DNA of 54,400 bases from Photorhabdus noenieputensis (GTDB taxonomy: Bacteria > Pseudomonadota > Gammaproteobacteria > Enterobacterales > Enterobacteriaceae), in assembly GCF_018448935.1 (NCBI RefSeq), contig NZ_RCWC01000040.1, positions 1-54,400 of the forward strand, in the 5' to 3' direction. Of this stretch, positions 1-54,400 are shown piece after piece; position 1 is the stretch's first letter, and every line of letters starts with the position of its first letter. The notes beneath the pieces are model-generated. The model ran no database searches and was not told where the DNA came from. It saw only the letters and a program-made list of their open reading frames with translations. The translations under genes and the position numbers were made by a program.

Positions 1-2
1 AC

Positions 3-122
3 CGCAGTCAACTCGGTTTTTTATTGGAAATCGTCGCTGGCCTAATTGCTTATACATTCCAACCTAAAAAACCGAGCTTGAATTTACGGGATTGTGATAT
101 CGCTATTTTTAAACGAAGCTGA
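3..122 (+). mobile_element. 3' end of an IS982-type transposase gene (partial)
   Basis: The frame is open from the window edge to a TGA at 120-122. It encodes about 39 residues including GLIAYTFQPKKPSLNL, which resembles the C-terminus of IS982-family transposases (typically GL.AY..xPKKPSLN). The rest of the gene lies outside the window. The element ends immediately before an MFS transporter fragment that has lost its N-terminal half, so insertion of this element probably broke that gene. The family call rests on a short C-terminal match and is moderately sure. Confidence 0.55.
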
Positions 123-127
123 GGTTA

Positions 128-553
128 GTTATTGTCAACTCATTGACAATTATCACTTTGCAAGTCCCAATTTTAATTTTATTAAGAAATTTTACACCAA
201 GAATAAAAATATTAATTGGTATCGTGTTAATTGCCATAGCTCAAATCATTTTTGCATTCTCACCTATTAATACAGTTTATTATCTCTGTGTCGCAACTGT
301 CATTCTGAGTTTTGGGGAAATAATTGCCATACCTACGTTTAATGTCGAAGTTGATAGGCTCACCCCTCACCATTTAAGAGGAGCTTTTTTTGGTGCTTCC
401 AATATGTCAAGTATCGGAGCAGCTTTAGCACCTATTTACGGAGGGATCATGCTTGATTTATTTAATGCTACTCTGCTGTTTTCATTATTATCCCTAATTA
501 GCTTGATAACTCTATTGATTTATTATACTTTTTTAATCAAAAAAAATAATTAA
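128..553 (+). pseudogene. MFS transporter, C-terminal half only
   Basis: This open frame of about 140 residues encodes strongly hydrophobic helices in the pattern of the second half of a major facilitator superfamily transporter: a first helix, a short loop with RNFTPRIK, two more helices, a polar loop (EVDRLTPHHLRGAFFGAS) and a final helix pair ending in lysines and asparagines. The only start is a TTG at 143, and the frame continues upstream of it to about 113, where it runs into the IS982-type end. A normal MFS protein has about 400 residues, so the N-terminal six helices are missing. It is most likely a non-functional remnant, and the substrate cannot be inferred. Confidence 0.6.
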
Positions 554-563
554 TGGTGGATGT

Positions 564-757
564 ATGAATTGCAATTTTGATGTTGTATTCGATCGTTCTG
601 TTTTTTCATCCACTCAATGGATATACCCTCAAGACCCACTGTATACCGATAACAAGCCAACACCATTATGGGTAGTAGCTTATCAACATTAAATGCGATT
701 ACAGACTGGCCAAAAAACAGGTATGACTGGACAATTGAACCTGACTGGATTGTTCAG
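564..757 (+). pseudogene. remnant of a MalY/PatB-type C-S lyase (aminotransferase fold)
   Basis: An ATG frame at 564-692 encodes 42 residues starting MNCNFDVVFDRS and containing NKPTPLWV. This matches the N-terminus of MalY/PatB cystathionine beta-lyase-like PLP enzymes, which read FD..idR..s.KW..p..LPLWVADMDF. The match stops after PLWV. A second frame (668 onward) contains RYDWTIEPDWIVQ at 719-757, which matches the family's RHGW.I.PEWIV segment normally found some 80 residues later. The gene has therefore lost internal sequence and frame and is a decayed fragment. It lies just upstream of the convergent yhiN gene. Confidence 0.5.
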
Positions 758-833
758 ATCACACATATGGTTGCCAGTAAGAACATGAGGCAAATCGCTC
801 TTACGGGCAAATTTTATTGTCTCTCTGCACCAG

Positions 834-2018
834 TCACAATGCCTGAGCACATGCCCAAGCGGAGCTCCATGCCCACTGGAAGTTATAGCCACCAAGCCAG
901 CCGGTGACGTCTACTACTTCGCCAATAAAATAGAGTCCTTTTACTTGGTTAGCTTCCATCGTTTTGGATGAAAGCTGGTGAGTATCAATACCTCCCATCG
1001 TCACTTCGGCGGTGCGATAGCCCTCCGTACCGTTGGGTTGTACCCGCCATGATTGGAGGTTAGCGGCCAACTGTTTTTGCTGATTTGGGTTCAGTTGTTT
1101 AAGAGCAATATCTGGGATTTGGCCGAGTGTTTGCAGGCTCTCTGTCAGCCGCTTTGGTAATAATTTTGCCAAAGCATTTTTTACGCTTTGGTTTGGGTGA
1201 GAACTCTGTTCCTGCTCCAGAAAAGCTTCCAAATCACTATCTGGAAGTAAGTTAATACTTACAAACTCTCCTGGTTGCCAGTAACTGGAAATTTGTAAAA
1301 TTGCTGGGCCAGAAAGTCCTCGGTGGGTAAACAGAATATTTTCTTTGAACAGAGTACCGTTTTCGGCGGTGACAATAGCGGGAACGGATACACCAGAGAG
1401 CACATGAAGTTGCTCCAGTAGCGGTTTATGCAGAGTAAACGGTACAAGGGCGGCGCGGGTTGGCAAAACTTTCAAGCCAAACTGTTCTGCAATCCGATAA
1501 CCAAAAGGAGTTGCTCCAAGACCAGGCATAGATAATCCACCGGAAGCGATAACAAGTGAGCGTGTACTTACTTCTTTTCCGTTAACGATGATAACGAAAC
1601 CCTGCCCATTTTTTTCTACCTGGCTAACTTCACTGCGCAGGCGAATAGTAACCTGACCGGTTTCACACTCTTTCAGCAACATATCAACTATCTGTTGGGC
1701 GGAATCATCACAGAAAAGCTGCCCCAGTGTTTTTTCATGGTAAGCAATGCCATGACGTTGAACCAGTTCGATAAAATCCCATTGTGTATAACGGGCCAGA
1801 GCAGACTTGCAAAAATGAGGGTTAGTAGAAAGATAAGCTGATGGTTCTGTGTACATATTAGTGAAGTTGCAACTCCCACCACCGGACATCAAAATCTTAC
1901 GCCCGGCTTTTTTACCGTTATCCAGAACAAGTATCCGTAAACCGAGCTGTCCCGCCTGAGCTGCACAGAACAAACCCGCTGCACCGGCACCAATAATCAC
2001 TGCATCAAATTTTTCCAC
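834..2018 (-). CDS. yhiN: YhiN family FAD/NAD(P)-binding oxidoreductase
   Basis: The protein has 394 residues from a GTG start at 2018, close to the E. coli YhiN length of about 400. A longer frame from 2075 adds 19 residues that look unlike the family; the GTG start puts EKFDAVIIGAGAAGLFCAAQ at the N-terminus as in E. coli, with a weak AAGAGAA ribosome site upstream. The GxGxxG dinucleotide-binding motif is at the N-terminus, followed by GRKILMSGGGSCNFTN and the C-terminal GLYFIGEVVDVTGWLGGYN flavoprotein motif, all typical of the HI0933 family. The exact substrate is unknown; it is a predicted cytosolic flavoprotein. It is convergent with the MalY-like remnant and divergent from pitA. The C-terminus is several residues shorter than in E. 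coli, possibly because the adjoining sequence has decayed. Confidence 0.9.
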   Translation of the reverse strand: MEKFDAVIIGAGAAGLFCAAQAGQLGLRILVLDNGKKAGRKILMSGGGSCNFTNMYTEPSAYLSTNPHFCKSALARYTQWDFIELVQRHGIAYHEKTLGQLFCDDSAQQIVDMLLKECETGQVTIRLRSEVSQVEKNGQGFVIIVNGKEVSTRSLVIASGGLSMPGLGATPFGYRIAEQFGLKVLPTRAALVPFTLHKPLLEQLHVLSGVSVPAIVTAENGTLFKENILFTHRGLSGPAILQISSYWQPGEFVSINLLPDSDLEAFLEQEQSSHPNQSVKNALAKLLPKRLTESLQTLGQIPDIALKQLNPNQQKQLAANLQSWRVQPNGTEGYRTAEVTMGGIDTHQLSSKTMEANQVKGLYFIGEVVDVTGWLGGYNFQWAWSSAWACAQAL

Positions 2019-2288
2019 TGTTTTTCTCTTTATGACCAAATAATTTAGTGGGGAATTGCCCCTAATATGTTGCATTTTTGATAAGTTTGTGGGGGAAAAA
2101 GCCCCTTATAACTTAAAATTGTCAATTTTTTAAAAGATATGTAATTTAATGATATATAAGGAGTATTCCTATTTCTTATTGTTATCTAGTTGTCATGAAA
2201 TCAAAAAAAGTTCATATTTCACTTCCCCCGCTAGCATTTGTCACTGATAATGCGCCGCGTTCATGTCCAACTAACTGGCTTAACGTTT

Positions 2289-3779
2289 ATGCTACATCTT
2301 TTTACTGGCCTGGATTTTCACACCAGCCTAATGTTAGTACTGGCACTACTGTTTGTGCTATTTTATGAAGCCATTAATGGCTTTCATGATACCGCGAATG
2401 CGGTAGCAACAGTTATTTATACCCGTGCTATGCGAGCACAGTTCGCCGTCGTGATGGCTGGGGTATTTAACTTCTTTGGTGTTCTTCTTGGTGGATTAAG
2501 TGTCGCTTACGCGATTGTACATTTGCTTCCAACCGATCTTCTTCTCAATGTCAGTTCTGCTCATGGCCTTGCTATGGTGTTTTCCATGTTGCTGGCTGCG
2601 ATTGTCTGGAACCTTGGGACTTGGTATTTCGGTTTACCTGCATCCAGTTCTCATACCCTGATTGGTTCTATCATTGGTATCGGTTTGACCAATGCCATCG
2701 TAACCGGTTCTTCTGTGGTTGATGCGTTGAATGTGCCGAAGATGATACAGATTTTCCTGTCGTTGATCCTCTCTCCTTTAATCGGGTTGATCATCGCCGG
2801 GGCAATTGTGTTTCTGTTGCGCCGTTACTGGAGTAGTACCAAGAAGCGTAAGCGTATTCATCTGACTCCCGCTGAACGTGAAAAGAAGGATGGTAAGCGT
2901 AAGCCCCCTTTCTGGACACGTACAGCGCTGATTTTGTCTGCGGTAGGCGTAAGCTTCTCTCATGGGGCGAATGATGGTCAGAAGGGTATCGGTTTGATTA
3001 TGTTGGTGCTAATTGGTGTAGCTCCAGCGGGATTTGTCGTAAATATGAATGCCAATGGCTATGACATTGCCCGTACCTACGACGCCATTACTCACCTGCA
3101 ACAATATTATCGGCAGCATGGTTCAGCGTTATCCCATGCAATTGAGCTGGCACCATCAATTGCTGTTTCGGAAGATGAACCGGAAGGGCGATTCCATTGT
3201 GATATTACGCGTGCTGTTGTTGTTCTTAATCAGACAGAAAGCTTATTAAAAGGCATTCAGAGCTACAGTGAGCTGAATGCTGAACAGCGTAACAATATGC
3301 GCCGTATGTTGATGTGTATTGCTGATACGGCGGAGTCTCTGGCTAAACTGCCGGAAACCCGTGCGGAAGATGCCCGTTTCCTGAATAAATTGCGGAAAGA
3401 CTTATTACACACCGTTGAGTATGCACCTGTCTGGATTATCATTGCGGTCGCACTGGCTCTGTCTTTGGGAACTCTGGTTGGCTGGAAACGTGTTGCTGTC
3501 ACTATTGGTGAGAAGATTGGCAAAAAAGGTATGACCTACGCGCAGGGTGTTTCAGCTCAGATGACGGCTGCTGTTTCAATTGGTGTTGCGAGTTATACCG
3601 GCATGCCGGTCTCTACGACGCAGGTGCTTTCTTCCGCGGTGGCTGGAACGATGTTGGTCGATGGTGGCGGAGTTCAAGGTAAAACCATCCAGAATATCAT
3701 GCTGGCTTGGATACTGACGTTGCCGGTTTCAATCGGGTTGTCCGGTACGCTTTACTGGTTCGCTTTGAAACTAATTTAA
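2289..3779 (+). CDS. pitA: low-affinity inorganic phosphate transporter PitA
   Basis: The 496-residue integral membrane protein is near-colinear with E. coli PitA (499 residues). It moves phosphate as a neutral metal-phosphate complex in symport with protons. The two PiT signature regions are visible: [19 protein letters not shown] near the N-terminus, and [15 protein letters not shown] around residue 232, with the C-terminal [10 protein letters not shown] segment. The start at 2289 (MLHLFTGLD) is chosen because it matches the family; an upstream in-frame start at 2238 would add 17 unrelated residues. The hydrophilic central loop (about residues 270-385) is the part most diverged from E. coli. 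A strong hairpin terminator follows. The gene is divergent from yhiN and convergent with uspB. Confidence 0.95.
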
Positions 3780-3799
3780 TGATTTTAATGGATAATTTG

Positions 3800-3836
3800 A
3801 AGGCGGTATGGGTCAACTATACCGCCTTTTTCTTTA
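3800..3836 (+). terminator. rho-independent terminator of pitA
   Basis: A 10-bp stem (AAGGCGGTAT paired with ATACCGCCTT) with a 9-nt loop is followed by a T-rich tract. It sits 20 bases after the pitA stop and abuts the end of uspB on the other strand. Confidence 0.85.
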
Positions 3837-4169
3837 ATACCAAATCAATATAGAAATCAGGCAAATAACAACTAGTCCACTCAATGCACTGGTCAAAATA
3901 AATTGTCTTCTCAACCTTTCACAACGAAGAACAACTTCTGGATCATGATGATCAAGGTAACGTTGTGAATTGATATAGTTCACTAGCCGTATTTGCTTAT
4001 TAAGTTGCCCATGAGTAGTGAAAAAGCCGTTACCGTCTACTGATTGATAAAGCAAGGGATCAGACTGACGAAGAATGGACAGCAATGCTCGTAGTGAAGA
4101 GAAGTAGCGCATCATATTGATAATGCAGACAAGACACAGGGCCCAAAACAGTGCGATTGTACTGAACAT
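3834..4169 (-). CDS. uspB: universal stress protein B
   Basis: The protein has 111 residues, the same length as E. coli UspB, and begins [19 protein letters not shown]. It has an N-terminal and a C-terminal transmembrane segment flanking a polar central region with [11 protein letters not shown] and the basic [15 protein letters not shown]. The start at 4169 is set by a perfect AAGGAGG ribosome site 7 bases upstream; an upstream in-frame extension to 4337 has no family support. UspB is an inner-membrane stationary-phase protein (RpoS-dependent in E. coli) of unclear biochemical role. It is divergent from uspA, the same arrangement as in E. coli. Confidence 0.92.
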
Positions 4170-4634
4170 AATCCCCTCCTTAGAATGGTTAGCCAGAGCT
4201 GTCACAAAAAAGAAAAAATCAAAATTGCAGGTGGTAACACCTTTATATTTATTGTAGGAAAGATAGCCAGATAGTACAAAAAACCTGTTCTGTGTAAGTT
4301 GGGACAAAACGAGCAGAAAAACGTCATAAACACTCATCTAGTCAGTTCTATCCAACCATGCAACCCCAGAGAGATTGGTTAGCTGTTCACGTAAATATAT
4401 TGGGTATCAAGAAAGGCCATAAATTCAGAGTAGGATTTTGTTATTCATCAAGTGGCAGGGAGAGCAATTGTGGTATATGTTGTTTGTTTGGTGGATGTTC
4501 TTTGTTCAGTCGCTAAATACGATAAGCTGTGATCGAAACCGTATTTGAAGAACATTCTTAGTAGTAATAAACACAGGATAGTGGCAATTTGCCCTGCCAA
4601 CTCACTAACTCGGCATTATGGAAGGAGTTCGCTT
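4170..4634. other. divergent intergenic region between uspB and uspA
   Basis: This 465-base non-coding region should hold the promoters of both stress genes. I see only the two ribosome sites at its edges (AAGGAGG for uspB, GGAAGGAG for uspA) and no repeat, RNA gene or convincing operator. The frames open within it have no protein-like composition. Confidence 0.5.
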
Positions 4635-5066
4635 ATGGCTTACAAACATATTCTTGTTGCGGTTGATTTATCCCCGGAAAGTCAGGTTTTGGTGAGAAAA
4701 GCTGTTTCTATGGCTAAACCAGACAATGCCAAAGTTTCCCTGATCCATGTTGATGTTAACTATTCCGATCTCTATACCGGTTTGATTGATGTTAATCTCG
4801 GTGATATGCAGCAACGTATTTCTGACGAGACCCGCAGTGCGCTGAAAGCTCTCTCCGCAGATTCAGACTATGACATTCAGGAGACCCTGAGTGGTAGCGG
4901 TGATCTGGGGCAAGTACTCGTTGATGCAATTAAGAAATATGGCATAGATATGGTTGTTTGTGGTCATCATCAGGATTTCTGGAGCAAATTGATGTCTTCT
5001 GCTCGTCAGTTAATTAACACGGTTCATGTTGATATGCTGATTGTTCCTCTGCGTGATGATGAATGA
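4635..5066 (+). CDS. uspA: universal stress protein A
   Basis: This 143-residue UspA-domain protein starts [19 protein letters not shown]. It ends with the conserved DMLIVPLR strand, and [12 protein letters not shown] precedes it. The ATG at 4635 follows a strong GGAAGGAG ribosome site. It is a cytosolic dimer induced by growth arrest. In E. coli UspA lacks the G-2x-G-9x-G(S/T) ATP-binding motif, and here the corresponding region ([13 protein letters not shown]) also lacks it, so it should be of the non-ATP-binding type. It is followed by its own terminator and then gdhA. Confidence 0.95.
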
Positions 5067-5090
5067 CAACAGATTGAAAAGTTATTCGAT

Positions 5091-5120
5091 AAAATCGCCT
5101 GCTTATGCAGGCGTTTTTTT
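5091..5120 (+). terminator. rho-independent terminator of uspA
   Basis: A 7-bp GC-rich stem (CGCCTGC with GCAGGCG, loop TTAT) is followed by seven T residues, 25-50 bases after the uspA stop. Confidence 0.85.
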
Positions 5121-5326
5121 GGGTGAAATGGAGTGCTATTTGGTTTACGTCCGGTGCAATCAAGAAATTTTTTTTACCTTTCTGCGAAAAAACTTCTTGA
5201 AAGATGAATATAGAACAGTGATATATTCAAAGGGCAAACACAACTTACCTCACATTTTCGACAAAAATAATTATTAGAAAATGACTGGGGTCCATCACAA
5301 CCGAAGTAGAAATAAGGAATAACTAA

Positions 5327-6670
5327 ATGAGCTGTTTACTATCTTTGTCTTCATTTCTTGGATCGATTCAACGCAGGGATGAATATCAACCAGAATATCT
5401 CCAGGCTGTTCGGGAAGTATTCACCTCTCTTTGGCCGTTTCTTGAACAAAACCCGAAATACCGTGAACATAGCCTACTGGAGCGTATGGTGGAGCCAGAA
5501 AGGGTTATCCAGTTTCGGGTTTGTTGGGTAGACGATCAGGGTAAAGTTCAGGTAAACCGTGCGTGGCGAGTGCAGTTCAACTCAGCTATTGGGCCATATA
5601 AAGGTGGTATGCGTTTTCATCCATCGGTGAACCTCTCTATTCTGAAATTCCTGGGCTTTGAACAAACCTTGAAAAATGCACTGACAACCTTACCAATGGG
5701 TGGTGGTAAAGGAGGTTCAGATTTTGATCCTAAAGGAAAAAGCCAGGGCGAAATTATGCGTTTTTGTCAGGCATTAATGACAGAATTGTACCGCCATTTG
5801 GGGCCAGATACTGATGTTCCAGCAGGTGATATTGGTGTGGGTGGTCGTGAAGTGGCTTTCATGTCAGGGATGATGAAAAAGCTTTCTAATAACACGGCTT
5901 GTGTATTTACTGGCAAAGGTCTCTCTTTTGGCGGTAGTTTGATTCGCCCGGAAGCGACTGGTTATGGTCTGGTCTATTTCGTCAATGCCATGTTGAAACG
6001 TCATGGCATGGGTTTTGAAGGTATGCGCGTATCGGTTTCCGGTGCTGGTAATGTCGCGCAATATACGATTGAAAAATGCATGGCATTGGGAGCGAAAGTG
6101 GTGACTGCTTCGGATTCCGGCGGTACCTTAGTCGATGAGGATGGGTTCACACCGGAGAAGCTGGCTCATTTTGAAGAGATAAAAAACCAACGCTATGGCC
6201 GAGTGGAAGAATATGCCAGAGAGCGGGGGCTGACTTTCTTGAAAGGGTTACAACCGTGGTCTGTGCCGGTTGATATCGCTTTGCCATGTGCCACCCAGAA
6301 TGAGCTGGATTTGGATGCGGCTAAAGTCCTTATCAAGAATGGCGTTAAAGCTGTTGCTGAGGGGGCGAATATGCCAGCAACGATTTCAGCGACGGAAGCC
6401 TTTATTGAAGCAGGTGTGCTATTTGCACCAGGTAAAGCAGCCAATGCTGGTGGTGTGGCAACATCTGGTCTGGAAATGGCACAAAATGCGGCCCGTTTAG
6501 GCTGGAAGGCTGAAAAAGTGGATGCGCGTTTGCACCACATCATGCTAGATATTCACCACGCTTGTGTTGAGTATGGTGGCGAGGGCAAACAGATCAATTA
6601 TGTTCAGGGGGCGAATATTGCTGGATTTGTAAAAGTTGCCGACGCTATGCTTGCTCAAGGTATTCTGTAG
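5327..6670 (+). CDS. gdhA: NADP-specific glutamate dehydrogenase
   Basis: The protein has 447 residues, the same as E. coli GdhA, and is collinear with it. It catalyses reductive amination of 2-oxoglutarate with ammonium and NADPH to glutamate in the cytosol. The substrate-binding KGGMRFHPSV and LPMGGGKGGSDFDPKG motifs contain the catalytic lysines. The Rossmann region carries SGAGNVAQY, and the C-terminal half has PCATQNELD and EGANMPATISA. Only the first 15 residues differ noticeably from E. coli. An AAGGAAT ribosome site precedes the ATG. It is monocistronic, bounded by the uspA terminator and its own terminator. Confidence 0.96.
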   Translation: MSCLLSLSSFLGSIQRRDEYQPEYLQAVREVFTSLWPFLEQNPKYREHSLLERMVEPERVIQFRVCWVDDQGKVQVNRAWRVQFNSAIGPYKGGMRFHPSVNLSILKFLGFEQTLKNALTTLPMGGGKGGSDFDPKGKSQGEIMRFCQALMTELYRHLGPDTDVPAGDIGVGGREVAFMSGMMKKLSNNTACVFTGKGLSFGGSLIRPEATGYGLVYFVNAMLKRHGMGFEGMRVSVSGAGNVAQYTIEKCMALGAKVVTASDSGGTLVDEDGFTPEKLAHFEEIKNQRYGRVEEYARERGLTFLKGLQPWSVPVDIALPCATQNELDLDAAKVLIKNGVKAVAEGANMPATISATEAFIEAGVLFAPGKAANAGGVATSGLEMAQNAARLGWKAEKVDARLHHIMLDIHHACVEYGGEGKQINYVQGANIAGFVKVADAMLAQGIL

Positions 6671-6680
6671 GTTAAAAGAT

Positions 6681-6710
6681 ATCAGCCGCAATATACGGCT
6701 GATTTTTTTA
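6681..6710 (+). terminator. rho-independent terminator of gdhA
   Basis: An 8-bp stem (ATCAGCCG with CGGCTGAT, 7-base loop) is followed by a T7 run. It overlaps the last codon of the convergent rsmJ gene. Confidence 0.85.
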
Positions 6711-7451
6711 ACAAGGATAAATGTCAAAACGGTGATTTTTCGTGGTGATAGCCGCTGATGCAGCGACTCCAGCTAAGGGTTCTGCATAATCTGGCCGCTT
6801 TACCACGACGCGGCGTTTTGCCAAAGCGCGTGCGGGGGCTAGCAAATTATCAGCGTCTTCATCAGCGCCAACCAGAGATTGGAACACTCGCATCTCTTTT
6901 TTCACCAGTGCACTTTTCTGCTTATGTGGATACATAGGATCAAGATAAACGACATCGGGCTGCGGCGTAATATCGGCCAGCGCTGTAATGCTGGAGACAT
7001 GGAGCAGCGTCATGCGCTCTTGCAACCAGCCACCAATTTCTTCATCCTGATAACCCCGTTGTAGTCCATCATCCAGCAATGCCGCGACTACCGGATGGCG
7101 TTCCAGCATTCTTACATGACAACCCAGTGATGCCAGCACAAAGGCATCGCGCCCCAGTCCGGCGGTAGCATCCACGACTGTCGGCAGATAATCTTTTTTG
7201 ATCCCTATGGCCTTAGCGACTGCTTCGCCGCGTCCGCCGCCAAAGCGGCGACGATGTGCCATTGTACCTGATACAAAATCGACATAGATGCCGCCTAACT
7301 TTGGCTCATCCCGTTTGCGAAGTTCAAGGCGTTGAGGGGTAAGGACCAACGCCATAATCGCGCTTTCGTCATGGACCAACCCCCAGCGCTCCGCAAGTTG
7401 AGATAAGGCGCTGTTATCAGCGCCTTGTTCACAGATTAAACAGATTCCCAC
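6708..7451 (-). CDS. rsmJ: 16S rRNA (guanine-1516-N2)-methyltransferase RsmJ
   Basis: This 247-residue protein is collinear with E. coli RsmJ/YhiQ (250 residues), which methylates N2 of G1516 in 16S rRNA using S-adenosylmethionine. Recognisable parts are [20 protein letters not shown], the [15 protein letters not shown] segment, the SAM motif [20 protein letters not shown], the [10 protein letters not shown] motif and [12 protein letters not shown]. The start is a GTG at 7451, six bases after the prlC stop, so it is very probably co-transcribed with and translationally coupled to prlC, as in E. coli. The C-terminus lacks the last few residues of the E. coli protein. Confidence 0.94.
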
Positions 7452-7457
7452 CTTAAA

Positions 7458-9500
7458 TTACCCTTTAATACCGGCCTTGCGCAGCATTGCATCCAGTTTT
7501 GGTTCACGGCCACGGAAGCGTTTGAACAGCTCCATTGGCTCTTCGGAACCACCACGGGACAGAATGTTATCAAGGAAAGATTGCCCGGTTTCGCGGTTAA
7601 AAATGCCTTCCTCTTCGAAACGGGAGTAAGCATCGGCTGCCAACACATCAGCCCACAGATAACTGTAGTAGCCAGCGGCATAACCGCCGGAGAAGATGTG
7701 GGTGAATGAATGTGGGAAACGGCCCCATTCAGGTGAAGGCACTACGGAGACCAATTTCTTCACTTCATTTAAGGTCTTCATGGTTTGAGCGCCTTTCTTT
7801 GGATCGTAGTTAACATGCAGACGGAAATCGAACTGACCAAACTCAAGTTGACGCAAGATCTTCATGGCAGCCTGATAGTTTTTGGCTGCTAACAGATTAT
7901 CCAACATGGCTTGTGGTAGAGGTTCTTTAGTCTCGTAGTGACCAGAGATGAATGCCAGTGCTTCTGGCTCCCAGCACCAGTTTTCCATGAATTGGCTTGG
8001 CATTTCGACCGCATCCCACGGTACGCCATTGGTACCGGAGACACCGGCAGTTTCAATCTTAGTCAGCATCAGGTGTAGACAGTGACCAAACTCGTGGAAC
8101 AGCGTATTGACTTCATTGTGGGTGAATAGCGCTGGTTTATTGCCAACGGGTTTGTTGAAGTTGCAGTTCAAATAAGCGACAGGTTTCTGCAGCTCGCCGT
8201 TGGAACGACGCATTTTGCTGATACACTCATCCATCCAGGCACCGCCACGTTTATTCTCGCGTGCGTACAGATCCATGTAGAAACTACCGTGCAGCTCATT
8301 GGTGTCATCGTACAGATCAAAGAAACGGACATCCGAATGCCAGGTTTCTACATCATGGCGTTCTTTGACCGTAATACCATAGATACGGCGAACAACTTCA
8401 AATAGCCCTTCAACAGCCTTTTGTTCAGGGAAATAAGGACGTAACTGCTCATCATTGATAGAGAACTCGTACTGTTTTTGTTTCTCGCCATAGTACGTCA
8501 TATCCCAAGCTTCCAGCTTGTGGGCGCAATGATGCCATTTAGCAAAACCTTTTAACTCATCTACTTCCTCTTCGCCCTGTGGGTGCGCACGTTTTGTCAA
8601 ATCATTCAGAAAATCCAATACTTCCTTAGGGGTTTTTGCCATCTTGGTTGCAAGGGATTGTTCTGCATAATTTTTGAAACCAAGCAATTGAGCTTGTTCG
8701 TGGCGTAGCGCAAGGATTTCGGCGATCACTTCGCTGTTATCCCATTTACCTGCATTTGGTCCCTGATCGGATGCGCGGGTATTGTAGGCGTGATAAATCT
8801 CCCGACGCAGTTCACGGTTATCTGCATAGGTGATAACCGGCTGGTAACTTGGTGCTTCTAAAGTCAGTAGCCAGCCTTTTTGTCCTTTAGCTTCTGCTTG
8901 AGCTTTAGCGGCGGCAATCGCGCTTTCAGGCAGACCAGCCAGATCTTTCACGTCAGTAATTAATTTGGTCCAGCCCATAGTGGCATCAAGCACATTATTA
9001 TTGAATTGCGAGCTTAAATCTGACAAACGTGCACTGATCTCGCCATAGCGTTTCTGTTTCTCTTCAGGCAGACCAATACCTGATAGTTTAAAATCACGCA
9101 GAGCATTCTCGACAACTTTGCGCTGAGGCACAGAGAGCTTCTCAAACTCAGCACTTTCACGTAATGACTTATAGGCTTGATATAGTCCTTTGTGTTGACC
9201 TAACCAGGTACTGAATTCAGACAGTAATGGCAAACTTTCTTCATAGACGGCGCGTAATTCTGGGCTGTTTTTAACCGAATTCAAATGATTGACGGGTGAC
9301 CATGCACGGGACTGTTTATCGTTTGCTTCGGCCAGTGGTTGACACAAATTATCCCAAGTAAAAACGGTATTCTCGGCCAATATTTTTTCGATGGTTTGGC
9401 GATAATTGGCAATGACTTCTTTTACAGCGGGAACAACATGTTCTGGTTTAATAGAAGAAAATTTGGGTAAACCTGATGGAACGAGTAACGGATTAGTCAT
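7458..9500 (-). CDS. prlC: oligopeptidase A
   Basis: The protein has 680 residues, exactly the E. coli OpdA/PrlC length. It is a cytosolic zinc metallopeptidase of family M3 that degrades short peptides, including cleaved signal peptides. The zinc-binding HEFGHCLH motif lies around residue 470, with the downstream EMPSQFMENW glutamate ligand segment. Near the C-terminus are IFSGGYAAGYYSYLWADVLAAD and SRGGSEEPMELFKRFRGREP, which close the active site in this family. The ATG at 9500 follows an AAAGGA ribosome site. It heads an operon with rsmJ. Confidence 0.96.
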   Translation of the reverse strand: MTNPLLVPSGLPKFSSIKPEHVVPAVKEVIANYRQTIEKILAENTVFTWDNLCQPLAEANDKQSRAWSPVNHLNSVKNSPELRAVYEESLPLLSEFSTWLGQHKGLYQAYKSLRESAEFEKLSVPQRKVVENALRDFKLSGIGLPEEKQKRYGEISARLSDLSSQFNNNVLDATMGWTKLITDVKDLAGLPESAIAAAKAQAEAKGQKGWLLTLEAPSYQPVITYADNRELRREIYHAYNTRASDQGPNAGKWDNSEVIAEILALRHEQAQLLGFKNYAEQSLATKMAKTPKEVLDFLNDLTKRAHPQGEEEVDELKGFAKWHHCAHKLEAWDMTYYGEKQKQYEFSINDEQLRPYFPEQKAVEGLFEVVRRIYGITVKERHDVETWHSDVRFFDLYDDTNELHGSFYMDLYARENKRGGAWMDECISKMRRSNGELQKPVAYLNCNFNKPVGNKPALFTHNEVNTLFHEFGHCLHLMLTKIETAGVSGTNGVPWDAVEMPSQFMENWCWEPEALAFISGHYETKEPLPQAMLDNLLAAKNYQAAMKILRQLEFGQFDFRLHVNYDPKKGAQTMKTLNEVKKLVSVVPSPEWGRFPHSFTHIFSGGYAAGYYSYLWADVLAADAYSRFEEEGIFNRETGQSFLDNILSRGGSEEPMELFKRFRGREPKLDAMLRKAGIKG

Positions 9501-9595
9501 ATAAAGCGTCCTTTTTATGTGTTGGATACATTGCTGAGCGGAGCAACCTTGTATCGTAATGGGTATCGGCTAATAAGATGTAGGTAAAATTCGAC

Positions 9596-9619
9596 AAACT
9601 CAACGCGAATGTTGAGTTT
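9596..9619. repeat. perfect inverted repeat upstream of prlC
   Basis: AAACTCAAC and GTTGAGTTT form a perfect 9-bp inverted repeat with a 6-base spacer. It lies about 95 bases upstream of the prlC start and 118 bases before selC. Neither strand has a T-tract after the stem, so it does not look like a terminator. It could be a protein-binding site; no known operator was recognised. Confidence 0.45.
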
Positions 9620-9736
9620 ATGAACAACAAAATTTAATGCTTTTTAGGAAATTGAGAATGATTTCAGCAAACGGATTCAGAAGCCAGATAATATGCGCTA
9701 TGATTAGCTCCTTTTCATAATTCTTTGTATTTATAT

Positions 9737-9831
9737 GGAAGATCATCGTCCCCGGAGGGGCGGCTGGACTTCAAATCCAGATGGGGCCGCCAGCGGTCTC
9801 TGGCAGGTTCGACTCCTGTGATCTTCCGCCA
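9737..9831 (+). tRNA. selC: tRNA-Sec (anticodon TCA)
   Basis: The 95-base gene is nearly identical to E. coli selC, starting GGAAGATC and ending GATCTTCCGCCA. The acceptor stem is the long selenocysteine type (GGAAGATC with GATCTTCC), the anticodon TCA is at 9771-9773 within CTTCAAA, the extra arm is long, and GGTTCGACTCC forms the T-loop. CCA is encoded. This tRNA decodes UGA as selenocysteine in formate dehydrogenase-type selenoproteins. selC is a frequent integration site for genomic islands, and accessory DNA starts directly downstream, but no integrase or duplicated tRNA 3' end was seen. Confidence 0.98.
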
Positions 9832-10172
9832 TCCGCACTCGTCCCAGAAAAAGTCATCAAGATTAGTATGGTAAAAACGAGAGTGATCATAAATTTTATG
9901 CTCTCCTAAGACATTTTGGTTTCACTTTTTGCAATCAGCCGAGCGCCGAAGCTTTTTAATGCCTGTAGTTGTTTTGGGGTTCTGGAGACGCACCGGCTAT
10001 ACGTTTTGATGCTTATCCATTTTACCGGCATTTTGTACATTAGAATTACTCTTAATGCACAGCCGGGTTGGGAACTGTTGGTGAGGCAGCAGGTTTCTTT
10101 GCTCTTATTACGACTTATTGGCTGAAAAAATTATAGGAACAGCTTTGTGTCGCAGCACCAGTGTCAGGAACT
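9832..10172. other. degenerate DNA after selC, no intact gene
   Basis: This 341-base stretch contains short plus-strand pieces that look like decayed coding sequence, in one frame a segment reading FWGSGDAPAIRFDAYPF (around 9976-10026) and in the same or a neighbouring frame AGLGTVGEAAGFFALITTYW (around 10061-10120), separated by stops. I cannot name the source gene. An uninterrupted 69-codon frame at 9916-10125 in a different phase has no start or composition supporting a real gene. Confidence 0.35.
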
Positions 10173-10544
10173 CTAGCCATCCCTTCCATTTTTGCCATTT
10201 TGACCACCATTAGGACCTCCTTCTCCTCCTGCTCCACCTTTCCCTCCATCGCCACCATTGCCTCCATTACCACTTCCTGAACCATTCCCTCCTCTTCCTC
10301 CATTTCCACCGTTAGGTCCTCCTTTTCCACCATCCCCTCCTTTTCCATTATTTTTACCGGCTATACCATCGCCGCCGTTGCCGCCATTTTTACAATTAGG
10401 GGTACCATTCTTACCATTCTCACCTTTTTTTCCATCAAGAACAGAGCATTTAATGACCTCATTTATTTGTGTTGAATAGCTTGCTGTAGAAAATAGTAGA
10501 GGGATAGTTAAACTGAATAAAAAAAATAAATTTTTATTAATCAT
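10173..10544 (-). CDS. secreted glycine-rich repeat protein (unknown function)
   Basis: The protein has 123 residues. Residues 1-24 form a signal peptide (basic start, hydrophobic FFLFSLTIPLLF, then TASYS). The mature part has a short head with two cysteines (KCSV and PNCKN) followed by about 75 residues of glycine-rich triplets of the type GGN, GGD, GGK and GKN. This resembles PGRS or collagen-like repetitive proteins in composition only. An AAGGT ribosome site is 8 bases before the ATG. It follows the smaller glycine-rich gene at 10641-10859 on the same strand, 96 bases downstream, so the two may share a transcript. It is probably exported and extended or disordered; no function can be assigned. 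Confidence 0.65.
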   Translation of the reverse strand: MINKNLFFLFSLTIPLLFSTASYSTQINEVIKCSVLDGKKGENGKNGTPNCKNGGNGGDGIAGKNNGKGGDGGKGGPNGGNGGRGGNGSGSGNGGNGGDGGKGGAGGEGGPNGGQNGKNGRDG

Positions 10545-10640
10545 ATAAATACCTTATAAAAATCCTTTATTTAGAAAAAGCGTCAGCCTCAAAAAACAAA
10601 GAATGTGAAAGTTAGCTTTTACCTTTACTGCTATTTACCC

Positions 10641-10859
10641 TTAATTTCCACTTCCGCCATTACCGCCATTACCGCCGTTACCACCAGGTCCTCCATTTGA
10701 ACTATACAATTTCAAATCAAAATCTAAATTTGTTGAATTTTGATTTTCTAAATTGAATTGATTTTTTAGGGAGGTGGTTTCTGCTGAGGCTATTGGTGTG
10801 ATTGAAAGGAAAGAAACAGTCAATAATGAACTTGTTAAAAATAAGGATGTTTTTTTCAT
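10641..10859 (-). CDS. small secreted protein with a glycine/asparagine-rich tail
   Basis: The protein has 72 residues. The first 26 residues are a classical signal peptide (MKKTSLFLTSSLLTVSFLS then PIASA with AXA cleavage). The mature peptide is a 28-residue polar asparagine-rich head followed by a tail of GGN triplets (SNGGPGGNGGNGGNGGSGN). It resembles the tail of the larger neighbour downstream and is probably a related secreted protein. The ATG at 10859 has a GGAG ribosome site. Directly upstream of that site begins a perfect array of 16 octamers, which places the repeat in the 5' leader. Function unknown. Confidence 0.6.
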   Translation of the reverse strand: MKKTSLFLTSSLLTVSFLSITPIASAETTSLKNQFNLENQNSTNLDFDLKLYSSNGGPGGNGGNGGNGGSGN

Positions 10860-10872
10860 AAATGCTCCATTT

Positions 10873-11000
10873 ACTATATGACTATATGACTATATGACTA
10901 TATGACTATATGACTATATGACTATATGACTATATGACTATATGACTATATGACTATATGACTATATGACTATATGACTATATGACTATATGACTATATG
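10873..11000. repeat. 16 perfect copies of an 8-bp repeat (ACTATATG)
   Basis: The unit ACTATATG is repeated 16 times without a mismatch over exactly 128 bases. On the minus strand the unit reads CATATAGT and ends 13 bases before the ATG of the 10641-10859 gene, directly abutting its ribosome site. A perfect octamer array of this size is typical of a slippage-prone simple sequence repeat. Because it is non-coding, changes in copy number would alter leader length or promoter geometry, not reading frame. Each minus-strand unit contains TATAGT, a 5/6 match to a -10 hexamer. Confidence 0.95.
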
Positions 11001-11024
11001 GAACAATATTAATAACCTTCACTA

Positions 11025-11053
11025 AATATAATTTGAGTGAATTTAACTTTCAA
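11025..11053 (-). promoter_or_regulatory. candidate sigma70 promoter of the glycine-rich genes
   Basis: On the minus strand TTGAAA (11048-11053) and TATATT (11025-11030) are separated by 17 bases. Transcription would start near 11017, upstream of the octamer array, placing all 16 repeats in the 5' untranslated leader. Predicted from consensus only. Confidence 0.45.
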
Positions 11054-11058
11054 CAATA

Positions 11059-11313
11059 ATGTCACTGGCGAGCATAAAAAAGTGCGGGGCACCTATGCGG
11101 CAACAGCTTCTGCCAAGTCGTGACTTGCTCTGTTTGGGCATTGAGGCAACCCGAGCGACCATTTCATCATTAGAAATTATGTGTGCTGATATTGCTGAAT
11201 TTTAGTTAGTCAAAGCAGTAGAAGATCAGAATGGGCGGAAGGTTGAATTGCCGCTGGCAATTTTTGATCCCATGAAGCCGGAACTGGCGAAGATGTCGGT
11301 AGCAGGCAACTAA
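11059..11313 (+). pseudogene. unidentified 84-codon frame interrupted by an amber codon
   Basis: A frame from ATG 11059 to TAA 11311-11313 stays open apart from one TAG at 11203-11205 (codon 49). Its composition is protein-like (LGIEATRATISSLEIMCADI before the stop, VELPLAIFDPMKPELAKMS after it) and differs from the AT-rich surroundings, which suggests a once-functional gene with a nonsense mutation. I do not recognise the family; a phage or mobile-element origin is possible given the RhuM fragment that follows. Suppressed translation cannot be excluded. Confidence 0.4.
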
Positions 11314-11409
11314 TTGGTTTGAGTATTTTAACATTTATTCTTCCAGATATATTAGTACCATTGGTTTTTCACCTACTTGAGATAACGGTCAGTAAAGCGG
11401 AGGTAATTG

Positions 11410-11673
11410 ATGAGTGATAATCTTCCTGAAGCACCACATGGCGAATTTATTTTGTTCCGAAGTGACGATGGTCAGACACACGTCGAATGTCGTTTTGAAT
11501 CCGATACGCTGTGGTTGTCACAAGCGGAGATAGCCAATCTTTATCAGGTGACGCCTCAGGCGATCACACAGCATGTTAAGGCTATCTATGATGAGGGTGA
11601 ACTTGTACAAAATTCAACTTGTCAGTCTTATCATAGGATTTATATTCACGAAAAAAGTGGTTTTCAAGGTTAA
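11410..11673 (+). pseudogene. RhuM-family protein, N-terminal fragment
   Basis: The frame gives 87 residues from ATG 11410, which follows a GGAGG ribosome site. The N-terminus (GEFILFRSDDGQTHVECRF, then DTLWLSQAEIANLY, then ITQHVKAIYDEGEL) matches the start of RhuM-family proteins, normally about 330 residues long and often associated with mobile or restriction-linked loci. After the GELVQNSTCQSYHRI segment the similarity stops and the frame ends, so most of the gene is gone. It is almost certainly inactive. Confidence 0.7.
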
Positions 11674-11730
11674 TCGTTCGATAGCAACAATACGCCATAC
11701 CAGTAAAAGAAATGAAAACTAACAACAACA

Positions 11731-12630
11731 TCAATACCCGGCACTTGATTCCTGTCGCCATAAATGTGCGGCTAATAGGGCTTTCCAGGGGGCGAAATCC
11801 GCCAACCATTTTTCTGCTTGTTCTGCGGAAACTTTTTCATTTTGATTAAACAGTCTTTGCATATTACGTCTTACTGCGACGTCGCCATGCAATGAGCCAT
11901 TTAAATAGTTGAATCCTCGTAACAGGGAATAGTTAATTGTCCACATACCAATGCCTTTTATAGTGAGTAGATTATCTGTTAATTGCTGAATATCTTGCTC
12001 ATCATTAGAGATGGCTAATGTTAATTCACCAGATTCAATTAATTGGCTTAAACGGAGTAATGCTTTGGCTTTGCTGACAGAAAAGCCGTATTGGCGTAAT
12101 TCATCTTCTGAATGATTGATGATTTGTCTGGCGGTTGGAAAGCACCATAGCCCGGAGGAATGCTGAACTCCCATTGCTTGAATAAATCTCCGGCGAATAG
12201 AGATGGCCGCACTGACGCTGATCTGTTGGCCGATAATCGCCCAACTTAATGCTTCAAACGGTGTGGCCGATTGATAGATTCTTAAACCTGATTGTCTGGC
12301 AATAAGTGAACCAATAATCGGATGTTCTTTATATAAACACTCAAATAGATGAACAGGTTGTAGAAGCCCTAGCATATGCGATGCTAAAGCAGATAAGCGC
12401 TCATCAGGGCCTGTTGTGTCACCATCAACCTTAAGTTGTATATGTGCGGTTTTTGCATTAATAGCAATGGTTAATTCCGCAGGTTTGTCATCCCACATCA
12501 TCCCTTTTTGAACTTTATTCTGTTCCACAATTTCAGCGATATTCTGTTTATCTCTTTGATGAAGTGCGAAAAAATCGTGGGTATGATAATTATCGGGTAA
12601 TGCGATTTTGGTGGATAAAGTGGTTTGCAT
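11731..12630 (-). CDS. DNA-3-methyladenine glycosylase II (AlkA-type HhH-GPD)
   Basis: The 299-residue protein has an AlkA-like N-terminal domain (about residues 1-110) followed by the helix-hairpin-helix GPD glycosylase domain. Visible features are FEALSWAIIGQQISVSAA at about residue 125 and the hairpin LLTIKGIGMWTINYSLLRG near 220-240, then LHGDVAVRRN whose aspartate is the expected catalytic residue. The enzyme removes alkylated purines from DNA in base-excision repair. It lacks the N-terminal Ada domain found in some homologues. It stands alone on the minus strand between the RhuM fragment and an ERIC element; its last bases overlap no other gene. Substrate range is inferred from the family. 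Confidence 0.85.
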   Translation of the reverse strand: MQTTLSTKIALPDNYHTHDFFALHQRDKQNIAEIVEQNKVQKGMMWDDKPAELTIAINAKTAHIQLKVDGDTTGPDERLSALASHMLGLLQPVHLFECLYKEHPIIGSLIARQSGLRIYQSATPFEALSWAIIGQQISVSAAISIRRRFIQAMGVQHSSGLWCFPTARQIINHSEDELRQYGFSVSKAKALLRLSQLIESGELTLAISNDEQDIQQLTDNLLTIKGIGMWTINYSLLRGFNYLNGSLHGDVAVRRNMQRLFNQNEKVSAEQAEKWLADFAPWKALLAAHLWRQESSAGY

Positions 12631-12670
12631 TTCTTCTCTCCAAATATATGGGTGTTTTAGTGATTATAGT

Positions 12671-12797
12671 TATACCCGTTATCTTTCAAGTTGCCTCTTT
12701 GTTGGCTGCACTCACTCACCCCGGTCACATAGTTATCTATGCTCCCGGGGATTCGCTCCCTTGCCGTCGCGATCCATCTTGAAATCCATTGGGTATA
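12671..12797. repeat. ERIC (IRU) element, copy 1
   Basis: A 127-bp imperfect palindrome begins TATACCCGTTATCTTTCAAG and ends with CTTGAAATCCATTGGGTATA. The centre has CTCACCCCGGTCACATAG and ATGCTCCCGGGGATTC, which correspond to the conserved ERIC2 and ERIC1R primer regions. The length is the canonical 127 bp. It lies between the divergent glycosylase and hydrolase genes. A second copy is at 22703-22829. Confidence 0.92.
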
Positions 12798-12908
12798 GCA
12801 TGCTGGATAAAAAACTCTGAAACTTGTTCGCAAATTTTAAAAATTTTTCTGACAGGAACAATATCGTCAATTTGTGGTCTTTGTATATATCAATTAAAGG
12901 AGAGATTA

Positions 12909-13847
12909 ATGAAAGCATATCGTTTTAATCTACGACAGAAAATTCTAACATCTGTTCTGCTTTTTTCATGTTGTATAGGTTTCGCTTACTCAAATACAAA
13001 TACCCATAAACAGTTTTTCCGTCATGATGGTAGTGAAATAACTTACTATCTTAAGCAAAGAGGCGGTAAAAATCTATTAGTGCTGATACAAGGCTCTGAT
13101 TGTAATAGTATCGCCAATAATAAGTTTGTGAATAACACGTTCAGTGATATTTATCCCGATAGTGATGTTCTGACTGTGGAAAAGTATGGCATTGATGCAT
13201 CACTCCTTTGGTCTGATGTTGTTGAACGTTCAGATTGTCCTAAGGATTATATTAGGTTGGATACGCCAGAGCAGCGGGTTAAGGATTATATTCAGATCAT
13301 TGGTGATCTTAAGTATCAGAATAAATATAACAAGATAATTATATTGGGTGGAAGTGAAGGAGCAGTGGTTGCTAATTTAGTTACATCACAAGTCAATTAT
13401 ATTGATAGAACCGTGTCATTGAATGGTGGAGGTCGGTATTTCGCTGATGATGTTATTCATAGTATAAAGAGTGAGGTGCCACCAGAATATCTCAATGAAG
13501 AGATTAAAGGGTTTAGGGATTTTCAGAAAAAAATAGCTGCCGGGGATAATATGAGTCATATAGAGATGAGTAATCACGGTGCTAATTGGTGGAGAGTCTC
13601 ACTTAGTATTGACCAATATAAAGTGTTAAGCCAGACTAAAAGCCCTATATTGATTATTCAAACACTAAATGATAATTCAGTTAGTCCTGATTCAGCGATA
13701 AAAATGGAAGAGCAATTAAAGAAGGAGAATATTACCTTTTATCAATATCCTGGCCTGGGTCATGGATTTAGAAATAGTGAGGGTGTTTTGCAGATTACTC
13801 CTATTGTTGAAGATATAAAGAATTGGTTATCCAAGGATTATGGATAA
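12909..13847 (+). CDS. secreted alpha/beta hydrolase
   Basis: The protein has 312 residues from ATG 12909, chosen because an AAAGGAGAG ribosome site precedes it and a signal peptide follows (residues 1-28, ending near GFAYS). The body reads as an alpha/beta-hydrolase fold: LLVLIQGSDCNS oxyanion-hole strand, nucleophile elbow GGSEGA (GxSxG type), an acid-loop region LNDNSVSPDS and the catalytic histidine in GLGHGF near the C-terminus. It is likely exported to the periplasm or outside. Two nearby cysteine-containing segments could form disulfides. Substrate unknown; esterase, lipase or peptidase are all possible. A terminator follows. Confidence 0.75.
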   Translation: MKAYRFNLRQKILTSVLLFSCCIGFAYSNTNTHKQFFRHDGSEITYYLKQRGGKNLLVLIQGSDCNSIANNKFVNNTFSDIYPDSDVLTVEKYGIDASLLWSDVVERSDCPKDYIRLDTPEQRVKDYIQIIGDLKYQNKYNKIIILGGSEGAVVANLVTSQVNYIDRTVSLNGGGRYFADDVIHSIKSEVPPEYLNEEIKGFRDFQKKIAAGDNMSHIEMSNHGANWWRVSLSIDQYKVLSQTKSPILIIQTLNDNSVSPDSAIKMEEQLKKENITFYQYPGLGHGFRNSEGVLQITPIVEDIKNWLSKDYG

Positions 13848-13920
13848 AAGTCTGTTATCTAAAGTAGTATTAATTCGTCGGTAATTTTTCTATATTGGAA
13901 AGTAATATTAAATTTGGAAA

Positions 13921-13960
13921 TAAAACGTGGTATAGTCAAAATTGACACCACGTTTTTTCT
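13921..13960 (+). terminator. rho-independent terminator after the alpha/beta hydrolase
   Basis: AAAACGTGGT (13922-13931) pairs with ACCACGTTTT (13947-13956), with a further inner GTCAA/TTGAC pairing, and runs into a T tract. Confidence 0.8.
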
Positions 13961-14427
13961 AGGATTATTTTCGCATAGTAATTGTTGTTAATTTCATATC
14001 TCATTTGGCAATAAATATATATATAAATAACAAGTTGATGATTAATGATTTGTAATAAATTTAATAATAATATAATTGCTTGAGATTTATTTTATATTCT
14101 TGTTATTATAATAGATGAATGAGATAAAATTATAATATTTACTATAAATCATCACTTGATTAATATACCGCTTGTTATTTCCAGGAAGTATAGTAATAAA
14201 ACGTTATGAATTATTTTTTGCTTCTGAGATGATTTTTCTGGTTTACCTTTTGTAACATAGAAGGGAAATAGCGGCTTATTTCTCATTATCATTTATCGCT
14301 GTCATTATATTTGCTAGGAAAAACTACTGAAAATATCCTGTTCATTACATGATGTAATATCTTTTTTATTTTTTATTGGGTAATAAAATATTGATTTTAA
14401 ATTAATTAAATTTATTTTCTTATTTTG
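13961..14427. other. AT-rich gene-free region
   Basis: About 470 bases of very AT-rich DNA separate the hydrolase terminator from the promoter of the first small-protein unit. I see no gene, RNA or repeat here. Confidence 0.5.
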
Positions 14428-14455
14428 TTGACAATACATTAATCGCATCTATAGT
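14428..14455 (+). promoter_or_regulatory. promoter of small-protein unit 1
   Basis: TTGACA (14428-14433) and TATAGT (14450-14455) are 16 bases apart. The surrounding sequence (ACATTAATCGCATCTATA) is conserved in the promoter of unit 2 at 15556, which supports a functional, duplicated promoter. The start codon is 205 bases downstream, so the leader is long. Confidence 0.65.
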
Positions 14456-14659
14456 TATATGTATTAGATAAATCGTCAATATGGCATCAGAAATGCTGTA
14501 TATGTTATCTAAATGCTGGATAAATTCCTGATAAACACCTTGTTTTCTAGTGAAAATGGTTAAAATTTCATATGGGCAAGATGAATAGCTTATTGTACGT
14601 ATTCTTGAGTAATATAAGTTATTTATCAATTGGTTAGATTAAATTTTGGAGTTTATATC

Positions 14660-14965
14660 ATGATAATTAAGAAAGATATTTTGTTAAATGAAGAACTGAT
14701 TGTCGATGATGAGCTTAAAGTGGGTAAAGTAGAGAAGGTCAATATTGATATTCTGTCACCCAGTTCAGTTATTGTTAGTCTGAATATTTTAGGCGTAGTT
14801 GATGATTTTCATCTATTACTAGTTGACGGTGATAAAGATAAAGACAAGATTGTGCTGCTCTATCTTTCTCTTTTACGTGTTCTTCATGAAAAATTAGAAG
14901 TGAAAGTAAAAGTCGCAAAAAGTAATCTTACTAAGCTAAAATATATAGTAGGTGTTGAAATTTAA
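14660..14965 (+). CDS. small protein of a duplicated pair, unit 1 (unknown function)
   Basis: The protein has 101 residues from ATG 14660, which has a GGAG ribosome site; an in-frame TTG at 14630 has no ribosome site. It is acidic in the N-terminal part with alternating beta-strand-like stretches (VGKVEKVNIDIL, VIVSLNILGVVDDFHLLLV), a KDKDK turn, and a leucine-rich helix LLYLSLLRVLHEKL, ending with KYIVGVEI. There is no signal peptide or transmembrane helix. Order of elements and length match the protein at 15789-16106, with which it forms a diverged paralogous pair. No known domain was recognised. It has its own promoter and terminator. Confidence 0.6.
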   Translation: MIIKKDILLNEELIVDDELKVGKVEKVNIDILSPSSVIVSLNILGVVDDFHLLLVDGDKDKDKIVLLYLSLLRVLHEKLEVKVKVAKSNLTKLKYIVGVEI

Positions 14966-15144
14966 GAAGTATTTGTTAAATTTCTAAATGAGTGCGTAGA
15001 ATAGTTGAATTTAGTTTGAGTGATATAATCAGTTGCCAAATATAGCATTATTGCTAATTGAAATTAAGTGTAGTATTTCTTCATAGAATGGGACTGGTTT
15101 TATTAAAAACATAAATATGTTTTCTACCAAATGCACCTAACTGT

Positions 15145-15183
15145 AGGAAGAACGTGAATATCCGCGTTCTTCCTGTCTTTATT
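15145..15183 (+). terminator. terminator of small-protein unit 1
   Basis: AGGAAGAACG (15145-15154) pairs perfectly with CGTTCTTCCT (15165-15174), followed by GTCTTTATTT. The same hairpin with compensatory A-to-G/T-to-C changes follows unit 2. Confidence 0.8.
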
Positions 15184-15555
15184 TAAACTAATTATTATAA
15201 AATTAAGAAATAAACAAATGGTAGTTTGTTTATTTGTAGTGATATTTTTTTATAAAAATAATGACATTGGAAATAATAACAAGGATTTTGTTTTATACAC
15301 GGTTAATTTAATTTCATAACGGAAGTATGTTATTACAGTTTATCTGTTATTTTTTTGATAACACTTTTGCACTTACTATTTTAAATATGGAGATAAATAG
15401 ATCTATTATTTAAATTTATTGTTTTTATATGTGATTTTTTCGAACGAAAAATTTACTGAGATATTATTTTTTCTCATATAAAACACCCATATAACTTATT
15501 TTTTTATATTAAAGATTTTATTATAAATTAATTATATTAAATTTTTAAATTTAAT
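15184..15555. other. AT-rich gene-free region between the duplicated units
   Basis: About 370 bases of very AT-rich sequence with homopolymer runs and no credible frame, RNA or operator that I could see. Confidence 0.45.
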
Positions 15556-15583
15556 TTGACAATGCATTAATGGCATCTATATT
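15556..15583 (+). promoter_or_regulatory. promoter of small-protein unit 2
   Basis: TTGACA (15556-15561) and TATATT (15578-15583) are 16 bases apart and embedded in CATTAATGGCATCTATA, nearly identical to the unit 1 promoter. The start codon is about 205 bases downstream, the same as in unit 1. Confidence 0.65.
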
Positions 15584-15788
15584 TATAAGTGTTAGGTAAG
15601 ATGTTAATGCAGTATCAAAAATGATAACTATCTTATCTGACTCGTAGATAATCTTTTAATGCATATTGATTTTGTAGTAGAAGTACAAACTATCTTATAT
15701 TTCTCAAGTGAACGATTTGTTGTGCTGTATTTTGAGCCAATATAATTATATTTATAAATTAATTACATTAAGTTATGAGGTTTATATT

Positions 15789-16106
15789 ATGAGTGAGAAA
15801 TTAAATGAAATAAATCTGGATTCAGATATAAAGTATCAACTTGGTACTGTAACTGAAATTGATCTTGATATTAGCGAAAAGGTTAAAGTAATTAACGTTA
15901 CTATGGATATCAATAATGTAGCTAGCGTTTATTTTTTAGATTTGTCATTACCTCATGTCAATATAAATAGGGCTATGGCTTTACTTGTTACTCTTGTAAA
16001 TTCGTTTTATCAAAAGAAACCTATAAATGTAGGACTTCAGGCAGATATACAAGGGAATTATAGCTATATTATGGCTTCTAAAGTAGAGGAAAGTAAATCC
16101 AGTTAA
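15789..16106 (+). CDS. small protein of a duplicated pair, unit 2 (unknown function)
   Basis: The protein has 105 residues from ATG 15789, preceded by GAGG. It parallels the 14660 product: an N-terminal LGTVTEIDLDI segment (compare VGKVEKVNIDIL), a beta region VINVTMDINNVASVYFLDL, a helix NRAMALLVTLVNSFY, then a basic and polar tail ending SKVEESKSS. No signal peptide or membrane helix is present. The sequence identity to its partner is low but the layout, promoter, leader length and terminator are shared, so the pair arose by duplication of a whole transcription unit. Family and function are unknown. Confidence 0.6.
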   Translation: MSEKLNEINLDSDIKYQLGTVTEIDLDISEKVKVINVTMDINNVASVYFLDLSLPHVNINRAMALLVTLVNSFYQKKPINVGLQADIQGNYSYIMASKVEESKSS

Positions 16107-16136
16107 GATAAGTGCTTGCTAAGCATACCTAACCGT

Positions 16137-16175
16137 AGGAAGGACGTGAATATTTACGTCCTTCTTGTTCCTATT
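16137..16175 (+). terminator. terminator of small-protein unit 2
   Basis: AGGAAGGACG (16137-16146) pairs with CGTCCTTCT (16157-16165) and is followed by a T-rich tail. It is the counterpart of the hairpin at 15145-15183, with the stem preserved by compensating changes. Confidence 0.75.
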
Positions 16176-16699
16176 TAAATGAATTGTTATGAAATTAAAG
16201 ATGCTATATCTTATAAATAAATTGTGATTTATTTTAGGTAATGTTTTAACGGTAATAATGATGTTGCAAATAATCACATTAACTCTATTTTACAATCCTT
16301 AAATTTAATTCCTTTACAAATTTAAATGTCCATATATTATTGCTCGCAGACAGATTTATATTCTTATTTTAGGGTTATAAAATTACAGTGAAACTATAAA
16401 GTTGTTTTGTATATTATTAACTTGGTTGAACGTTTTATAACGGAAAAATAAATTTTTTGACAGTTTTTTACTGTTTTAAATAACCAATATTATGATTTGT
16501 TGTTGGATTTATTAGGTCTAAAAAATTATAGTTAATTTGATTTTTTAAACTGAAAGAGATGTAAATCCATAATGTTATATATGATGACATATTGAAATTG
16601 AATTTTTTCTAAGAGGTTTATATTGATGGGAATAGGGTCGCAATTAATACAGTTGTTATAGTTTTAAAGCGACATAATATTAAAATATCAGGAGACGAC
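16176..16699. other. leader of the amidinotransferase gene with a short leader frame
   Basis: This AT-rich 524-base region contains AAGAGGTTTATATTG followed by an ATG at 16626, closely resembling the ribosome-site region of small-protein unit 2 (TGAGGTTTATATT-ATG). The frame that follows is only 11 codons (MGIGSQLIQLL, stop at 16659-16661). It may be the decayed start of a third small-protein copy or a leader peptide. Nothing else is recognisable. Confidence 0.35.
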
Positions 16700-17800
16700 A
16701 TGCTTGATTCAAATTTAACAGATTGTAATAGTAAGAATTCATCCCCAGTTTGTTCTTTTAATGAGTGGGACCCACTTGAGGAGGTTATTGTCGGTGTAGT
16801 TGATGGTGCTAGATTTCCCGGTTGGCATATGGCGATAGAGCCGATATTGCCACCGAATCAAGTTACTAATTTTTATCGGTATGCAGGTCGGTCATTCCCG
16901 CAAGAGCAAATTGATGCAGCATCTAGAGAATTAGAAGAGTTTGTCCATATTCTTGAAGGTGAAGGTGTGACAGTACGTCGTCCAGATCCGCAAGACCAAT
17001 CTCAGGTATTTGGTGCACCAGGCTGGAGTAGTACCGGGTTTTATTGTGCAATGCCTCGCGATGTGCTGTTAGTTATTGGAAATGATATTATTGAATGCCC
17101 GCTAGCATGGCGTTCCCGTTATTTTGAGACAGCGGCATACAAGACTTTACTTAAAGATTACTTTAAGAAAGGTGCAAAATGGAGCGCCGGGCCAAAGCCA
17201 CAGTTGACCGAGGAACAATATAATTTCGAATGGCATCAGCCTAATAGCAATGAACGTGTTCCCCTTGCGATAACTGAATTTGAACCGACTTTTGATGCTG
17301 CGGATTTTATTCGGTGTGGGCGAGACATCATTGCTCAAAAGAGCCATGTCACAAACGAATTTGGTATTGAATGGCTTCGTCGTCATATAGGTGATGAATA
17401 TCGTATTCATGTTTTTGAATTTAACGATGATAGTCCTATGCACATTGATGCCACTTTTGTTCCTATGGCACCAGGAAAACTGTTAATTCACCCAGAAAAA
17501 GTATTAAAAATTCCTGAATTATTTAGGAACTGGGATGTATTACATGCGCCGAAACCGGTTATTCCTGATGACCATCCTCTGTATACCACCAGTAAATGGA
17601 TCAACATGAATATTCTGATGTTGGATGAGCAGCGGGTGATTGTTGAAAAACAGGATGAGCCAATGATCGCTGCGATGAAACGTTGGGGCTTTACGCCAAT
17701 TCCATGTAATTTCAGGAATTTTAATACGTTCGGTGGTTCCTTCCATTGTGCAACCGTGGATGTAAGACGGCGCGGAACTTTACAGTCTTATCTTGACTAG
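16700..17800 (+). CDS. glycine amidinotransferase family protein (AGAT-like)
   Basis: The protein has 366 residues and starts after AGGAGA. It belongs to the amidinotransferase family with a pentein fold, which transfers the amidino group of arginine to an amine acceptor. It is strikingly close to vertebrate arginine:glycine amidinotransferase: EFEPTFDAADFIRCGRDI, PMHIDATF, IPDDHPL, SSKW-like TSKWINMN and a C-terminus VRRRGTLQSYLD that I recall as identical in human AGAT. Expected catalytic residues are present: Asp199, His248 and Cys350 (in GGSFHC). The N-terminal mitochondrial segment of animal enzymes is absent. Likely product is guanidinoacetate plus ornithine, but bacterial relatives act on other acceptors in natural-product pathways. 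No biosynthetic partner genes are adjacent, so the acceptor is unknown. Confidence 0.85.
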   Translation: MLDSNLTDCNSKNSSPVCSFNEWDPLEEVIVGVVDGARFPGWHMAIEPILPPNQVTNFYRYAGRSFPQEQIDAASRELEEFVHILEGEGVTVRRPDPQDQSQVFGAPGWSSTGFYCAMPRDVLLVIGNDIIECPLAWRSRYFETAAYKTLLKDYFKKGAKWSAGPKPQLTEEQYNFEWHQPNSNERVPLAITEFEPTFDAADFIRCGRDIIAQKSHVTNEFGIEWLRRHIGDEYRIHVFEFNDDSPMHIDATFVPMAPGKLLIHPEKVLKIPELFRNWDVLHAPKPVIPDDHPLYTTSKWINMNILMLDEQRVIVEKQDEPMIAAMKRWGFTPIPCNFRNFNTFGGSFHCATVDVRRRGTLQSYLD

Positions 17801-17848
17801 GAATGAATAATGATGGCTATCTAGAGATATTCCCTTTGGGATGCAGCA

Positions 17849-18079
17849 ATGTTTGCATTAAGTATCTGGTATATGGTAGCCATTGTTGCGCGAGTTGTAT
17901 ATTGGGGTATAAAAGTGATTATAGTATTGAAAATTGCCCCAATATTTGGCCATGCCCAATATACCTCTACATTATATGCCTCTGCATTTTGTTTGTATTT
18001 CTCCCTCCTCCTTCTCATCATTTCTATAATTATGAATAGTAACAGATTATTTAATTCTGAATTTAAGTATGAGTTCTGA
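17849..18079 (+). CDS. possible small membrane protein
   Basis: A 76-codon frame starts at ATG 17849, 48 bases after the amidinotransferase stop. It encodes two hydrophobic helices (SIWYMVAIVARVVYWGIKVI and ASAFCLYFSLLLLIISIIM) followed by a polar tail. There is no good ribosome site, so translation may depend on coupling to the upstream gene or the frame may be a decayed one. A second overlapping frame from 17803 has cysteine- and proline-rich composition and looks like a shadow. Low confidence. Confidence 0.3.
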   Translation: MFALSIWYMVAIVARVVYWGIKVIIVLKIAPIFGHAQYTSTLYASAFCLYFSLLLLIISIIMNSNRLFNSEFKYEF

Positions 18080-18153
18080 AATAATTGCTGGTAGTGAATC
18101 GCTGCTAGCATGAATTCAAATGGCCGTAGTCACTTTCTGTTTCTCTTTATATA

Positions 18154-18203
18154 TTAAATGATAATAGTTATTACTTGGATGTTGGTTATTTCCGTCTTAC
18201 AGT
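18154..18203 (+). promoter_or_regulatory. Fur-box-like site and promoter of hydrolase copy 1
   Basis: TTAAATGATAATAGTTATT (18154-18172) matches 13 of 19 positions of the Fur consensus GATAATGATAATCATTATC. Directly after it TTGGAT (18175-18180) and TACAGT (18198-18203) are 17 bases apart. The same arrangement recurs before copies 3, 4 and 5. Bioinformatic inference only. Confidence 0.45.
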
Positions 18204-18276
18204 ACTTCCCATATATATATATTGCTATCAGGCTGCATATATATGTCTTGTTTTATAATTTCATATAAGGAAATTC

Positions 18277-19869
18277 ATGATGAAATCGATGATATCTAAA
18301 GATAATATTCAGTTGTTTATCAATAAAATAGATGAATTGGTTAATGTTGAAAATGAAAAAAAAGGTGGGGCGCTCGCAGTTGCTATTATCCACGATGATA
18401 AGATAATTTATCAGCGTCATATCGGGCAAGCTAGCATAGAACATGCTGTTGCGATACAGTCTAATACTAAATTCTATTTAGCGAGTGCTTCAAAACAATT
18501 CACGGCTTTTTGCATAGCTTTGCTGGAGAAAGAAGGAAAGCTTAACGTCAAGGATAAAGTCAGACAATATTTGGATTATTTACCCGCACATTTCTCTGAT
18601 ATTACCATTGAGCATCTTATTCATCACACCAGTGGGTTACGGGATGTATTTTTACTTTATAGTCTGGCAGGTAAAAACTCAAGTTTTGACTACTGCCATG
18701 CTGATTTAGTGAAAAAACTGATCCAACGACAACAGACACTTAACGCCCCCATTGGGGAATATAATATTTATAGTAATACAGGCTATTATTTGCTAGGGGA
18801 AATCGTCAGCGTAGTTTCAGGTAAATCGTTAAAAGAATATGCAGAGGAAAATGTTTTCGCTCCATTAGAGATGAAAGATACCATCATCTGTGATGATATA
18901 ACCGAGATTATCTCTAATCGTGCGATGGGTTACACTTATAATGAGAATTCGCAACAGTGGATAAGAAGTGATATCAATAATTCTGTGGTGGGCAGTGCAG
19001 CGGTTCACTCCACTGTGAATGATTTATGTCGTTGGGCTAAAGCGTTTTATTCGCCATCTATTGTTCAGGAGCTACTGCCTGAATTATCCCGTACACCAGA
19101 TTTAACTAATGGTAATCGTAACAATTATGCTTACGGTTTGATTATCGACCAACGTGCAGGGCAAACGATAATACAACACAGTGGTACCTATGCTGGCTTT
19201 AGAGCTAGTATTTGTATTTTGCCAAACGCTAAATTAGGTATCGCGATGACTGCTGCAAGTGATGTTGATGTTGGTAAATGGACGGATCAGTATATTGATA
19301 TATTGTTTAATACCGATGTTGAGCCAGAAAAACCACATTGCCTAACCAGTGATATTGATATCACCGGTATTTTCCGAGGGTTAGAGCCTTACCCTTATAT
19401 TATTACCAAAGAAGATGTTTATTTTTTAGGTAATTTATTTACAAAAGGTAACCCGATTATTTTTAACTCTGATGGTACATTCCAAGAACAAAGAAGTAGA
19501 GTCCAGTTCAGACCCGTCATTGAAAATGACAGTGTTATCGCATTGGAACATATTGATGAAATTGGTAATGTTTTTTATTTGAAAAAGATGAACGATGAAG
19601 GTAGTGTCGATATTAATCTATTGTCAGGTCGCTATTATAGTCACGAAACAGAGGCGATAGTTAATATTATATCATCTGGCGATAATCTTTATATTGATGG
19701 GATTATCCATCCTGTAAAAAAAGAGGCTTTGCGACATATTTATGGGAATAGCTATTTCTCACCTAGTGCTGAGTTTGTTGTTGATTTTAAATTTGATCCT
19801 GATACCAATAAACCTCGTCTCTATGTCGGTAATGCGCGTTGCTTGAATGTAGAATTCGTTGCAGTTTAA
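18277..19869 (+). CDS. serine beta-lactamase-like hydrolase, array copy 1
   Basis: The protein has 530 residues and no signal peptide or membrane helix, so it is predicted cytosolic. Residues 25-335 form a serine beta-lactamase/D-alanyl-D-alanine-peptidase fold (PF00144, peptidase family S12). The catalytic motifs are intact: SASK (Ser70, Lys73), YSN (Tyr165) and HSG (His301). The remaining 190 residues form a C-terminal region (DIDITGIFRG, then PYPYIITKEDVYFLGN, ending RCLNVEFVAV) shared by all seven copies. The size and layout recall D-aminopeptidases of the S12 group, which carry extra beta-barrel domains. The substrate is unknown: an esterase, D-amino-acid peptidase or drug-inactivating role are all possible. 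An AAGGA ribosome site precedes tandem ATGs (18277, 18280). Confidence 0.82.
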   Translation: MMKSMISKDNIQLFINKIDELVNVENEKKGGALAVAIIHDDKIIYQRHIGQASIEHAVAIQSNTKFYLASASKQFTAFCIALLEKEGKLNVKDKVRQYLDYLPAHFSDITIEHLIHHTSGLRDVFLLYSLAGKNSSFDYCHADLVKKLIQRQQTLNAPIGEYNIYSNTGYYLLGEIVSVVSGKSLKEYAEENVFAPLEMKDTIICDDITEIISNRAMGYTYNENSQQWIRSDINNSVVGSAAVHSTVNDLCRWAKAFYSPSIVQELLPELSRTPDLTNGNRNNYAYGLIIDQRAGQTIIQHSGTYAGFRASICILPNAKLGIAMTAASDVDVGKWTDQYIDILFNTDVEPEKPHCLTSDIDITGIFRGLEPYPYIITKEDVYFLGNLFTKGNPIIFNSDGTFQEQRSRVQFRPVIENDSVIALEHIDEIGNVFYLKKMNDEGSVDINLLSGRYYSHETEAIVNIISSGDNLYIDGIIHPVKKEALRHIYGNSYFSPSAEFVVDFKFDPDTNKPRLYVGNARCLNVEFVAV

Positions 19870-19972
19870 TTGTCAGATTAGTAAATATAAATTTAGAACA
19901 GCATTTCATTAGCAGGATAGAGTTAATGTTATTGATGGCCTAAAGATACTTTCTATTAGATGTACTTTGTTC

Positions 19973-20010
19973 CAGACAGAATTATTATATTTATGTTCTG
20001 TCTGTTTTTT
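19973..20010 (+). terminator. terminator after hydrolase copy 1
   Basis: CAGACAGAA (19973-19981) pairs with TTCTGTCTG (19996-20004), followed by T6. A hairpin with this stem, in variants, follows each of the seven hydrolase genes. Confidence 0.8.
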
Positions 20011-20022
20011 ATAAATAAGGTT

Positions 20023-20625
20023 TCATAATAGTGCTATACTCATTTTTTTCGGGGTGATAACCCGTTTTTGTTGTCCTTTGAAACACCAGTCCGCGCCGAT
20101 TTTCGGGTTTAAATTAATATCCACCTCATCTTCATAGAAAACGGAATGTTTTTCTGAAATATTCGCTTTGGCTTCCGTGATCTTTGCCATTTTCTCATCA
20201 TATTCAGGATCGGGTTGTTTTACCGTGGGTGCCGTCTGCGCCAGACAATCCCCGCTTGAGCAAAGTAACGATAGAGGACATTTTGTGTCAGAGAGAGGTT
20301 GAGTCATTCATCAAGGGTATGAGTCATGAGCTTAAGGCTCCAGCGAGAGCGAAGATAGCCGAACTCTTGGGGAGATTGCTGTAATAAGCAAAGCAATAGG
20401 TTATAGAGGGGAGAGATCCCAGACAGCAGGTCGGCCAGCCGGTAAATTTTTCAGCCCTTCTAGCCCATATAATGTAAACCACTCAACCCAACGATTGATG
20501 GAAGAACGTGCGGCATGAAGGGTTTTGGCGACATAAGTCACTGTCAATTTCTCATTGAGCATCAATCATACCGTCAATCGACGGGAATAGTTTTTATCAC
20601 GGGTTTTATAGATAAGTTTTCTCAT
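20023..20625 (-). mobile_element. IS630-family transposase remnant
   Basis: Read on the minus strand from ATG 20623-20625, the sequence encodes MRKLIYKTRDKNYSRRLTV, a TGA stop, then KLTVTYVAKTLHAARSSINR and WVEWFTLYGLEGLKNL. In shifted frames it continues with EFGYLRSRWSLKLMTHTLDE, a stop, and YRYFAQAGIVWRR, and ends with YDEKMAKITEAKANISEKHS and DWCFKGQQKRVITP (an IS630 DDE-domain stretch including FYEDEVD). Several frameshifts and stops inactivate it and the C-terminal third is missing. It sits between hydrolase copies 1 and 2, replacing the leader that the other copies have. Ends of the element were not defined. Confidence 0.85.
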
Positions 20626-20668
20626 TTTCTGGCATTCATTTTAAGGTATGGCTACTATGATAGGTATC

Positions 20669-20732
20669 ACTCAGTTCGTGTTAGGGTTTGGGATTTTTCG
20701 CGATTGATCAGATCGCAAAAATCGGACTGAGT
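20669..20732. repeat. 64-bp imperfect inverted repeat upstream of hydrolase copy 2
   Basis: ACTCAGTTCG (20669-20678) pairs with CGGACTGAGT (20723-20732), and the inner GATTTTTCGCGAT pairs with ATCGCAAAAATC across a TGATCAG loop with one bulge. It lies between the IS630 remnant and the copy 2 ribosome site. It could be an insertion-element end, a small palindromic element or an attenuator-like hairpin. There is no T-tract directly after it. Confidence 0.5.
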
Positions 20733-20783
20733 TCCCTTCCAATGATCTACTATTTTGAAAGTTTATTTATTAGGAGATTGATT

Positions 20784-22373
20784 ATGAAACTGACAATATC
20801 CGCAGATAATATTAAACTATTTATTAAGAAAATAGACGAATTAGTTAATATTGAGAATAAAAAGAAGGGGGGCGCTCTCGCCGTTGCGATTACCCACGGC
20901 AATAAAATCATTTATCAGCGTCATATCGGACAAGCTAGCATTGAACATGCTGTGGTTGTAAGACCTAATACTCAATTCTATTTAGCGAGTGTTTCAAAAC
21001 AATTCACGGCTTTTTGTATAGCTTTGCTGGAGAAAGAAGGAAAGATTAACGTCAAGGATAAAGTCAGACAATATTTGGATTATTTACCCGCGTATTTCTC
21101 TGATATTACTATTGAACATCTTATTCACCACACCAGTGGGTTGCGGGATATGTTTTTACTTTATGGTCTGGCAGGTAAAAACTCAGATTTTGACTACTGC
21201 CATGCTGACCTAGTGAAAAAGCTGATCCAACGACAACAGGCACTTAACGTCCCGTCTGGGGAATATTATCTTTATAGCAACACGGGTTATTATTTACTGG
21301 GGGAAATCGTTAGCCTGGTTTCAGGCCAGTCGTTGAAAAAATATGTAGAAGAAAATGTTTTCGTCCCGTTAAAGATGAAAAATACCTTTATCTGCGATGA
21401 TGTAACCGAGATTATCTCTGACAGGGCGATGGGGTACGCTTATAATAAGGATTCACAACGGTGGATAAGAAGCGATATCAACAATTCTGTGGTGGGTAGT
21501 GCAGGGGTTCACTCCACCGTGAATGATTTGTGTCGTTGGATGAGAGCATTTTATTCACCATCGATTGTTCAGGATCTGTTGCCTCAATTATTCCGTACAC
21601 CAGATTTAACCAATGGTAATCGTAACAATTATGCTTATGGTTTGATTATCAATCGACGTTCAGGGCAAACGATAATACAACACGGTGGTACTTATGCTGG
21701 CTTCAGAGCAATTATTTGTATTTTACCGGATGCGAAATTAGGTATCGTGATTACCACTGCAACAGGTGTTGATGTTGCTAAATGGGTGGATCGGTATATT
21801 AATATATTGCTTAACTCCGATGTTGAATCAGAGAAGTCGCATTATCTAACCAGTGATATTGATATCACCGGTATTTTCCGCGGGATAGCGTCTTATCCTT
21901 ATATTATTACCAAAGAAGATGTTTATTTCTTAGGTAATGTATTTGATAAAGGTAATCCGATTACTTTTAACTCTGACGGTACATTCCAAGAACAAGGAGG
22001 TAAAACTCGATTCATGCCTATCATTGAAAATGACAATGTTATCGCACTGAAACAGATTGATGAAAATGGTAATATTTTTTATTTTAAAAAAATGAACGAT
22101 GAAGGTAGTATCGATATTAAGCTATTGTCAGGGCGATATTATAGTTACGAAACAGAGGCGATAATTAATGTTATACTGTCTGGTAAAGATATTTATATTG
22201 ATGGGATTATCCATCCTATGAAAGAAGAGGTCTTACGGCATATTTATGGGAATAGTTATTTGTCAACAGGAACTAATCTTATTATTGATTTTAAGTTTTA
22301 TCCTGATGAAAATAAATGTCGCCTCTATGTCAGTAATTCGCGTTGCTTGAATTTGGAATTCATTGCAGTTTGA
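20784..22373 (+). CDS. serine beta-lactamase-like hydrolase, array copy 2
   Basis: The protein has 529 residues from ATG 20784, set by an AGGAGA ribosome site; an in-frame extension to 20688 is not family sequence. Active-site motifs are SVSK (Ser69, Lys72), YSN (Tyr164) and HGG (His300). It is closest to copies 1 and 3 (for example HTSGLRDMFLLYGLAGKNS and the C-terminus RCLNLEFIAV). Its upstream region differs from the other copies: the conserved Fur-like leader is missing, replaced by the IS630 remnant and a 64-bp inverted repeat, so its expression signals are unclear. A hairpin terminator follows. Confidence 0.82.
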   Translation: MKLTISADNIKLFIKKIDELVNIENKKKGGALAVAITHGNKIIYQRHIGQASIEHAVVVRPNTQFYLASVSKQFTAFCIALLEKEGKINVKDKVRQYLDYLPAYFSDITIEHLIHHTSGLRDMFLLYGLAGKNSDFDYCHADLVKKLIQRQQALNVPSGEYYLYSNTGYYLLGEIVSLVSGQSLKKYVEENVFVPLKMKNTFICDDVTEIISDRAMGYAYNKDSQRWIRSDINNSVVGSAGVHSTVNDLCRWMRAFYSPSIVQDLLPQLFRTPDLTNGNRNNYAYGLIINRRSGQTIIQHGGTYAGFRAIICILPDAKLGIVITTATGVDVAKWVDRYINILLNSDVESEKSHYLTSDIDITGIFRGIASYPYIITKEDVYFLGNVFDKGNPITFNSDGTFQEQGGKTRFMPIIENDNVIALKQIDENGNIFYFKKMNDEGSIDIKLLSGRYYSYETEAIINVILSGKDIYIDGIIHPMKEEVLRHIYGNSYLSTGTNLIIDFKFYPDENKCRLYVSNSRCLNLEFIAV

Positions 22374-22478
22374 TGGACACGTTAGTAAATACAGATTTAG
22401 AACAGCATTTAGCTAGCAAGATAGGATTGATGCTATTGTGAGAACTTGGAGATATTTTCTATTAGTGCACTTCATTCT

Positions 22479-22515
22479 AGGCAGAACGGTTATATTTATG
22501 TTCTGCCTGTTTTTG
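22479..22515 (+). terminator. terminator after hydrolase copy 2
   Basis: AGGCAGAAC (22479-22487) pairs with GTTCTGCCT (22500-22508), followed by GTTTTT. Relative to the copy 1 hairpin both arms have changed in a compensating way (GACAG/CTGTC to GGCAG/CTGCC). Confidence 0.78.
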
Positions 22516-22616
22516 TAAACATTAGATCCAAAATGATTTCTGAAAGAAAATAATGGTTATAAAATTTAGTTAATTTTAATTTTCATCCGCAGTTACTTTA
22601 TATTGCCATTCACACA

Positions 22617-22666
22617 TTAAATGATAGTCATTATTACTTGGATATTTCTTGTTTACGTCTTACAGT
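22617..22666 (+). promoter_or_regulatory. Fur-box-like site and promoter of hydrolase copy 3
   Basis: TTAAATGATAGTCATTATT (22617-22635) matches 14 of 19 Fur-consensus positions. TTGGAT (22638-22643) and TACAGT (22661-22666) follow with 17-base spacing. An ERIC element is inserted 36 bases downstream of this promoter, lengthening the leader. Confidence 0.45.
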
Positions 22667-22702
22667 ACTGCCCATATATGTACTGCTATCAAGTCGTATA
22701 TA

Positions 22703-22829
22703 TATACCCGTTATCTTTCAAGTTGCCTCTTTGTTGGCGGCACTCGCTCACCCCGGTCACATAGTTATCTATGCTCCCGGGGATTCACTCCCTTACCGTC
22801 GCGATGCATCTTGAAATCCATAGAGTATA
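22703..22829. repeat. ERIC (IRU) element, copy 2, inside the leader of hydrolase copy 3
   Basis: The 127-bp element has the same ends and central ERIC motifs as the copy at 12671-12797, with about ten differences. It interrupts the leader sequence that is continuous before copies 1, 4 and 5 (ATATAT then ATGTTCTG), flanked by TA dinucleotides as expected for ERIC insertion. It will be transcribed with copy 3. Confidence 0.92.
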
Positions 22830-22861
22830 TGTTCTGTTTTGTAACCTTAAATAGGAAATTC

Positions 22862-24454
22862 ATGATGGAATCGATGATATCTAAAGATAATATTCAATTG
22901 TATATCAATAAAATAGATGAGTTGGTTAATATTGAAAATGAAAAAAAAGGTGGAGCTCTCGCCGTCGCTATTATCCACGATGATAAGATAATTTATCAGC
23001 GTCATATCGGGCAAGCTAGCATTGAGCATGATGTTGCTATACAGCCTAATACTAAATTCTATTTAGCGAGTTCTTCAAAACAATTCACGGCTTTTTGCAT
23101 AGCTTTGCTGGAGAAAGAAGGAAAGCTCAATGTCAAGGATAAAATCAGACAATATTTGGATTATTTACCCGAACATTTCTCTGATATTACCATTGAGCAT
23201 CTTATTCACCACACCAGTGGATTACGGGATGTATTTTTACTTTATAGTTTGGTAGGTAAAAACTCAAGTTTTGACTACTGCAATGCTGATTTGATGGAAA
23301 AACTGGTCCAACGACAACAGACATTTAACACTCCCACAGGGGAATATTATATTTATAGCAATACGGGCTATTATTTGTTGGGGGAAATTATCCATGTGGT
23401 TTCAGGTAAGTCGTTAAAAGAATATGCAGAAGAAAATATTTTCGTTCCATTAAAGATGAAAGATACCATTATTTGTGATGATATAACCGAGATTATCTCT
23501 AATCGGGCGATGGGTTACACTTATAATGAGAATTCGCAACAGTGGATAAGAAGCGATATCAACAATTCTGTGATGGGCAGTGCAGCGGTTCACTCCACCG
23601 TGAATGATTTATGTCGTTGGGCTAGAGCGTTTTATTCGCCATCTATTGTTCAGGATCTACTGCCTCAATTATCCCGTACACCAGATTTAACCAATGGCAA
23701 TCGTAACAATTATGCTTACGGTTTGATTGTCGAACAACGTGAAGGGCAAAGGATAATACAACACAATGGTACCTTTGCTGGCTTCCGAGCTAATGTTTGT
23801 ATTTTGCCGGATGCTAAATTAGGTATGGCGATGACTTCTGCAAGCGATGCTGATGTTGATCAATGGACGGATAACTATATGGATATCTTGTTTAACACCC
23901 ATATTGAACCGGAAAAACCATATTGCCTAACCAGTGATATTGATATCACCGGTATTTTCCGCGGGATAGAGCCTTATCCTTATATTATTACCAAAGAAGA
24001 TGTTTATTTTTTAGGTAATTTATTCGAAAAAGGTAACCAGATTATTTTTAACTCTGACTGTACATTCCAGGAGCAAGGAAGTAAAAGTAAGTTCAGACCC
24101 GTCATTGAAAATGACAGTGTTATTGCACTGGAGTATATTGATGAAAATGATAATGTTTTTTATTTTAAAAAGATGAACAATGAAGATAGTGTCGATATTC
24201 AGTTATTATCAGGGCGATATTATAGTCACGAAACAGAGGCGATAATTAATATTATATCATCTGGTGATGATATTTATATTGATGGGATTATCCATCCTGT
24301 AAAAAAAGAGGCTCTGCGACATATTTACGGCAACAGTTATTTCTCACCCAGTACTGAGTCTGTTATTGATTTTGCATTTGATCCTGATACTAATAAATAT
24401 CGTCTTTATATTGGTAATTCACGTTGCTTGAATGTGGAATTTGTTGCGGTTTAA
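22862..24454 (+). CDS. serine beta-lactamase-like hydrolase, array copy 3
   Basis: The protein has 530 residues from ATG 22862. The frame is open further upstream to 22649, but that extension translates the ERIC element and is not protein. Motifs are SSSK (Ser70, Lys73), YSN (Tyr165) and HNG (His301). It is the closest relative of copy 1 (MMESMISKDNIQ against MMKSMISKDNIQ; identical stretches such as YTYNENSQQWIRSDINNSV). The residue after the catalytic serine and the centre of the HxG motif both vary among copies, so substrate preference could differ. Own Fur-like leader and terminator. Confidence 0.82.
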   Translation: MMESMISKDNIQLYINKIDELVNIENEKKGGALAVAIIHDDKIIYQRHIGQASIEHDVAIQPNTKFYLASSSKQFTAFCIALLEKEGKLNVKDKIRQYLDYLPEHFSDITIEHLIHHTSGLRDVFLLYSLVGKNSSFDYCNADLMEKLVQRQQTFNTPTGEYYIYSNTGYYLLGEIIHVVSGKSLKEYAEENIFVPLKMKDTIICDDITEIISNRAMGYTYNENSQQWIRSDINNSVMGSAAVHSTVNDLCRWARAFYSPSIVQDLLPQLSRTPDLTNGNRNNYAYGLIVEQREGQRIIQHNGTFAGFRANVCILPDAKLGMAMTSASDADVDQWTDNYMDILFNTHIEPEKPYCLTSDIDITGIFRGIEPYPYIITKEDVYFLGNLFEKGNQIIFNSDCTFQEQGSKSKFRPVIENDSVIALEYIDENDNVFYFKKMNNEDSVDIQLLSGRYYSHETEAIINIISSGDDIYIDGIIHPVKKEALRHIYGNSYFSPSTESVIDFAFDPDTNKYRLYIGNSRCLNVEFVAV

Positions 24455-24558
24455 TTGGCTAGTTAATAAATATAAATTTAGAATAGAGTTTCACTAGCAG
24501 TAATACCATTAATGCTATTGAGGGCTTAAAGATATTTTCTATTAGATGCACTTTGTTC

Positions 24559-24597
24559 CAGACAGAACTATTATATTTATGTTCTGTCTGTTTTTTT
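24559..24597 (+). terminator. terminator after hydrolase copy 3
   Basis: CAGACAGAAC (24559-24568) pairs perfectly with GTTCTGTCTG (24581-24590), followed by T7. Confidence 0.85.
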
Positions 24598-24639
24598 AAA
24601 TATCAGCTTCGGTAGTTACTTTATATTGTCCTCCATATA

Positions 24640-24689
24640 TTAAATGATAATCATTATCGCTTGGATGTTTTCTGTTTACATCTTACAGT
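24640..24689 (+). promoter_or_regulatory. Fur-box-like site and promoter of hydrolase copy 4
   Basis: TTAAATGATAATCATTATC (24640-24658) matches 16 of 19 positions of the Fur consensus, the best in the window, with the whole TGATAATCA core palindrome intact. TTGGAT (24661-24666) and TACAGT (24684-24689) follow with 17-base spacing, so a bound repressor would abut the -35 element. Confidence 0.55.
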
Positions 24690-24765
24690 ACTGCCTACAT
24701 ATGTATTGCTATTAGATTGAATATATATGTTCTGTTTTATACCCTTAAATTAAATAAGGAAATTA

Positions 24766-26358
24766 ATGATGGAGTTCACTATATCTACAGATAAGATTAA
24801 ATTGTTTCTCAAGAAAATAGACGAATTAGTTAATGTTGAAAATAAAAAAAGAGGTGGAGCTATTGCCATTGCTGTGACCCAAGGCAATAAAACCATTTAT
24901 CAGCGTCATATCGGGCAAGCTAGCATTGAACACGCTGTAGCGGTAAAACCTAATACTAAATTTTATTTAGCAAGTGTTTCAAAACAATTCCCGGCTTTTT
25001 GCATAGCCTTATTAGAAAAAGAAGGAAAGCTTAGCGTCAAGGATAGCGTCGGGAAATATTTGGATTACTTCCCCGCAGAGTTCTCTAACATTACCATTGA
25101 GCATCTTATTCACCATTCCAGTGGGTTACGGGATAAATTTTTACTTTATCAACTGGCAGGTAAAAATTCAGATTTTGATCACCGCCATATTGATTTGGTG
25201 AGAAAACTGGCCCAACGGCAACAGGCACTTAATTTCACGCCTGGGGAACATTATCTCTATAGCAACACGGGCTATAGTTTACTGGCGGAAATAGTCAGAG
25301 TAATTTCAGGTAAATCGTTGAGGAAATATGCGGAAGAAAATATTTTCGTCCCATTAAAGATGAAAGAGACCTTTTTCTATGATGACATAACCGAGATTAT
25401 TTCTGATCGGGCGATGGGTTATGCTTATAACGAGAAATTACACCAGTGGGTAAGAGATGATATCAATAATTCTACTGTGGGTGATGGTGGGGCTTACTCT
25501 ACCGTGAATGATTTGTGTCGTTGGATCAGAGCATTTTATTCACCATCGATTGTTCAGGATTTGCTGCCTCAATTATCTCGTACACCAAATTTAACTAATG
25601 GTAATCGCAATAATTATGCTTACGGTTTTATTATCAGTCAACGTGAAGGGCAAAAGATAATACAACATGGTGGTGCTTATGCTGGCTTTAGGTCTTACGT
25701 TTATATTTTACCGGATGCTAAATTAGGTATCGCAATTACCGCTGCAACAGGTGTTAATGTTTCTGCATGGGTGGAACAGAATATTGATATATTGTTTAGC
25801 ACCCATATTGAACTGGAAAAACCGCATTGCTTAACCAGTGATATTGATATCACCGGTATTTTCCGAGGGGAAGAACCTTATCCTTATATTATTACCAAGG
25901 AGGATTGCTATTTATTAGGTAATGTATTCGAAAAAGGCAATCCGATTACTTTTAACTCTGACGGTACGTTCCAAGAGGAAGGGGGTAAAATCCGATTCAG
26001 ACCCATCGTTAAAAATGGCAGTGTTATCGCATTGGAACAGATTAATGAAAATGGCAATGTTTTTTATCTTGAAAAGAGGATTGATAAAGGTGGTATCGAT
26101 ATTCATAAATTATCAGGGCGTTATTATAACTGTGAAACAGAAGCAACGATGATTGTTTCCGCTTCTAGCAGTGGGATTTATATCGATGGGGTTGTTTATA
26201 TTGGTAAAAAGGAAGTCTTACGTCGGATTTACGGGAATAGCTATTTCTCTCCCAGTACTGAACTGATTATTGATTTTAAATTAGATCCTAATACCAATAA
26301 ACCTCATTTGTATATCAGTAACTCACGTTGTTGGAAGGTAGAATTCGTTGCAGTTTAA
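24766..26358 (+). CDS. serine beta-lactamase-like hydrolase, array copy 4
   Basis: The protein has 530 residues. Motifs are SVSK (Ser70, Lys73; followed by QFP where other copies have QFT), YSN (Tyr165) and HGG (His301). It is intermediate between two groups: its first part resembles copies 1-3, while FTPGEHYLYSNTGYSLLAEIV, FFYDDITEII and the C-terminal RCWKVEFVAV resemble copies 5-7. This fits a mosaic or transitional unit in a tandem expansion. An AAGGAAATTA ribosome site precedes the ATG pair. It has its own Fur-like leader and a strong terminator. Confidence 0.82.
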   Translation: MMEFTISTDKIKLFLKKIDELVNVENKKRGGAIAIAVTQGNKTIYQRHIGQASIEHAVAVKPNTKFYLASVSKQFPAFCIALLEKEGKLSVKDSVGKYLDYFPAEFSNITIEHLIHHSSGLRDKFLLYQLAGKNSDFDHRHIDLVRKLAQRQQALNFTPGEHYLYSNTGYSLLAEIVRVISGKSLRKYAEENIFVPLKMKETFFYDDITEIISDRAMGYAYNEKLHQWVRDDINNSTVGDGGAYSTVNDLCRWIRAFYSPSIVQDLLPQLSRTPNLTNGNRNNYAYGFIISQREGQKIIQHGGAYAGFRSYVYILPDAKLGIAITAATGVNVSAWVEQNIDILFSTHIELEKPHCLTSDIDITGIFRGEEPYPYIITKEDCYLLGNVFEKGNPITFNSDGTFQEEGGKIRFRPIVKNGSVIALEQINENGNVFYLEKRIDKGGIDIHKLSGRYYNCETEATMIVSASSSGIYIDGVVYIGKKEVLRRIYGNSYFSPSTELIIDFKLDPNTNKPHLYISNSRCWKVEFVAV

Positions 26359-26461
26359 TTTATAAAGTGATAAATCAGAATGAATAATGGCATTGTTATA
26401 GCCGGATAGAATTAATGCTATTAAGGGCTTAAAGATATTTCCTATTAGATACACTTTGTGC

Positions 26462-26500
26462 CAGGCAGAACTATTATATTTATGTTCTGTCTGTTTTTTT
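26462..26500 (+). terminator. terminator after hydrolase copy 4
   Basis: CAGGCAGAAC (26462-26471) pairs with GTTCTGTCTG (26484-26493) through one G-T pair, followed by T7. Confidence 0.8.
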
Positions 26501-26543
26501 CAAACATCAGCTTCCGTAGTTACTTTATATTGCTCTTCATATA

Positions 26544-26593
26544 TTAATTGATGATCATTATCACTTGGATATTTCCTGTTTACGTCTTACAGT
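26544..26593 (+). promoter_or_regulatory. Fur-box-like site and promoter of hydrolase copy 5
   Basis: TTAATTGATGATCATTATC (26544-26562) matches 14 of 19 Fur-consensus positions. TTGGAT (26565-26570) and TACAGT (26588-26593) follow with 17-base spacing. No such leader precedes copies 6 and 7, so this promoter may drive copies 5 to 7. Confidence 0.45.
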
Positions 26594-26664
26594 ACTGCTC
26601 ACGTATGTATTGCTATTAGGCTGAATATATATGTCCTGTCTTATAACCTTAAATAAGGAAATTC

Positions 26665-28260
26665 ATGATGGAATCAACGATATCTGCAAATAACATTAAC
26701 TCTTTTATCAAGAAAATAGACGAACTGGTTAATATTGAAAATAAAAAAAAGGGGGGCGCACTTGCTGTTGCTGTTACTCACGGTAATAAAACAATTTATC
26801 AGCGCCAGATCGGAAAGGCTAACATTGAACATACTATTGCTGTAAAGCCTAATACTAAATTCTATTTGGCGAGTGTTTCAAAACAATTCACCGCTTTTTG
26901 CATAGCCTTGTTGGAGAAAGAAGGAAAACTTTGTATCAAGGATAAAGTTAGACAATATTTGGATTATTTCCCGGCACATTTCTCTGATATTACCATTGAA
27001 CATCTTATTCATCACACCAGTGGATTACGGGATCAATTTGGACTTTATAATCTGGCAGGTAAAAACTCGGACTTTGACCACCGTCATGTTGATTTAGTGA
27101 GAAAATTGTCTCAACGGCAACAAATGCTTAATTTTACACCTGGAGAATATTATCTCTATAACAACACGGGCTATAATTTACTAGCGGAAATAGTCAGAGT
27201 GGTTTCAGGTAAATCGCTGAGAGAATATGCAGAAGAAAATGTTTTCGCCCCATTAAAGATGAAAGATACCTTTTTCTATGATGACATAACCGAGATTATC
27301 TCTGATCGGGCAATGGGTTACATTTATAACGAGGCATTGCACCAGTGGAGAAGAAATGATCTCAACGATGCGGTGGTTGGTGGTTCAGGGCTTTATTCTA
27401 CAGTAAGTGATTTGTGTCGTTGGATTAGAGCGTTTTATTCGCCGTCGATTGTTCAGGAGCTATTGCCTCAGTTATCCCGTATGCCAGATTTAACCAATGG
27501 CGATCGTAACAATTATGCCTACGGTTTGATTATTAGCCAACGTGAAGGTCAAAAGATAATGCGACACGGTGGTTTTTATGGTGGCTTTAGATCGGACGTG
27601 TGCATTTTGCCTGATGCCAAATTAGGTATTGCTATTACCTCCGCAACAAGTACGGATGTTGATAAATTTATCAAGCAGGGTCTTGATGCATTGTTTAATA
27701 CCGGTATTACTGAGCCAGGCAAACAGCCTTGCCGAATCAGTGATATTGATATTACCGGTATTTTCAAAGGAGTAGATCCTTTTCCTTATATTATTACTAA
27801 AGAAGAGTGTTATTTATTAGGCAATTTATTCGAAAAAGGCAATCCGATTATTTTTAACTCTGATGGAACCTTTCAAGAGGAAAATGGGCAAATCCTGTTC
27901 AGACCTATCATTGAAAATGACAGCGTTATCGCATTGGAACAGATTAATGAAAGTGGCAATGTTTCTTATTTGAAAAAGATGATTGATAAAGGTGATATCG
28001 ATATTCAGCGATTCTTAGGTCGCTATTATAATCACGAAACAGAATCGATTATCAATATTGAAGCATCCAGTGATGATCTTTATATTGATGCGATTATCTT
28101 GCCTGGAAAAAAACAGCTCTTAAGATGGATTTACGAGAATAGTTATTTCTTGCCTGGTACTGAAATTATTATTGATTTTGAATTGGATCATGATACGAAT
28201 GAGCCTTATCTCTATCTCAACGATGGACGTTGTTGGAAGATAGAATTCGTCCCGGTTTAA
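26665..28260 (+). CDS. serine beta-lactamase-like hydrolase, array copy 5
   Basis: The protein has 531 residues. Motifs are SVSK (Ser70, Lys73), YNN (Tyr165; the middle residue differs from the YSN of most copies) and HGG (His301). It has one extra residue in the linker between catalytic and C-terminal regions (NTGITEPGKQP). It groups with copies 6 and 7 (for example the C-terminal RCWKIEFVPV). Its transcript end is weak: the hairpin after it lacks a clear T-tract, and copy 6 follows after 183 bases without a Fur-like promoter, so read-through is plausible. Confidence 0.82.
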   Translation: MMESTISANNINSFIKKIDELVNIENKKKGGALAVAVTHGNKTIYQRQIGKANIEHTIAVKPNTKFYLASVSKQFTAFCIALLEKEGKLCIKDKVRQYLDYFPAHFSDITIEHLIHHTSGLRDQFGLYNLAGKNSDFDHRHVDLVRKLSQRQQMLNFTPGEYYLYNNTGYNLLAEIVRVVSGKSLREYAEENVFAPLKMKDTFFYDDITEIISDRAMGYIYNEALHQWRRNDLNDAVVGGSGLYSTVSDLCRWIRAFYSPSIVQELLPQLSRMPDLTNGDRNNYAYGLIISQREGQKIMRHGGFYGGFRSDVCILPDAKLGIAITSATSTDVDKFIKQGLDALFNTGITEPGKQPCRISDIDITGIFKGVDPFPYIITKEECYLLGNLFEKGNPIIFNSDGTFQEENGQILFRPIIENDSVIALEQINESGNVSYLKKMIDKGDIDIQRFLGRYYNHETESIINIEASSDDLYIDAIILPGKKQLLRWIYENSYFLPGTEIIIDFELDHDTNEPYLYLNDGRCWKIEFVPV

Positions 28261-28345
28261 TTTAATTAATAGGGTTGTGAACACGAATTGAGAACAGTGT
28301 TTCTCTGGTAGGATGGGTTGAATTATATTGGATTATCATTATTTT

Positions 28346-28375
28346 AGGCAGAATTTTCATATTCGTGTTCTGCCT
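28346..28375 (+). terminator. weak hairpin after hydrolase copy 5
   Basis: AGGCAGAA (28346-28353) pairs with TTCTGCCT (28368-28375). The following sequence TATTACACC has few T residues, so termination may be inefficient. Confidence 0.5.
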
Positions 28376-28443
28376 TATTACACCGTAATATCAGATTGTA
28401 TACCCTATGTATTCTGTTTATATAATCTTAAATAAGGAAATTA

Positions 28444-30039
28444 ATGATGGAATTGACGATATCTAGAGATAACATTAAGTCTCTTGTTAATAAAATAGAC
28501 AATTTAATTGATATTGAAAATAAGAAAAATGGCGGTGCCCTCGCGGTTGCGGTTACCCACGGAAATGAAACCATTTATAAACGCTATATCGGGCAAGCCA
28601 GCATTGAACATGCAGTTGCCATAACCCCTAATACGAAATTCTATTTGGCGAGCGTTTCAAAACAATTCACGGCTTTTTGCATTGCTTTGTTGGAGAAAGA
28701 AGGAAAGCTTTGCGTTAAGGATAAAGTTGGACAATATGTGGATTATTTCCCCGCAGAATTCTCTGATATTACCATTGAGCATCTTATTCACCATACCAGT
28801 GGATTACGTGATCAATTTTTACTTTATAGCCTGGCAGGTAAAAATTCAGCCTTTGACCACCGTCATATTGATTTGGTGCGAAAACTGACGCAACGGCAAC
28901 AAGCGCTTAATTTTACGCCTGGAGAATATTATCTCTATAGCAACACGGGTTATAATTTAATGGCGGAAATAGTCAGAGTAGTTTCAGGCCAGTCGCTGAG
29001 AGAATATGCAGAAGAAAATATTTTCGTCCCATTAAAGATGAAAGATACCTTTTTCTATGATGATGTTACCGAGATTATTTTTGACCGAGCAATGGGGTAC
29101 TCCTATAACGAGGACTCGAACCGATGGATAAGAGAAGATCTCAATGATGCGGCGGTAGGAGGTTCGGGGCTATATTCTACAGTGAATGATTTGTGTCGCT
29201 GGATGAGAGCGTTTTATTCGCCATCGATTGTTCAGGATCTATTGCCTCAATTATCTCGTACGCCAGATTTAACTAATGGCAATCGTAACGATTATGCTTA
29301 CGGTTTTGCGATCAGCCAACGTGAAGGGCAAAAGATAATACGACATGATGGTGGTTATGGTGGCTTCAGATCAGTAGTTTGTATTTTGCCTGATGCTGAA
29401 TTAGGTATTGCTGTTACTTCTGCAATGAATACTAATGTCTCTAAGCTTGTTCGACAATGTGTTGACGTATTGTTTAATCCCAATGGTACTAAACTAGAAA
29501 AACAGCCTTGTCGGACTGGTGATATTGATATTACGGGTATATTCAAAGGAATACAACCTTATCCTTATATTATTACCAAAGAAGATTGCTATTTATTAGG
29601 TAATTTATTCGAGAAAGGCAACCCGATCATCTTTAATTCTGATGGAACATTCCAAGAGGTGGATGGGAAAATTAGGTTCAGACCTATCATTGAAAATGAC
29701 AGTATTATTGCATTGGAGCAGATTAATGAAAATGGCAATGTTTTTTATCTAGATAAGATGATTGATGATGGTGGTACCGATATTCAGCTACTATTAGGAT
29801 ATTATTATAACCACGAAACAGAATCTGTGCTCACTGTTGCAGCTTCTGAAGATGAGCTTTATATCGATGCCATTATTTCTTCTGAAAGAAAAGAGGTCTT
29901 ACATCGGGTTTATGGGAACAGTTATTTTTCTCCTAGCACAGAGATTATTATTGATTTTGAATTAAACTCTGACACGAATGAACCTTATCTTTATCTCAGT
30001 AATGGTCGTTGCTGGAATATAGAATTCGTCCCAGTTTAA
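28444..30039 (+). CDS. serine beta-lactamase-like hydrolase, array copy 6
   Basis: The protein has 531 residues. Motifs are SVSK (Ser70, Lys73), YSN (Tyr165) and HDG (His301), the last with an aspartate where copies 2, 4 and 5 have glycine. The first 60 residues are almost identical to copy 7 (IDNLIDIENKKNGGALAVAV). It lacks the Fur-like upstream block and has only a short leader with AAATAAGGAAATTA before the ATG pair. It is likely transcribed with copies 5 and 7. Confidence 0.82.
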   Translation: MMELTISRDNIKSLVNKIDNLIDIENKKNGGALAVAVTHGNETIYKRYIGQASIEHAVAITPNTKFYLASVSKQFTAFCIALLEKEGKLCVKDKVGQYVDYFPAEFSDITIEHLIHHTSGLRDQFLLYSLAGKNSAFDHRHIDLVRKLTQRQQALNFTPGEYYLYSNTGYNLMAEIVRVVSGQSLREYAEENIFVPLKMKDTFFYDDVTEIIFDRAMGYSYNEDSNRWIREDLNDAAVGGSGLYSTVNDLCRWMRAFYSPSIVQDLLPQLSRTPDLTNGNRNDYAYGFAISQREGQKIIRHDGGYGGFRSVVCILPDAELGIAVTSAMNTNVSKLVRQCVDVLFNPNGTKLEKQPCRTGDIDITGIFKGIQPYPYIITKEDCYLLGNLFEKGNPIIFNSDGTFQEVDGKIRFRPIIENDSIIALEQINENGNVFYLDKMIDDGGTDIQLLLGYYYNHETESVLTVAASEDELYIDAIISSERKEVLHRVYGNSYFSPSTEIIIDFELNSDTNEPYLYLSNGRCWNIEFVPV

Positions 30040-30103
30040 TTGATAGTGTTGTGAACACGAGTTGAGAATAGTGTTTTTCTGGTAGAATTGATTGAATTAT
30101 ATT

Positions 30104-30132
30104 AGGCAGAATTTCCATATTATTATTCTGCC
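30104..30132 (+). terminator. weak hairpin after hydrolase copy 6
   Basis: AGGCAGAAT (30104-30112) pairs with ATTCTGCCT (30124-30132). The downstream sequence TATCACACT is not a T-tract, so it may be a transcript-end remnant or a pause site and not a full terminator. Confidence 0.45.
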
Positions 30133-30183
30133 TTATCACACTGTATATATGTTATTTTTATATAACCTTAAATAAGGAAATTA

Positions 30184-31773
30184 ATGATGGAATTGACGAT
30201 ATTTAGAGATAATATTAAGTCTCTTGTTAAGAAAATAGACAATTTAATTGATATTGAAAATAAGAAAAATGGCGGTGCCCTCGCGGTTGCTGTTACCCAC
30301 GGAAATGAAACCATTTATAAGCGCCATATCGGGCAGGCTAGTATTGAACATGCTGCTGTCATAACCCCAAATACGAAATTCTATATGGCGAGTGTTTCAA
30401 AACAATTCACCGCTTTTTGTATTGCTTTGTTGGAAAAAGAAGGAAAGATCAACGTCAAGGATAAAGTTGGAAAATATGTGGATTATTTCCCGGCACATTT
30501 CTCTGATATTACCATTGAGCATCTTATTCATCATACCAGTGGGTTACGGGATAAATATGCCCCTTATGGCTTGGCGGGTAAAAACTCAGATTTTGACCAC
30601 CGCAGTATAGATTTATTAAGAAAATTGATTCAACGGCAACAAAAGCTTAATTTCATGCCTGGGGAATATTTTCGCTATACCAATATGGGTTATAATTTGT
30701 TGGCAGAAATCATCAAAGTGGTTTCGGGTAAATCGTTAAGAGAATATGCGAAAGAAAATATCTTTATTCCATTAAAGATGAATAATACCTCTTTCTATGA
30801 TGATGTTACTGAGGTTATCTCTGACCGGGCGATAGGTTATGTCTATAACGCAGATTCAAATCAATGGATAAGATCGGATCACAACGATTCAACTATAGGT
30901 AGTGCGGGGCTTCGTTCTACAGTGAGTGATTTATGCCGCTGGATGAAAGCATTTTATTCACCATCGATTGTTCGGGATATGTTGCCTCATTTATCTCGTA
31001 TGCCAAATTTAGCCAATGGCAATCGGAACAATTATGCTTACGGTTTGATGATCAGCCAACGTGAAGGGCAAAAGATAATACGGCACGATGGTGCCTATGG
31101 TGGTTTTAAAGCTGAGGTTTGTATTTTACCTGATGCTAAATTAGGTATTGTGATTACTGCTGCAACAGGTATTAATAGTGTTGAGTTTACTAATCAATGC
31201 CTTAATGTATTATTTAACACTGATGTGACTGAGCCAGAGCATTGCCGAACCAGTAATATTGATATTACCGGTATGTTCAAGGGGGCTGATCCCTATCCTT
31301 ATATTATTACCAAGGAAGATTGCTATTTATTAGGTAATTTATTCGAGAAAGGTAATCCGATTATCTTTAACGCTGATGGAACATTCCAAGAGAAGGGTGG
31401 AGACATTCGGTTCAGGCCGATCATTGAAAATAACCGTGTTATCGCACTGGAACAGATTGATGAAAATGATAATGTTTTTTATTTGAAAAAGATGACTGGC
31501 AAAGGTGATATTAATATTCAGCGATTATCAGGTCGTTATTATAATCACGAGACAGAATCAATTGTCAATATTGAAGCATCCGGTCATGATCTTTATATTG
31601 ATGCGGTTATCTTGCCTGGAAAAAAAGAGGTCTTGAAGTGGGCTTACGAGAATAGTTATTTATTACCCAGTATTCAGTTTATTATTGATTTTGAATTGGA
31701 CCCTGATACGAAGGAGCCTCGTCTCTATTTCAATGATGCACGTTGTTGGAAGATAGAATTCGTCCCGGTTTAA
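30184..31773 (+). CDS. serine beta-lactamase-like hydrolase, array copy 7
   Basis: The protein has 529 residues and is the most diverged of the group in active-site surroundings: YMASVSKQF (Ser70, Lys73), YTN (Tyr165, in YFRYTNMGY) and HDG (His301), with GLRDKYAPYGLAGKNS in place of the LLY-type segment. The linker is two residues shorter than in copies 5 and 6. Motif residues are intact, so it is expected to be active. It closes the array; its terminator is strong. The gap from copy 6 is 144 bases, the shortest in the array. Confidence 0.82.
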   Translation: MMELTIFRDNIKSLVKKIDNLIDIENKKNGGALAVAVTHGNETIYKRHIGQASIEHAAVITPNTKFYMASVSKQFTAFCIALLEKEGKINVKDKVGKYVDYFPAHFSDITIEHLIHHTSGLRDKYAPYGLAGKNSDFDHRSIDLLRKLIQRQQKLNFMPGEYFRYTNMGYNLLAEIIKVVSGKSLREYAKENIFIPLKMNNTSFYDDVTEVISDRAIGYVYNADSNQWIRSDHNDSTIGSAGLRSTVSDLCRWMKAFYSPSIVRDMLPHLSRMPNLANGNRNNYAYGLMISQREGQKIIRHDGAYGGFKAEVCILPDAKLGIVITAATGINSVEFTNQCLNVLFNTDVTEPEHCRTSNIDITGMFKGADPYPYIITKEDCYLLGNLFEKGNPIIFNADGTFQEKGGDIRFRPIIENNRVIALEQIDENDNVFYLKKMTGKGDINIQRLSGRYYNHETESIVNIEASGHDLYIDAVILPGKKEVLKWAYENSYLLPSIQFIIDFELDPDTKEPRLYFNDARCWKIEFVPV

Positions 31774-32261
31774 TTGATAGGGTTGTAAATATGAATTAAG
31801 AGCTATGTTTTTCTGGAAGGATGAGAAAATTAGATTGAGATCATAAAGATATTTTCTATCTAATCTATTTATTTTCAGGCAGAACTATTATGACGATGTT
31901 CTGCCTGTTCGGCATGATTACGATATTTTAATTGCTTCATAGATTGTTTTTGGTTTATATTCTCATCGTCCTTGATAGGTTAAGGATAAATCTTCCCTCT
32001 AATTAGATATATAATTTAGTCTTTATTATAATAGAAGGGAGGTAAATTTATGAAAAAGGGTAAATTATGTGATGTTAATTCATATTTCCTAACCTAGTGT
32101 TAGAGGAATAGTTTAAATCAGAATGTACAGGGTATAGTAAATAAAAAATCTATATTTAGCTACGAAATTATATTTGTTTGAATGTTATTGTCCATTTTTT
32201 ATAAATGTAATTAACGGCTATTTAAAATAGAGTAAAATGATAATAGGCAGAAATATTTAAC
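31774..32261. other. leader region of the deaminase gene, possible regulatory RNA
   Basis: This 488-base region holds the copy 7 terminator and then about 340 bases of AT-rich DNA before the deaminase start. It contains an AGAAGGGAGG ribosome site (32032-32041 area) followed by ATG 32050 and a 15-codon frame (MKKGKLCDVNSYFLT, stop 32095-32097). In known avcD loci a small RNA (AvcI) lies directly upstream of the deaminase and controls it. A similar RNA could lie here, but I could not fold or align it. Confidence 0.35.
31877..31912 (+). terminator. terminator at the end of the hydrolase array
   Basis: CAGGCAGAAC (31877-31886) pairs perfectly with GTTCTGCCTG (31898-31907). The T-tract is short (TTCGG), but the 10-bp GC-containing stem is the most regular of the set. 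Confidence 0.65.
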
Positions 32262-33761
32262 ATGGTTAATATAAATAAAACATATCTATCTGAGGATGAT
32301 CAGATATCTTGTGATTTTGATTCTGAGGTCGTTATTGGGTTAGTTGGTGCTGTAGGAACGGATCTGGAAATAATTAAAGACTCTATAACACAGAAACTTA
32401 ATGCGTTCAGGTATGATGTACAGGAGGTAAGAATATCTTCTGAAATTATTTCAGTATTAAGAGATATTCCCTCAACAAAGGATAATTATGAAAGGATAAG
32501 TTGTTTAATGTCGGAGGGTAATTACTTAAGAGAGGCTAGTCAGGATAATTCTATATTGGCGTTAGCCGCAGCAGCAAAAATAAATAAAGGAAGAGATAAA
32601 AGATCTTGTTTTTCAACGCCATCTTATAGAAAAGCATATATTATAAATTCTCTTAAACACCCGGATGAGGTCAATGCGTTAAGGGATATTTATGCAAATG
32701 GTTTTTTCCTGATAGGTGTATATACTGGCGAATCGCAAAGATTAAAAAATCTTATTGTTGATAAATGTATTGATGAGGTAAAGGCTAAAAAGTTGATCGA
32801 TCGTGATTCCAATGAGGGGAATAAGTGGGGACAGCATACCAGAGATACCTATGAGTTATCAGATTTCTTTATACATTATGATGGAAATAAAAATAGGACC
32901 GACAATAATATATGGAGAATATTAGATCTTATTTTTGGTAATCCATATGTCACACCAACCTTTGATGAATACGCAATGTTTATGGCTTTTTCTGCTTCTT
33001 TACGGTCAGGGGATCTTTCCCGTCAGGTTGGTGCTGTATTAACGAAAGAGAAGAATATAATCTCAACTGGAGCTAATGATGTACCACGATTCGGCGGAGG
33101 ATTATATTGGCCTGATTATGTAGGGGATGCAATTGAAGATGCTGAAAATGGTAGAGATTATAAGGTAGGTGAGGATTCAAACGCGAAACAGAAAAGATTA
33201 ATTATTGAGGATGTACTTAAAGATATTGTAGATGAACAAAAGGAAGTATTTAAGGAATATCTCCTAAAAAGTAAAATAAAAGATATTACCGAATATGGAA
33301 GAGTTGTGCATGCTGAAATGGAGGCAATCTTGGCATGTGCAAGAAGTAATATTAGTACTCATAATGGGATATTGTATTGTACTACATTCCCTTGCCATAA
33401 TTGTGCAAAACATATCGTTGCCAGTGGTATAAAACGAGTTGTCTATATTGAACCTTATCCTAAAAGCAAAGCTTTTGATTTTCATCCTGATTCTATTTCA
33501 ATACCTGAAGAAGATATTTCTGATAGTAAAGTGATTTTTGAGCCATTCGTGGGAATTGGGCCTCGCTGTTTCTTTAACTTGTTCTCAACAAATCTAGGGA
33601 TAGGATATAAAGTAAGAAGAAAAGATAAAAATGGTAAAGCTGTTAAATGGTATAGAAAAGATGGCAGACTTAGGATGCAGATGCTACCATTATCTTATGT
33701 AGAAAAAGAGTCACAATCAGTAATTAACGTAGATAACTTAATAAAGGAGTTAAAAAAATGA
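32262..33761 (+). CDS. AvcD-type deoxycytidylate deaminase (antiphage family)
   Basis: The protein has 499 residues in two parts. Residues 20-230 form a P-loop kinase-like domain with GLVGAVGTDLE at 26-36 (a modified Walker A) and LIFGNPY near its end. Residues 232-460 form a zinc-dependent deaminase domain with the ligands His350 and catalytic Glu352 (VHAEME) and Cys378/Cys381 (FPCHNCA), plus SLRSGDLSRQVGAVL and a KR-rich C-terminus. This domain order and size match AvcD/DCD antiphage deaminases (VC0175-like), which deplete dCTP/dCMP during infection. The gene overlaps the next gene by four bases. Activity control probably involves an upstream RNA as in the known systems. The function in this strain is inferred. 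Confidence 0.82.
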   Translation: MVNINKTYLSEDDQISCDFDSEVVIGLVGAVGTDLEIIKDSITQKLNAFRYDVQEVRISSEIISVLRDIPSTKDNYERISCLMSEGNYLREASQDNSILALAAAAKINKGRDKRSCFSTPSYRKAYIINSLKHPDEVNALRDIYANGFFLIGVYTGESQRLKNLIVDKCIDEVKAKKLIDRDSNEGNKWGQHTRDTYELSDFFIHYDGNKNRTDNNIWRILDLIFGNPYVTPTFDEYAMFMAFSASLRSGDLSRQVGAVLTKEKNIISTGANDVPRFGGGLYWPDYVGDAIEDAENGRDYKVGEDSNAKQKRLIIEDVLKDIVDEQKEVFKEYLLKSKIKDITEYGRVVHAEMEAILACARSNISTHNGILYCTTFPCHNCAKHIVASGIKRVVYIEPYPKSKAFDFHPDSISIPEEDISDSKVIFEPFVGIGPRCFFNLFSTNLGIGYKVRRKDKNGKAVKWYRKDGRLRMQMLPLSYVEKESQSVINVDNLIKELKK

Positions 33762-33937
33762 CTGAGAAAGAAGAGTTTTTGGCTTATATAGCGGAGATGA
33801 GAAAAATAGTTGAGCAATGGCCAGATTGGAAAAAAGTTGGATTGAGAACTCCTCGTAACCCGTATATATCCGGTAGAGATAATATTGCGTTAAAACCTGG
33901 AGATCATGAGGCTGTCACTAAAAATAAATTGGTATAA
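33758..33937 (+). CDS. small protein translationally coupled to the deaminase
   Basis: A 59-codon gene starts at ATG 33758, overlapping the deaminase stop as ATGA, with an AAAGGAG ribosome site 10 bases upstream inside the deaminase gene. The product is charged and mostly helical at the start (MTEKEEFLAYIAEMRKIVEQ, then WPDWKKVGLRTPRNPYIS) and has no signal or membrane segment. The overlap means it is made with the deaminase and is probably a partner, regulator or inhibitor of it, but I do not recognise the family. Small proteins with a WP.WKK motif are common near phage and mobile-element genes; this is a loose resemblance. Confidence 0.65.
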   Translation: MTEKEEFLAYIAEMRKIVEQWPDWKKVGLRTPRNPYISGRDNIALKPGDHEAVTKNKLV

Positions 33938-34073
33938 CTTATTTTTACTTATTGAAAAGCAGAGTACTTGATGAGGTCTTTTTATTTTCTGTTGTTAGAA
34001 AACTAATTAAAATAATAGAGTAAGATTTTATTTCAACACCTTGATAGCCACATCGATGTGGGAAAACATAAAA

Positions 34074-34095
34074 AGTAACCCTTTTTAGGGTTACT
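34074..34095 (-). terminator. terminator of uxuA
   Basis: AGTAACCCT pairs perfectly with AGGGTTACT around a TTTT loop. On the minus strand it is followed by TTTTTATGTTTT. It may also serve the deaminase transcript on the plus strand, where the tail is poorer. Confidence 0.8.
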
Positions 34096-34123
34096 AGTAA
34101 ATATAGTGAATAACGTAAACTCA

Positions 34124-35311
34124 TTATTTATTTTCAAAAAACGCTCGCCTTAAACCTAATTCCAGACCGCGAATTTCTGCCAGACCTTTTAATCGGCCGA
34201 TACAGGAATAGCCGGGATTAGTCTGTTTTTTCAGGTCATCAATTATTTGATGGCCGTGATCAGGGCGCATAGGTATCAAACGGTTATCTCCAGCCTTCTT
34301 ACGGCGATATTCTTCACGCAGGATTTCCATAACGACATTATACATATCCACATCACCTGCCAGATGAGCGGCTTCATGGAAAGTTTTGCTGTTTTCTTCC
34401 CGTTGGGTGGAGCGCAAGTGAGTGAAATAGATTCGGTTGCCATAGCGTTTAATCATCTCAACCAAATCATTATCACCGCGAACGCCATAGGAGCCGGTAC
34501 ACATCGTAATTCCATTAGCCGGGCTTGGTTCAATGGTGGTCAGCCATTCAATATCTTCAATGGTGGAAATAATACGTGGTAAGCCCAGAATAGGACGTGG
34601 CGGATCATCCGGGTGAATTGCCAGACGTAAACCGTATTCTTCACATACGGGAATAATCTGATGCAGGAAATAAGCCAAATGTTCACGCAGTTTATCGCGG
34701 GTAATATCTTTGTAGCGATCTAATTGCGCCTGAAATTCTGCTAACGTATAGCCCTCTTCGGCCCCCGGCAGACCGGTAATAATATTAGTGGTGAGTTTCC
34801 TAATATCAGCCGCAGACATGTTGTCGTAATAGACTTTTGCCTGAGCTTGTTCTCCGACGGTGTAATCAGCCTCTGCATTTGGTCGTTTGAGTATATAGAT
34901 TTCAAATGCGGCAAAGGCAATTTGATCAAAACGTAGGGCTTTAGAACCATCAGGGAGTGCGTATTCAAGATCGGTGCGTGTCCAGTCTAGCACAGGCATA
35001 AAGTTATAGCAGACGGTATCGATGCCACATTCCGCCAAATTTTTCAGTGAAGTTTTGTAGTTATTAATCCATTGCTGATAGTGACCGGTCTGGGTTTTAA
35101 TCTCTTCATGGACAGGTACACTTTCAACCACTGACCAGATAAGCCCTTTATTTTCGATGAGGGTTTTACGGGCCAAGATTTCGTCTTTGTTCCAAATATG
35201 TCCGTTAGGAATATGGTGTAATGCGGTAACGATGCCGGTTGCGCCAGCCTGACGGATATCATCTAAAGAAACAGGATCATTTGGGCCGAACCAACGCCAA
35301 GTTTGTTCCAT
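34124..35311 (-). CDS. uxuA: mannonate dehydratase
   Basis: The 395-residue protein is collinear with E. coli UxuA (394 residues). It dehydrates D-mannonate to 2-keto-3-deoxygluconate in the glucuronate branch. It begins [16 protein letters not shown] and shows [22 protein letters not shown], the metal-site region [32 protein letters not shown] and the C-terminal [10 protein letters not shown]. It lies 37 bases after uxuR on the same strand and is probably co-transcribed with it. A ribosome site GGTAAA precedes the ATG. Confidence 0.95.
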
Positions 35312-35348
35312 TGTTATTTACCTTATATACAAACGCCAGAATAAAAAC

Positions 35349-36092
35349 TTATTTACAGGGATACGAGTTAAAGAGATAGCCGTCGAAATAGGGATCGTCA
35401 ACATCAGACAATTCCAGTAAACGTAATTTCACATTCTCCAAATGTTGCCACATTGCTTGTTTGGCTGCCGCCGGATCTTTCTTGATCATAGCAGATAAAA
35501 TGATCTGATGGTCATGCAGCCATTCTTTACGATAATCTTTATCGGTAATTCGAGTATGCAATTTCTGCCACATAGGATTATTTTCCCGCCATGCCCAAGA
35601 TTGTTTAAGCAGTTCAACTAACATGCTGTTATGGGTTGCTTCCGCAATCGCCAGATGGAACTCTCTGTCGCCGGATTCATCTTCACCGGAGGCTAAATCT
35701 TCGGATTCCTTTTGCAATGCTCGACGCATATTAGCAATGTTATTTGGTGTCACTTGCAGGGCGGCAAATTCGGCAATATTACTTTCCAGTAATTGGCGAG
35801 CTTGTAATAGCTCAAAAGGTCCCGCTGCGTTAACTGAACATGAAGAGGAAGTTGACAGGTGAGGGCGGTTAATAATATAGATCCCGGAACCTTTGCGGAC
35901 TTCAATAAGGCTTTCTAGTTCGAGCATAATTAATGCTTCACGCACAACGGTTCTGGAAACTCTTAATAATTCAGCAAGCTCTCGTTCTGGAGGTAAGCGA
36001 TCCCCAATACAATATTTCTGGTTGGCAATCATCTCTCTTAATGAGATGCCGACTTCTTGATAAGGACGTTTTGGCTCAAATAAGTGCTTCAT
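35349..36092 (-). CDS. uxuR: GntR-family transcriptional repressor of hexuronate genes (UxuR/ExuR type)
   Basis: The 247-residue protein has an N-terminal winged helix (residues 8-75, with IGDRLPPERELAELLRVSRT and VVREALIMLE) and a C-terminal FCD/FadR ligand domain (ESGDREFHLAIAEATHNSML). Similarity to E. coli UxuR/ExuR is high, including ARQLLESNIAEFAALQ and DPYFDGYLFNS. It should bind fructuronate or related hexuronates and repress the neighbouring genes. The N-terminus (MKHLFEPKRPYQEVG) and the missing basic tail of E. coli UxuR leave open whether it is UxuR or ExuR. A matching operator lies 62-75 bases upstream of its start. Confidence 0.88.
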   Translation of the reverse strand: MKHLFEPKRPYQEVGISLREMIANQKYCIGDRLPPERELAELLRVSRTVVREALIMLELESLIEVRKGSGIYIINRPHLSTSSSCSVNAAGPFELLQARQLLESNIAEFAALQVTPNNIANMRRALQKESEDLASGEDESGDREFHLAIAEATHNSMLVELLKQSWAWRENNPMWQKLHTRITDKDYRKEWLHDHQIILSAMIKKDPAAAKQAMWQHLENVKLRLLELSDVDDPYFDGYLFNSYPCK

Positions 36093-36153
36093 GGTGTCAC
36101 TATTGTTGTCATGATTATTGATGATATTGTATGGATAATAGTCAAAAATAGAA

Positions 36154-36167
36154 ATTGGTCAACCAAA
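36154..36167. promoter_or_regulatory. UxuR/ExuR-type operator upstream of uxuR
   Basis: ATTGGTCAACCAAA is an imperfect palindrome (TTGGT..ACCAA) of the hexuronate-operator type. Its position between the dctP terminator and uxuR suggests autoregulation of uxuR-uxuA. The same pattern occurs before the TRAP operon. Confidence 0.65.
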
Positions 36168-36182
36168 AATGCCACTTAAAGA

Positions 36183-36202
36183 TGAAGGCCAAATGGCCTT
36201 CA
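36183..36202 (-). terminator. terminator of dctP
   Basis: TGAAGGCC pairs with GGCCTTCA around AAAT; on the minus strand the tail is TCTTTAAG. It sits just after the dctP stop. Confidence 0.65.
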
Positions 36203-36209
36203 CCGATGA

Positions 36210-37190
36210 TTATCTGACTGCGCGGATACGTTCTACCATACGGTAAAGCATTGGATCGCTTTTCTTAATATCGTCGTACATAGGTTTGACCGCTTCTTCA
36301 AACGATTTTTGATCCACATCGACGAATTGGACTCCAATTTTCTCTGCATTTTGGCGCTCTTTCTCCTCTGATTTTTCCCATAGTTTGGTCATATATTCCG
36401 AAGAGTGGGTTGCTGCATTGATGAGGATTTTTTGTTGTTCTGATGACAGCTTATTTAGCGATTTAGTAGAAATAACAAGAACGTCTGGCACCATAGTATG
36501 TTTATCCAGTGAGAAGTATCTGGCAACTTCACTGTGACGGCTCAGGCTAAAAGAGGGAATATTATTTTCTGCGGCATCGACGACACCCTGTTGTAGAGCA
36601 GTATACAGTTCGCCGTAAGCCAGCGGAGTTGGGTTACCACCTAAATTTTTCACCATTGAAATGGCGGTTGGGCTAGGTTGAACCCGAATTTTCATGCCTT
36701 TTAAATCATCAGGCGTGCGAATCGGTTTTTTGGCGTAGAAGCTACGCGCTCCGGCTTCATAGTAGGTTATGCCAATAAAGCCGCGGTTTTTGCTGGATGC
36801 CAGAATCTCTTTGCCAATCTCGCCGTTTTTAATTTTTTCGTAGTGGGCTTTATCTCGGAATAGATAAGGTAAGTTAAAAGCAGAATAAGCGGGCGAAAAA
36901 GCTTCCAGCTCTGCGGCATTGGATTTGACTAAATCCAGGGCACCATTTTGCATCAGTTCCATCGATTCCCGTTGGTTACCCAATTGTGCGTCTGGATAGA
37001 TCCGAATACGAACATCACCATTCGTTTTTTGGCGAACTTCATCAGCAAACTGAGTCATTGCCTTGTGTACTGCATGATCGCGGTTATGGTTATGGCTGAG
37101 TTTTAATGTTGTTACTGCCATAACTTGTGACGCGCCTAAGGCAAATATCGCTCCGATTACAGTAGATAAAATACGCTTAGAATTGCTCAT
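36210..37190 (-). CDS. TRAP transporter solute-binding protein (DctP family)
   Basis: The 326-residue protein has a signal peptide (residues 1-26, SQVMA cleavage) and a DctP periplasmic binding fold. Diagnostic pieces are TLKLSHNHNRDHAVHKAM, YPDAQLGNQRESMELMQNGALD, the substrate-arginine segment MKIRVQPSPTAISMVKNLGG and VDAAENNIPSFSLSRHSEVARY. It captures the substrate for the DctQ/DctM permease encoded divergently. Context (uxu genes and shared operators) points to a hexuronate such as glucuronate or galacturonate. An isolated binding protein on the opposite strand from its permease is a little unusual. Confidence 0.9.
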   Translation of the reverse strand: MSNSKRILSTVIGAIFALGASQVMAVTTLKLSHNHNRDHAVHKAMTQFADEVRQKTNGDVRIRIYPDAQLGNQRESMELMQNGALDLVKSNAAELEAFSPAYSAFNLPYLFRDKAHYEKIKNGEIGKEILASSKNRGFIGITYYEAGARSFYAKKPIRTPDDLKGMKIRVQPSPTAISMVKNLGGNPTPLAYGELYTALQQGVVDAAENNIPSFSLSRHSEVARYFSLDKHTMVPDVLVISTKSLNKLSSEQQKILINAATHSSEYMTKLWEKSEEKERQNAEKIGVQFVDVDQKSFEEAVKPMYDDIKKSDPMLYRMVERIRAVR

Positions 37191-37287
37191 TGTTCGTTCT
37201 CCAATTGTTGTAAATAGGTTACGGGCACAACTGAACTGACGGTCAAACCATAAGCATCACTTTGGATTTCGTCAAAAAGTAAAAGCA

Positions 37288-37357
37288 ATTTGGTTGACCA
37301 ATATCACAAAATAATCGGCATAATTGGTGAACCAGTCAGATTGTGATCCCGCTCACT
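37288..37357. promoter_or_regulatory. divergent control region: two UxuR-type operators and a CRP site
   Basis: ATTTGGTTGACCAAT (37288-37302) and AATTGGTGAACCAGT (37322-37336) match the TTGGT..ACCAA hexuronate operator. Next to them TGTGA-TCCCGC-TCACT (37342-37357) is a near-consensus CRP site (TGTGA-N6-TCACA). The region lies between the divergent dctP and dctQ genes, so it probably controls both by substrate induction and catabolite activation. Confidence 0.65.
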
Positions 37358-37433
37358 GGATGTTTTTTTGACCTGGATCTTATAATCCAAGCAACGTAAA
37401 GCTTCCTTTACTGATTTTGGTCAGACAGTTTGC

Positions 37434-37453
37434 CTATTTGGTCAATCAAATAG
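37434..37453. promoter_or_regulatory. UxuR-type operator before the TRAP/uxu operon
   Basis: CTATTTG-GTCAAT-CAAATAG is a palindrome around TTGGTCAA, 34 bases upstream of the dctQ GTG start. It is the operator-like site nearest to the operon and may overlap the promoter or transcription start. Confidence 0.6.
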
Positions 37454-37486
37454 GGCATACGTTGAGGCCAATAAGGACAAAGCCCC

Positions 37487-37993
37487 GTGAAAAACCTTGT
37501 GTGTTGCCTCAATAAAGGTTTGGCATTTTTTACCGTCAGCCTTTCCGTTTTTTTGGTGTTTTGTGTCACATGGCAGGTGGTTTCCCGCTATGTGTTTGGT
37601 ACGCCAAGTACGGTGACCGATGAACTCGCTCGTTATCTGTTTATGTGGGTTGCCATGATTGGCGCGGCATATACCACAGGTCAACATCGCCATTTAGCTA
37701 TCGACCTGTTAACGATGAAACTTAAGGGAGTAGGCAAAAATAGTGTGGGTTTAGTGATCCAGGCCGCGATCGCCCTATTTGCTTCGATCGTGCTGGTGTA
37801 TGGCGGATCGATGCTGGTGATCTCAACCCTTGAAACCGGGCAGATCACTCCTGCGCTAGGATTACCGATGGGATATGTCTATTTATGTCTGCCAATTAGC
37901 GGTGTTCTGATGGTTTGCTATGTGCTGGTAGACATTGTTGCGCTTATTCAGAATTTTTCAGGTAAAGACGCGGTTATTTCTGAAAATCAATAA
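37487..37993 (+). CDS. TRAP transporter small permease DctQ
   Basis: The 168-residue protein has four predicted transmembrane helices (about residues 10-32, 45-62, 85-110 and 128-153). It has the family segments WQVVSRYVFGTPSTVTDELA, RYLFMWVAMIGAAYTTGQHR and HLAIDLL. It forms the membrane complex with DctM for sodium-driven uptake. The start is a GTG at 37487 with AAGGA 11 bases upstream. First gene of the operon that continues through dctM, uxuB, uxaC, kdgK and eda. Confidence 0.9.
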   Translation: MKNLVCCLNKGLAFFTVSLSVFLVFCVTWQVVSRYVFGTPSTVTDELARYLFMWVAMIGAAYTTGQHRHLAIDLLTMKLKGVGKNSVGLVIQAAIALFASIVLVYGGSMLVISTLETGQITPALGLPMGYVYLCLPISGVLMVCYVLVDIVALIQNFSGKDAVISENQ

Positions 37994-38020
37994 AGTCACC
38001 AGGCAGAAGAGGATGGGCTT

Positions 38021-39322
38021 ATGGATTGGCAAGTGGTTTTAGCGTTGTTCGGTAGTTTTGCCGTGTTGTTGGTACTGGGTATACCGGTATCCTTTGCGAT
38101 TGGCTTGTCATCATTACTGGCAATTATGATGACTTTGCCACTGGAGGCGGCGATTACCGTGGTTGCGCAACGTATGGCAGTAGGTGTTGATAATTTCTCT
38201 TTACTGGCTATTCCATTCTTTATTCTGGCGGGAAATATTATGAATCAGGGAGGAATCGCTGCCCGCCTGATTAATCTGGCAAAAGTTATGGGCGGCCGTT
38301 TGCCCGGCTCTCTGGTGCACGTCAATATTATGGCGAATATGTTTTTCGGCGCGATTTCAGGTTCAGCGGTGGCATCGGCTGCGGCGGTCGGCGGAACGAT
38401 GGCACCAATGCAGAAAAAAGAGGGTTACGAGCCGGAATACTCCGCCGCGGTAAACATTGCTTCCTGCCCTGCCGGTTTGTTGATCCCGCCAAGTAACACT
38501 TTGATTGTTTACTCACTGGTTTCTGGTGGTACATCAATTGCCGCACTGTTTTTGGCGGGTTATATTCCCGGCATTTTGATGGGCGTATCCTTGATGGTTG
38601 TGGCGGCAATTATTGCCAAACGCCGAGGTTATCCGGTATCTCCGAAGCCGACATGGAACGAGTTTTTTACCACATTGGTTCGCGCATTACCTTCTCTGAT
38701 GCTGGTTGTGGTCATTATGGGGGGGATTATTGCCGGTATTTTTACCGCCACAGAAGCCTCGGCGATTGCTGTGCTATACAGCTTTGTATTGGCAGTATTG
38801 ATTTATCGTGAAGTCAGTATCGCCAAGCTACCAAAAATCATTCTCGATTCTGCGGTAACCACTTCCATTGTTTTGTTGCTGGTTGGTGCATCAATGGGAA
38901 TGTCTTGGGCAATGGCGAATGCGGATCTGCCCTATTTGATCGCTGATGCGCTAATGGCGGTTTCTGAAAACCCACTGGTTATTCTGCTGGTCATTAATAT
39001 CATTCTGTTGCTGGTCGGAACTTTTATGGATATGACACCGGCGATTCTGATTTTTACGCCGATTTTCCTGCCAGTAGCGCAGAATATGGGCGTTGATCCG
39101 GTACATTTCGGTATCATTATGACCTTCAACCTGGCTATTGGTATTTGTACACCGCCGGTAGGGAGTGCGCTGTTTGTGGGTTGTTCTATCGGTGAGGTTA
39201 GCATTAATAAGGTATTGAAACCTTTAGTGCCCATGTATTGCGCTTTGGTTATCGCGTTGATGTTGGTGACCTTTATACCGCAACTGAGCTTGTGGTTGCC
39301 TCAAATGTTACTGAATTACTAA
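38021..39322 (+). CDS. TRAP transporter large permease DctM
   Basis: The 433-residue polytopic membrane protein has the DctM family pattern: LGIPVSFAIGLSSLLAIM, FSLLAIPFFILAGNIMNQGG, FFGAISGSAVASAAAVGGTM, IPPSNTLIVYS, a second-half GTFMDMTPAILIFTPIFLPV and FNLAIGICTPPVGSALFVG. It is the substrate-translocating subunit, working with DctQ and the binding protein, most likely for hexuronates. 28 bases separate it from dctQ and 39 from uxuB, consistent with one transcript. Confidence 0.93.
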   Translation: MDWQVVLALFGSFAVLLVLGIPVSFAIGLSSLLAIMMTLPLEAAITVVAQRMAVGVDNFSLLAIPFFILAGNIMNQGGIAARLINLAKVMGGRLPGSLVHVNIMANMFFGAISGSAVASAAAVGGTMAPMQKKEGYEPEYSAAVNIASCPAGLLIPPSNTLIVYSLVSGGTSIAALFLAGYIPGILMGVSLMVVAAIIAKRRGYPVSPKPTWNEFFTTLVRALPSLMLVVVIMGGIIAGIFTATEASAIAVLYSFVLAVLIYREVSIAKLPKIILDSAVTTSIVLLLVGASMGMSWAMANADLPYLIADALMAVSENPLVILLVINIILLLVGTFMDMTPAILIFTPIFLPVAQNMGVDPVHFGIIMTFNLAIGICTPPVGSALFVGCSIGEVSINKVLKPLVPMYCALVIALMLVTFIPQLSLWLPQMLLNY

Positions 39323-39361
39323 GCATTTAAGTAATCTGCGCCATTAGAAAGGAACTATTTT

Positions 39362-40843
39362 ATGCTCCGTAATATAGCCAACAGCAAAATTAATCCCGCT
39401 ATTTCTCTGCCTTTTTATGATCGTCAGAAGTTGGTTGCCCGTATTGTCCATCTGGGATGTGGTGCTTTTCACCGGGCACATCAGGCGGTTTTTACTCATC
39501 ATATGTTGGAAAAAACGGGCAGTGATTGGGGAATTTGTGAAGTCAGTTTATTCTCCGGTCATCGGTTGATTCAGCAACTTAAAGGGCAGGAGTGCTTGTG
39601 TACCATTGCGGAGACAGGGGCAGAAAAAACCGAGTTAAAAATTATCGGCTCTATGATTGATGCCTTGCACCCTGAGTTTGTGGGTCAGCAAGGTATTCTG
39701 GAAACGATAGCGCAGCCGCAAGTGGCGATTATTTCTCTGACGATTACCGAAAAAGGGTATTGCATCGATGCAGCCAGCGGCAAGCTGGATGTGAATAATG
39801 CATTGATTCAACGGGATTTAGCTAACCCAACCGAACCAACATCTGCTATTGGTTACATTGTCGAGGCGCTCCGTCTGCGTTATGAACGTAATTTGCCGCC
39901 ATTGACGGTGATGTCCTGCGATAATGTCAGAAAAAATGGCAAAGTTGCCCGTGAAGCGGTGGTGAGTTTTGCCCGTTTGCGTGATGAAAAGTTAGCCCAA
40001 TGGATTGAACTGAATGTGACTTTTCCATGCACAATGGTTGACCGTATTGTTCCTGCGGCCACGCCAGAATCGTTGGAAGAGATAGCTGAACAGTTGGGGG
40101 TATATGATCCCTGTGCAGTCACCTGTGAGCCTTTCCGTCAGTGGGTGATTGAAGATAATTTTGCCAATGGCCGCCCAGACTGGGATATGGCAGGAGCCCA
40201 ATTTGTTCAAGATGTGGTGCCTTTTGAAACCATGAAATTACGTATGCTAAACGGTAGCCACTCATTTCTAGCCTATCTGGGCTATTTGGCAGGATATGCG
40301 CATATTGCTGACGCAATGGCGAACTCCGATTATCGGCAAGCCGTCTTGGATTTGATGTTAAAAGAGCAGGTACCAACTCTGACAATGCCGACAGGCACCG
40401 ATCTTTTTCAATATGCTCACCGGCTAATTGAGCGTTTCAGTAATCCTGGTCTTAAGCACCAGACTTGGCAGATAGCAATGGATGGCAGCCAGAAACTACC
40501 ACAACGCATGTTTGATTCTGTCACTTATCATCTGGCAAACGGCAGCAATTATCACCGTTTGGCCTTGGGTATCGCCGGGTGGATGCGTTATGTCAGCGGA
40601 AAAGATGAACAAGGTAAATTAATTGATGTGCGCGATCCGCTAGTTGAACAATTTAAATCTATTTACCAGCAATATGGGTTATCTGTTGATGTAGTACCTG
40701 CGTTGTTGGCGATTTTTGGCAACCCATTATTAGCTGATTCACATTTTGTCCGGGCTGTCACCGAAGCTTATCAATTATTATTGGATTGCGGCGCTTGTCA
40801 TGCGGTGGCTGCACTCGATTTAGCTGGCAGGAAAATGATATGA
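39362..40843 (+). CDS. uxuB: D-fructuronate reductase (mannitol dehydrogenase family)
   Basis: The 493-residue protein belongs to the polyol/mannitol dehydrogenase family. It has the N-terminal [20 protein letters not shown] nucleotide-binding motif and the catalytic region [21 protein letters not shown]. It should reduce D-fructuronate to D-mannonate with NADH, the step before UxuA. The context next to uxaC and uxuA supports UxuB over related YeiQ/YdfI enzymes. An AGAAAGGA ribosome site precedes ATG 39362. Its stop overlaps the uxaC start as ATGA. Confidence 0.88.
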
Positions 40844-42264
40844 AAAATTTTATGGGTGACGATTTTCTGCTGAACAATGAAACTGCCCGTCAGCTATATC
40901 ATGAACATGCCGCAAATATGCCGATTTATGATTATCACTGTCATCTTAATCCGCGTGAAATTGCTGAAAATCGCCAGTTTGATAACCTTGGTCAGATTTG
41001 GTTAGCAGGGGATCACTATAAATGGCGGGCTATGCGCTGTGCGGGTATTGATGAATCGCTGATCACAGGTAAGCAAGCCTGTGATTATGAAAAATATCAG
41101 GCATGGGCAAAAACAGTACCGTTGACGTTAGGCAATCCGCTTTATCACTGGACACATTTAGAATTACGTCGTCCATTTGGTATTACTGGGAAACTGTTCG
41201 GGTCGCAAACCGCTGATGAAATCTGGCATCAATGCAACGAAAAGCTGGCAACGCCGGCGTTTTCAGCTCGTAGCATTATGCAGCAAATGAATGTGCGTAT
41301 GGTTGGAACCACGGATGATCCAGTGGATTCTCTGCAATATCACCGCCAAATTGCAACAGATAAGAGTTTCGATATTGAAGTATTACCAAGCTGGCGTCCT
41401 GATCGGGTATTTAAAATTGAGCTGGTGGGTTTCGTTGACTATATCAAACAGCTTGAGGCTGTAGCTGATGTATCGATCATTGCTTTTGCTGATGTGTTGA
41501 ACGCGTTGGAGCGTCGCCTTGAGCATTTTGCCGCTCATGGCTGTCGGGCTGCTGATCACGGCATAGAAAATCTGCGCTATGCTCCTATTCCTAATGAAGC
41601 GGTATTAGATAGTATCCTGCAAAAACGGCTGGCAGGTGGCACTCTCTCTGAGCTTGAAATTGCGCAGTACACTACGGCGATTCTGGTATGGCTTGGCCGG
41701 CAATATGCCGCTCGTGGTTGGGTGATGCAAATGCATATCGGCGCTATTCGCAACAATAATAGCCGTATGTTCCGCTTACTCGGCGCGGATAGCGGTTTTG
41801 ATTCCATTGGTGATAACAACATCGCTTGGCCGTTATCTCGCTTGTTGGACAGTATGGATGTAACGAATGAGTTGCCGAAAACGATTCTATACTGTCTGAA
41901 TCCACGAGATAACGAAGTGATTGCTACGATGGCCGGTAACTTTCAAGGTGGCGGTATCGCCGGTAAAGTTCAGTTTGGTTCGGGCTGGTGGTTCAATGAT
42001 CAGAAAGATGGCATGTTGCGTCAGCTTGAACAACTTTCCCAACTGGGGCTGCTGAGTCAATTTGTTGGTATGTTGACCGATTCTCGCAGCTTTCTTTCAT
42101 ACACCCGACATGAATATTTTCGTCGTATTCTGTGTAATTTGTTAGGGCAATGGGCAGAAAAGGGAGAAATTCCTAATGACAAAGCCATGTTAGGGCAGAT
42201 GGTTGAAGATATTTGCTTTAATAACGCTCGCCGTTATTTTGCCTTGCCGGGAGAAAATCCATGA
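40840..42264 (+). CDS. uxaC: uronate isomerase
   Basis: The 474-residue protein (E. coli 470) is chosen to start at ATG 40840 ([11 protein letters not shown]), which overlaps the uxuB stop; an upstream in-frame start lies inside uxuB and lacks family support. It shows the metal-binding [50 protein letters not shown] and [23 protein letters not shown]. It interconverts D-glucuronate and D-fructuronate (and galacturonate and tagaturonate), the entry step of the pathway. Coupled to kdgK by another ATGA overlap. Confidence 0.95.
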
Positions 42265-43205
42265 AGCAGATTGCACTCCTTGGTGAATGTATGATTGAAC
42301 TTAATGGCCCCCCTTTCGCTGCCATGCATCAGGCTTTTGGTGGTGATGCCCTGAATAGTGCGGTTTATTTAGCACGCGCAAGCCGACAGAAGATTGCTGT
42401 TCATTTTGTGACTGCGTTGGGGATGGATTCCCTCAGTGAAGGAATGATTAAACGTTGGCAAGACGAGGGTATTCATACCCGTCTGGTTTTGCGTGATCCA
42501 GCTCATCAGCCGGGGTTGTATTTGATTCAACTTGATGAACAGGGAGAACGGACCTTTCTGTATTGGCGTAATGATTCCGCTGCCCGTTATATGGTGCGCC
42601 ATCCTGATTTTTCTTTTGTCACTCAAGCGTTGCAACAAATGGATGCTGTTTACCTCAGTGGTATCAGCCTGGCTATCTTGCCTGTCGATGATCGAGAAAA
42701 ATTACTAAACTTGCTGGCTGAACTGGCGGCACAAGGAAAAATCATCGTTTTCGACAGTAATTACCGCCCGGCATTGTGGGAAAGTGTGGCGGAAACCCAG
42801 AGCTGTTATCAGAAATTACTCGCCTTTACCTCACTGGCACTGGTGACCGATGACGATGAATGCAAGCTGTGGGGTGATAAATCGGTTACAGCAACCATGA
42901 TTCGCCTTAAACAAGCAGGAGTTAAAGAAGCCGTGATTAAAGCAGGGGCTGCCGGTTGTTGTTATCAGCATTTGGTACAGGATACTCCGATTGAGCTGAT
43001 CCCAACGACACCGGTTATTAACGTGGTCGATACTACGGCGGCGGGAGACGCCTTTAATGCCGGGTTTTTGGCAGGATTTCTGACAGATTACCCGATACAA
43101 CAAGCGGCAATCATGGGGCATCGTCTGGCTGGTAGCGTTATTCAGCATAAAGGGGCGATTATTCCAATCAGTGCAACTCAAGCAGTGACTGACGGTTTCT
43201 TTTAA
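42261..43205 (+). CDS. kdgK: 2-dehydro-3-deoxygluconokinase
   Basis: The 314-residue PfkB/ribokinase-family kinase phosphorylates 2-keto-3-deoxygluconate to KDPG using ATP. It starts [19 protein letters not shown] and has the substrate site [14 protein letters not shown] near residue 28 and the catalytic/anion-hole motif [19 protein letters not shown] near 255, including the catalytic Asp. The ATG overlaps the uxaC stop by four bases. It joins uxuA to eda in the pathway. Confidence 0.93.
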
Positions 43206-43222
43206 CAGCAGAGGAAAAATCG

Positions 43223-43852
43223 ATGAAACAGATGATTGAGCAGTTACGCCAGTTAAAAATTGTACCTGTGATTACGGTTGAGCGTACGGAAGACATTATT
43301 CCGCTAGGCAAGGTACTCGCTGATAATGGCTTGCCGGTAGCGGAAATTACTTTCCGTTCCTCGGTAGCGGCAGAAGCGATTCGTCTACTAAAAGAGACTC
43401 TGCCGGATATGCTGATTGGCGCAGGAACCGTCCTGAATCGTGAACAGGTGGTTGCTGCAAAACAGGCTGGTGCCGATTTTATGGTTTCACCGGGTTTTAA
43501 TCCAAATACGGTCAAAGCCTGTCAACAATTGAATATTCCTATTATTCCGGGTGTGAATAATCCGAGTGCGATTGAAGGTGCAATGGAGTTGGGGTTAAAA
43601 CTACTGAAATTCTTTCCGGCAGAACCTTCCGGCGGTTTGCCAATGATTAAAGCGATATTAGCACCTTATACTGAATTGCAAATTATGCCGACTGGGGGAA
43701 TCGGACCAAACAATATCCGCGATTATCTTGCTGTACCGCGCATTGTAGCGTGTGGTGGTTCATGGATGGTCAGTAAAACGCTGGTGGATAGCCGAAATTG
43801 GCAGGAAATTGGTCGTTTGACTCGCGAGGCGGTGGATTTGGTGAATACTTAA
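43223..43852 (+). CDS. eda: KDPG/KHG aldolase
   Basis: The 209-residue class I aldolase cleaves 2-keto-3-deoxy-6-phosphogluconate to pyruvate and glyceraldehyde-3-phosphate. Visible residues are the EITFRS glutamate/arginine, GAGTVLN, DFMVSPGFNP and the Schiff-base lysine in LKLLKFFPAEPSGG, with PTGGIGPNN at the phosphate site. A GAGGAAAAATCG ribosome site precedes the ATG. It is the last gene of the uxu/TRAP operon; no clean terminator was seen after it. Confidence 0.93.
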   Translation: MKQMIEQLRQLKIVPVITVERTEDIIPLGKVLADNGLPVAEITFRSSVAAEAIRLLKETLPDMLIGAGTVLNREQVVAAKQAGADFMVSPGFNPNTVKACQQLNIPIIPGVNNPSAIEGAMELGLKLLKFFPAEPSGGLPMIKAILAPYTELQIMPTGGIGPNNIRDYLAVPRIVACGGSWMVSKTLVDSRNWQEIGRLTREAVDLVNT

Positions 43853-44061
43853 GGAATAGTGGTTCTTGTATTGGGATAAAATATTATTCCGACAATAATA
43901 CCAAAGGGAAGAAAGGGTTTAGTAAAAATTCTTTTTGGTATTTAATAGTTTTCAACTTTAATTAAATAATGGTATTTGAACTTCTAATGACCTGTTATTT
44001 AATTATTTGGTAAACTTTATCGGGTAGAAACAGGGCAAGCGAGTAGTAAGGAAATCATTTG

Positions 44062-46149
44062 ATGAGTGTAATTTTGCAGAAACTACTTGATCTTCAGACA
44101 TTGGTAGAAACTAGTGAAGTTGAATTTAAACTGGCCAATGGCAGGGATGGTAAAGGTGAATTACCTCGTGATTTTTGGCCAAGTTACAGCGCTATGGCAA
44201 ACAGCGGTGGAGGTTGGGTTATTCTAGGTGTGAAAGAAAAAAAGGGTAAATTCACTCCAGTTGGTATTGAAAATATAGAAAAAATAAAATCTGATTTGTT
44301 TAATACTGTCAATAACCCATCTATGGTTAGTATTAACTTGCTAACTGACAGTAGTGTCCAATCCATAAAACTGCAAGGAAAAGATGTTGTCGCTGTTCGC
44401 ATTCCTGCTGCACTGCGTAAACAAAAACCCGTGTTCATAAAAGGTGATCCCTTAAAAGGCACTTATCAGAGAAGAAATGAGAGTGATCAGCTTTGTGATG
44501 CTGAAACTGTAAAACGTTGGTTGGCAGAGCAGGTTGAAGATGAGCGTGATGCTCGTATTTTAACGGGTTTCGATATAACCGACCTTAGTATGGATAGCCT
44601 AAAGACTTTCCGACAGTTACTTGCTAGCGCAAAACCAAATCATCCTTATTTGGAACATGAGCTCCCTGAATTTCTGCGTTTAATACGAGCATGGCGTAAA
44701 GATCGAGTAACCGGACAAGAGGGGTTAACACTTGCTGGGATTCTGATGTTTGGTAACTGGGATGCCATTATGGAAGCGGCTCCACATTACTTCGTGGATT
44801 ATCAGGAGCGGCCAGAAGCTAAAACTGAGTTACGTTGGATTGATCGTATCTATCCGGATGGCACATGGTCTGGGAATTTGTTTGATTTTTATCGTAAGGT
44901 TTACTGGAAACTGATAACTGACCTTAAAATTCCTTTTGGAGTCCAGCATGGTCAGCGTCAAGATGATACTCTGGTTCATATCGCGTTACGTGAGGCATTG
45001 GTCAACACATTAGTGCATGCAGATTTTACAGGAAGAGTATCTATATTAGTTGTAAAACGACCGGATATGTTTGGATTCCGTAATCCAGGGTTAATGAGAG
45101 TGCCAGTTGAATCTGCAATTAAAGGTGGAGATAGTGATTGCCGGAACAGGATCATGCATCAAATGTTTTTGCTAATTGGATTAGGAGAAAGGGCGGGGTC
45201 AGGGTTACCCAAAATATATAGTGGCTGGTCTTCTGCTGACTGGCGTCGGCCTAATTTACATGAACGTCAGATACCAGAGCAAACTTTACTAGAGTTACCA
45301 ACTGTTAGTTTGATACCTGAAAATATCTTAATGCAATTGAAACTTAAGTTTGGGGCTAAATTTGAACAACTAGAAAACCTTGATCGAATGATTTTAGCCA
45401 CAGTGGCTGTAGAAGGATGGATTAATCATCAGCGGGCTTGTGAACTAACAACGTTACATTCCCGAGAAGTTACTTTGGCTTTGCCCCGTCTTGAGCATAA
45501 AGGATTTTTAGTTTCATCAGGTGAAAAACGGAATAAATCTTACACGTTACCGGGTATGTCGTTACCGGATCCAGAAGAGCTTTTCTCCGTTGGGGCAGTG
45601 AATAGTATTAGTAACATGGACTTACCTCATAAGGAGACTAGCTTGCCTCATAAGGAATCTAGCTTGCCTCATAAGGAGACTAGCTTGCCTCATAAGGAAT
45701 CTAGCTTGCCTCATAAGGAGACTAGCTTGCCTCATAAGGAATCTAGCTTGCCTCATAAGGAGACTAGCTTGCCTCATACAGTTCCAGAAACTCAAACCCA
45801 TCGGGATACGTTAGGGCGTCTTACTCCTTTATCGTTCAGCTTGCCGTTTATTGATGGCTTAGAGTACATCACTCTGGATTTGAGAAAGAAATTGGAGGAA
45901 ATTGCTAAACCGGCTTATGAAAATCGACGATTAGAGCCAGAGAAGATGCAACTAATTATCATGAAACTTTGCCAGTTCCATTATATCCGTATTGATGTGT
46001 TAAGCATTCTATTAAATCGTTCAGCAAAGAATCTCAGGCAACGCCATATAAGACCATTGCTTGATAAGCAATCCTTGATGATGGCATTTCCGCAAACACC
46101 AAGTCATCCCAATCAAGGATATACTGTCAGAACTCTATCGCAGGATTGA
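44062..46149 (+). CDS. AlbA_2 (Schlafen-like) domain protein with ATPase-type domain and tandem repeats
   Basis: The protein has 695 residues from ATG 44062. Residues 10-150 are an AlbA_2 domain (ETSEVEFKLANGRDGKGELP, SAMANSGGGWVILGVKE, GTYQRRNESD). Residues 260-400 contain a GHKL-type ATP-binding region (REALVNTLVHADF as N-box; GLGERAGSGLPKIYSGW as G-box). A winged-helix-like part follows (residues 430-500). Then comes a linker of eight seven-residue LPHKE repeats (about 521-573), and a C-terminal winged-helix-like segment (YIRIDVLSILLNRSAKNLRQ). Such AlbA_2 proteins are annotated as DNA-binding regulators or as RNase-like antiphage factors, and the role here is unknown. Confidence 0.75.
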   Translation: MSVILQKLLDLQTLVETSEVEFKLANGRDGKGELPRDFWPSYSAMANSGGGWVILGVKEKKGKFTPVGIENIEKIKSDLFNTVNNPSMVSINLLTDSSVQSIKLQGKDVVAVRIPAALRKQKPVFIKGDPLKGTYQRRNESDQLCDAETVKRWLAEQVEDERDARILTGFDITDLSMDSLKTFRQLLASAKPNHPYLEHELPEFLRLIRAWRKDRVTGQEGLTLAGILMFGNWDAIMEAAPHYFVDYQERPEAKTELRWIDRIYPDGTWSGNLFDFYRKVYWKLITDLKIPFGVQHGQRQDDTLVHIALREALVNTLVHADFTGRVSILVVKRPDMFGFRNPGLMRVPVESAIKGGDSDCRNRIMHQMFLLIGLGERAGSGLPKIYSGWSSADWRRPNLHERQIPEQTLLELPTVSLIPENILMQLKLKFGAKFEQLENLDRMILATVAVEGWINHQRACELTTLHSREVTLALPRLEHKGFLVSSGEKRNKSYTLPGMSLPDPEELFSVGAVNSISNMDLPHKETSLPHKESSLPHKETSLPHKESSLPHKETSLPHKESSLPHKETSLPHTVPETQTHRDTLGRLTPLSFSLPFIDGLEYITLDLRKKLEEIAKPAYENRRLEPEKMQLIIMKLCQFHYIRIDVLSILLNRSAKNLRQRHIRPLLDKQSLMMAFPQTPSHPNQGYTVRTLSQD
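45622..45780 (+). repeat. in-frame 21-bp tandem repeat encoding LPHKE(T/S)S
   Basis: Seven complete 21-bp units plus a partial one encode LPHKETS and LPHKESS in strict alternation, so the perfect higher-order period is 42 bp. The DNA copies are nearly identical, which indicates recent expansion. Because 21 is a multiple of 3, changes in copy number alter only linker length. Confidence 0.93.
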
Positions 46150-46377
46150 TACCTTATTACCAGGGATTTGGTAAGGACGAAAAAATATAATAAGGATGAA
46201 TATATCTATGTCACTCTTTCTCTTATTAGAAGATAAGAATGAATCTGAGTCATGTACAGAAAAACCATGATATTTTAAGAAGTTAATGATATTAAAAAAA
46301 GCACTTTTGATTGTCCGATGATTTGAGCTGTTAATATAAGAATCATCATATACTATAGATAATATGTTGCCTTTCAT
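46135..46377 (-). CDS. possible small hypothetical protein downstream of the LysE gene
   Basis: An 80-codon frame starts at ATG 46377 with an AAGGAT ribosome site and runs to 46135, overlapping the end of the AlbA_2 gene on the other strand by 15 bases. The product has mixed polar and hydrophobic character (FFNIINFLKYHGF, then DIDIFILIIFF) and no recognised domain. It could be a third gene of the minus-strand AlaX-LysE operon or a decayed fragment. Low confidence. Confidence 0.35.
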   Translation of the reverse strand: MKGNILSIVYDDSYINSSNHRTIKSAFFNIINFLKYHGFSVHDSDSFLSSNKRKSDIDIFILIIFFRPYQIPGNKVSILR

Positions 46378-46457
46378 TGAATTATCCTTGCTTAAATAGA
46401 GTGTTATCCAATAATAATATATTGGCGTATACATAAACGTAGTCATATTTTAAGAAA

Positions 46458-47096
46458 TTAACTAATAATCATCCCGATAAACATTGCTACACCAAATAAT
46501 AATAATGATGCACTAGTTACAGATTCAACAATTAATTGTGCGTTTTTATTAAATAAAACATACTGTATATAAGACAATCCATAAATAAATACCACCCACC
46601 AAAGTATACCAATCAATATATCTATTAATCTCAGGATGATAACTTGATTTAAAGCTGGGTGTGATGGATCAATGAATTGAGGAAGAATACTTATAAAGAA
46701 AATAGCCACTTTGGGATTAAATATATTGGCTAAAAGCCCGGTAATAAATAGATTGCTATTCTTTTGTATTATATTTACGCTTTGATTTCCAATGATTTGT
46801 TTTTTTTGACTGTTAAAAGCGTCTTTTAATCCGGAATAACTTAAATATATTAAATATAAGGCACCGAGGGTTTGTAACATATTAAATGCAGTTTTTGATG
46901 TTGCTAGAATTAAAGTTGCGCCTAATGATCCTAGGATCAAATGAAAAACAAGACCTGCTTGTACGCCAATTGCCGTTACTATCCCATTTTTTCTGCACTT
47001 AAATGTCCCTTTGCTGATAATAGCCCAGTCTGGGCCTGGTGTTATATAGGATAAAACAACCAGAAGAAGATAGAAATAAAGTAGGTCGAGGTTCAT
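46458..47096 (-). CDS. LysE/RhtB-family amino acid exporter
   Basis: The 212-residue membrane protein has the family signature YITPGPDWAIISKGTF near the N-terminus. Six hydrophobic helices follow (including FHLILGSLGATLILAT and the LGALYLIYLSYSGLKDAF segment). Such proteins export amino acids or their analogues with the proton gradient. It starts four bases after the stop of the AlaX-like gene, so the two are one transcription unit. The substrate is unknown, but the pairing suggests handling of a toxic or unusual amino acid. Confidence 0.85.
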   Translation of the reverse strand: MNLDLLYFYLLLVVLSYITPGPDWAIISKGTFKCRKNGIVTAIGVQAGLVFHLILGSLGATLILATSKTAFNMLQTLGALYLIYLSYSGLKDAFNSQKKQIIGNQSVNIIQKNSNLFITGLLANIFNPKVAIFFISILPQFIDPSHPALNQVIILRLIDILIGILWWVVFIYGLSYIQYVLFNKNAQLIVESVTSASLLLFGVAMFIGMIIS

Positions 47097-47100
47097 GGTT

Positions 47101-47988
47101 TTATACTCTGCAATGAGTCGTTACTTGGACAAAATCAGCAGATTCACCGATCTTTATTTCAACATTTACGTCTTTGACTTCATTAATATTATTTATATGC
47201 GTACCTCCGCATGGAATAGTGACTACTCTAGAGTCAATTGTAGATTTCCATAATCTGGTGTCATTAATCCCTTTTGATTTATATTCAATAGTTATTTCCG
47301 CACCCTGAGATAACCAATTGTTGAGTGTGTTATTAACTTCTCTATTAATTTTATCCAGATTTTCAATTAGTATATTTTTATCAAATCCTTTCTTTTTGAT
47401 CGATTTACCAAAGCGATAAATATCAACGGATTTAAGTTCTGTAATAGAAGATTGGTAAATGGCAGCTTTATCTAAATTATAATTTCCTAAATCATCGGTA
47501 TCGTATACTTTGGACCATATATGATGAGTTGCTTTATTTAAAGCAAGGGACATAAAGTGGGCCATAGAGTGTGCAGCACTTACCTTATACCTTATTTCAT
47601 CGTTCACAGATAGAGTTACCGTTTTCCCTACGAGATCTCTTTCAGAAATTCCGTGTAAATCAGGTAAGTAGTGTGCTGGCATAATTTTATCTGGCGACGT
47701 TGTTTGTTTCGTTATTTCTTGATCTATATATACATGACCATCAATAAGACCAGCGGTGTAAACTTTTGTCACAGCAAGTTCTTTATCGCCTATTGAAATT
47801 ATTCCATTATCATGTAGTTGGTCTGGCCACTTATAGTTCTTTGGGTAGAATGGACTATCTTGGGTTATCAAAAGGGTGCCATCTTCGTATCTCATAACCG
47901 CGATAATGTTGGATTCTAACGTCAGGGTCCCCAGCATAAATGAAGCTTCTGCTTTTAATAGTTGATCAATATTTATATCAGTGGTCAT
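47101..47988 (-). CDS. AlaX-type alanyl-tRNA editing domain protein
   Basis: The 295-residue protein shows the two zinc-binding motifs of the threonyl/alanyl-tRNA synthetase editing domain: HSMAH (His140, His144) and CGGTH (Cys260, His264). An N-terminal beta-barrel-like section (QDSPFYPKNYKWPDQLHDNG, GLIDGHVYID) precedes them, as in AlaX-M/L. Such proteins hydrolyse mischarged Ser- or Gly-tRNA(Ala) or similar. It lacks synthetase domains and is free-standing. It is the first gene of a unit with the LysE exporter. The acidic catalytic environment is conserved, so it is probably active, but the tRNA and amino acid are not predictable. Confidence 0.8.
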   Translation of the reverse strand: MTTDINIDQLLKAEASFMLGTLTLESNIIAVMRYEDGTLLITQDSPFYPKNYKWPDQLHDNGIISIGDKELAVTKVYTAGLIDGHVYIDQEITKQTTSPDKIMPAHYLPDLHGISERDLVGKTVTLSVNDEIRYKVSAAHSMAHFMSLALNKATHHIWSKVYDTDDLGNYNLDKAAIYQSSITELKSVDIYRFGKSIKKKGFDKNILIENLDKINREVNNTLNNWLSQGAEITIEYKSKGINDTRLWKSTIDSRVVTIPCGGTHINNINEVKDVNVEIKIGESADFVQVTTHCRV

Positions 47989-48355
47989 GTAATATCTCGC
48001 TAATTATAATTTTTTGATACCTATTACTACAGGGTATTTTGTTAATGTAATTTTTGCCAATCAAAACACCCTATAATCTTATATCATATTACTATTCGTT
48101 TTAAACGTTATAGGTAATCTTTCTTGCTGACTATCAGAATTGGATAAATAAGATCAATATGTGTATAGTCAACTTATTTATAGGATACTTAGAGCATCGT
48201 TGCAAGTAGAAAAGTTGGAATGTTTTTATGTTTTACCTACATAATCAATGGCGATTTTAAGGATAAAATCTGTTTTTTAACTGTCGCGGTAATTTTTTTA
48301 GTTTAAAAATAGATAGTTAAGCTGATAAAGTATATGGGACAGGAGGAAATAAAGT
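47989..48355. other. intergenic region, nothing recognisable
   Basis: This 367-base AT-rich region lies between the AlaX-like gene and the antitoxin-like gene on the opposite strand and should carry their promoters. No RNA gene or repeat was seen. A good AGGAGG ribosome site for the downstream gene is at its end. Confidence 0.4.
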
Positions 48356-48586
48356 ATGGTTGCTATGGTAGAAATTAATATAAATTTACGGGAAGAAACG
48401 ATTAAAAAGATTGAAATTGTAGAGAAATGTTCTCCTGATAAGTCACGTGCTACACAGAGCCGAAGAGAGATAGATACTTATCTTGATGCTAATATTCCAG
48501 AACGGAATAATAGCGTTTTTGGTTTATGGGGGGATAAAAAGTTGGATGGATTGGAATATCAAGGTAAGTTACGCGAAGAATGGTAA
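48356..48586 (+). CDS. antitoxin-like small protein, no toxin partner visible
   Basis: A 76-residue frame starts at ATG 48356 (or the second methionine, MVEININLREE, at 48365) after an AGGAGG ribosome site. The end (FGLWGDKKLDGLEYQGKLREEW) resembles C-termini of VapB/MazE- and RHH-type antitoxins, and the start could be a short DNA-binding strand-helix segment. No PIN, MazF or other toxin frame lies downstream (before glpD), so it would be an orphan or a relic. Function is tentative. Confidence 0.45.
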   Translation: MVAMVEININLREETIKKIEIVEKCSPDKSRATQSRREIDTYLDANIPERNNSVFGLWGDKKLDGLEYQGKLREEW

Positions 48587-48747
48587 TGATTGTTTTATTT
48601 TTATTTTTTTCTTTAATGACAAAAATATAATTTATTAGTAATAAAGTTCCTATTTTGTTTTTAGTAAATGATTGGGGGTATTTAAATAACAAAATTATAT
48701 TTATCTATCTGATATCTGTAATTACAATTAAGTTGAGCGTAAATAGG

Positions 48748-48782
48748 TAAAAAAATAGGCACAATATGTAATTTTGCGCCTA
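48748..48782 (-). terminator. terminator of glpD
   Basis: TAGGCACAA (48756-48764) pairs with TTGCGCCTA (48774-48782) with one mismatch. On the minus strand it is followed by a T7 run. Confidence 0.75.
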
Positions 48783-48821
48783 AGTTTATATTAACTATCT
48801 TTATGTTGATTTAATCTTAAC

Positions 48822-50315
48822 TCACAATGGCTTAGCATTCTCCGCCAACCATGCTGCAATGCGTTGCTTCTGTTCTTCTTTCAGCCACATACCCAATTTG
48901 GTACGGCGCCAGATTGCGTCATCCAGTTCAACAACCCATTCATTATCGACCAGATAACGAAGCTCTGCTTCATACAGGCCGTGACCGAAGGATTCACCTA
49001 GATCGGTCAGATTATTAGCACCTTGCAAAATCAGTTCGCTGTTGCTGCCGTAAGTACGCGCATAACGTACAGCAACACCTTCCGGCAACCAGTTGTAACG
49101 TTTACGCAGTAAACGGGCATAACCATCACGATCGCACCCTTCCAGATTACCCCCCGGTAACTGACCATTTTTGGTCCAGGCTTTTCCGGCATTGGGATAG
49201 TATTGCATGAGCTTCTCGGTTGCGTGTTCTGCCAGCTTACGGTAAGTGGTTAACTTACCACCAAACACAGACAGTAATGGCGCTTTGCCGTGTTCATCAT
49301 GAATATCAAGGGTATAGTCGCGCGTAATGGCTTGAGGTGAGTCGGATTCATCATCGCACAGTGGACGTACGCCAGAATAGGTCCAGACGATATCGTCACG
49401 GCTAAGTTGTTTCTTGAAGTGATCGTTATAAACTCTCAGCAGATAATTAATCTCCTGATCGTCAATCTTCGCTTCTTTTGGATCACCTTGATATTCCACA
49501 TCGGTGGTTCCAATAATGGAAAATTCGTCCATCCAAGGAATAACAAATACGATACGATGATCTTCATTTTGCAGAATATAAGCTTGCGGCTCATCATGCA
49601 CTCTTGGTACTACAATATGGCTGCCTTTGATCAGGCGAATACCATAAGGTGATTTCAATTTCAGACCATCGTCAAAGAATTCTTTAACCCAAGGGCCGGT
49701 AGCATTAACCAGACCTTTTGCACGCCAAGTATAGGTCTTACCTGTACGCAGATCTTCGGCTTCAACCATCCAACCATCTTGTTCGCGCCATGCTCGGGTC
49801 ACTTTTGTTCGGGTACGGACTTCCCCGCCATGTTTTTTAACTTCCTGAGCGTTAAGGACAACTAAACGAGCATCATCAACCCAGCAATCAGAATATTCGA
49901 AGCCGCGGACCAATTCTGGTTTCAGAACAGAATTGGCACCGAATTTTAGCCCTTTACTGCTAGGCAGGCTGACACGTTTGCCCAAATTGTCATAGAGGAA
50001 CAGGCCAATACGGATCATCCATGCTGGACGCAGATGTGGCTGATGTGGCAGGCGGAAACGCATCGGAAAAGCGATGTGTGGTGCGAGGTTCAGTAAAACT
50101 TCACGTTCTGCCAGCGCTTCGCTGACCAAACGGAATTCATAATGTTCCAGATAGCGTAAGCCGCCGTGGATCAGTTTTGAACTAGCGGATGACGTGGCTT
50201 TGGCTAAATCTTGTGCTTCCAGCAACAGAACAGAGAGCCCCCGGCCAGCAGCATCTGCCGCAATCCCGGCACCGTTGATCCCGCCACCGATTACAATCAA
50301 GTCTTTAGTTTCCAT
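48822..50315 (-). CDS. glpD: aerobic glycerol-3-phosphate dehydrogenase
   Basis: The 497-residue flavoprotein (E. coli 501) oxidises sn-glycerol-3-phosphate to dihydroxyacetone phosphate at the inner membrane, passing electrons to ubiquinone. It has the N-terminal FAD motif DLIVIGGGINGAGIAADAAG, SSKLIHGGLRYLEHYEFRLV, VNATGPWVKEF and the TYSGVRPLCDDES loop. A strong AGGGGGAT ribosome site precedes ATG 50315. Upstream are GlpR half-sites. It lies downstream of glpR on the same strand with its own promoter and terminator. Confidence 0.96.
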   Translation of the reverse strand: METKDLIVIGGGINGAGIAADAAGRGLSVLLLEAQDLAKATSSASSKLIHGGLRYLEHYEFRLVSEALAEREVLLNLAPHIAFPMRFRLPHQPHLRPAWMIRIGLFLYDNLGKRVSLPSSKGLKFGANSVLKPELVRGFEYSDCWVDDARLVVLNAQEVKKHGGEVRTRTKVTRAWREQDGWMVEAEDLRTGKTYTWRAKGLVNATGPWVKEFFDDGLKLKSPYGIRLIKGSHIVVPRVHDEPQAYILQNEDHRIVFVIPWMDEFSIIGTTDVEYQGDPKEAKIDDQEINYLLRVYNDHFKKQLSRDDIVWTYSGVRPLCDDESDSPQAITRDYTLDIHDEHGKAPLLSVFGGKLTTYRKLAEHATEKLMQYYPNAGKAWTKNGQLPGGNLEGCDRDGYARLLRKRYNWLPEGVAVRYARTYGSNSELILQGANNLTDLGESFGHGLYEAELRYLVDNEWVVELDDAIWRRTKLGMWLKEEQKQRIAAWLAENAKPL

Positions 50316-50327
50316 GCATCCCCCTAA

Positions 50328-50370
50328 AATGTTCGAAACAGTTCTTTAATGCTCGTTTTCGCTCACAATT
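50328..50370. promoter_or_regulatory. GlpR operator half-sites upstream of glpD
   Basis: AATGTTCGA (50328-50336) and AATGCTCGT (50348-50356) both fit the GlpR half-site consensus WATKYTCGW. They lie 13-41 bases upstream of the glpD start, consistent with GlpR repression relieved by glycerol-3-phosphate. Confidence 0.6.
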
Positions 50371-50545
50371 GTAATCAGAAATCGATCAATAGCCAACTAT
50401 TTGTTAAGAAAAAACATGTTCACGTGATATAGATAACAAATGTTGTTATATCCATATAATTCACATGGTATTAATAAAGAAGCTTAATTGTGGCGCGATA
50501 AGAGGAGATAGGGGATAGTGCTATCCCCGAATATAGAGAAAATTC

Positions 50546-51304
50546 TTAGCAGAGTTCGAGCTGTACGCTATGTTGCTCAATGACTTTATGGATGCTTGGC
50601 GGGGGAAGTTGGTCAGTAAATAGGTGATCAATGAGGTTCATATTACCTAGATTGACCATAGCATTGCGGCCAAATTTAGAATGATCAGTGACTAACATAA
50701 CGCAACGAGAGTTTTCGATAATTGCGCGTTTTATGCGTACTTCATGGTAATCAAATTCCAGTAGTGAGCCATCCATGTCAATGCCACTGATGCCGAGAAT
50801 GCCGTAATCAAGCCGAAACTGGGAGATAAAATCCAGAGTGGCTTCACCGATAATTCCGCCGTCACGGGAACGAATCTCCCCTCCCGCCAGGATTAAACGG
50901 AAGTCTTCTTTTGTCATCAACAGGGTAGCGACATTGAGGTTGTTAGTAACAATCCGCAAATCTTTATGATTTAGCAGTGCGTGAGCGACAGCCTCTGGTG
51001 TCGTGCCAATATCAATAAACAGCGTTGCGCCATCCGGGATATGGCTAGCAACACGTTGCGCAATACGTGCTTTCTCTTCTGACCACATGATCTTGCGGTC
51101 ATGATAGGCAGTATTAACCGAACTTGATGGCAATGCGGCTCCGCCGTGATGCCGCTGTATTTTGTTTTTATCTGCCAAGTCGTTCAAATCACGGCGGATA
51201 GTCTGGGGGCTGACATTAAAGTGTTCAACCAACTCTTCAGTGCTGACGTAGCCCTGAAGGCGTACCAGCTCAACTATTGCATCATGCCGTTGAGTTTGCT
51301 TCAC
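50546..51304 (-). CDS. glpR: glycerol-3-phosphate regulon repressor
   Basis: The 252-residue DeoR-family repressor has the N-terminal helix-turn-helix (GYVSTEELVEHFNVSPQTIR and RDLNDLADKNKIQRHHGGAA) and the ligand domain with FIDIGTTPEAVAHALL, AGGEIRSRDGGIIGEATLDF and LVTDHSKFGRNAMVNLG. The start is a GTG at 51304 (MKQTQRHD as in E. coli) with AGAGGA upstream. It is the last gene of glpE-glpG-glpR. In E. coli glpEGR is divergent from glpD, but here it is collinear with it. Confidence 0.95.
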   Translation of the reverse strand: MKQTQRHDAIVELVRLQGYVSTEELVEHFNVSPQTIRRDLNDLADKNKIQRHHGGAALPSSSVNTAYHDRKIMWSEEKARIAQRVASHIPDGATLFIDIGTTPEAVAHALLNHKDLRIVTNNLNVATLLMTKEDFRLILAGGEIRSRDGGIIGEATLDFISQFRLDYGILGISGIDMDGSLLEFDYHEVRIKRAIIENSRCVMLVTDHSKFGRNAMVNLGNMNLIDHLFTDQLPPPSIHKVIEQHSVQLELC

Positions 51305-51321
51305 GATAGTCCTCTAAGTGT

Positions 51322-52170
51322 CTAAAAATGTCGGTTATTATTTTTGAATGTGTGACGGTTATCCCACAACGCCATTAGTAAACCGATAATTAAACCGGAG
51401 AAATGGGCGGCGTTGGCAATGGCTAGTCCGAATGCATCGAAGTATCCAACAATCAGCCAGAAAATCGAAAAAGCCATCAAACCACGGGGAATGCCAATAC
51501 CCTGTTCGGGTGCTCGCTCACCGGTTAGCCAGACATAACCAATTAAAGCGTAAACAACCCCAGAAAGGCCGCCAAAATGAGAACCACTGAATAATGATTG
51601 TCCCCAACCGCTAAAAACAGCGGAAACAATCATAATAACAAATAGTTTTCCTGTACCGAGGTGCTTTTCTGTTTGCCCGCCAAGATACCACCACCACATG
51701 AGATTAAAGATGATATGCAATAGTGAGAAGTGCAGTAAGCCGTGGGTGACCCAACGCCATAGCTCCATATGTTGGCTATCGTCAGGCCAGGCCAGCCAGG
51801 ACATCACCTGATAATCGCCGGCAAATTGCATCCAGAGATAAACCACGATATTTAGGAGCAAAACCGTAATAGTTAACGGGCCAGCCTGACGACTTAAATA
51901 TTGCCAATTCAGATTATTGTGGTACTTCAATGGGTGATTCACATCGCCAGATTGCCAACTGGCCGCTTGATAACGTTCATTTAGCGGATCGCGAGTAAAT
52001 TGCTCCAGCTCTTGCTGGACCATAGTCAGTTTAGTGTCATCTTCTAGCCATAGTTCGACGTGTTGCCCATCGTGACCGGGGCGCATCGTGAGATGGACCT
52101 GATGGGTTGCCATATAATCGATAAAGGCTTGCGCTAGACGCGGGTTTGAAATAGCGATTACGCGGATCAT
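51322..52170 (-). CDS. glpG: rhomboid intramembrane serine protease GlpG
   Basis: The 282-residue protein has a cytosolic N-terminal domain (residues 1-75) and a six-helix rhomboid core. The catalytic dyad is Ser203 in [13 protein letters not shown] and His256 in [22 protein letters not shown] is the membrane-embedded conserved motif. It cleaves transmembrane helices in the inner membrane. The second ORF of glpE-glpG-glpR starts eight bases after the glpE stop. Confidence 0.94.
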
Positions 52171-52178
52171 GAGATGTG

Positions 52179-52514
52179 TTATGCCGGATTATGTAAGGAG
52201 TCAACAGCGTGAGGATAGTCTCTGCGCCAGGCTTCAAAGCCGCCATTAATGCTGTAGACAGTTTCAAAACCGATATTTAATAAATACTGAGCGGCACTCT
52301 GGCTGCTATGACCGTGATAACACATGACCATAACCGGCTGCTCAAAATTGGCCTGTGACATAAATTCATTCAACGTGTCATTAGTCAAATGAAAAGAGCC
52401 ACACGCATGACCTGTCCGGAAACTCTGTGGATCACGGATATCCACCATAGTAGCGGATTTATTCTGCCAGTGTTGATAAGCCTGCTCAGGGCTGATAGTT
52501 TGAAAATGTTCCAT
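52179..52514 (-). CDS. glpE: thiosulfate sulfurtransferase GlpE (single-domain rhodanese)
   Basis: The 111-residue rhodanese has the active-site loop CYHGHSS with catalytic Cys65, the same position as in E. coli Glp[11 protein letters not shown] and INGGFEAWR complete the rhodanese signature. It transfers sulfur from thiosulfate to cyanide or thioredoxin-like acceptors in the cytosol. First gene of the glpE-glpG-glpR unit; the next gene upstream is nfuA on the same strand. Confidence 0.94.
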
Positions 52515-52610
52515 ATATATTTTGACTTGCTCTTTAGAACTTAGAGATTATCCAATTAGGTTATTATTGTAATAATGTTTTCCCGACGATTATCCGAGCG
52601 GGAAAATTTG

Positions 52611-52652
52611 TTATCAGTAATACGTTATTAGTAATACATTATTAGTAATAAG
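52611..52652 (-). repeat. three imperfect 14-bp tandem repeats at the 3' end of nfuA
   Basis: Units beginning TTATCAGTAATACG, TTATTAGTAATACA and TTATTAGTAATAAG lie in tandem. The third overlaps the last nfuA codons and stop. The short array could arise by slippage and may shift the stop-proximal sequence. Its significance is unclear. Confidence 0.6.
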
Positions 52653-53217
52653 AGTGTTCACCGCGCTGGTGTTCAGTTAAGTCTTTCACCCCTTTTAGTT
52701 CTGGGAACATGTTCAGCAACTCTTTTTCAATCCCTTCTTTCAGAGTGACATCAACCATTGAACAGCCATTACAACCGCCGCCGAATTGAAGGATAGCGAA
52801 ACCATTATCAGTGATTTCCATCAGGCTGACGCGGCCGCCGTGACCGGCTAGTTGTGGATTAATTTGTGATTGCAAAACATATTCCACACGTTCGACAAGT
52901 GGGGCGTCGTCAGAAACTTTACGCATTTTGGCGTTAGGGGCTTTTAATGTTAGCTGAGAGCCTAACTGATCGGTGACAAAATCAATTTCAGCTTCTTCAA
53001 GGAAGGGGGCGCTTAGTTCATCGATGTAAGCTGACAGTTGATCAAATTTCAGTTCAGTATCTGTTGCTTCAACAGCATCTGGCGGGCAGTAAGATACGCC
53101 ACACTCAGCGGTAGGTGTACCTGGATTGATGACAAATACGCGAATTTGTGTACCTGGTTCTTGGTTTGCCAGTAATTTGGTAAAATGAGCTTGCGCTGCT
53201 TCAGTAATATTAATCAT
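52642..53217 (-). CDS. nfuA: Fe-S biogenesis protein NfuA
   Basis: The 191-residue protein has the N-terminal A-type-like domain (residues 1-90, with [12 protein letters not shown]) and the C-terminal Nfu domain (residues 105-185) with the cluster-binding CxxC at Cys149 and Cys152 ([17 protein letters not shown]). It carries and delivers [4Fe-4S] clusters to target proteins and protects against iron starvation and oxidative stress. Length equals the E. coli protein. Located next to gntX as in E. coli. Confidence 0.95.
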
Positions 53218-53276
53218 ATCATTTGCTCAATAGTTGACTGCTGTAGTTGGTTATAATACGCCCATTTTCGTATTGA

Positions 53277-53960
53277 CTACAAGGTTCGGCAGATCGCCCA
53301 AACCTGCACTGAACGGGCACCAGCACGAATTAACAAACGGGAAATTTCAGTCATGGTCGCACCAGTGGTAATCACATCATCAAGTATGGCGATATGTTGC
53401 CCTGCGACTGGGCCACAAAGCTGAAATGCTTTCCTGAGATTAATTTTACGCCGTGCTGCCGATAAATTTCTTTGTGGTAGTGTAGCATGCGTCCGCTGTA
53501 GAAAGCTTTGCTGGTAATCGCATTGTAGCCATTCTGATAACTGCTTTGCCATTAATACACTTTGATCAAATCCCCGTTTCCATCGCCGGTGACGGTGCAG
53601 TGGCACACTGAGTAGAATGTTGGGTTTATACCATCGCCCATCGCGGTAGCCCTGTTGCCAATGCAGTAGAAACAGACGCGCCAGAACTGACGCAAGTTGT
53701 GGGGTGCGGTGATATTTATAGCGACGAATCAGGCCGCTCAGTGGTGGGCAATAGTCGGTAATCGCTATCATATTCTCCCATAGAGGCGGTTTTTTGAGGC
53801 AGCGTCCACAAGGCAGTGAAGGGAATTCTGAGGGTAGAGCGCAGCACGGGCACATGTTTGTCAAACGTTTCAACCGCTTGTTGCAAAGGCTGCATATTCC
53901 ATGATGCGGCAACCAAAGAGGCTGATGGCATAGCCAACAGTACCCAACCATTGTTAGCAT
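53277..53960 (-). CDS. gntX: GntX/ComF family phosphoribosyltransferase-like protein
   Basis: The 227-residue protein (E. coli also 227) has several N-terminal CxxC zinc-binding pairs (CWLC, CSLC, CPCC, CGRC) and the C-terminal PRTase fold with RWKRGFDQSVLMAKQL and the PRPP motif ILDDVITTGATM. It is annotated as a DNA-utilisation or gluconate-related protein, role not settled. The ATG at 53960 (MLTMVGYCWLC) is chosen for its match to E. coli and an AAGGAAG ribosome site; a TTG at 53981 would give an unsupported extension. Divergent from bioH. Confidence 0.9.
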   Translation of the reverse strand: MLTMVGYCWLCHQPLWLPHHGICSLCNKRLKRLTNMCPCCALPSEFPSLPCGRCLKKPPLWENMIAITDYCPPLSGLIRRYKYHRTPQLASVLARLFLLHWQQGYRDGRWYKPNILLSVPLHRHRRWKRGFDQSVLMAKQLSEWLQCDYQQSFLQRTHATLPQRNLSAARRKINLRKAFQLCGPVAGQHIAILDDVITTGATMTEISRLLIRAGARSVQVWAICRTL

Positions 53961-53999
53961 AGATTTCTTCCTTGATGGCAAATAAAGTTGAGAATAACA

Positions 54000-54128
54000 A
54001 TGGCTGATCTATTTTGGCAGACTTCTGATGAAGGTTCGCGTGATCTTGTGTTGCTGCACGGATGGGGGTTGAATGCGGAAGTTTGGCGTTCCATTGAAAT
54101 GCGATGTGCTCCGCATTTTCGTTTACAT
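54000..54128 (+). pseudogene. bioH: bioH, 5' fragment only
   Basis: From ATG 54000 the frame encodes 43 residues matching the start of E. coli BioH ([37 protein letters not shown]). Similarity ends exactly after HFRLH, where BioH continues with LVDLPGFG. The frame then reads 25 unrelated residues and stops at 54192-54194. BioH, a pimeloyl-ACP methyl ester carboxylesterase needed for biotin synthesis, normally has about 256 residues, so the catalytic Ser, Asp and His are missing. The gene appears broken by nearby insertion sequence activity; the rest could continue beyond the window. Confidence 0.75.
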
Positions 54129-54270
54129 CGCCAAAGAAGGCAAGACGATCTAATTAAAAAAACGACATATTTTTGCGTACTACATCGCCGTTAATGCAAC
54201 AAGACTAGGCTGTGTCCCTTAATATCAATTAATAGTATTATTATCTGATTGATTTCGATGCAGGAACAAA
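54129..54270. other. junction DNA between bioH fragment and IS5-type transposase
   Basis: This 142-base stretch belongs neither to bioH nor to the transposase coding region. It holds GGCTGTGTCCC at about 54209, a plausible end of the insertion sequence, and about 80 bases before it of unknown origin, possibly the tail of another mobile element (a frame reads IAKEGKTI then stops). TACATCGCC occurs twice, at 54122-54130 and about 54180. Exact element ends could not be defined. Confidence 0.35.
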
Positions 54271-54400
54271 ATGGTGGCACGTTACGACATTTCTGATGAT
54301 GCTTGGATATTGATAGAATCTTGTTTGCCCCCTGTACGTTCAGGGCAGGCAGGACGTCCACATGTTGAACACCGCAGTGTGATGAATGGGATGTTCTGGG
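54271..54400 (+). mobile_element. IS5-family transposase, N-terminal part (runs off the window)
   Basis: The frame starts at ATG 54271 after a GCAGGAACAAA region. It encodes MVARYDISDDAWILIESCLP, then PVRSGQAGRPHVEHRSVMNGMFW, the typical N-terminus of IS5-family (DUF4096-type) transposases. The rest lies beyond 54400. Its insertion is the most likely cause of the bioH truncation. Confidence 0.75.

Follow-up and report, generated by a model that had tools for sequence, protein, structure and literature searches.

Tandem S12-type serine hydrolases with Fur-type boxes in Photorhabdus

Results and discussion

The window, a 54,400-nucleotide stretch of Photorhabdus noenieputensis DNA, contains seven consecutive serine hydrolase genes, which we consider, at somewhat better than even confidence, to form a Photorhabdus-specific array of apparently cytosolic S12 hydrolases with a D-aminopeptidase-like build and Fur-type iron control. 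Their sequences are best read as those of putative low-iron-induced amide or ester hydrolases, of which siderophores or other peptide products would be the likeliest substrates. Photorhabdus species are insect pathogens rich in natural products, and an intact genus-wide family with iron-type boxes on over half of its copies points to a new step in their low-iron or in-host chemistry.

Seven intact paralogues in tandem

According to the ORF list of the window, all 7 genes lie on the forward strand and encode intact paralogues of 529–531 residues: copy 1 (18277..19869, 530 residues), copy 2 (20784..22373, 529 residues), copy 3 (22862..24454, 530 residues), copy 4 (24766..26358, 530 residues), copy 5 (26665..28260, 531 residues), copy 6 (28444..30039, 531 residues), and copy 7 (30184..31773, 529 residues). 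Each matched PF00144, with E-values from 1.3e-56 (copy 1) to 2.8e-65 and scores of 193–221 bits against a gathering cut-off of 27, and copies 2 to 7 share 66%–87% protein identity with copy 1. The mechanical frames of copies 2 and 3 extend further 5′; an AGGA-type ribosome site, located by eye, favors the ATG used here. The ORFs, the alignment, and the PF00144 matches confirm the first-pass annotation, which had described 7 consecutive intact genes of 529–531 codons; no frameshift, internal stop, or loss of a catalytic residue was found in any of the 7 window copies.

The motifs of the S12 family (PF00144) are SxxK, YxN, and H/KxG. The corresponding residues Ser70, Lys73, Tyr165, Asn167, His301, and Gly303 are invariant in all 7 window copies and in all 74 full-length copies of the genus. 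The retention of SxxK, YxN, and HxG in every copy, as previously annotated, is therefore borne out, the listed variants of the neighboring residues (SxSK, YxN, HxG) are correct, and the array enzymes are apparently catalytically competent.

The copies had also been described as lacking a signal peptide. The maximum 15-residue hydrophobicity within the first 44 residues ranged from 0.37 to 1.75 across the 74 copies, compared with 2.03 and 2.29 by the same measure for 2 neighboring proteins with export-like starts. By hydropathy, no copy has a clear signal peptide, but the highest value (1.75, bodei_4) is close to the export-like ones. The top 19-residue mean per copy was 0.89–1.89, the maximum (bodei_2) lying above 1.6, the usual threshold for a membrane helix. 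On hydropathy only, the hydrolases are apparently cytosolic.

The family is present in all 12 Photorhabdus genomes, with 2–9 copies each, and at an E-value of 1e-60 had no match in any of 118 other genera of its bacterial family. It is thus found only in Photorhabdus, and the earlier remark that such an array is unusual holds. Photorhabdus khanii has a second array apart from this locus. Searches for phage or plasmid carriage returned distant S12 matches, every one below 60% identity, and 3 scans of viral contigs returned two, one, and one loci. The one copy scanned had no PADLOC match that would link it to defence. A literature search found no publication on this array, the guessed locus tags that were used possibly not being those of the array.

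Fur-type boxes upstream of the array genes

The Fur box consensus can be written as a 7-1-7 palindrome or in a 19-base version. On the forward strand, 7-1-7 boxes were found upstream of copy 1 (18159..18173, 12 of 14 positions matched), copy 3 (22622..22636, 12 of 14, with a dispersed-repeat copy between the box and the gene), copy 4 (24645..24659, 13 of 14), and copy 5 (26549..26563, 13 of 14). Judged by this upstream palindrome, copies 1, 3, 4, and 5 are putative members of the Fur regulon. A box matching at least 12 of 14 positions lies within 300 nt upstream of 42 of the 74 genus copies, compared with 1 of 187 other ORFs (at least 150 residues, from 15 of the same 17 regions), although, as the copies descend from each other, these 42 boxes do not count as independent. 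The other 32 copies, including window copies 2, 6, and 7, have no box at 12 of 14. The 19-base consensus gave a weaker signal (38 of 74 copies at 14 of 19). The second array of P. khanii likewise has a Fur-type box. The long region upstream of copy 2, where there is no box at 12 of 14, looks insertion-derived by eye. Fur-type boxes did not figure in the first-pass annotation.

Sites with at most one mismatch numbered (i) 15 in the window genome, 2 of them in the array, against 4 for a reversed-pattern control; (ii) 27 in P. caribbeanensis, 4 of them in the array, against 2; and (iii) 23 in genome G007, 2 of them in the array, against 5. Among the 13 non-array sites of the window genome, 7 precede iron or manganese genes, identified by HMM as encoding FhuF, a siderophore-interacting protein, a TonB receptor, MntP, and a Slam-type lipoprotein, and by eye as encoding ExbB/ExbD and a metal-binding ABC protein. 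The remaining 6 precede no recognized iron or manganese gene: three lie within ORFs, one precedes an AraC/Rob-like regulator, one precedes a pirin, and one is of unclear context.

Directly 3′ of the copy 1 box, a common motif, TTGGAT-17-TACAGT (18175..18203, forward strand), recurs at 22638, 24661, and 26565; these are its only 4 occurrences on the forward strand of the window, and the reverse strand has none. The motif is a poor match to a sigma-70 promoter and was not listed by a general promoter scan, which found no excess of sites in the region (86, against 99.3 in shuffled sequences). Our own pattern located a terminator-like inverted repeat with a T-run 3′ of copy 1 (19974..20014, forward strand), equivalent T-tailed repeats at 22479, 24560, and 26463, and stems lacking the T-run at 28346, 30104, and 31877, all on the forward strand; the general terminator scan, whose loops are at most 8 long, missed the T-tailed repeats. 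In 56 gaps between genes, box and T-tailed repeat occurred together in 27 and were both absent from 20, with the repeat alone in 7 and the box alone in 2. Copies 5, 6, and 7 are likely, on this arrangement, to form one transcription unit headed by copy 5.

Relatives and the putative reaction

The best NCBIfam match of the 2 copies scanned (of the 7) was D-aminopeptidase NF009622, with 114.8 and 117.5 bits against a cut-off of 443; because of this gap, membership was not assigned. D-aminopeptidase releases N-terminal D-residues, has no signal peptide, and bears two C-terminal β-barrels. The array proteins resemble the S12 D-aminopeptidase (NF009622/PRK13128; structure 1ei5, 520 residues) in catalytic domain, length, and the C-terminal region of relatives, and differ from it in the score of 115–118 bits, the tandem copies, and the Fur-type boxes. 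Alignment by hhalign with 6 D-aminopeptidase-like proteins from outside the genus gave a probability of 100 over columns 16–530. The 2 of these 6 that were scanned also had NF009622 as best match, themselves below its cut-off, and share HxG. The C-terminal region of about 190 residues that the copies had been said to share is therefore real but not novel, as it aligns with D-aminopeptidase-like hydrolases.

For the catalytic domain (residues 27–330), the closest sequence in the PDB was 2qmi (Pab87); this PBP-related hydrolase resembles the array proteins in the catalytic domain and differs in that the match stops near residue 330. Three serine hydrolases of 577–608 residues from other Pseudomonadota (L037–L039) share 38%–40% catalytic-domain identity and a related C-terminal region, and differ in having, by eye, N-terminal signal-like stretches and, within their 4-kb loci, no visible tandem neighbors. 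Structure prediction, which had been proposed as a check, gave one model (mean pLDDT 51, pTM 0.29); this model, unusable probably because all 61 sequences of its alignment came from one genus, speaks neither for nor against two C-terminal β-barrels in the array proteins.

Under scarce iron, for example inside an insect, Fur would leave the boxes, and copies 1, 3, and 4 and the 5-6-7 unit would be transcribed. Ser70, activated by Lys73 and Tyr165, would attack an amide or ester bond, and water would free the product; these are the roles of serine, lysine, and tyrosine in S12 enzymes. Most speculatively, the substrates may be peptide-like compounds taken up or synthesized by iron-starved cells, such as ferric siderophores or other D-residue-containing non-ribosomal peptides, and the paralogue groups may have slightly different pockets that suit different members of this class. 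Iron may here be a mere host cue.

A general cytosolic role in using or detoxifying peptides or esters of D-amino acids, with iron as a host signal only and no siderophore link, is a less probable explanation that nonetheless deserves weight. D-aminopeptidase is the closest named enzyme, and a Variovorax relative, whose gene has those of a dipeptide epimerase, an M81 peptidase, and a TonB receptor in its vicinity, supports D-peptide use; however, such use alone leaves the abundance of iron-type boxes unexplained, and the D-aminopeptidase family score falls below the cut-off.

The adjacent amidinotransferase operon

In all 12 genus genomes, the array follows, on the same strand, a gene for an SxtG/HsvA/AGAT-like amidinotransferase (16700..17800, forward strand, in the window). 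Between the two, 6 genomes (G002, G006, G007, G009, G010, and G011) have genes for a desaturase-like enzyme, a WelO5/HilA-like oxygenase, and an EamA exporter, and G003 has two of the three; these names come from reading the loci, with HMMs for G007 only. Other species keep the desaturase gene at this position, of which the window retains a vestige derived from the 5′ end (17790..17905, forward strand). Species lacking the extra genes at the locus have 5–9 hydrolase copies and those with them 2–8, kinship being uncorrected.

This neighborhood would suit hydrolases that tailor products of, or give self-protection against, a guanidino-compound pathway, and that persist as orphan protection after loss of the pathway, an explanation that we regard as doubtful. 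The four-gene set is found with no such hydrolases in a further genus of the bacterial family (L094) and at an additional site in the P. luminescens genome (L097), there with a truncated amidinotransferase. Conversely, the window genome, G001, G004, and G005 retain 5–9 hydrolases despite desaturase loss, with no desaturase match anywhere in the first three and only the first 41 residues in G005. The Fur-type box and the shared motif belong to the hydrolases, no amidinotransferase in the control set has a box at 12 of 14, and the second P. khanii array lies away from the amidinotransferase operon. A functional tie between operon and array was judged the weaker candidate, and the amidinotransferase is not clearly part of the array function.

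Slightly more doubtful still is a narrower version of the iron-controlled hydrolase reading, namely a cytosolic panel of S12-type siderophore hydrolases in which the paralogue groups would divide ferric siderophores or xenosiderophores among themselves by class, each group opening its own class to free the iron. Fes and IroD are Fur-regulated cytosolic siderophore esterases of the alpha/beta-hydrolase fold; the array enzymes, if so read, would resemble them as iron-controlled cytosolic hydrolases and differ in their unrelated fold. Such a panel would bring an enzyme fold new to this task and would adapt the whole genus to pirating iron in insect cadavers. Within the window, no gene for siderophore synthesis or for a peptide synthetase was seen.

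Purifying selection and divergence of the paralogues

The variation beside the catalytic residues had been taken as diversification of substrate range under selection. Pairwise omega was 0.18–0.28 for orthologues and 0.24–0.38 for the window paralogues, and a maximum-likelihood codon model of 16 copies (window and P. caribbeanensis) gave 0.263. The proposed dN/dS check on active-site neighbors revealed no acceleration: a parsimony count gave 0.196 at motif-adjacent residues against 0.229 in the remaining catalytic domain, with a replacement excess (p < 0.05, conservative test) at 8 of 531 sites. The family is under purifying selection, and none of the 3 approaches supports positive selection beside the active site.

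The paralogue groups are old. Motif-adjacent residues make up 6 of the 11 catalytic-domain positions fixed differently between them (P = 0.016, for windows picked after the variable sites were seen). Because some pocket-side residues differ between the groups, their specialization is possible, and the array could supply a collection of related enzymes with known differences next to the active-site motifs. Conversion between the window copies was rejected: in five 100-codon windows per copy, covering all but the last 30-odd codons, the closest sequence was in every case a member of the copy's own orthologous group from a different species.

Drift, with tandem duplicates that bring no lasting benefit, would fit a copy number ranging from 2 to 9, the stop-bearing khanA_1 of P. 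khanii, and a remnant in G007, but is improbable in view of the 74 full-length copies with invariant motifs, an omega of about 0.26, the orthologous groups kept between species, and the lack of any sign of recent conversion in the window copies.

Class C β-lactamases have KTG as third motif, β-lactamases and ClbP act in the periplasm, and ClbP has a signal peptide and C-terminal membrane helices. Inactivation of antibiotics and activation of prodrugs had been raised earlier as candidate roles; inactivation of β-lactams or ClbP-type prodrug activation is very improbable despite the PF00144 domain and sequence matches to both enzyme types, because all 74 copies have HxG instead of KTG, the 2 copies scanned scored 67 and 78 bits against the NCBIfam class C cut-off of 415, and no clear signal peptide is apparent by hydropathy; the antibiotic reading gives way to that of a regulated metabolic role.

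Seven intact serine hydrolase genes of a family found only in Photorhabdus

The seven array genes, all on the forward strand (copies 1–7 at 18277–19869, 20784–22373, 22862–24454, 24766–26358, 26665–28260, 28444–30039, and 30184–31773), proved intact, as the first-pass annotation had claimed: every ORF is present, and each product (529–531 aa; 66–87% identity to copy 1 in the alignment of the seven) matched PF00144 in a Pfam profile search with E values of 1.3e-56 or better, far from chance. The SxxK, YxN, and HxG motifs reported for every copy (S70/K73, Y165/N167, and H301/G303, which we take to be the S12 motifs) showed zero variation in 7/7 window copies and 74 full-length copies from the genus.

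The catalytic domain (residues ~30–335) is followed by the expected C-terminal region of ~190 residues, for which the Pfam search gave no match above cut-off (DAP_B in one copy, E 0.04, lay below it). Because columns 16–530 of the family align with six outside proteins (profile comparison, probability 100), two of which (522 and 535 aa) have a D-aminopeptidase as their best NCBIfam match (184 and 164 bits, both below the cut-off of 443), the C-terminal part is common to a known kind of serine hydrolase. The quality of an AlphaFold2 model built on 61 sequences, all of the same genus, was too low for use.

The family is present in all 12 Photorhabdus genomes examined, the window genome included. 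The window has 7 copies; among the other genomes, G001 has 6 whole copies and two contig-end pieces, possibly one gene, G002 4, G003 3, G004 9, G005 5, G006 3 and 3 (one with a stop), G007 5 and a remnant, G008 8, G009 7 and 1 on two contigs, G010 3, and G011 2. No match at E 1e-60 was found in 118 genomes of other genera of the family (one per genus), nor in a further 368 from the class, where scoring was limited to three candidates in each genome; both sets are samples of larger groups. The best match outside the genus among 398 phylum genomes (own included) had 40% identity over residues 31–325. Two family-specific peptide patterns, which detect close relatives only, were run against 84,980 species genomes and returned 14 loci, every one in Photorhabdus.

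Old duplications under constraint

The tree comprised 74 copies from the 12 genomes and from two loci that cover only part of their contigs, L053 (P. akhurstii) and L057 (P. heterorhabditis); one copy cut by the limit of the stretch used, two contig-end pieces, one stop-bearing copy, and short fragments were omitted. The copies grouped mostly by paralogue, not species, and when each of the seven window copies was compared in five 100-codon windows, the closest sequence belonged in 35/35 cases to the same orthologous group in another species, which indicates that the duplications are old; recent gene conversion among the window copies was not seen in these 35 windows.

Omega was 0.18–0.28 within nine ortholog sets, 0.24–0.38 between window paralogues, and 0.263 by maximum likelihood over 16 copies (window and P. 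caribbeanensis); seven single comparisons of neighbour genes gave 0.03–0.19, the highest being the dCTP deaminase. By these estimates, the family evolves faster than most compared neighbours, yet is constrained. The proposed diversification under selection beside the catalytic residues was not borne out: a parsimony count gave 0.196 for motif-adjacent residues versus 0.229 for the remaining catalytic domain (0.223 for the whole domain and 0.313 for the C-terminal part), and 8/531 sites reached p<0.05 in a conservative per-site test that rare or brief positive selection could escape. Seventeen positions are constant in each of eight paralogue groups but not the same across them; 6 of the 11 in the catalytic domain are motif-adjacent (P 0.016, with windows set after the variable sites were seen). 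These positions fit, without proving, specialisation of paralogue groups.

Fur-type boxes in the array gaps

The intergenic gaps show a recurring order: an inverted repeat with a T-run, a 7-1-7 palindrome that is presumably that of Fur, TTGGAT-17-TACAGT, and the gene. Boxes at 18159–18173, 22622–22636, 24645–24659, and 26549–26563 (+) precede copies 1, 3, 4, and 5 and score 12, 12, 13, and 13 of 14; the best scores for copies 2, 6, and 7 are 10, 10, and 9. The region upstream of copy 2 looks insertion-derived by eye. Because the stems before copies 6 and 7 have no T-run, copies 5-6-7 are probably one transcription unit. A ~128 bp repeat that occurs at 43 or more sites of the genome, including 12671–12797 and 22700–22840, has one copy between the box and the start of copy 3.

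Boxes of at least 12/14 within 300 nt upstream precede 42/74 genus copies versus 1/187 control ORFs (≥150 aa, from 15 of the same 17 regions). Box and T-tailed repeat occur together in 27 of 56 gaps (neither in 20, repeat only in 7, box only in 2; Fisher P 2e-7, related species not being independent). A 19-base consensus gave a weaker signal (38/74 copies at 14/19; 12 sites over the entire window versus a shuffled mean of 5.0). TTGGAT-17-TACAGT, a poor match to sigma-70 hexamers, lies upstream of 42/74 copies and at four places on the window + strand, every one inside the array; it was not among the sites listed by a promoter scan, which showed no excess of promoter-like sites in the region. 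The T-tailed repeats were not listed by the terminator scan, which allows short loops only.

Sites with at most one mismatch numbered 15, 27, and 23 in the window genome, P. caribbeanensis, and G007 (reversed control, 4, 2, and 5), of which two, four, and two fall in the array. All 13 non-array sites of the window genome were inspected: 7 precede iron/manganese-type genes, namely FhuF (PF06276), a siderophore-interacting protein (PF04954), a TonB receptor, MntP (344 nt away), and a Slam-type surface lipoprotein by HMM, and ExbB/ExbD and a metal-binding ABC protein by eye; one precedes an AraC/Rob-like regulator, one a pirin, and one is unclear; and 3 lie inside ORFs.

Since these apparently cytosolic hydrolases carry predicted iron-type boxes, they may act on something abundant in iron-starved cells, such as siderophores or other peptide products, and a build like that of D-aminopeptidases points to amide or ester linkages beside D-residues as targets. 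DmpA-type D-aminopeptidases have a different fold. In P. asymbiotica, a D-aminopeptidase DmpA (PAU_02203) is reported to be raised at 37 °C (PMC4683029). PMC2422844 reports that exbD, required for iron scavenging, matters to P. temperata growth and virulence in insects and that the exbD-linked defect is undone by iron; iron scarcity in the host is therefore documented there. A literature search, with little coverage of subscription journals, found no publication on the array.

Neighbouring genes

An amidinotransferase close to SxtG, HsvA, and AGAT lies upstream of the array in 12/12 genomes. In G002, G006, G007, G009, G010, and G011, three more genes intervene, for a desaturase-like protein (PF00487), an oxygenase near WelO5/HilA, and an EamA transporter (HMMs for G007 only); two of the three are visible in the G003 ORF list. 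The window, G001, G004, G005, and G008 are without them at this locus, and G008 has a set of operon genes at another place. This operon (window 16700–17905; also loci L079, L094, and L097) is a probable guanidino-compound pathway. The four-gene set is whole in L094, from another genus of the family, and decayed in the window to the amidinotransferase and 116 bases left from the start of the desaturase gene. Because L094 has it without hydrolases, we treat the set as a neighbour of the array. P. luminescens has a second operon copy (L097 7891–11347), its amidinotransferase reduced to a 120-aa piece, with no hydrolase within the 19-kb stretch of L097.

Downstream of the array lies an anti-phage dCTP deaminase (32262–33761; NF041025, 484 bits, cut-off 400; PADLOC dCTPase E 1.8e-176), which is in split frames at this locus in G003 and G007 and was not found there in G006 and G010. 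Two short ORFs (14630–14965 and 15708–16106) in very AT-rich DNA (GC 0.25) had no Pfam match above cut-off; both precede strong terminator-like hairpins that resemble each other (15143 and 16135), and the first also lies beside the amidinotransferase in most relatives. At 10009–10093 and 10173–10544, both on the minus strand, an Rfam match to a group II intron (model D1D4-7, 38 bits) adjoins an ORF of glycine-rich repeats whose start looks signal-like by eye. A large ORF at 44059–46149, by eye probably a Schlafen/AlbA-type ATP-binding protein, has seven tandem (S)LPHKE(T/S) repeats ahead of its C-terminal part.
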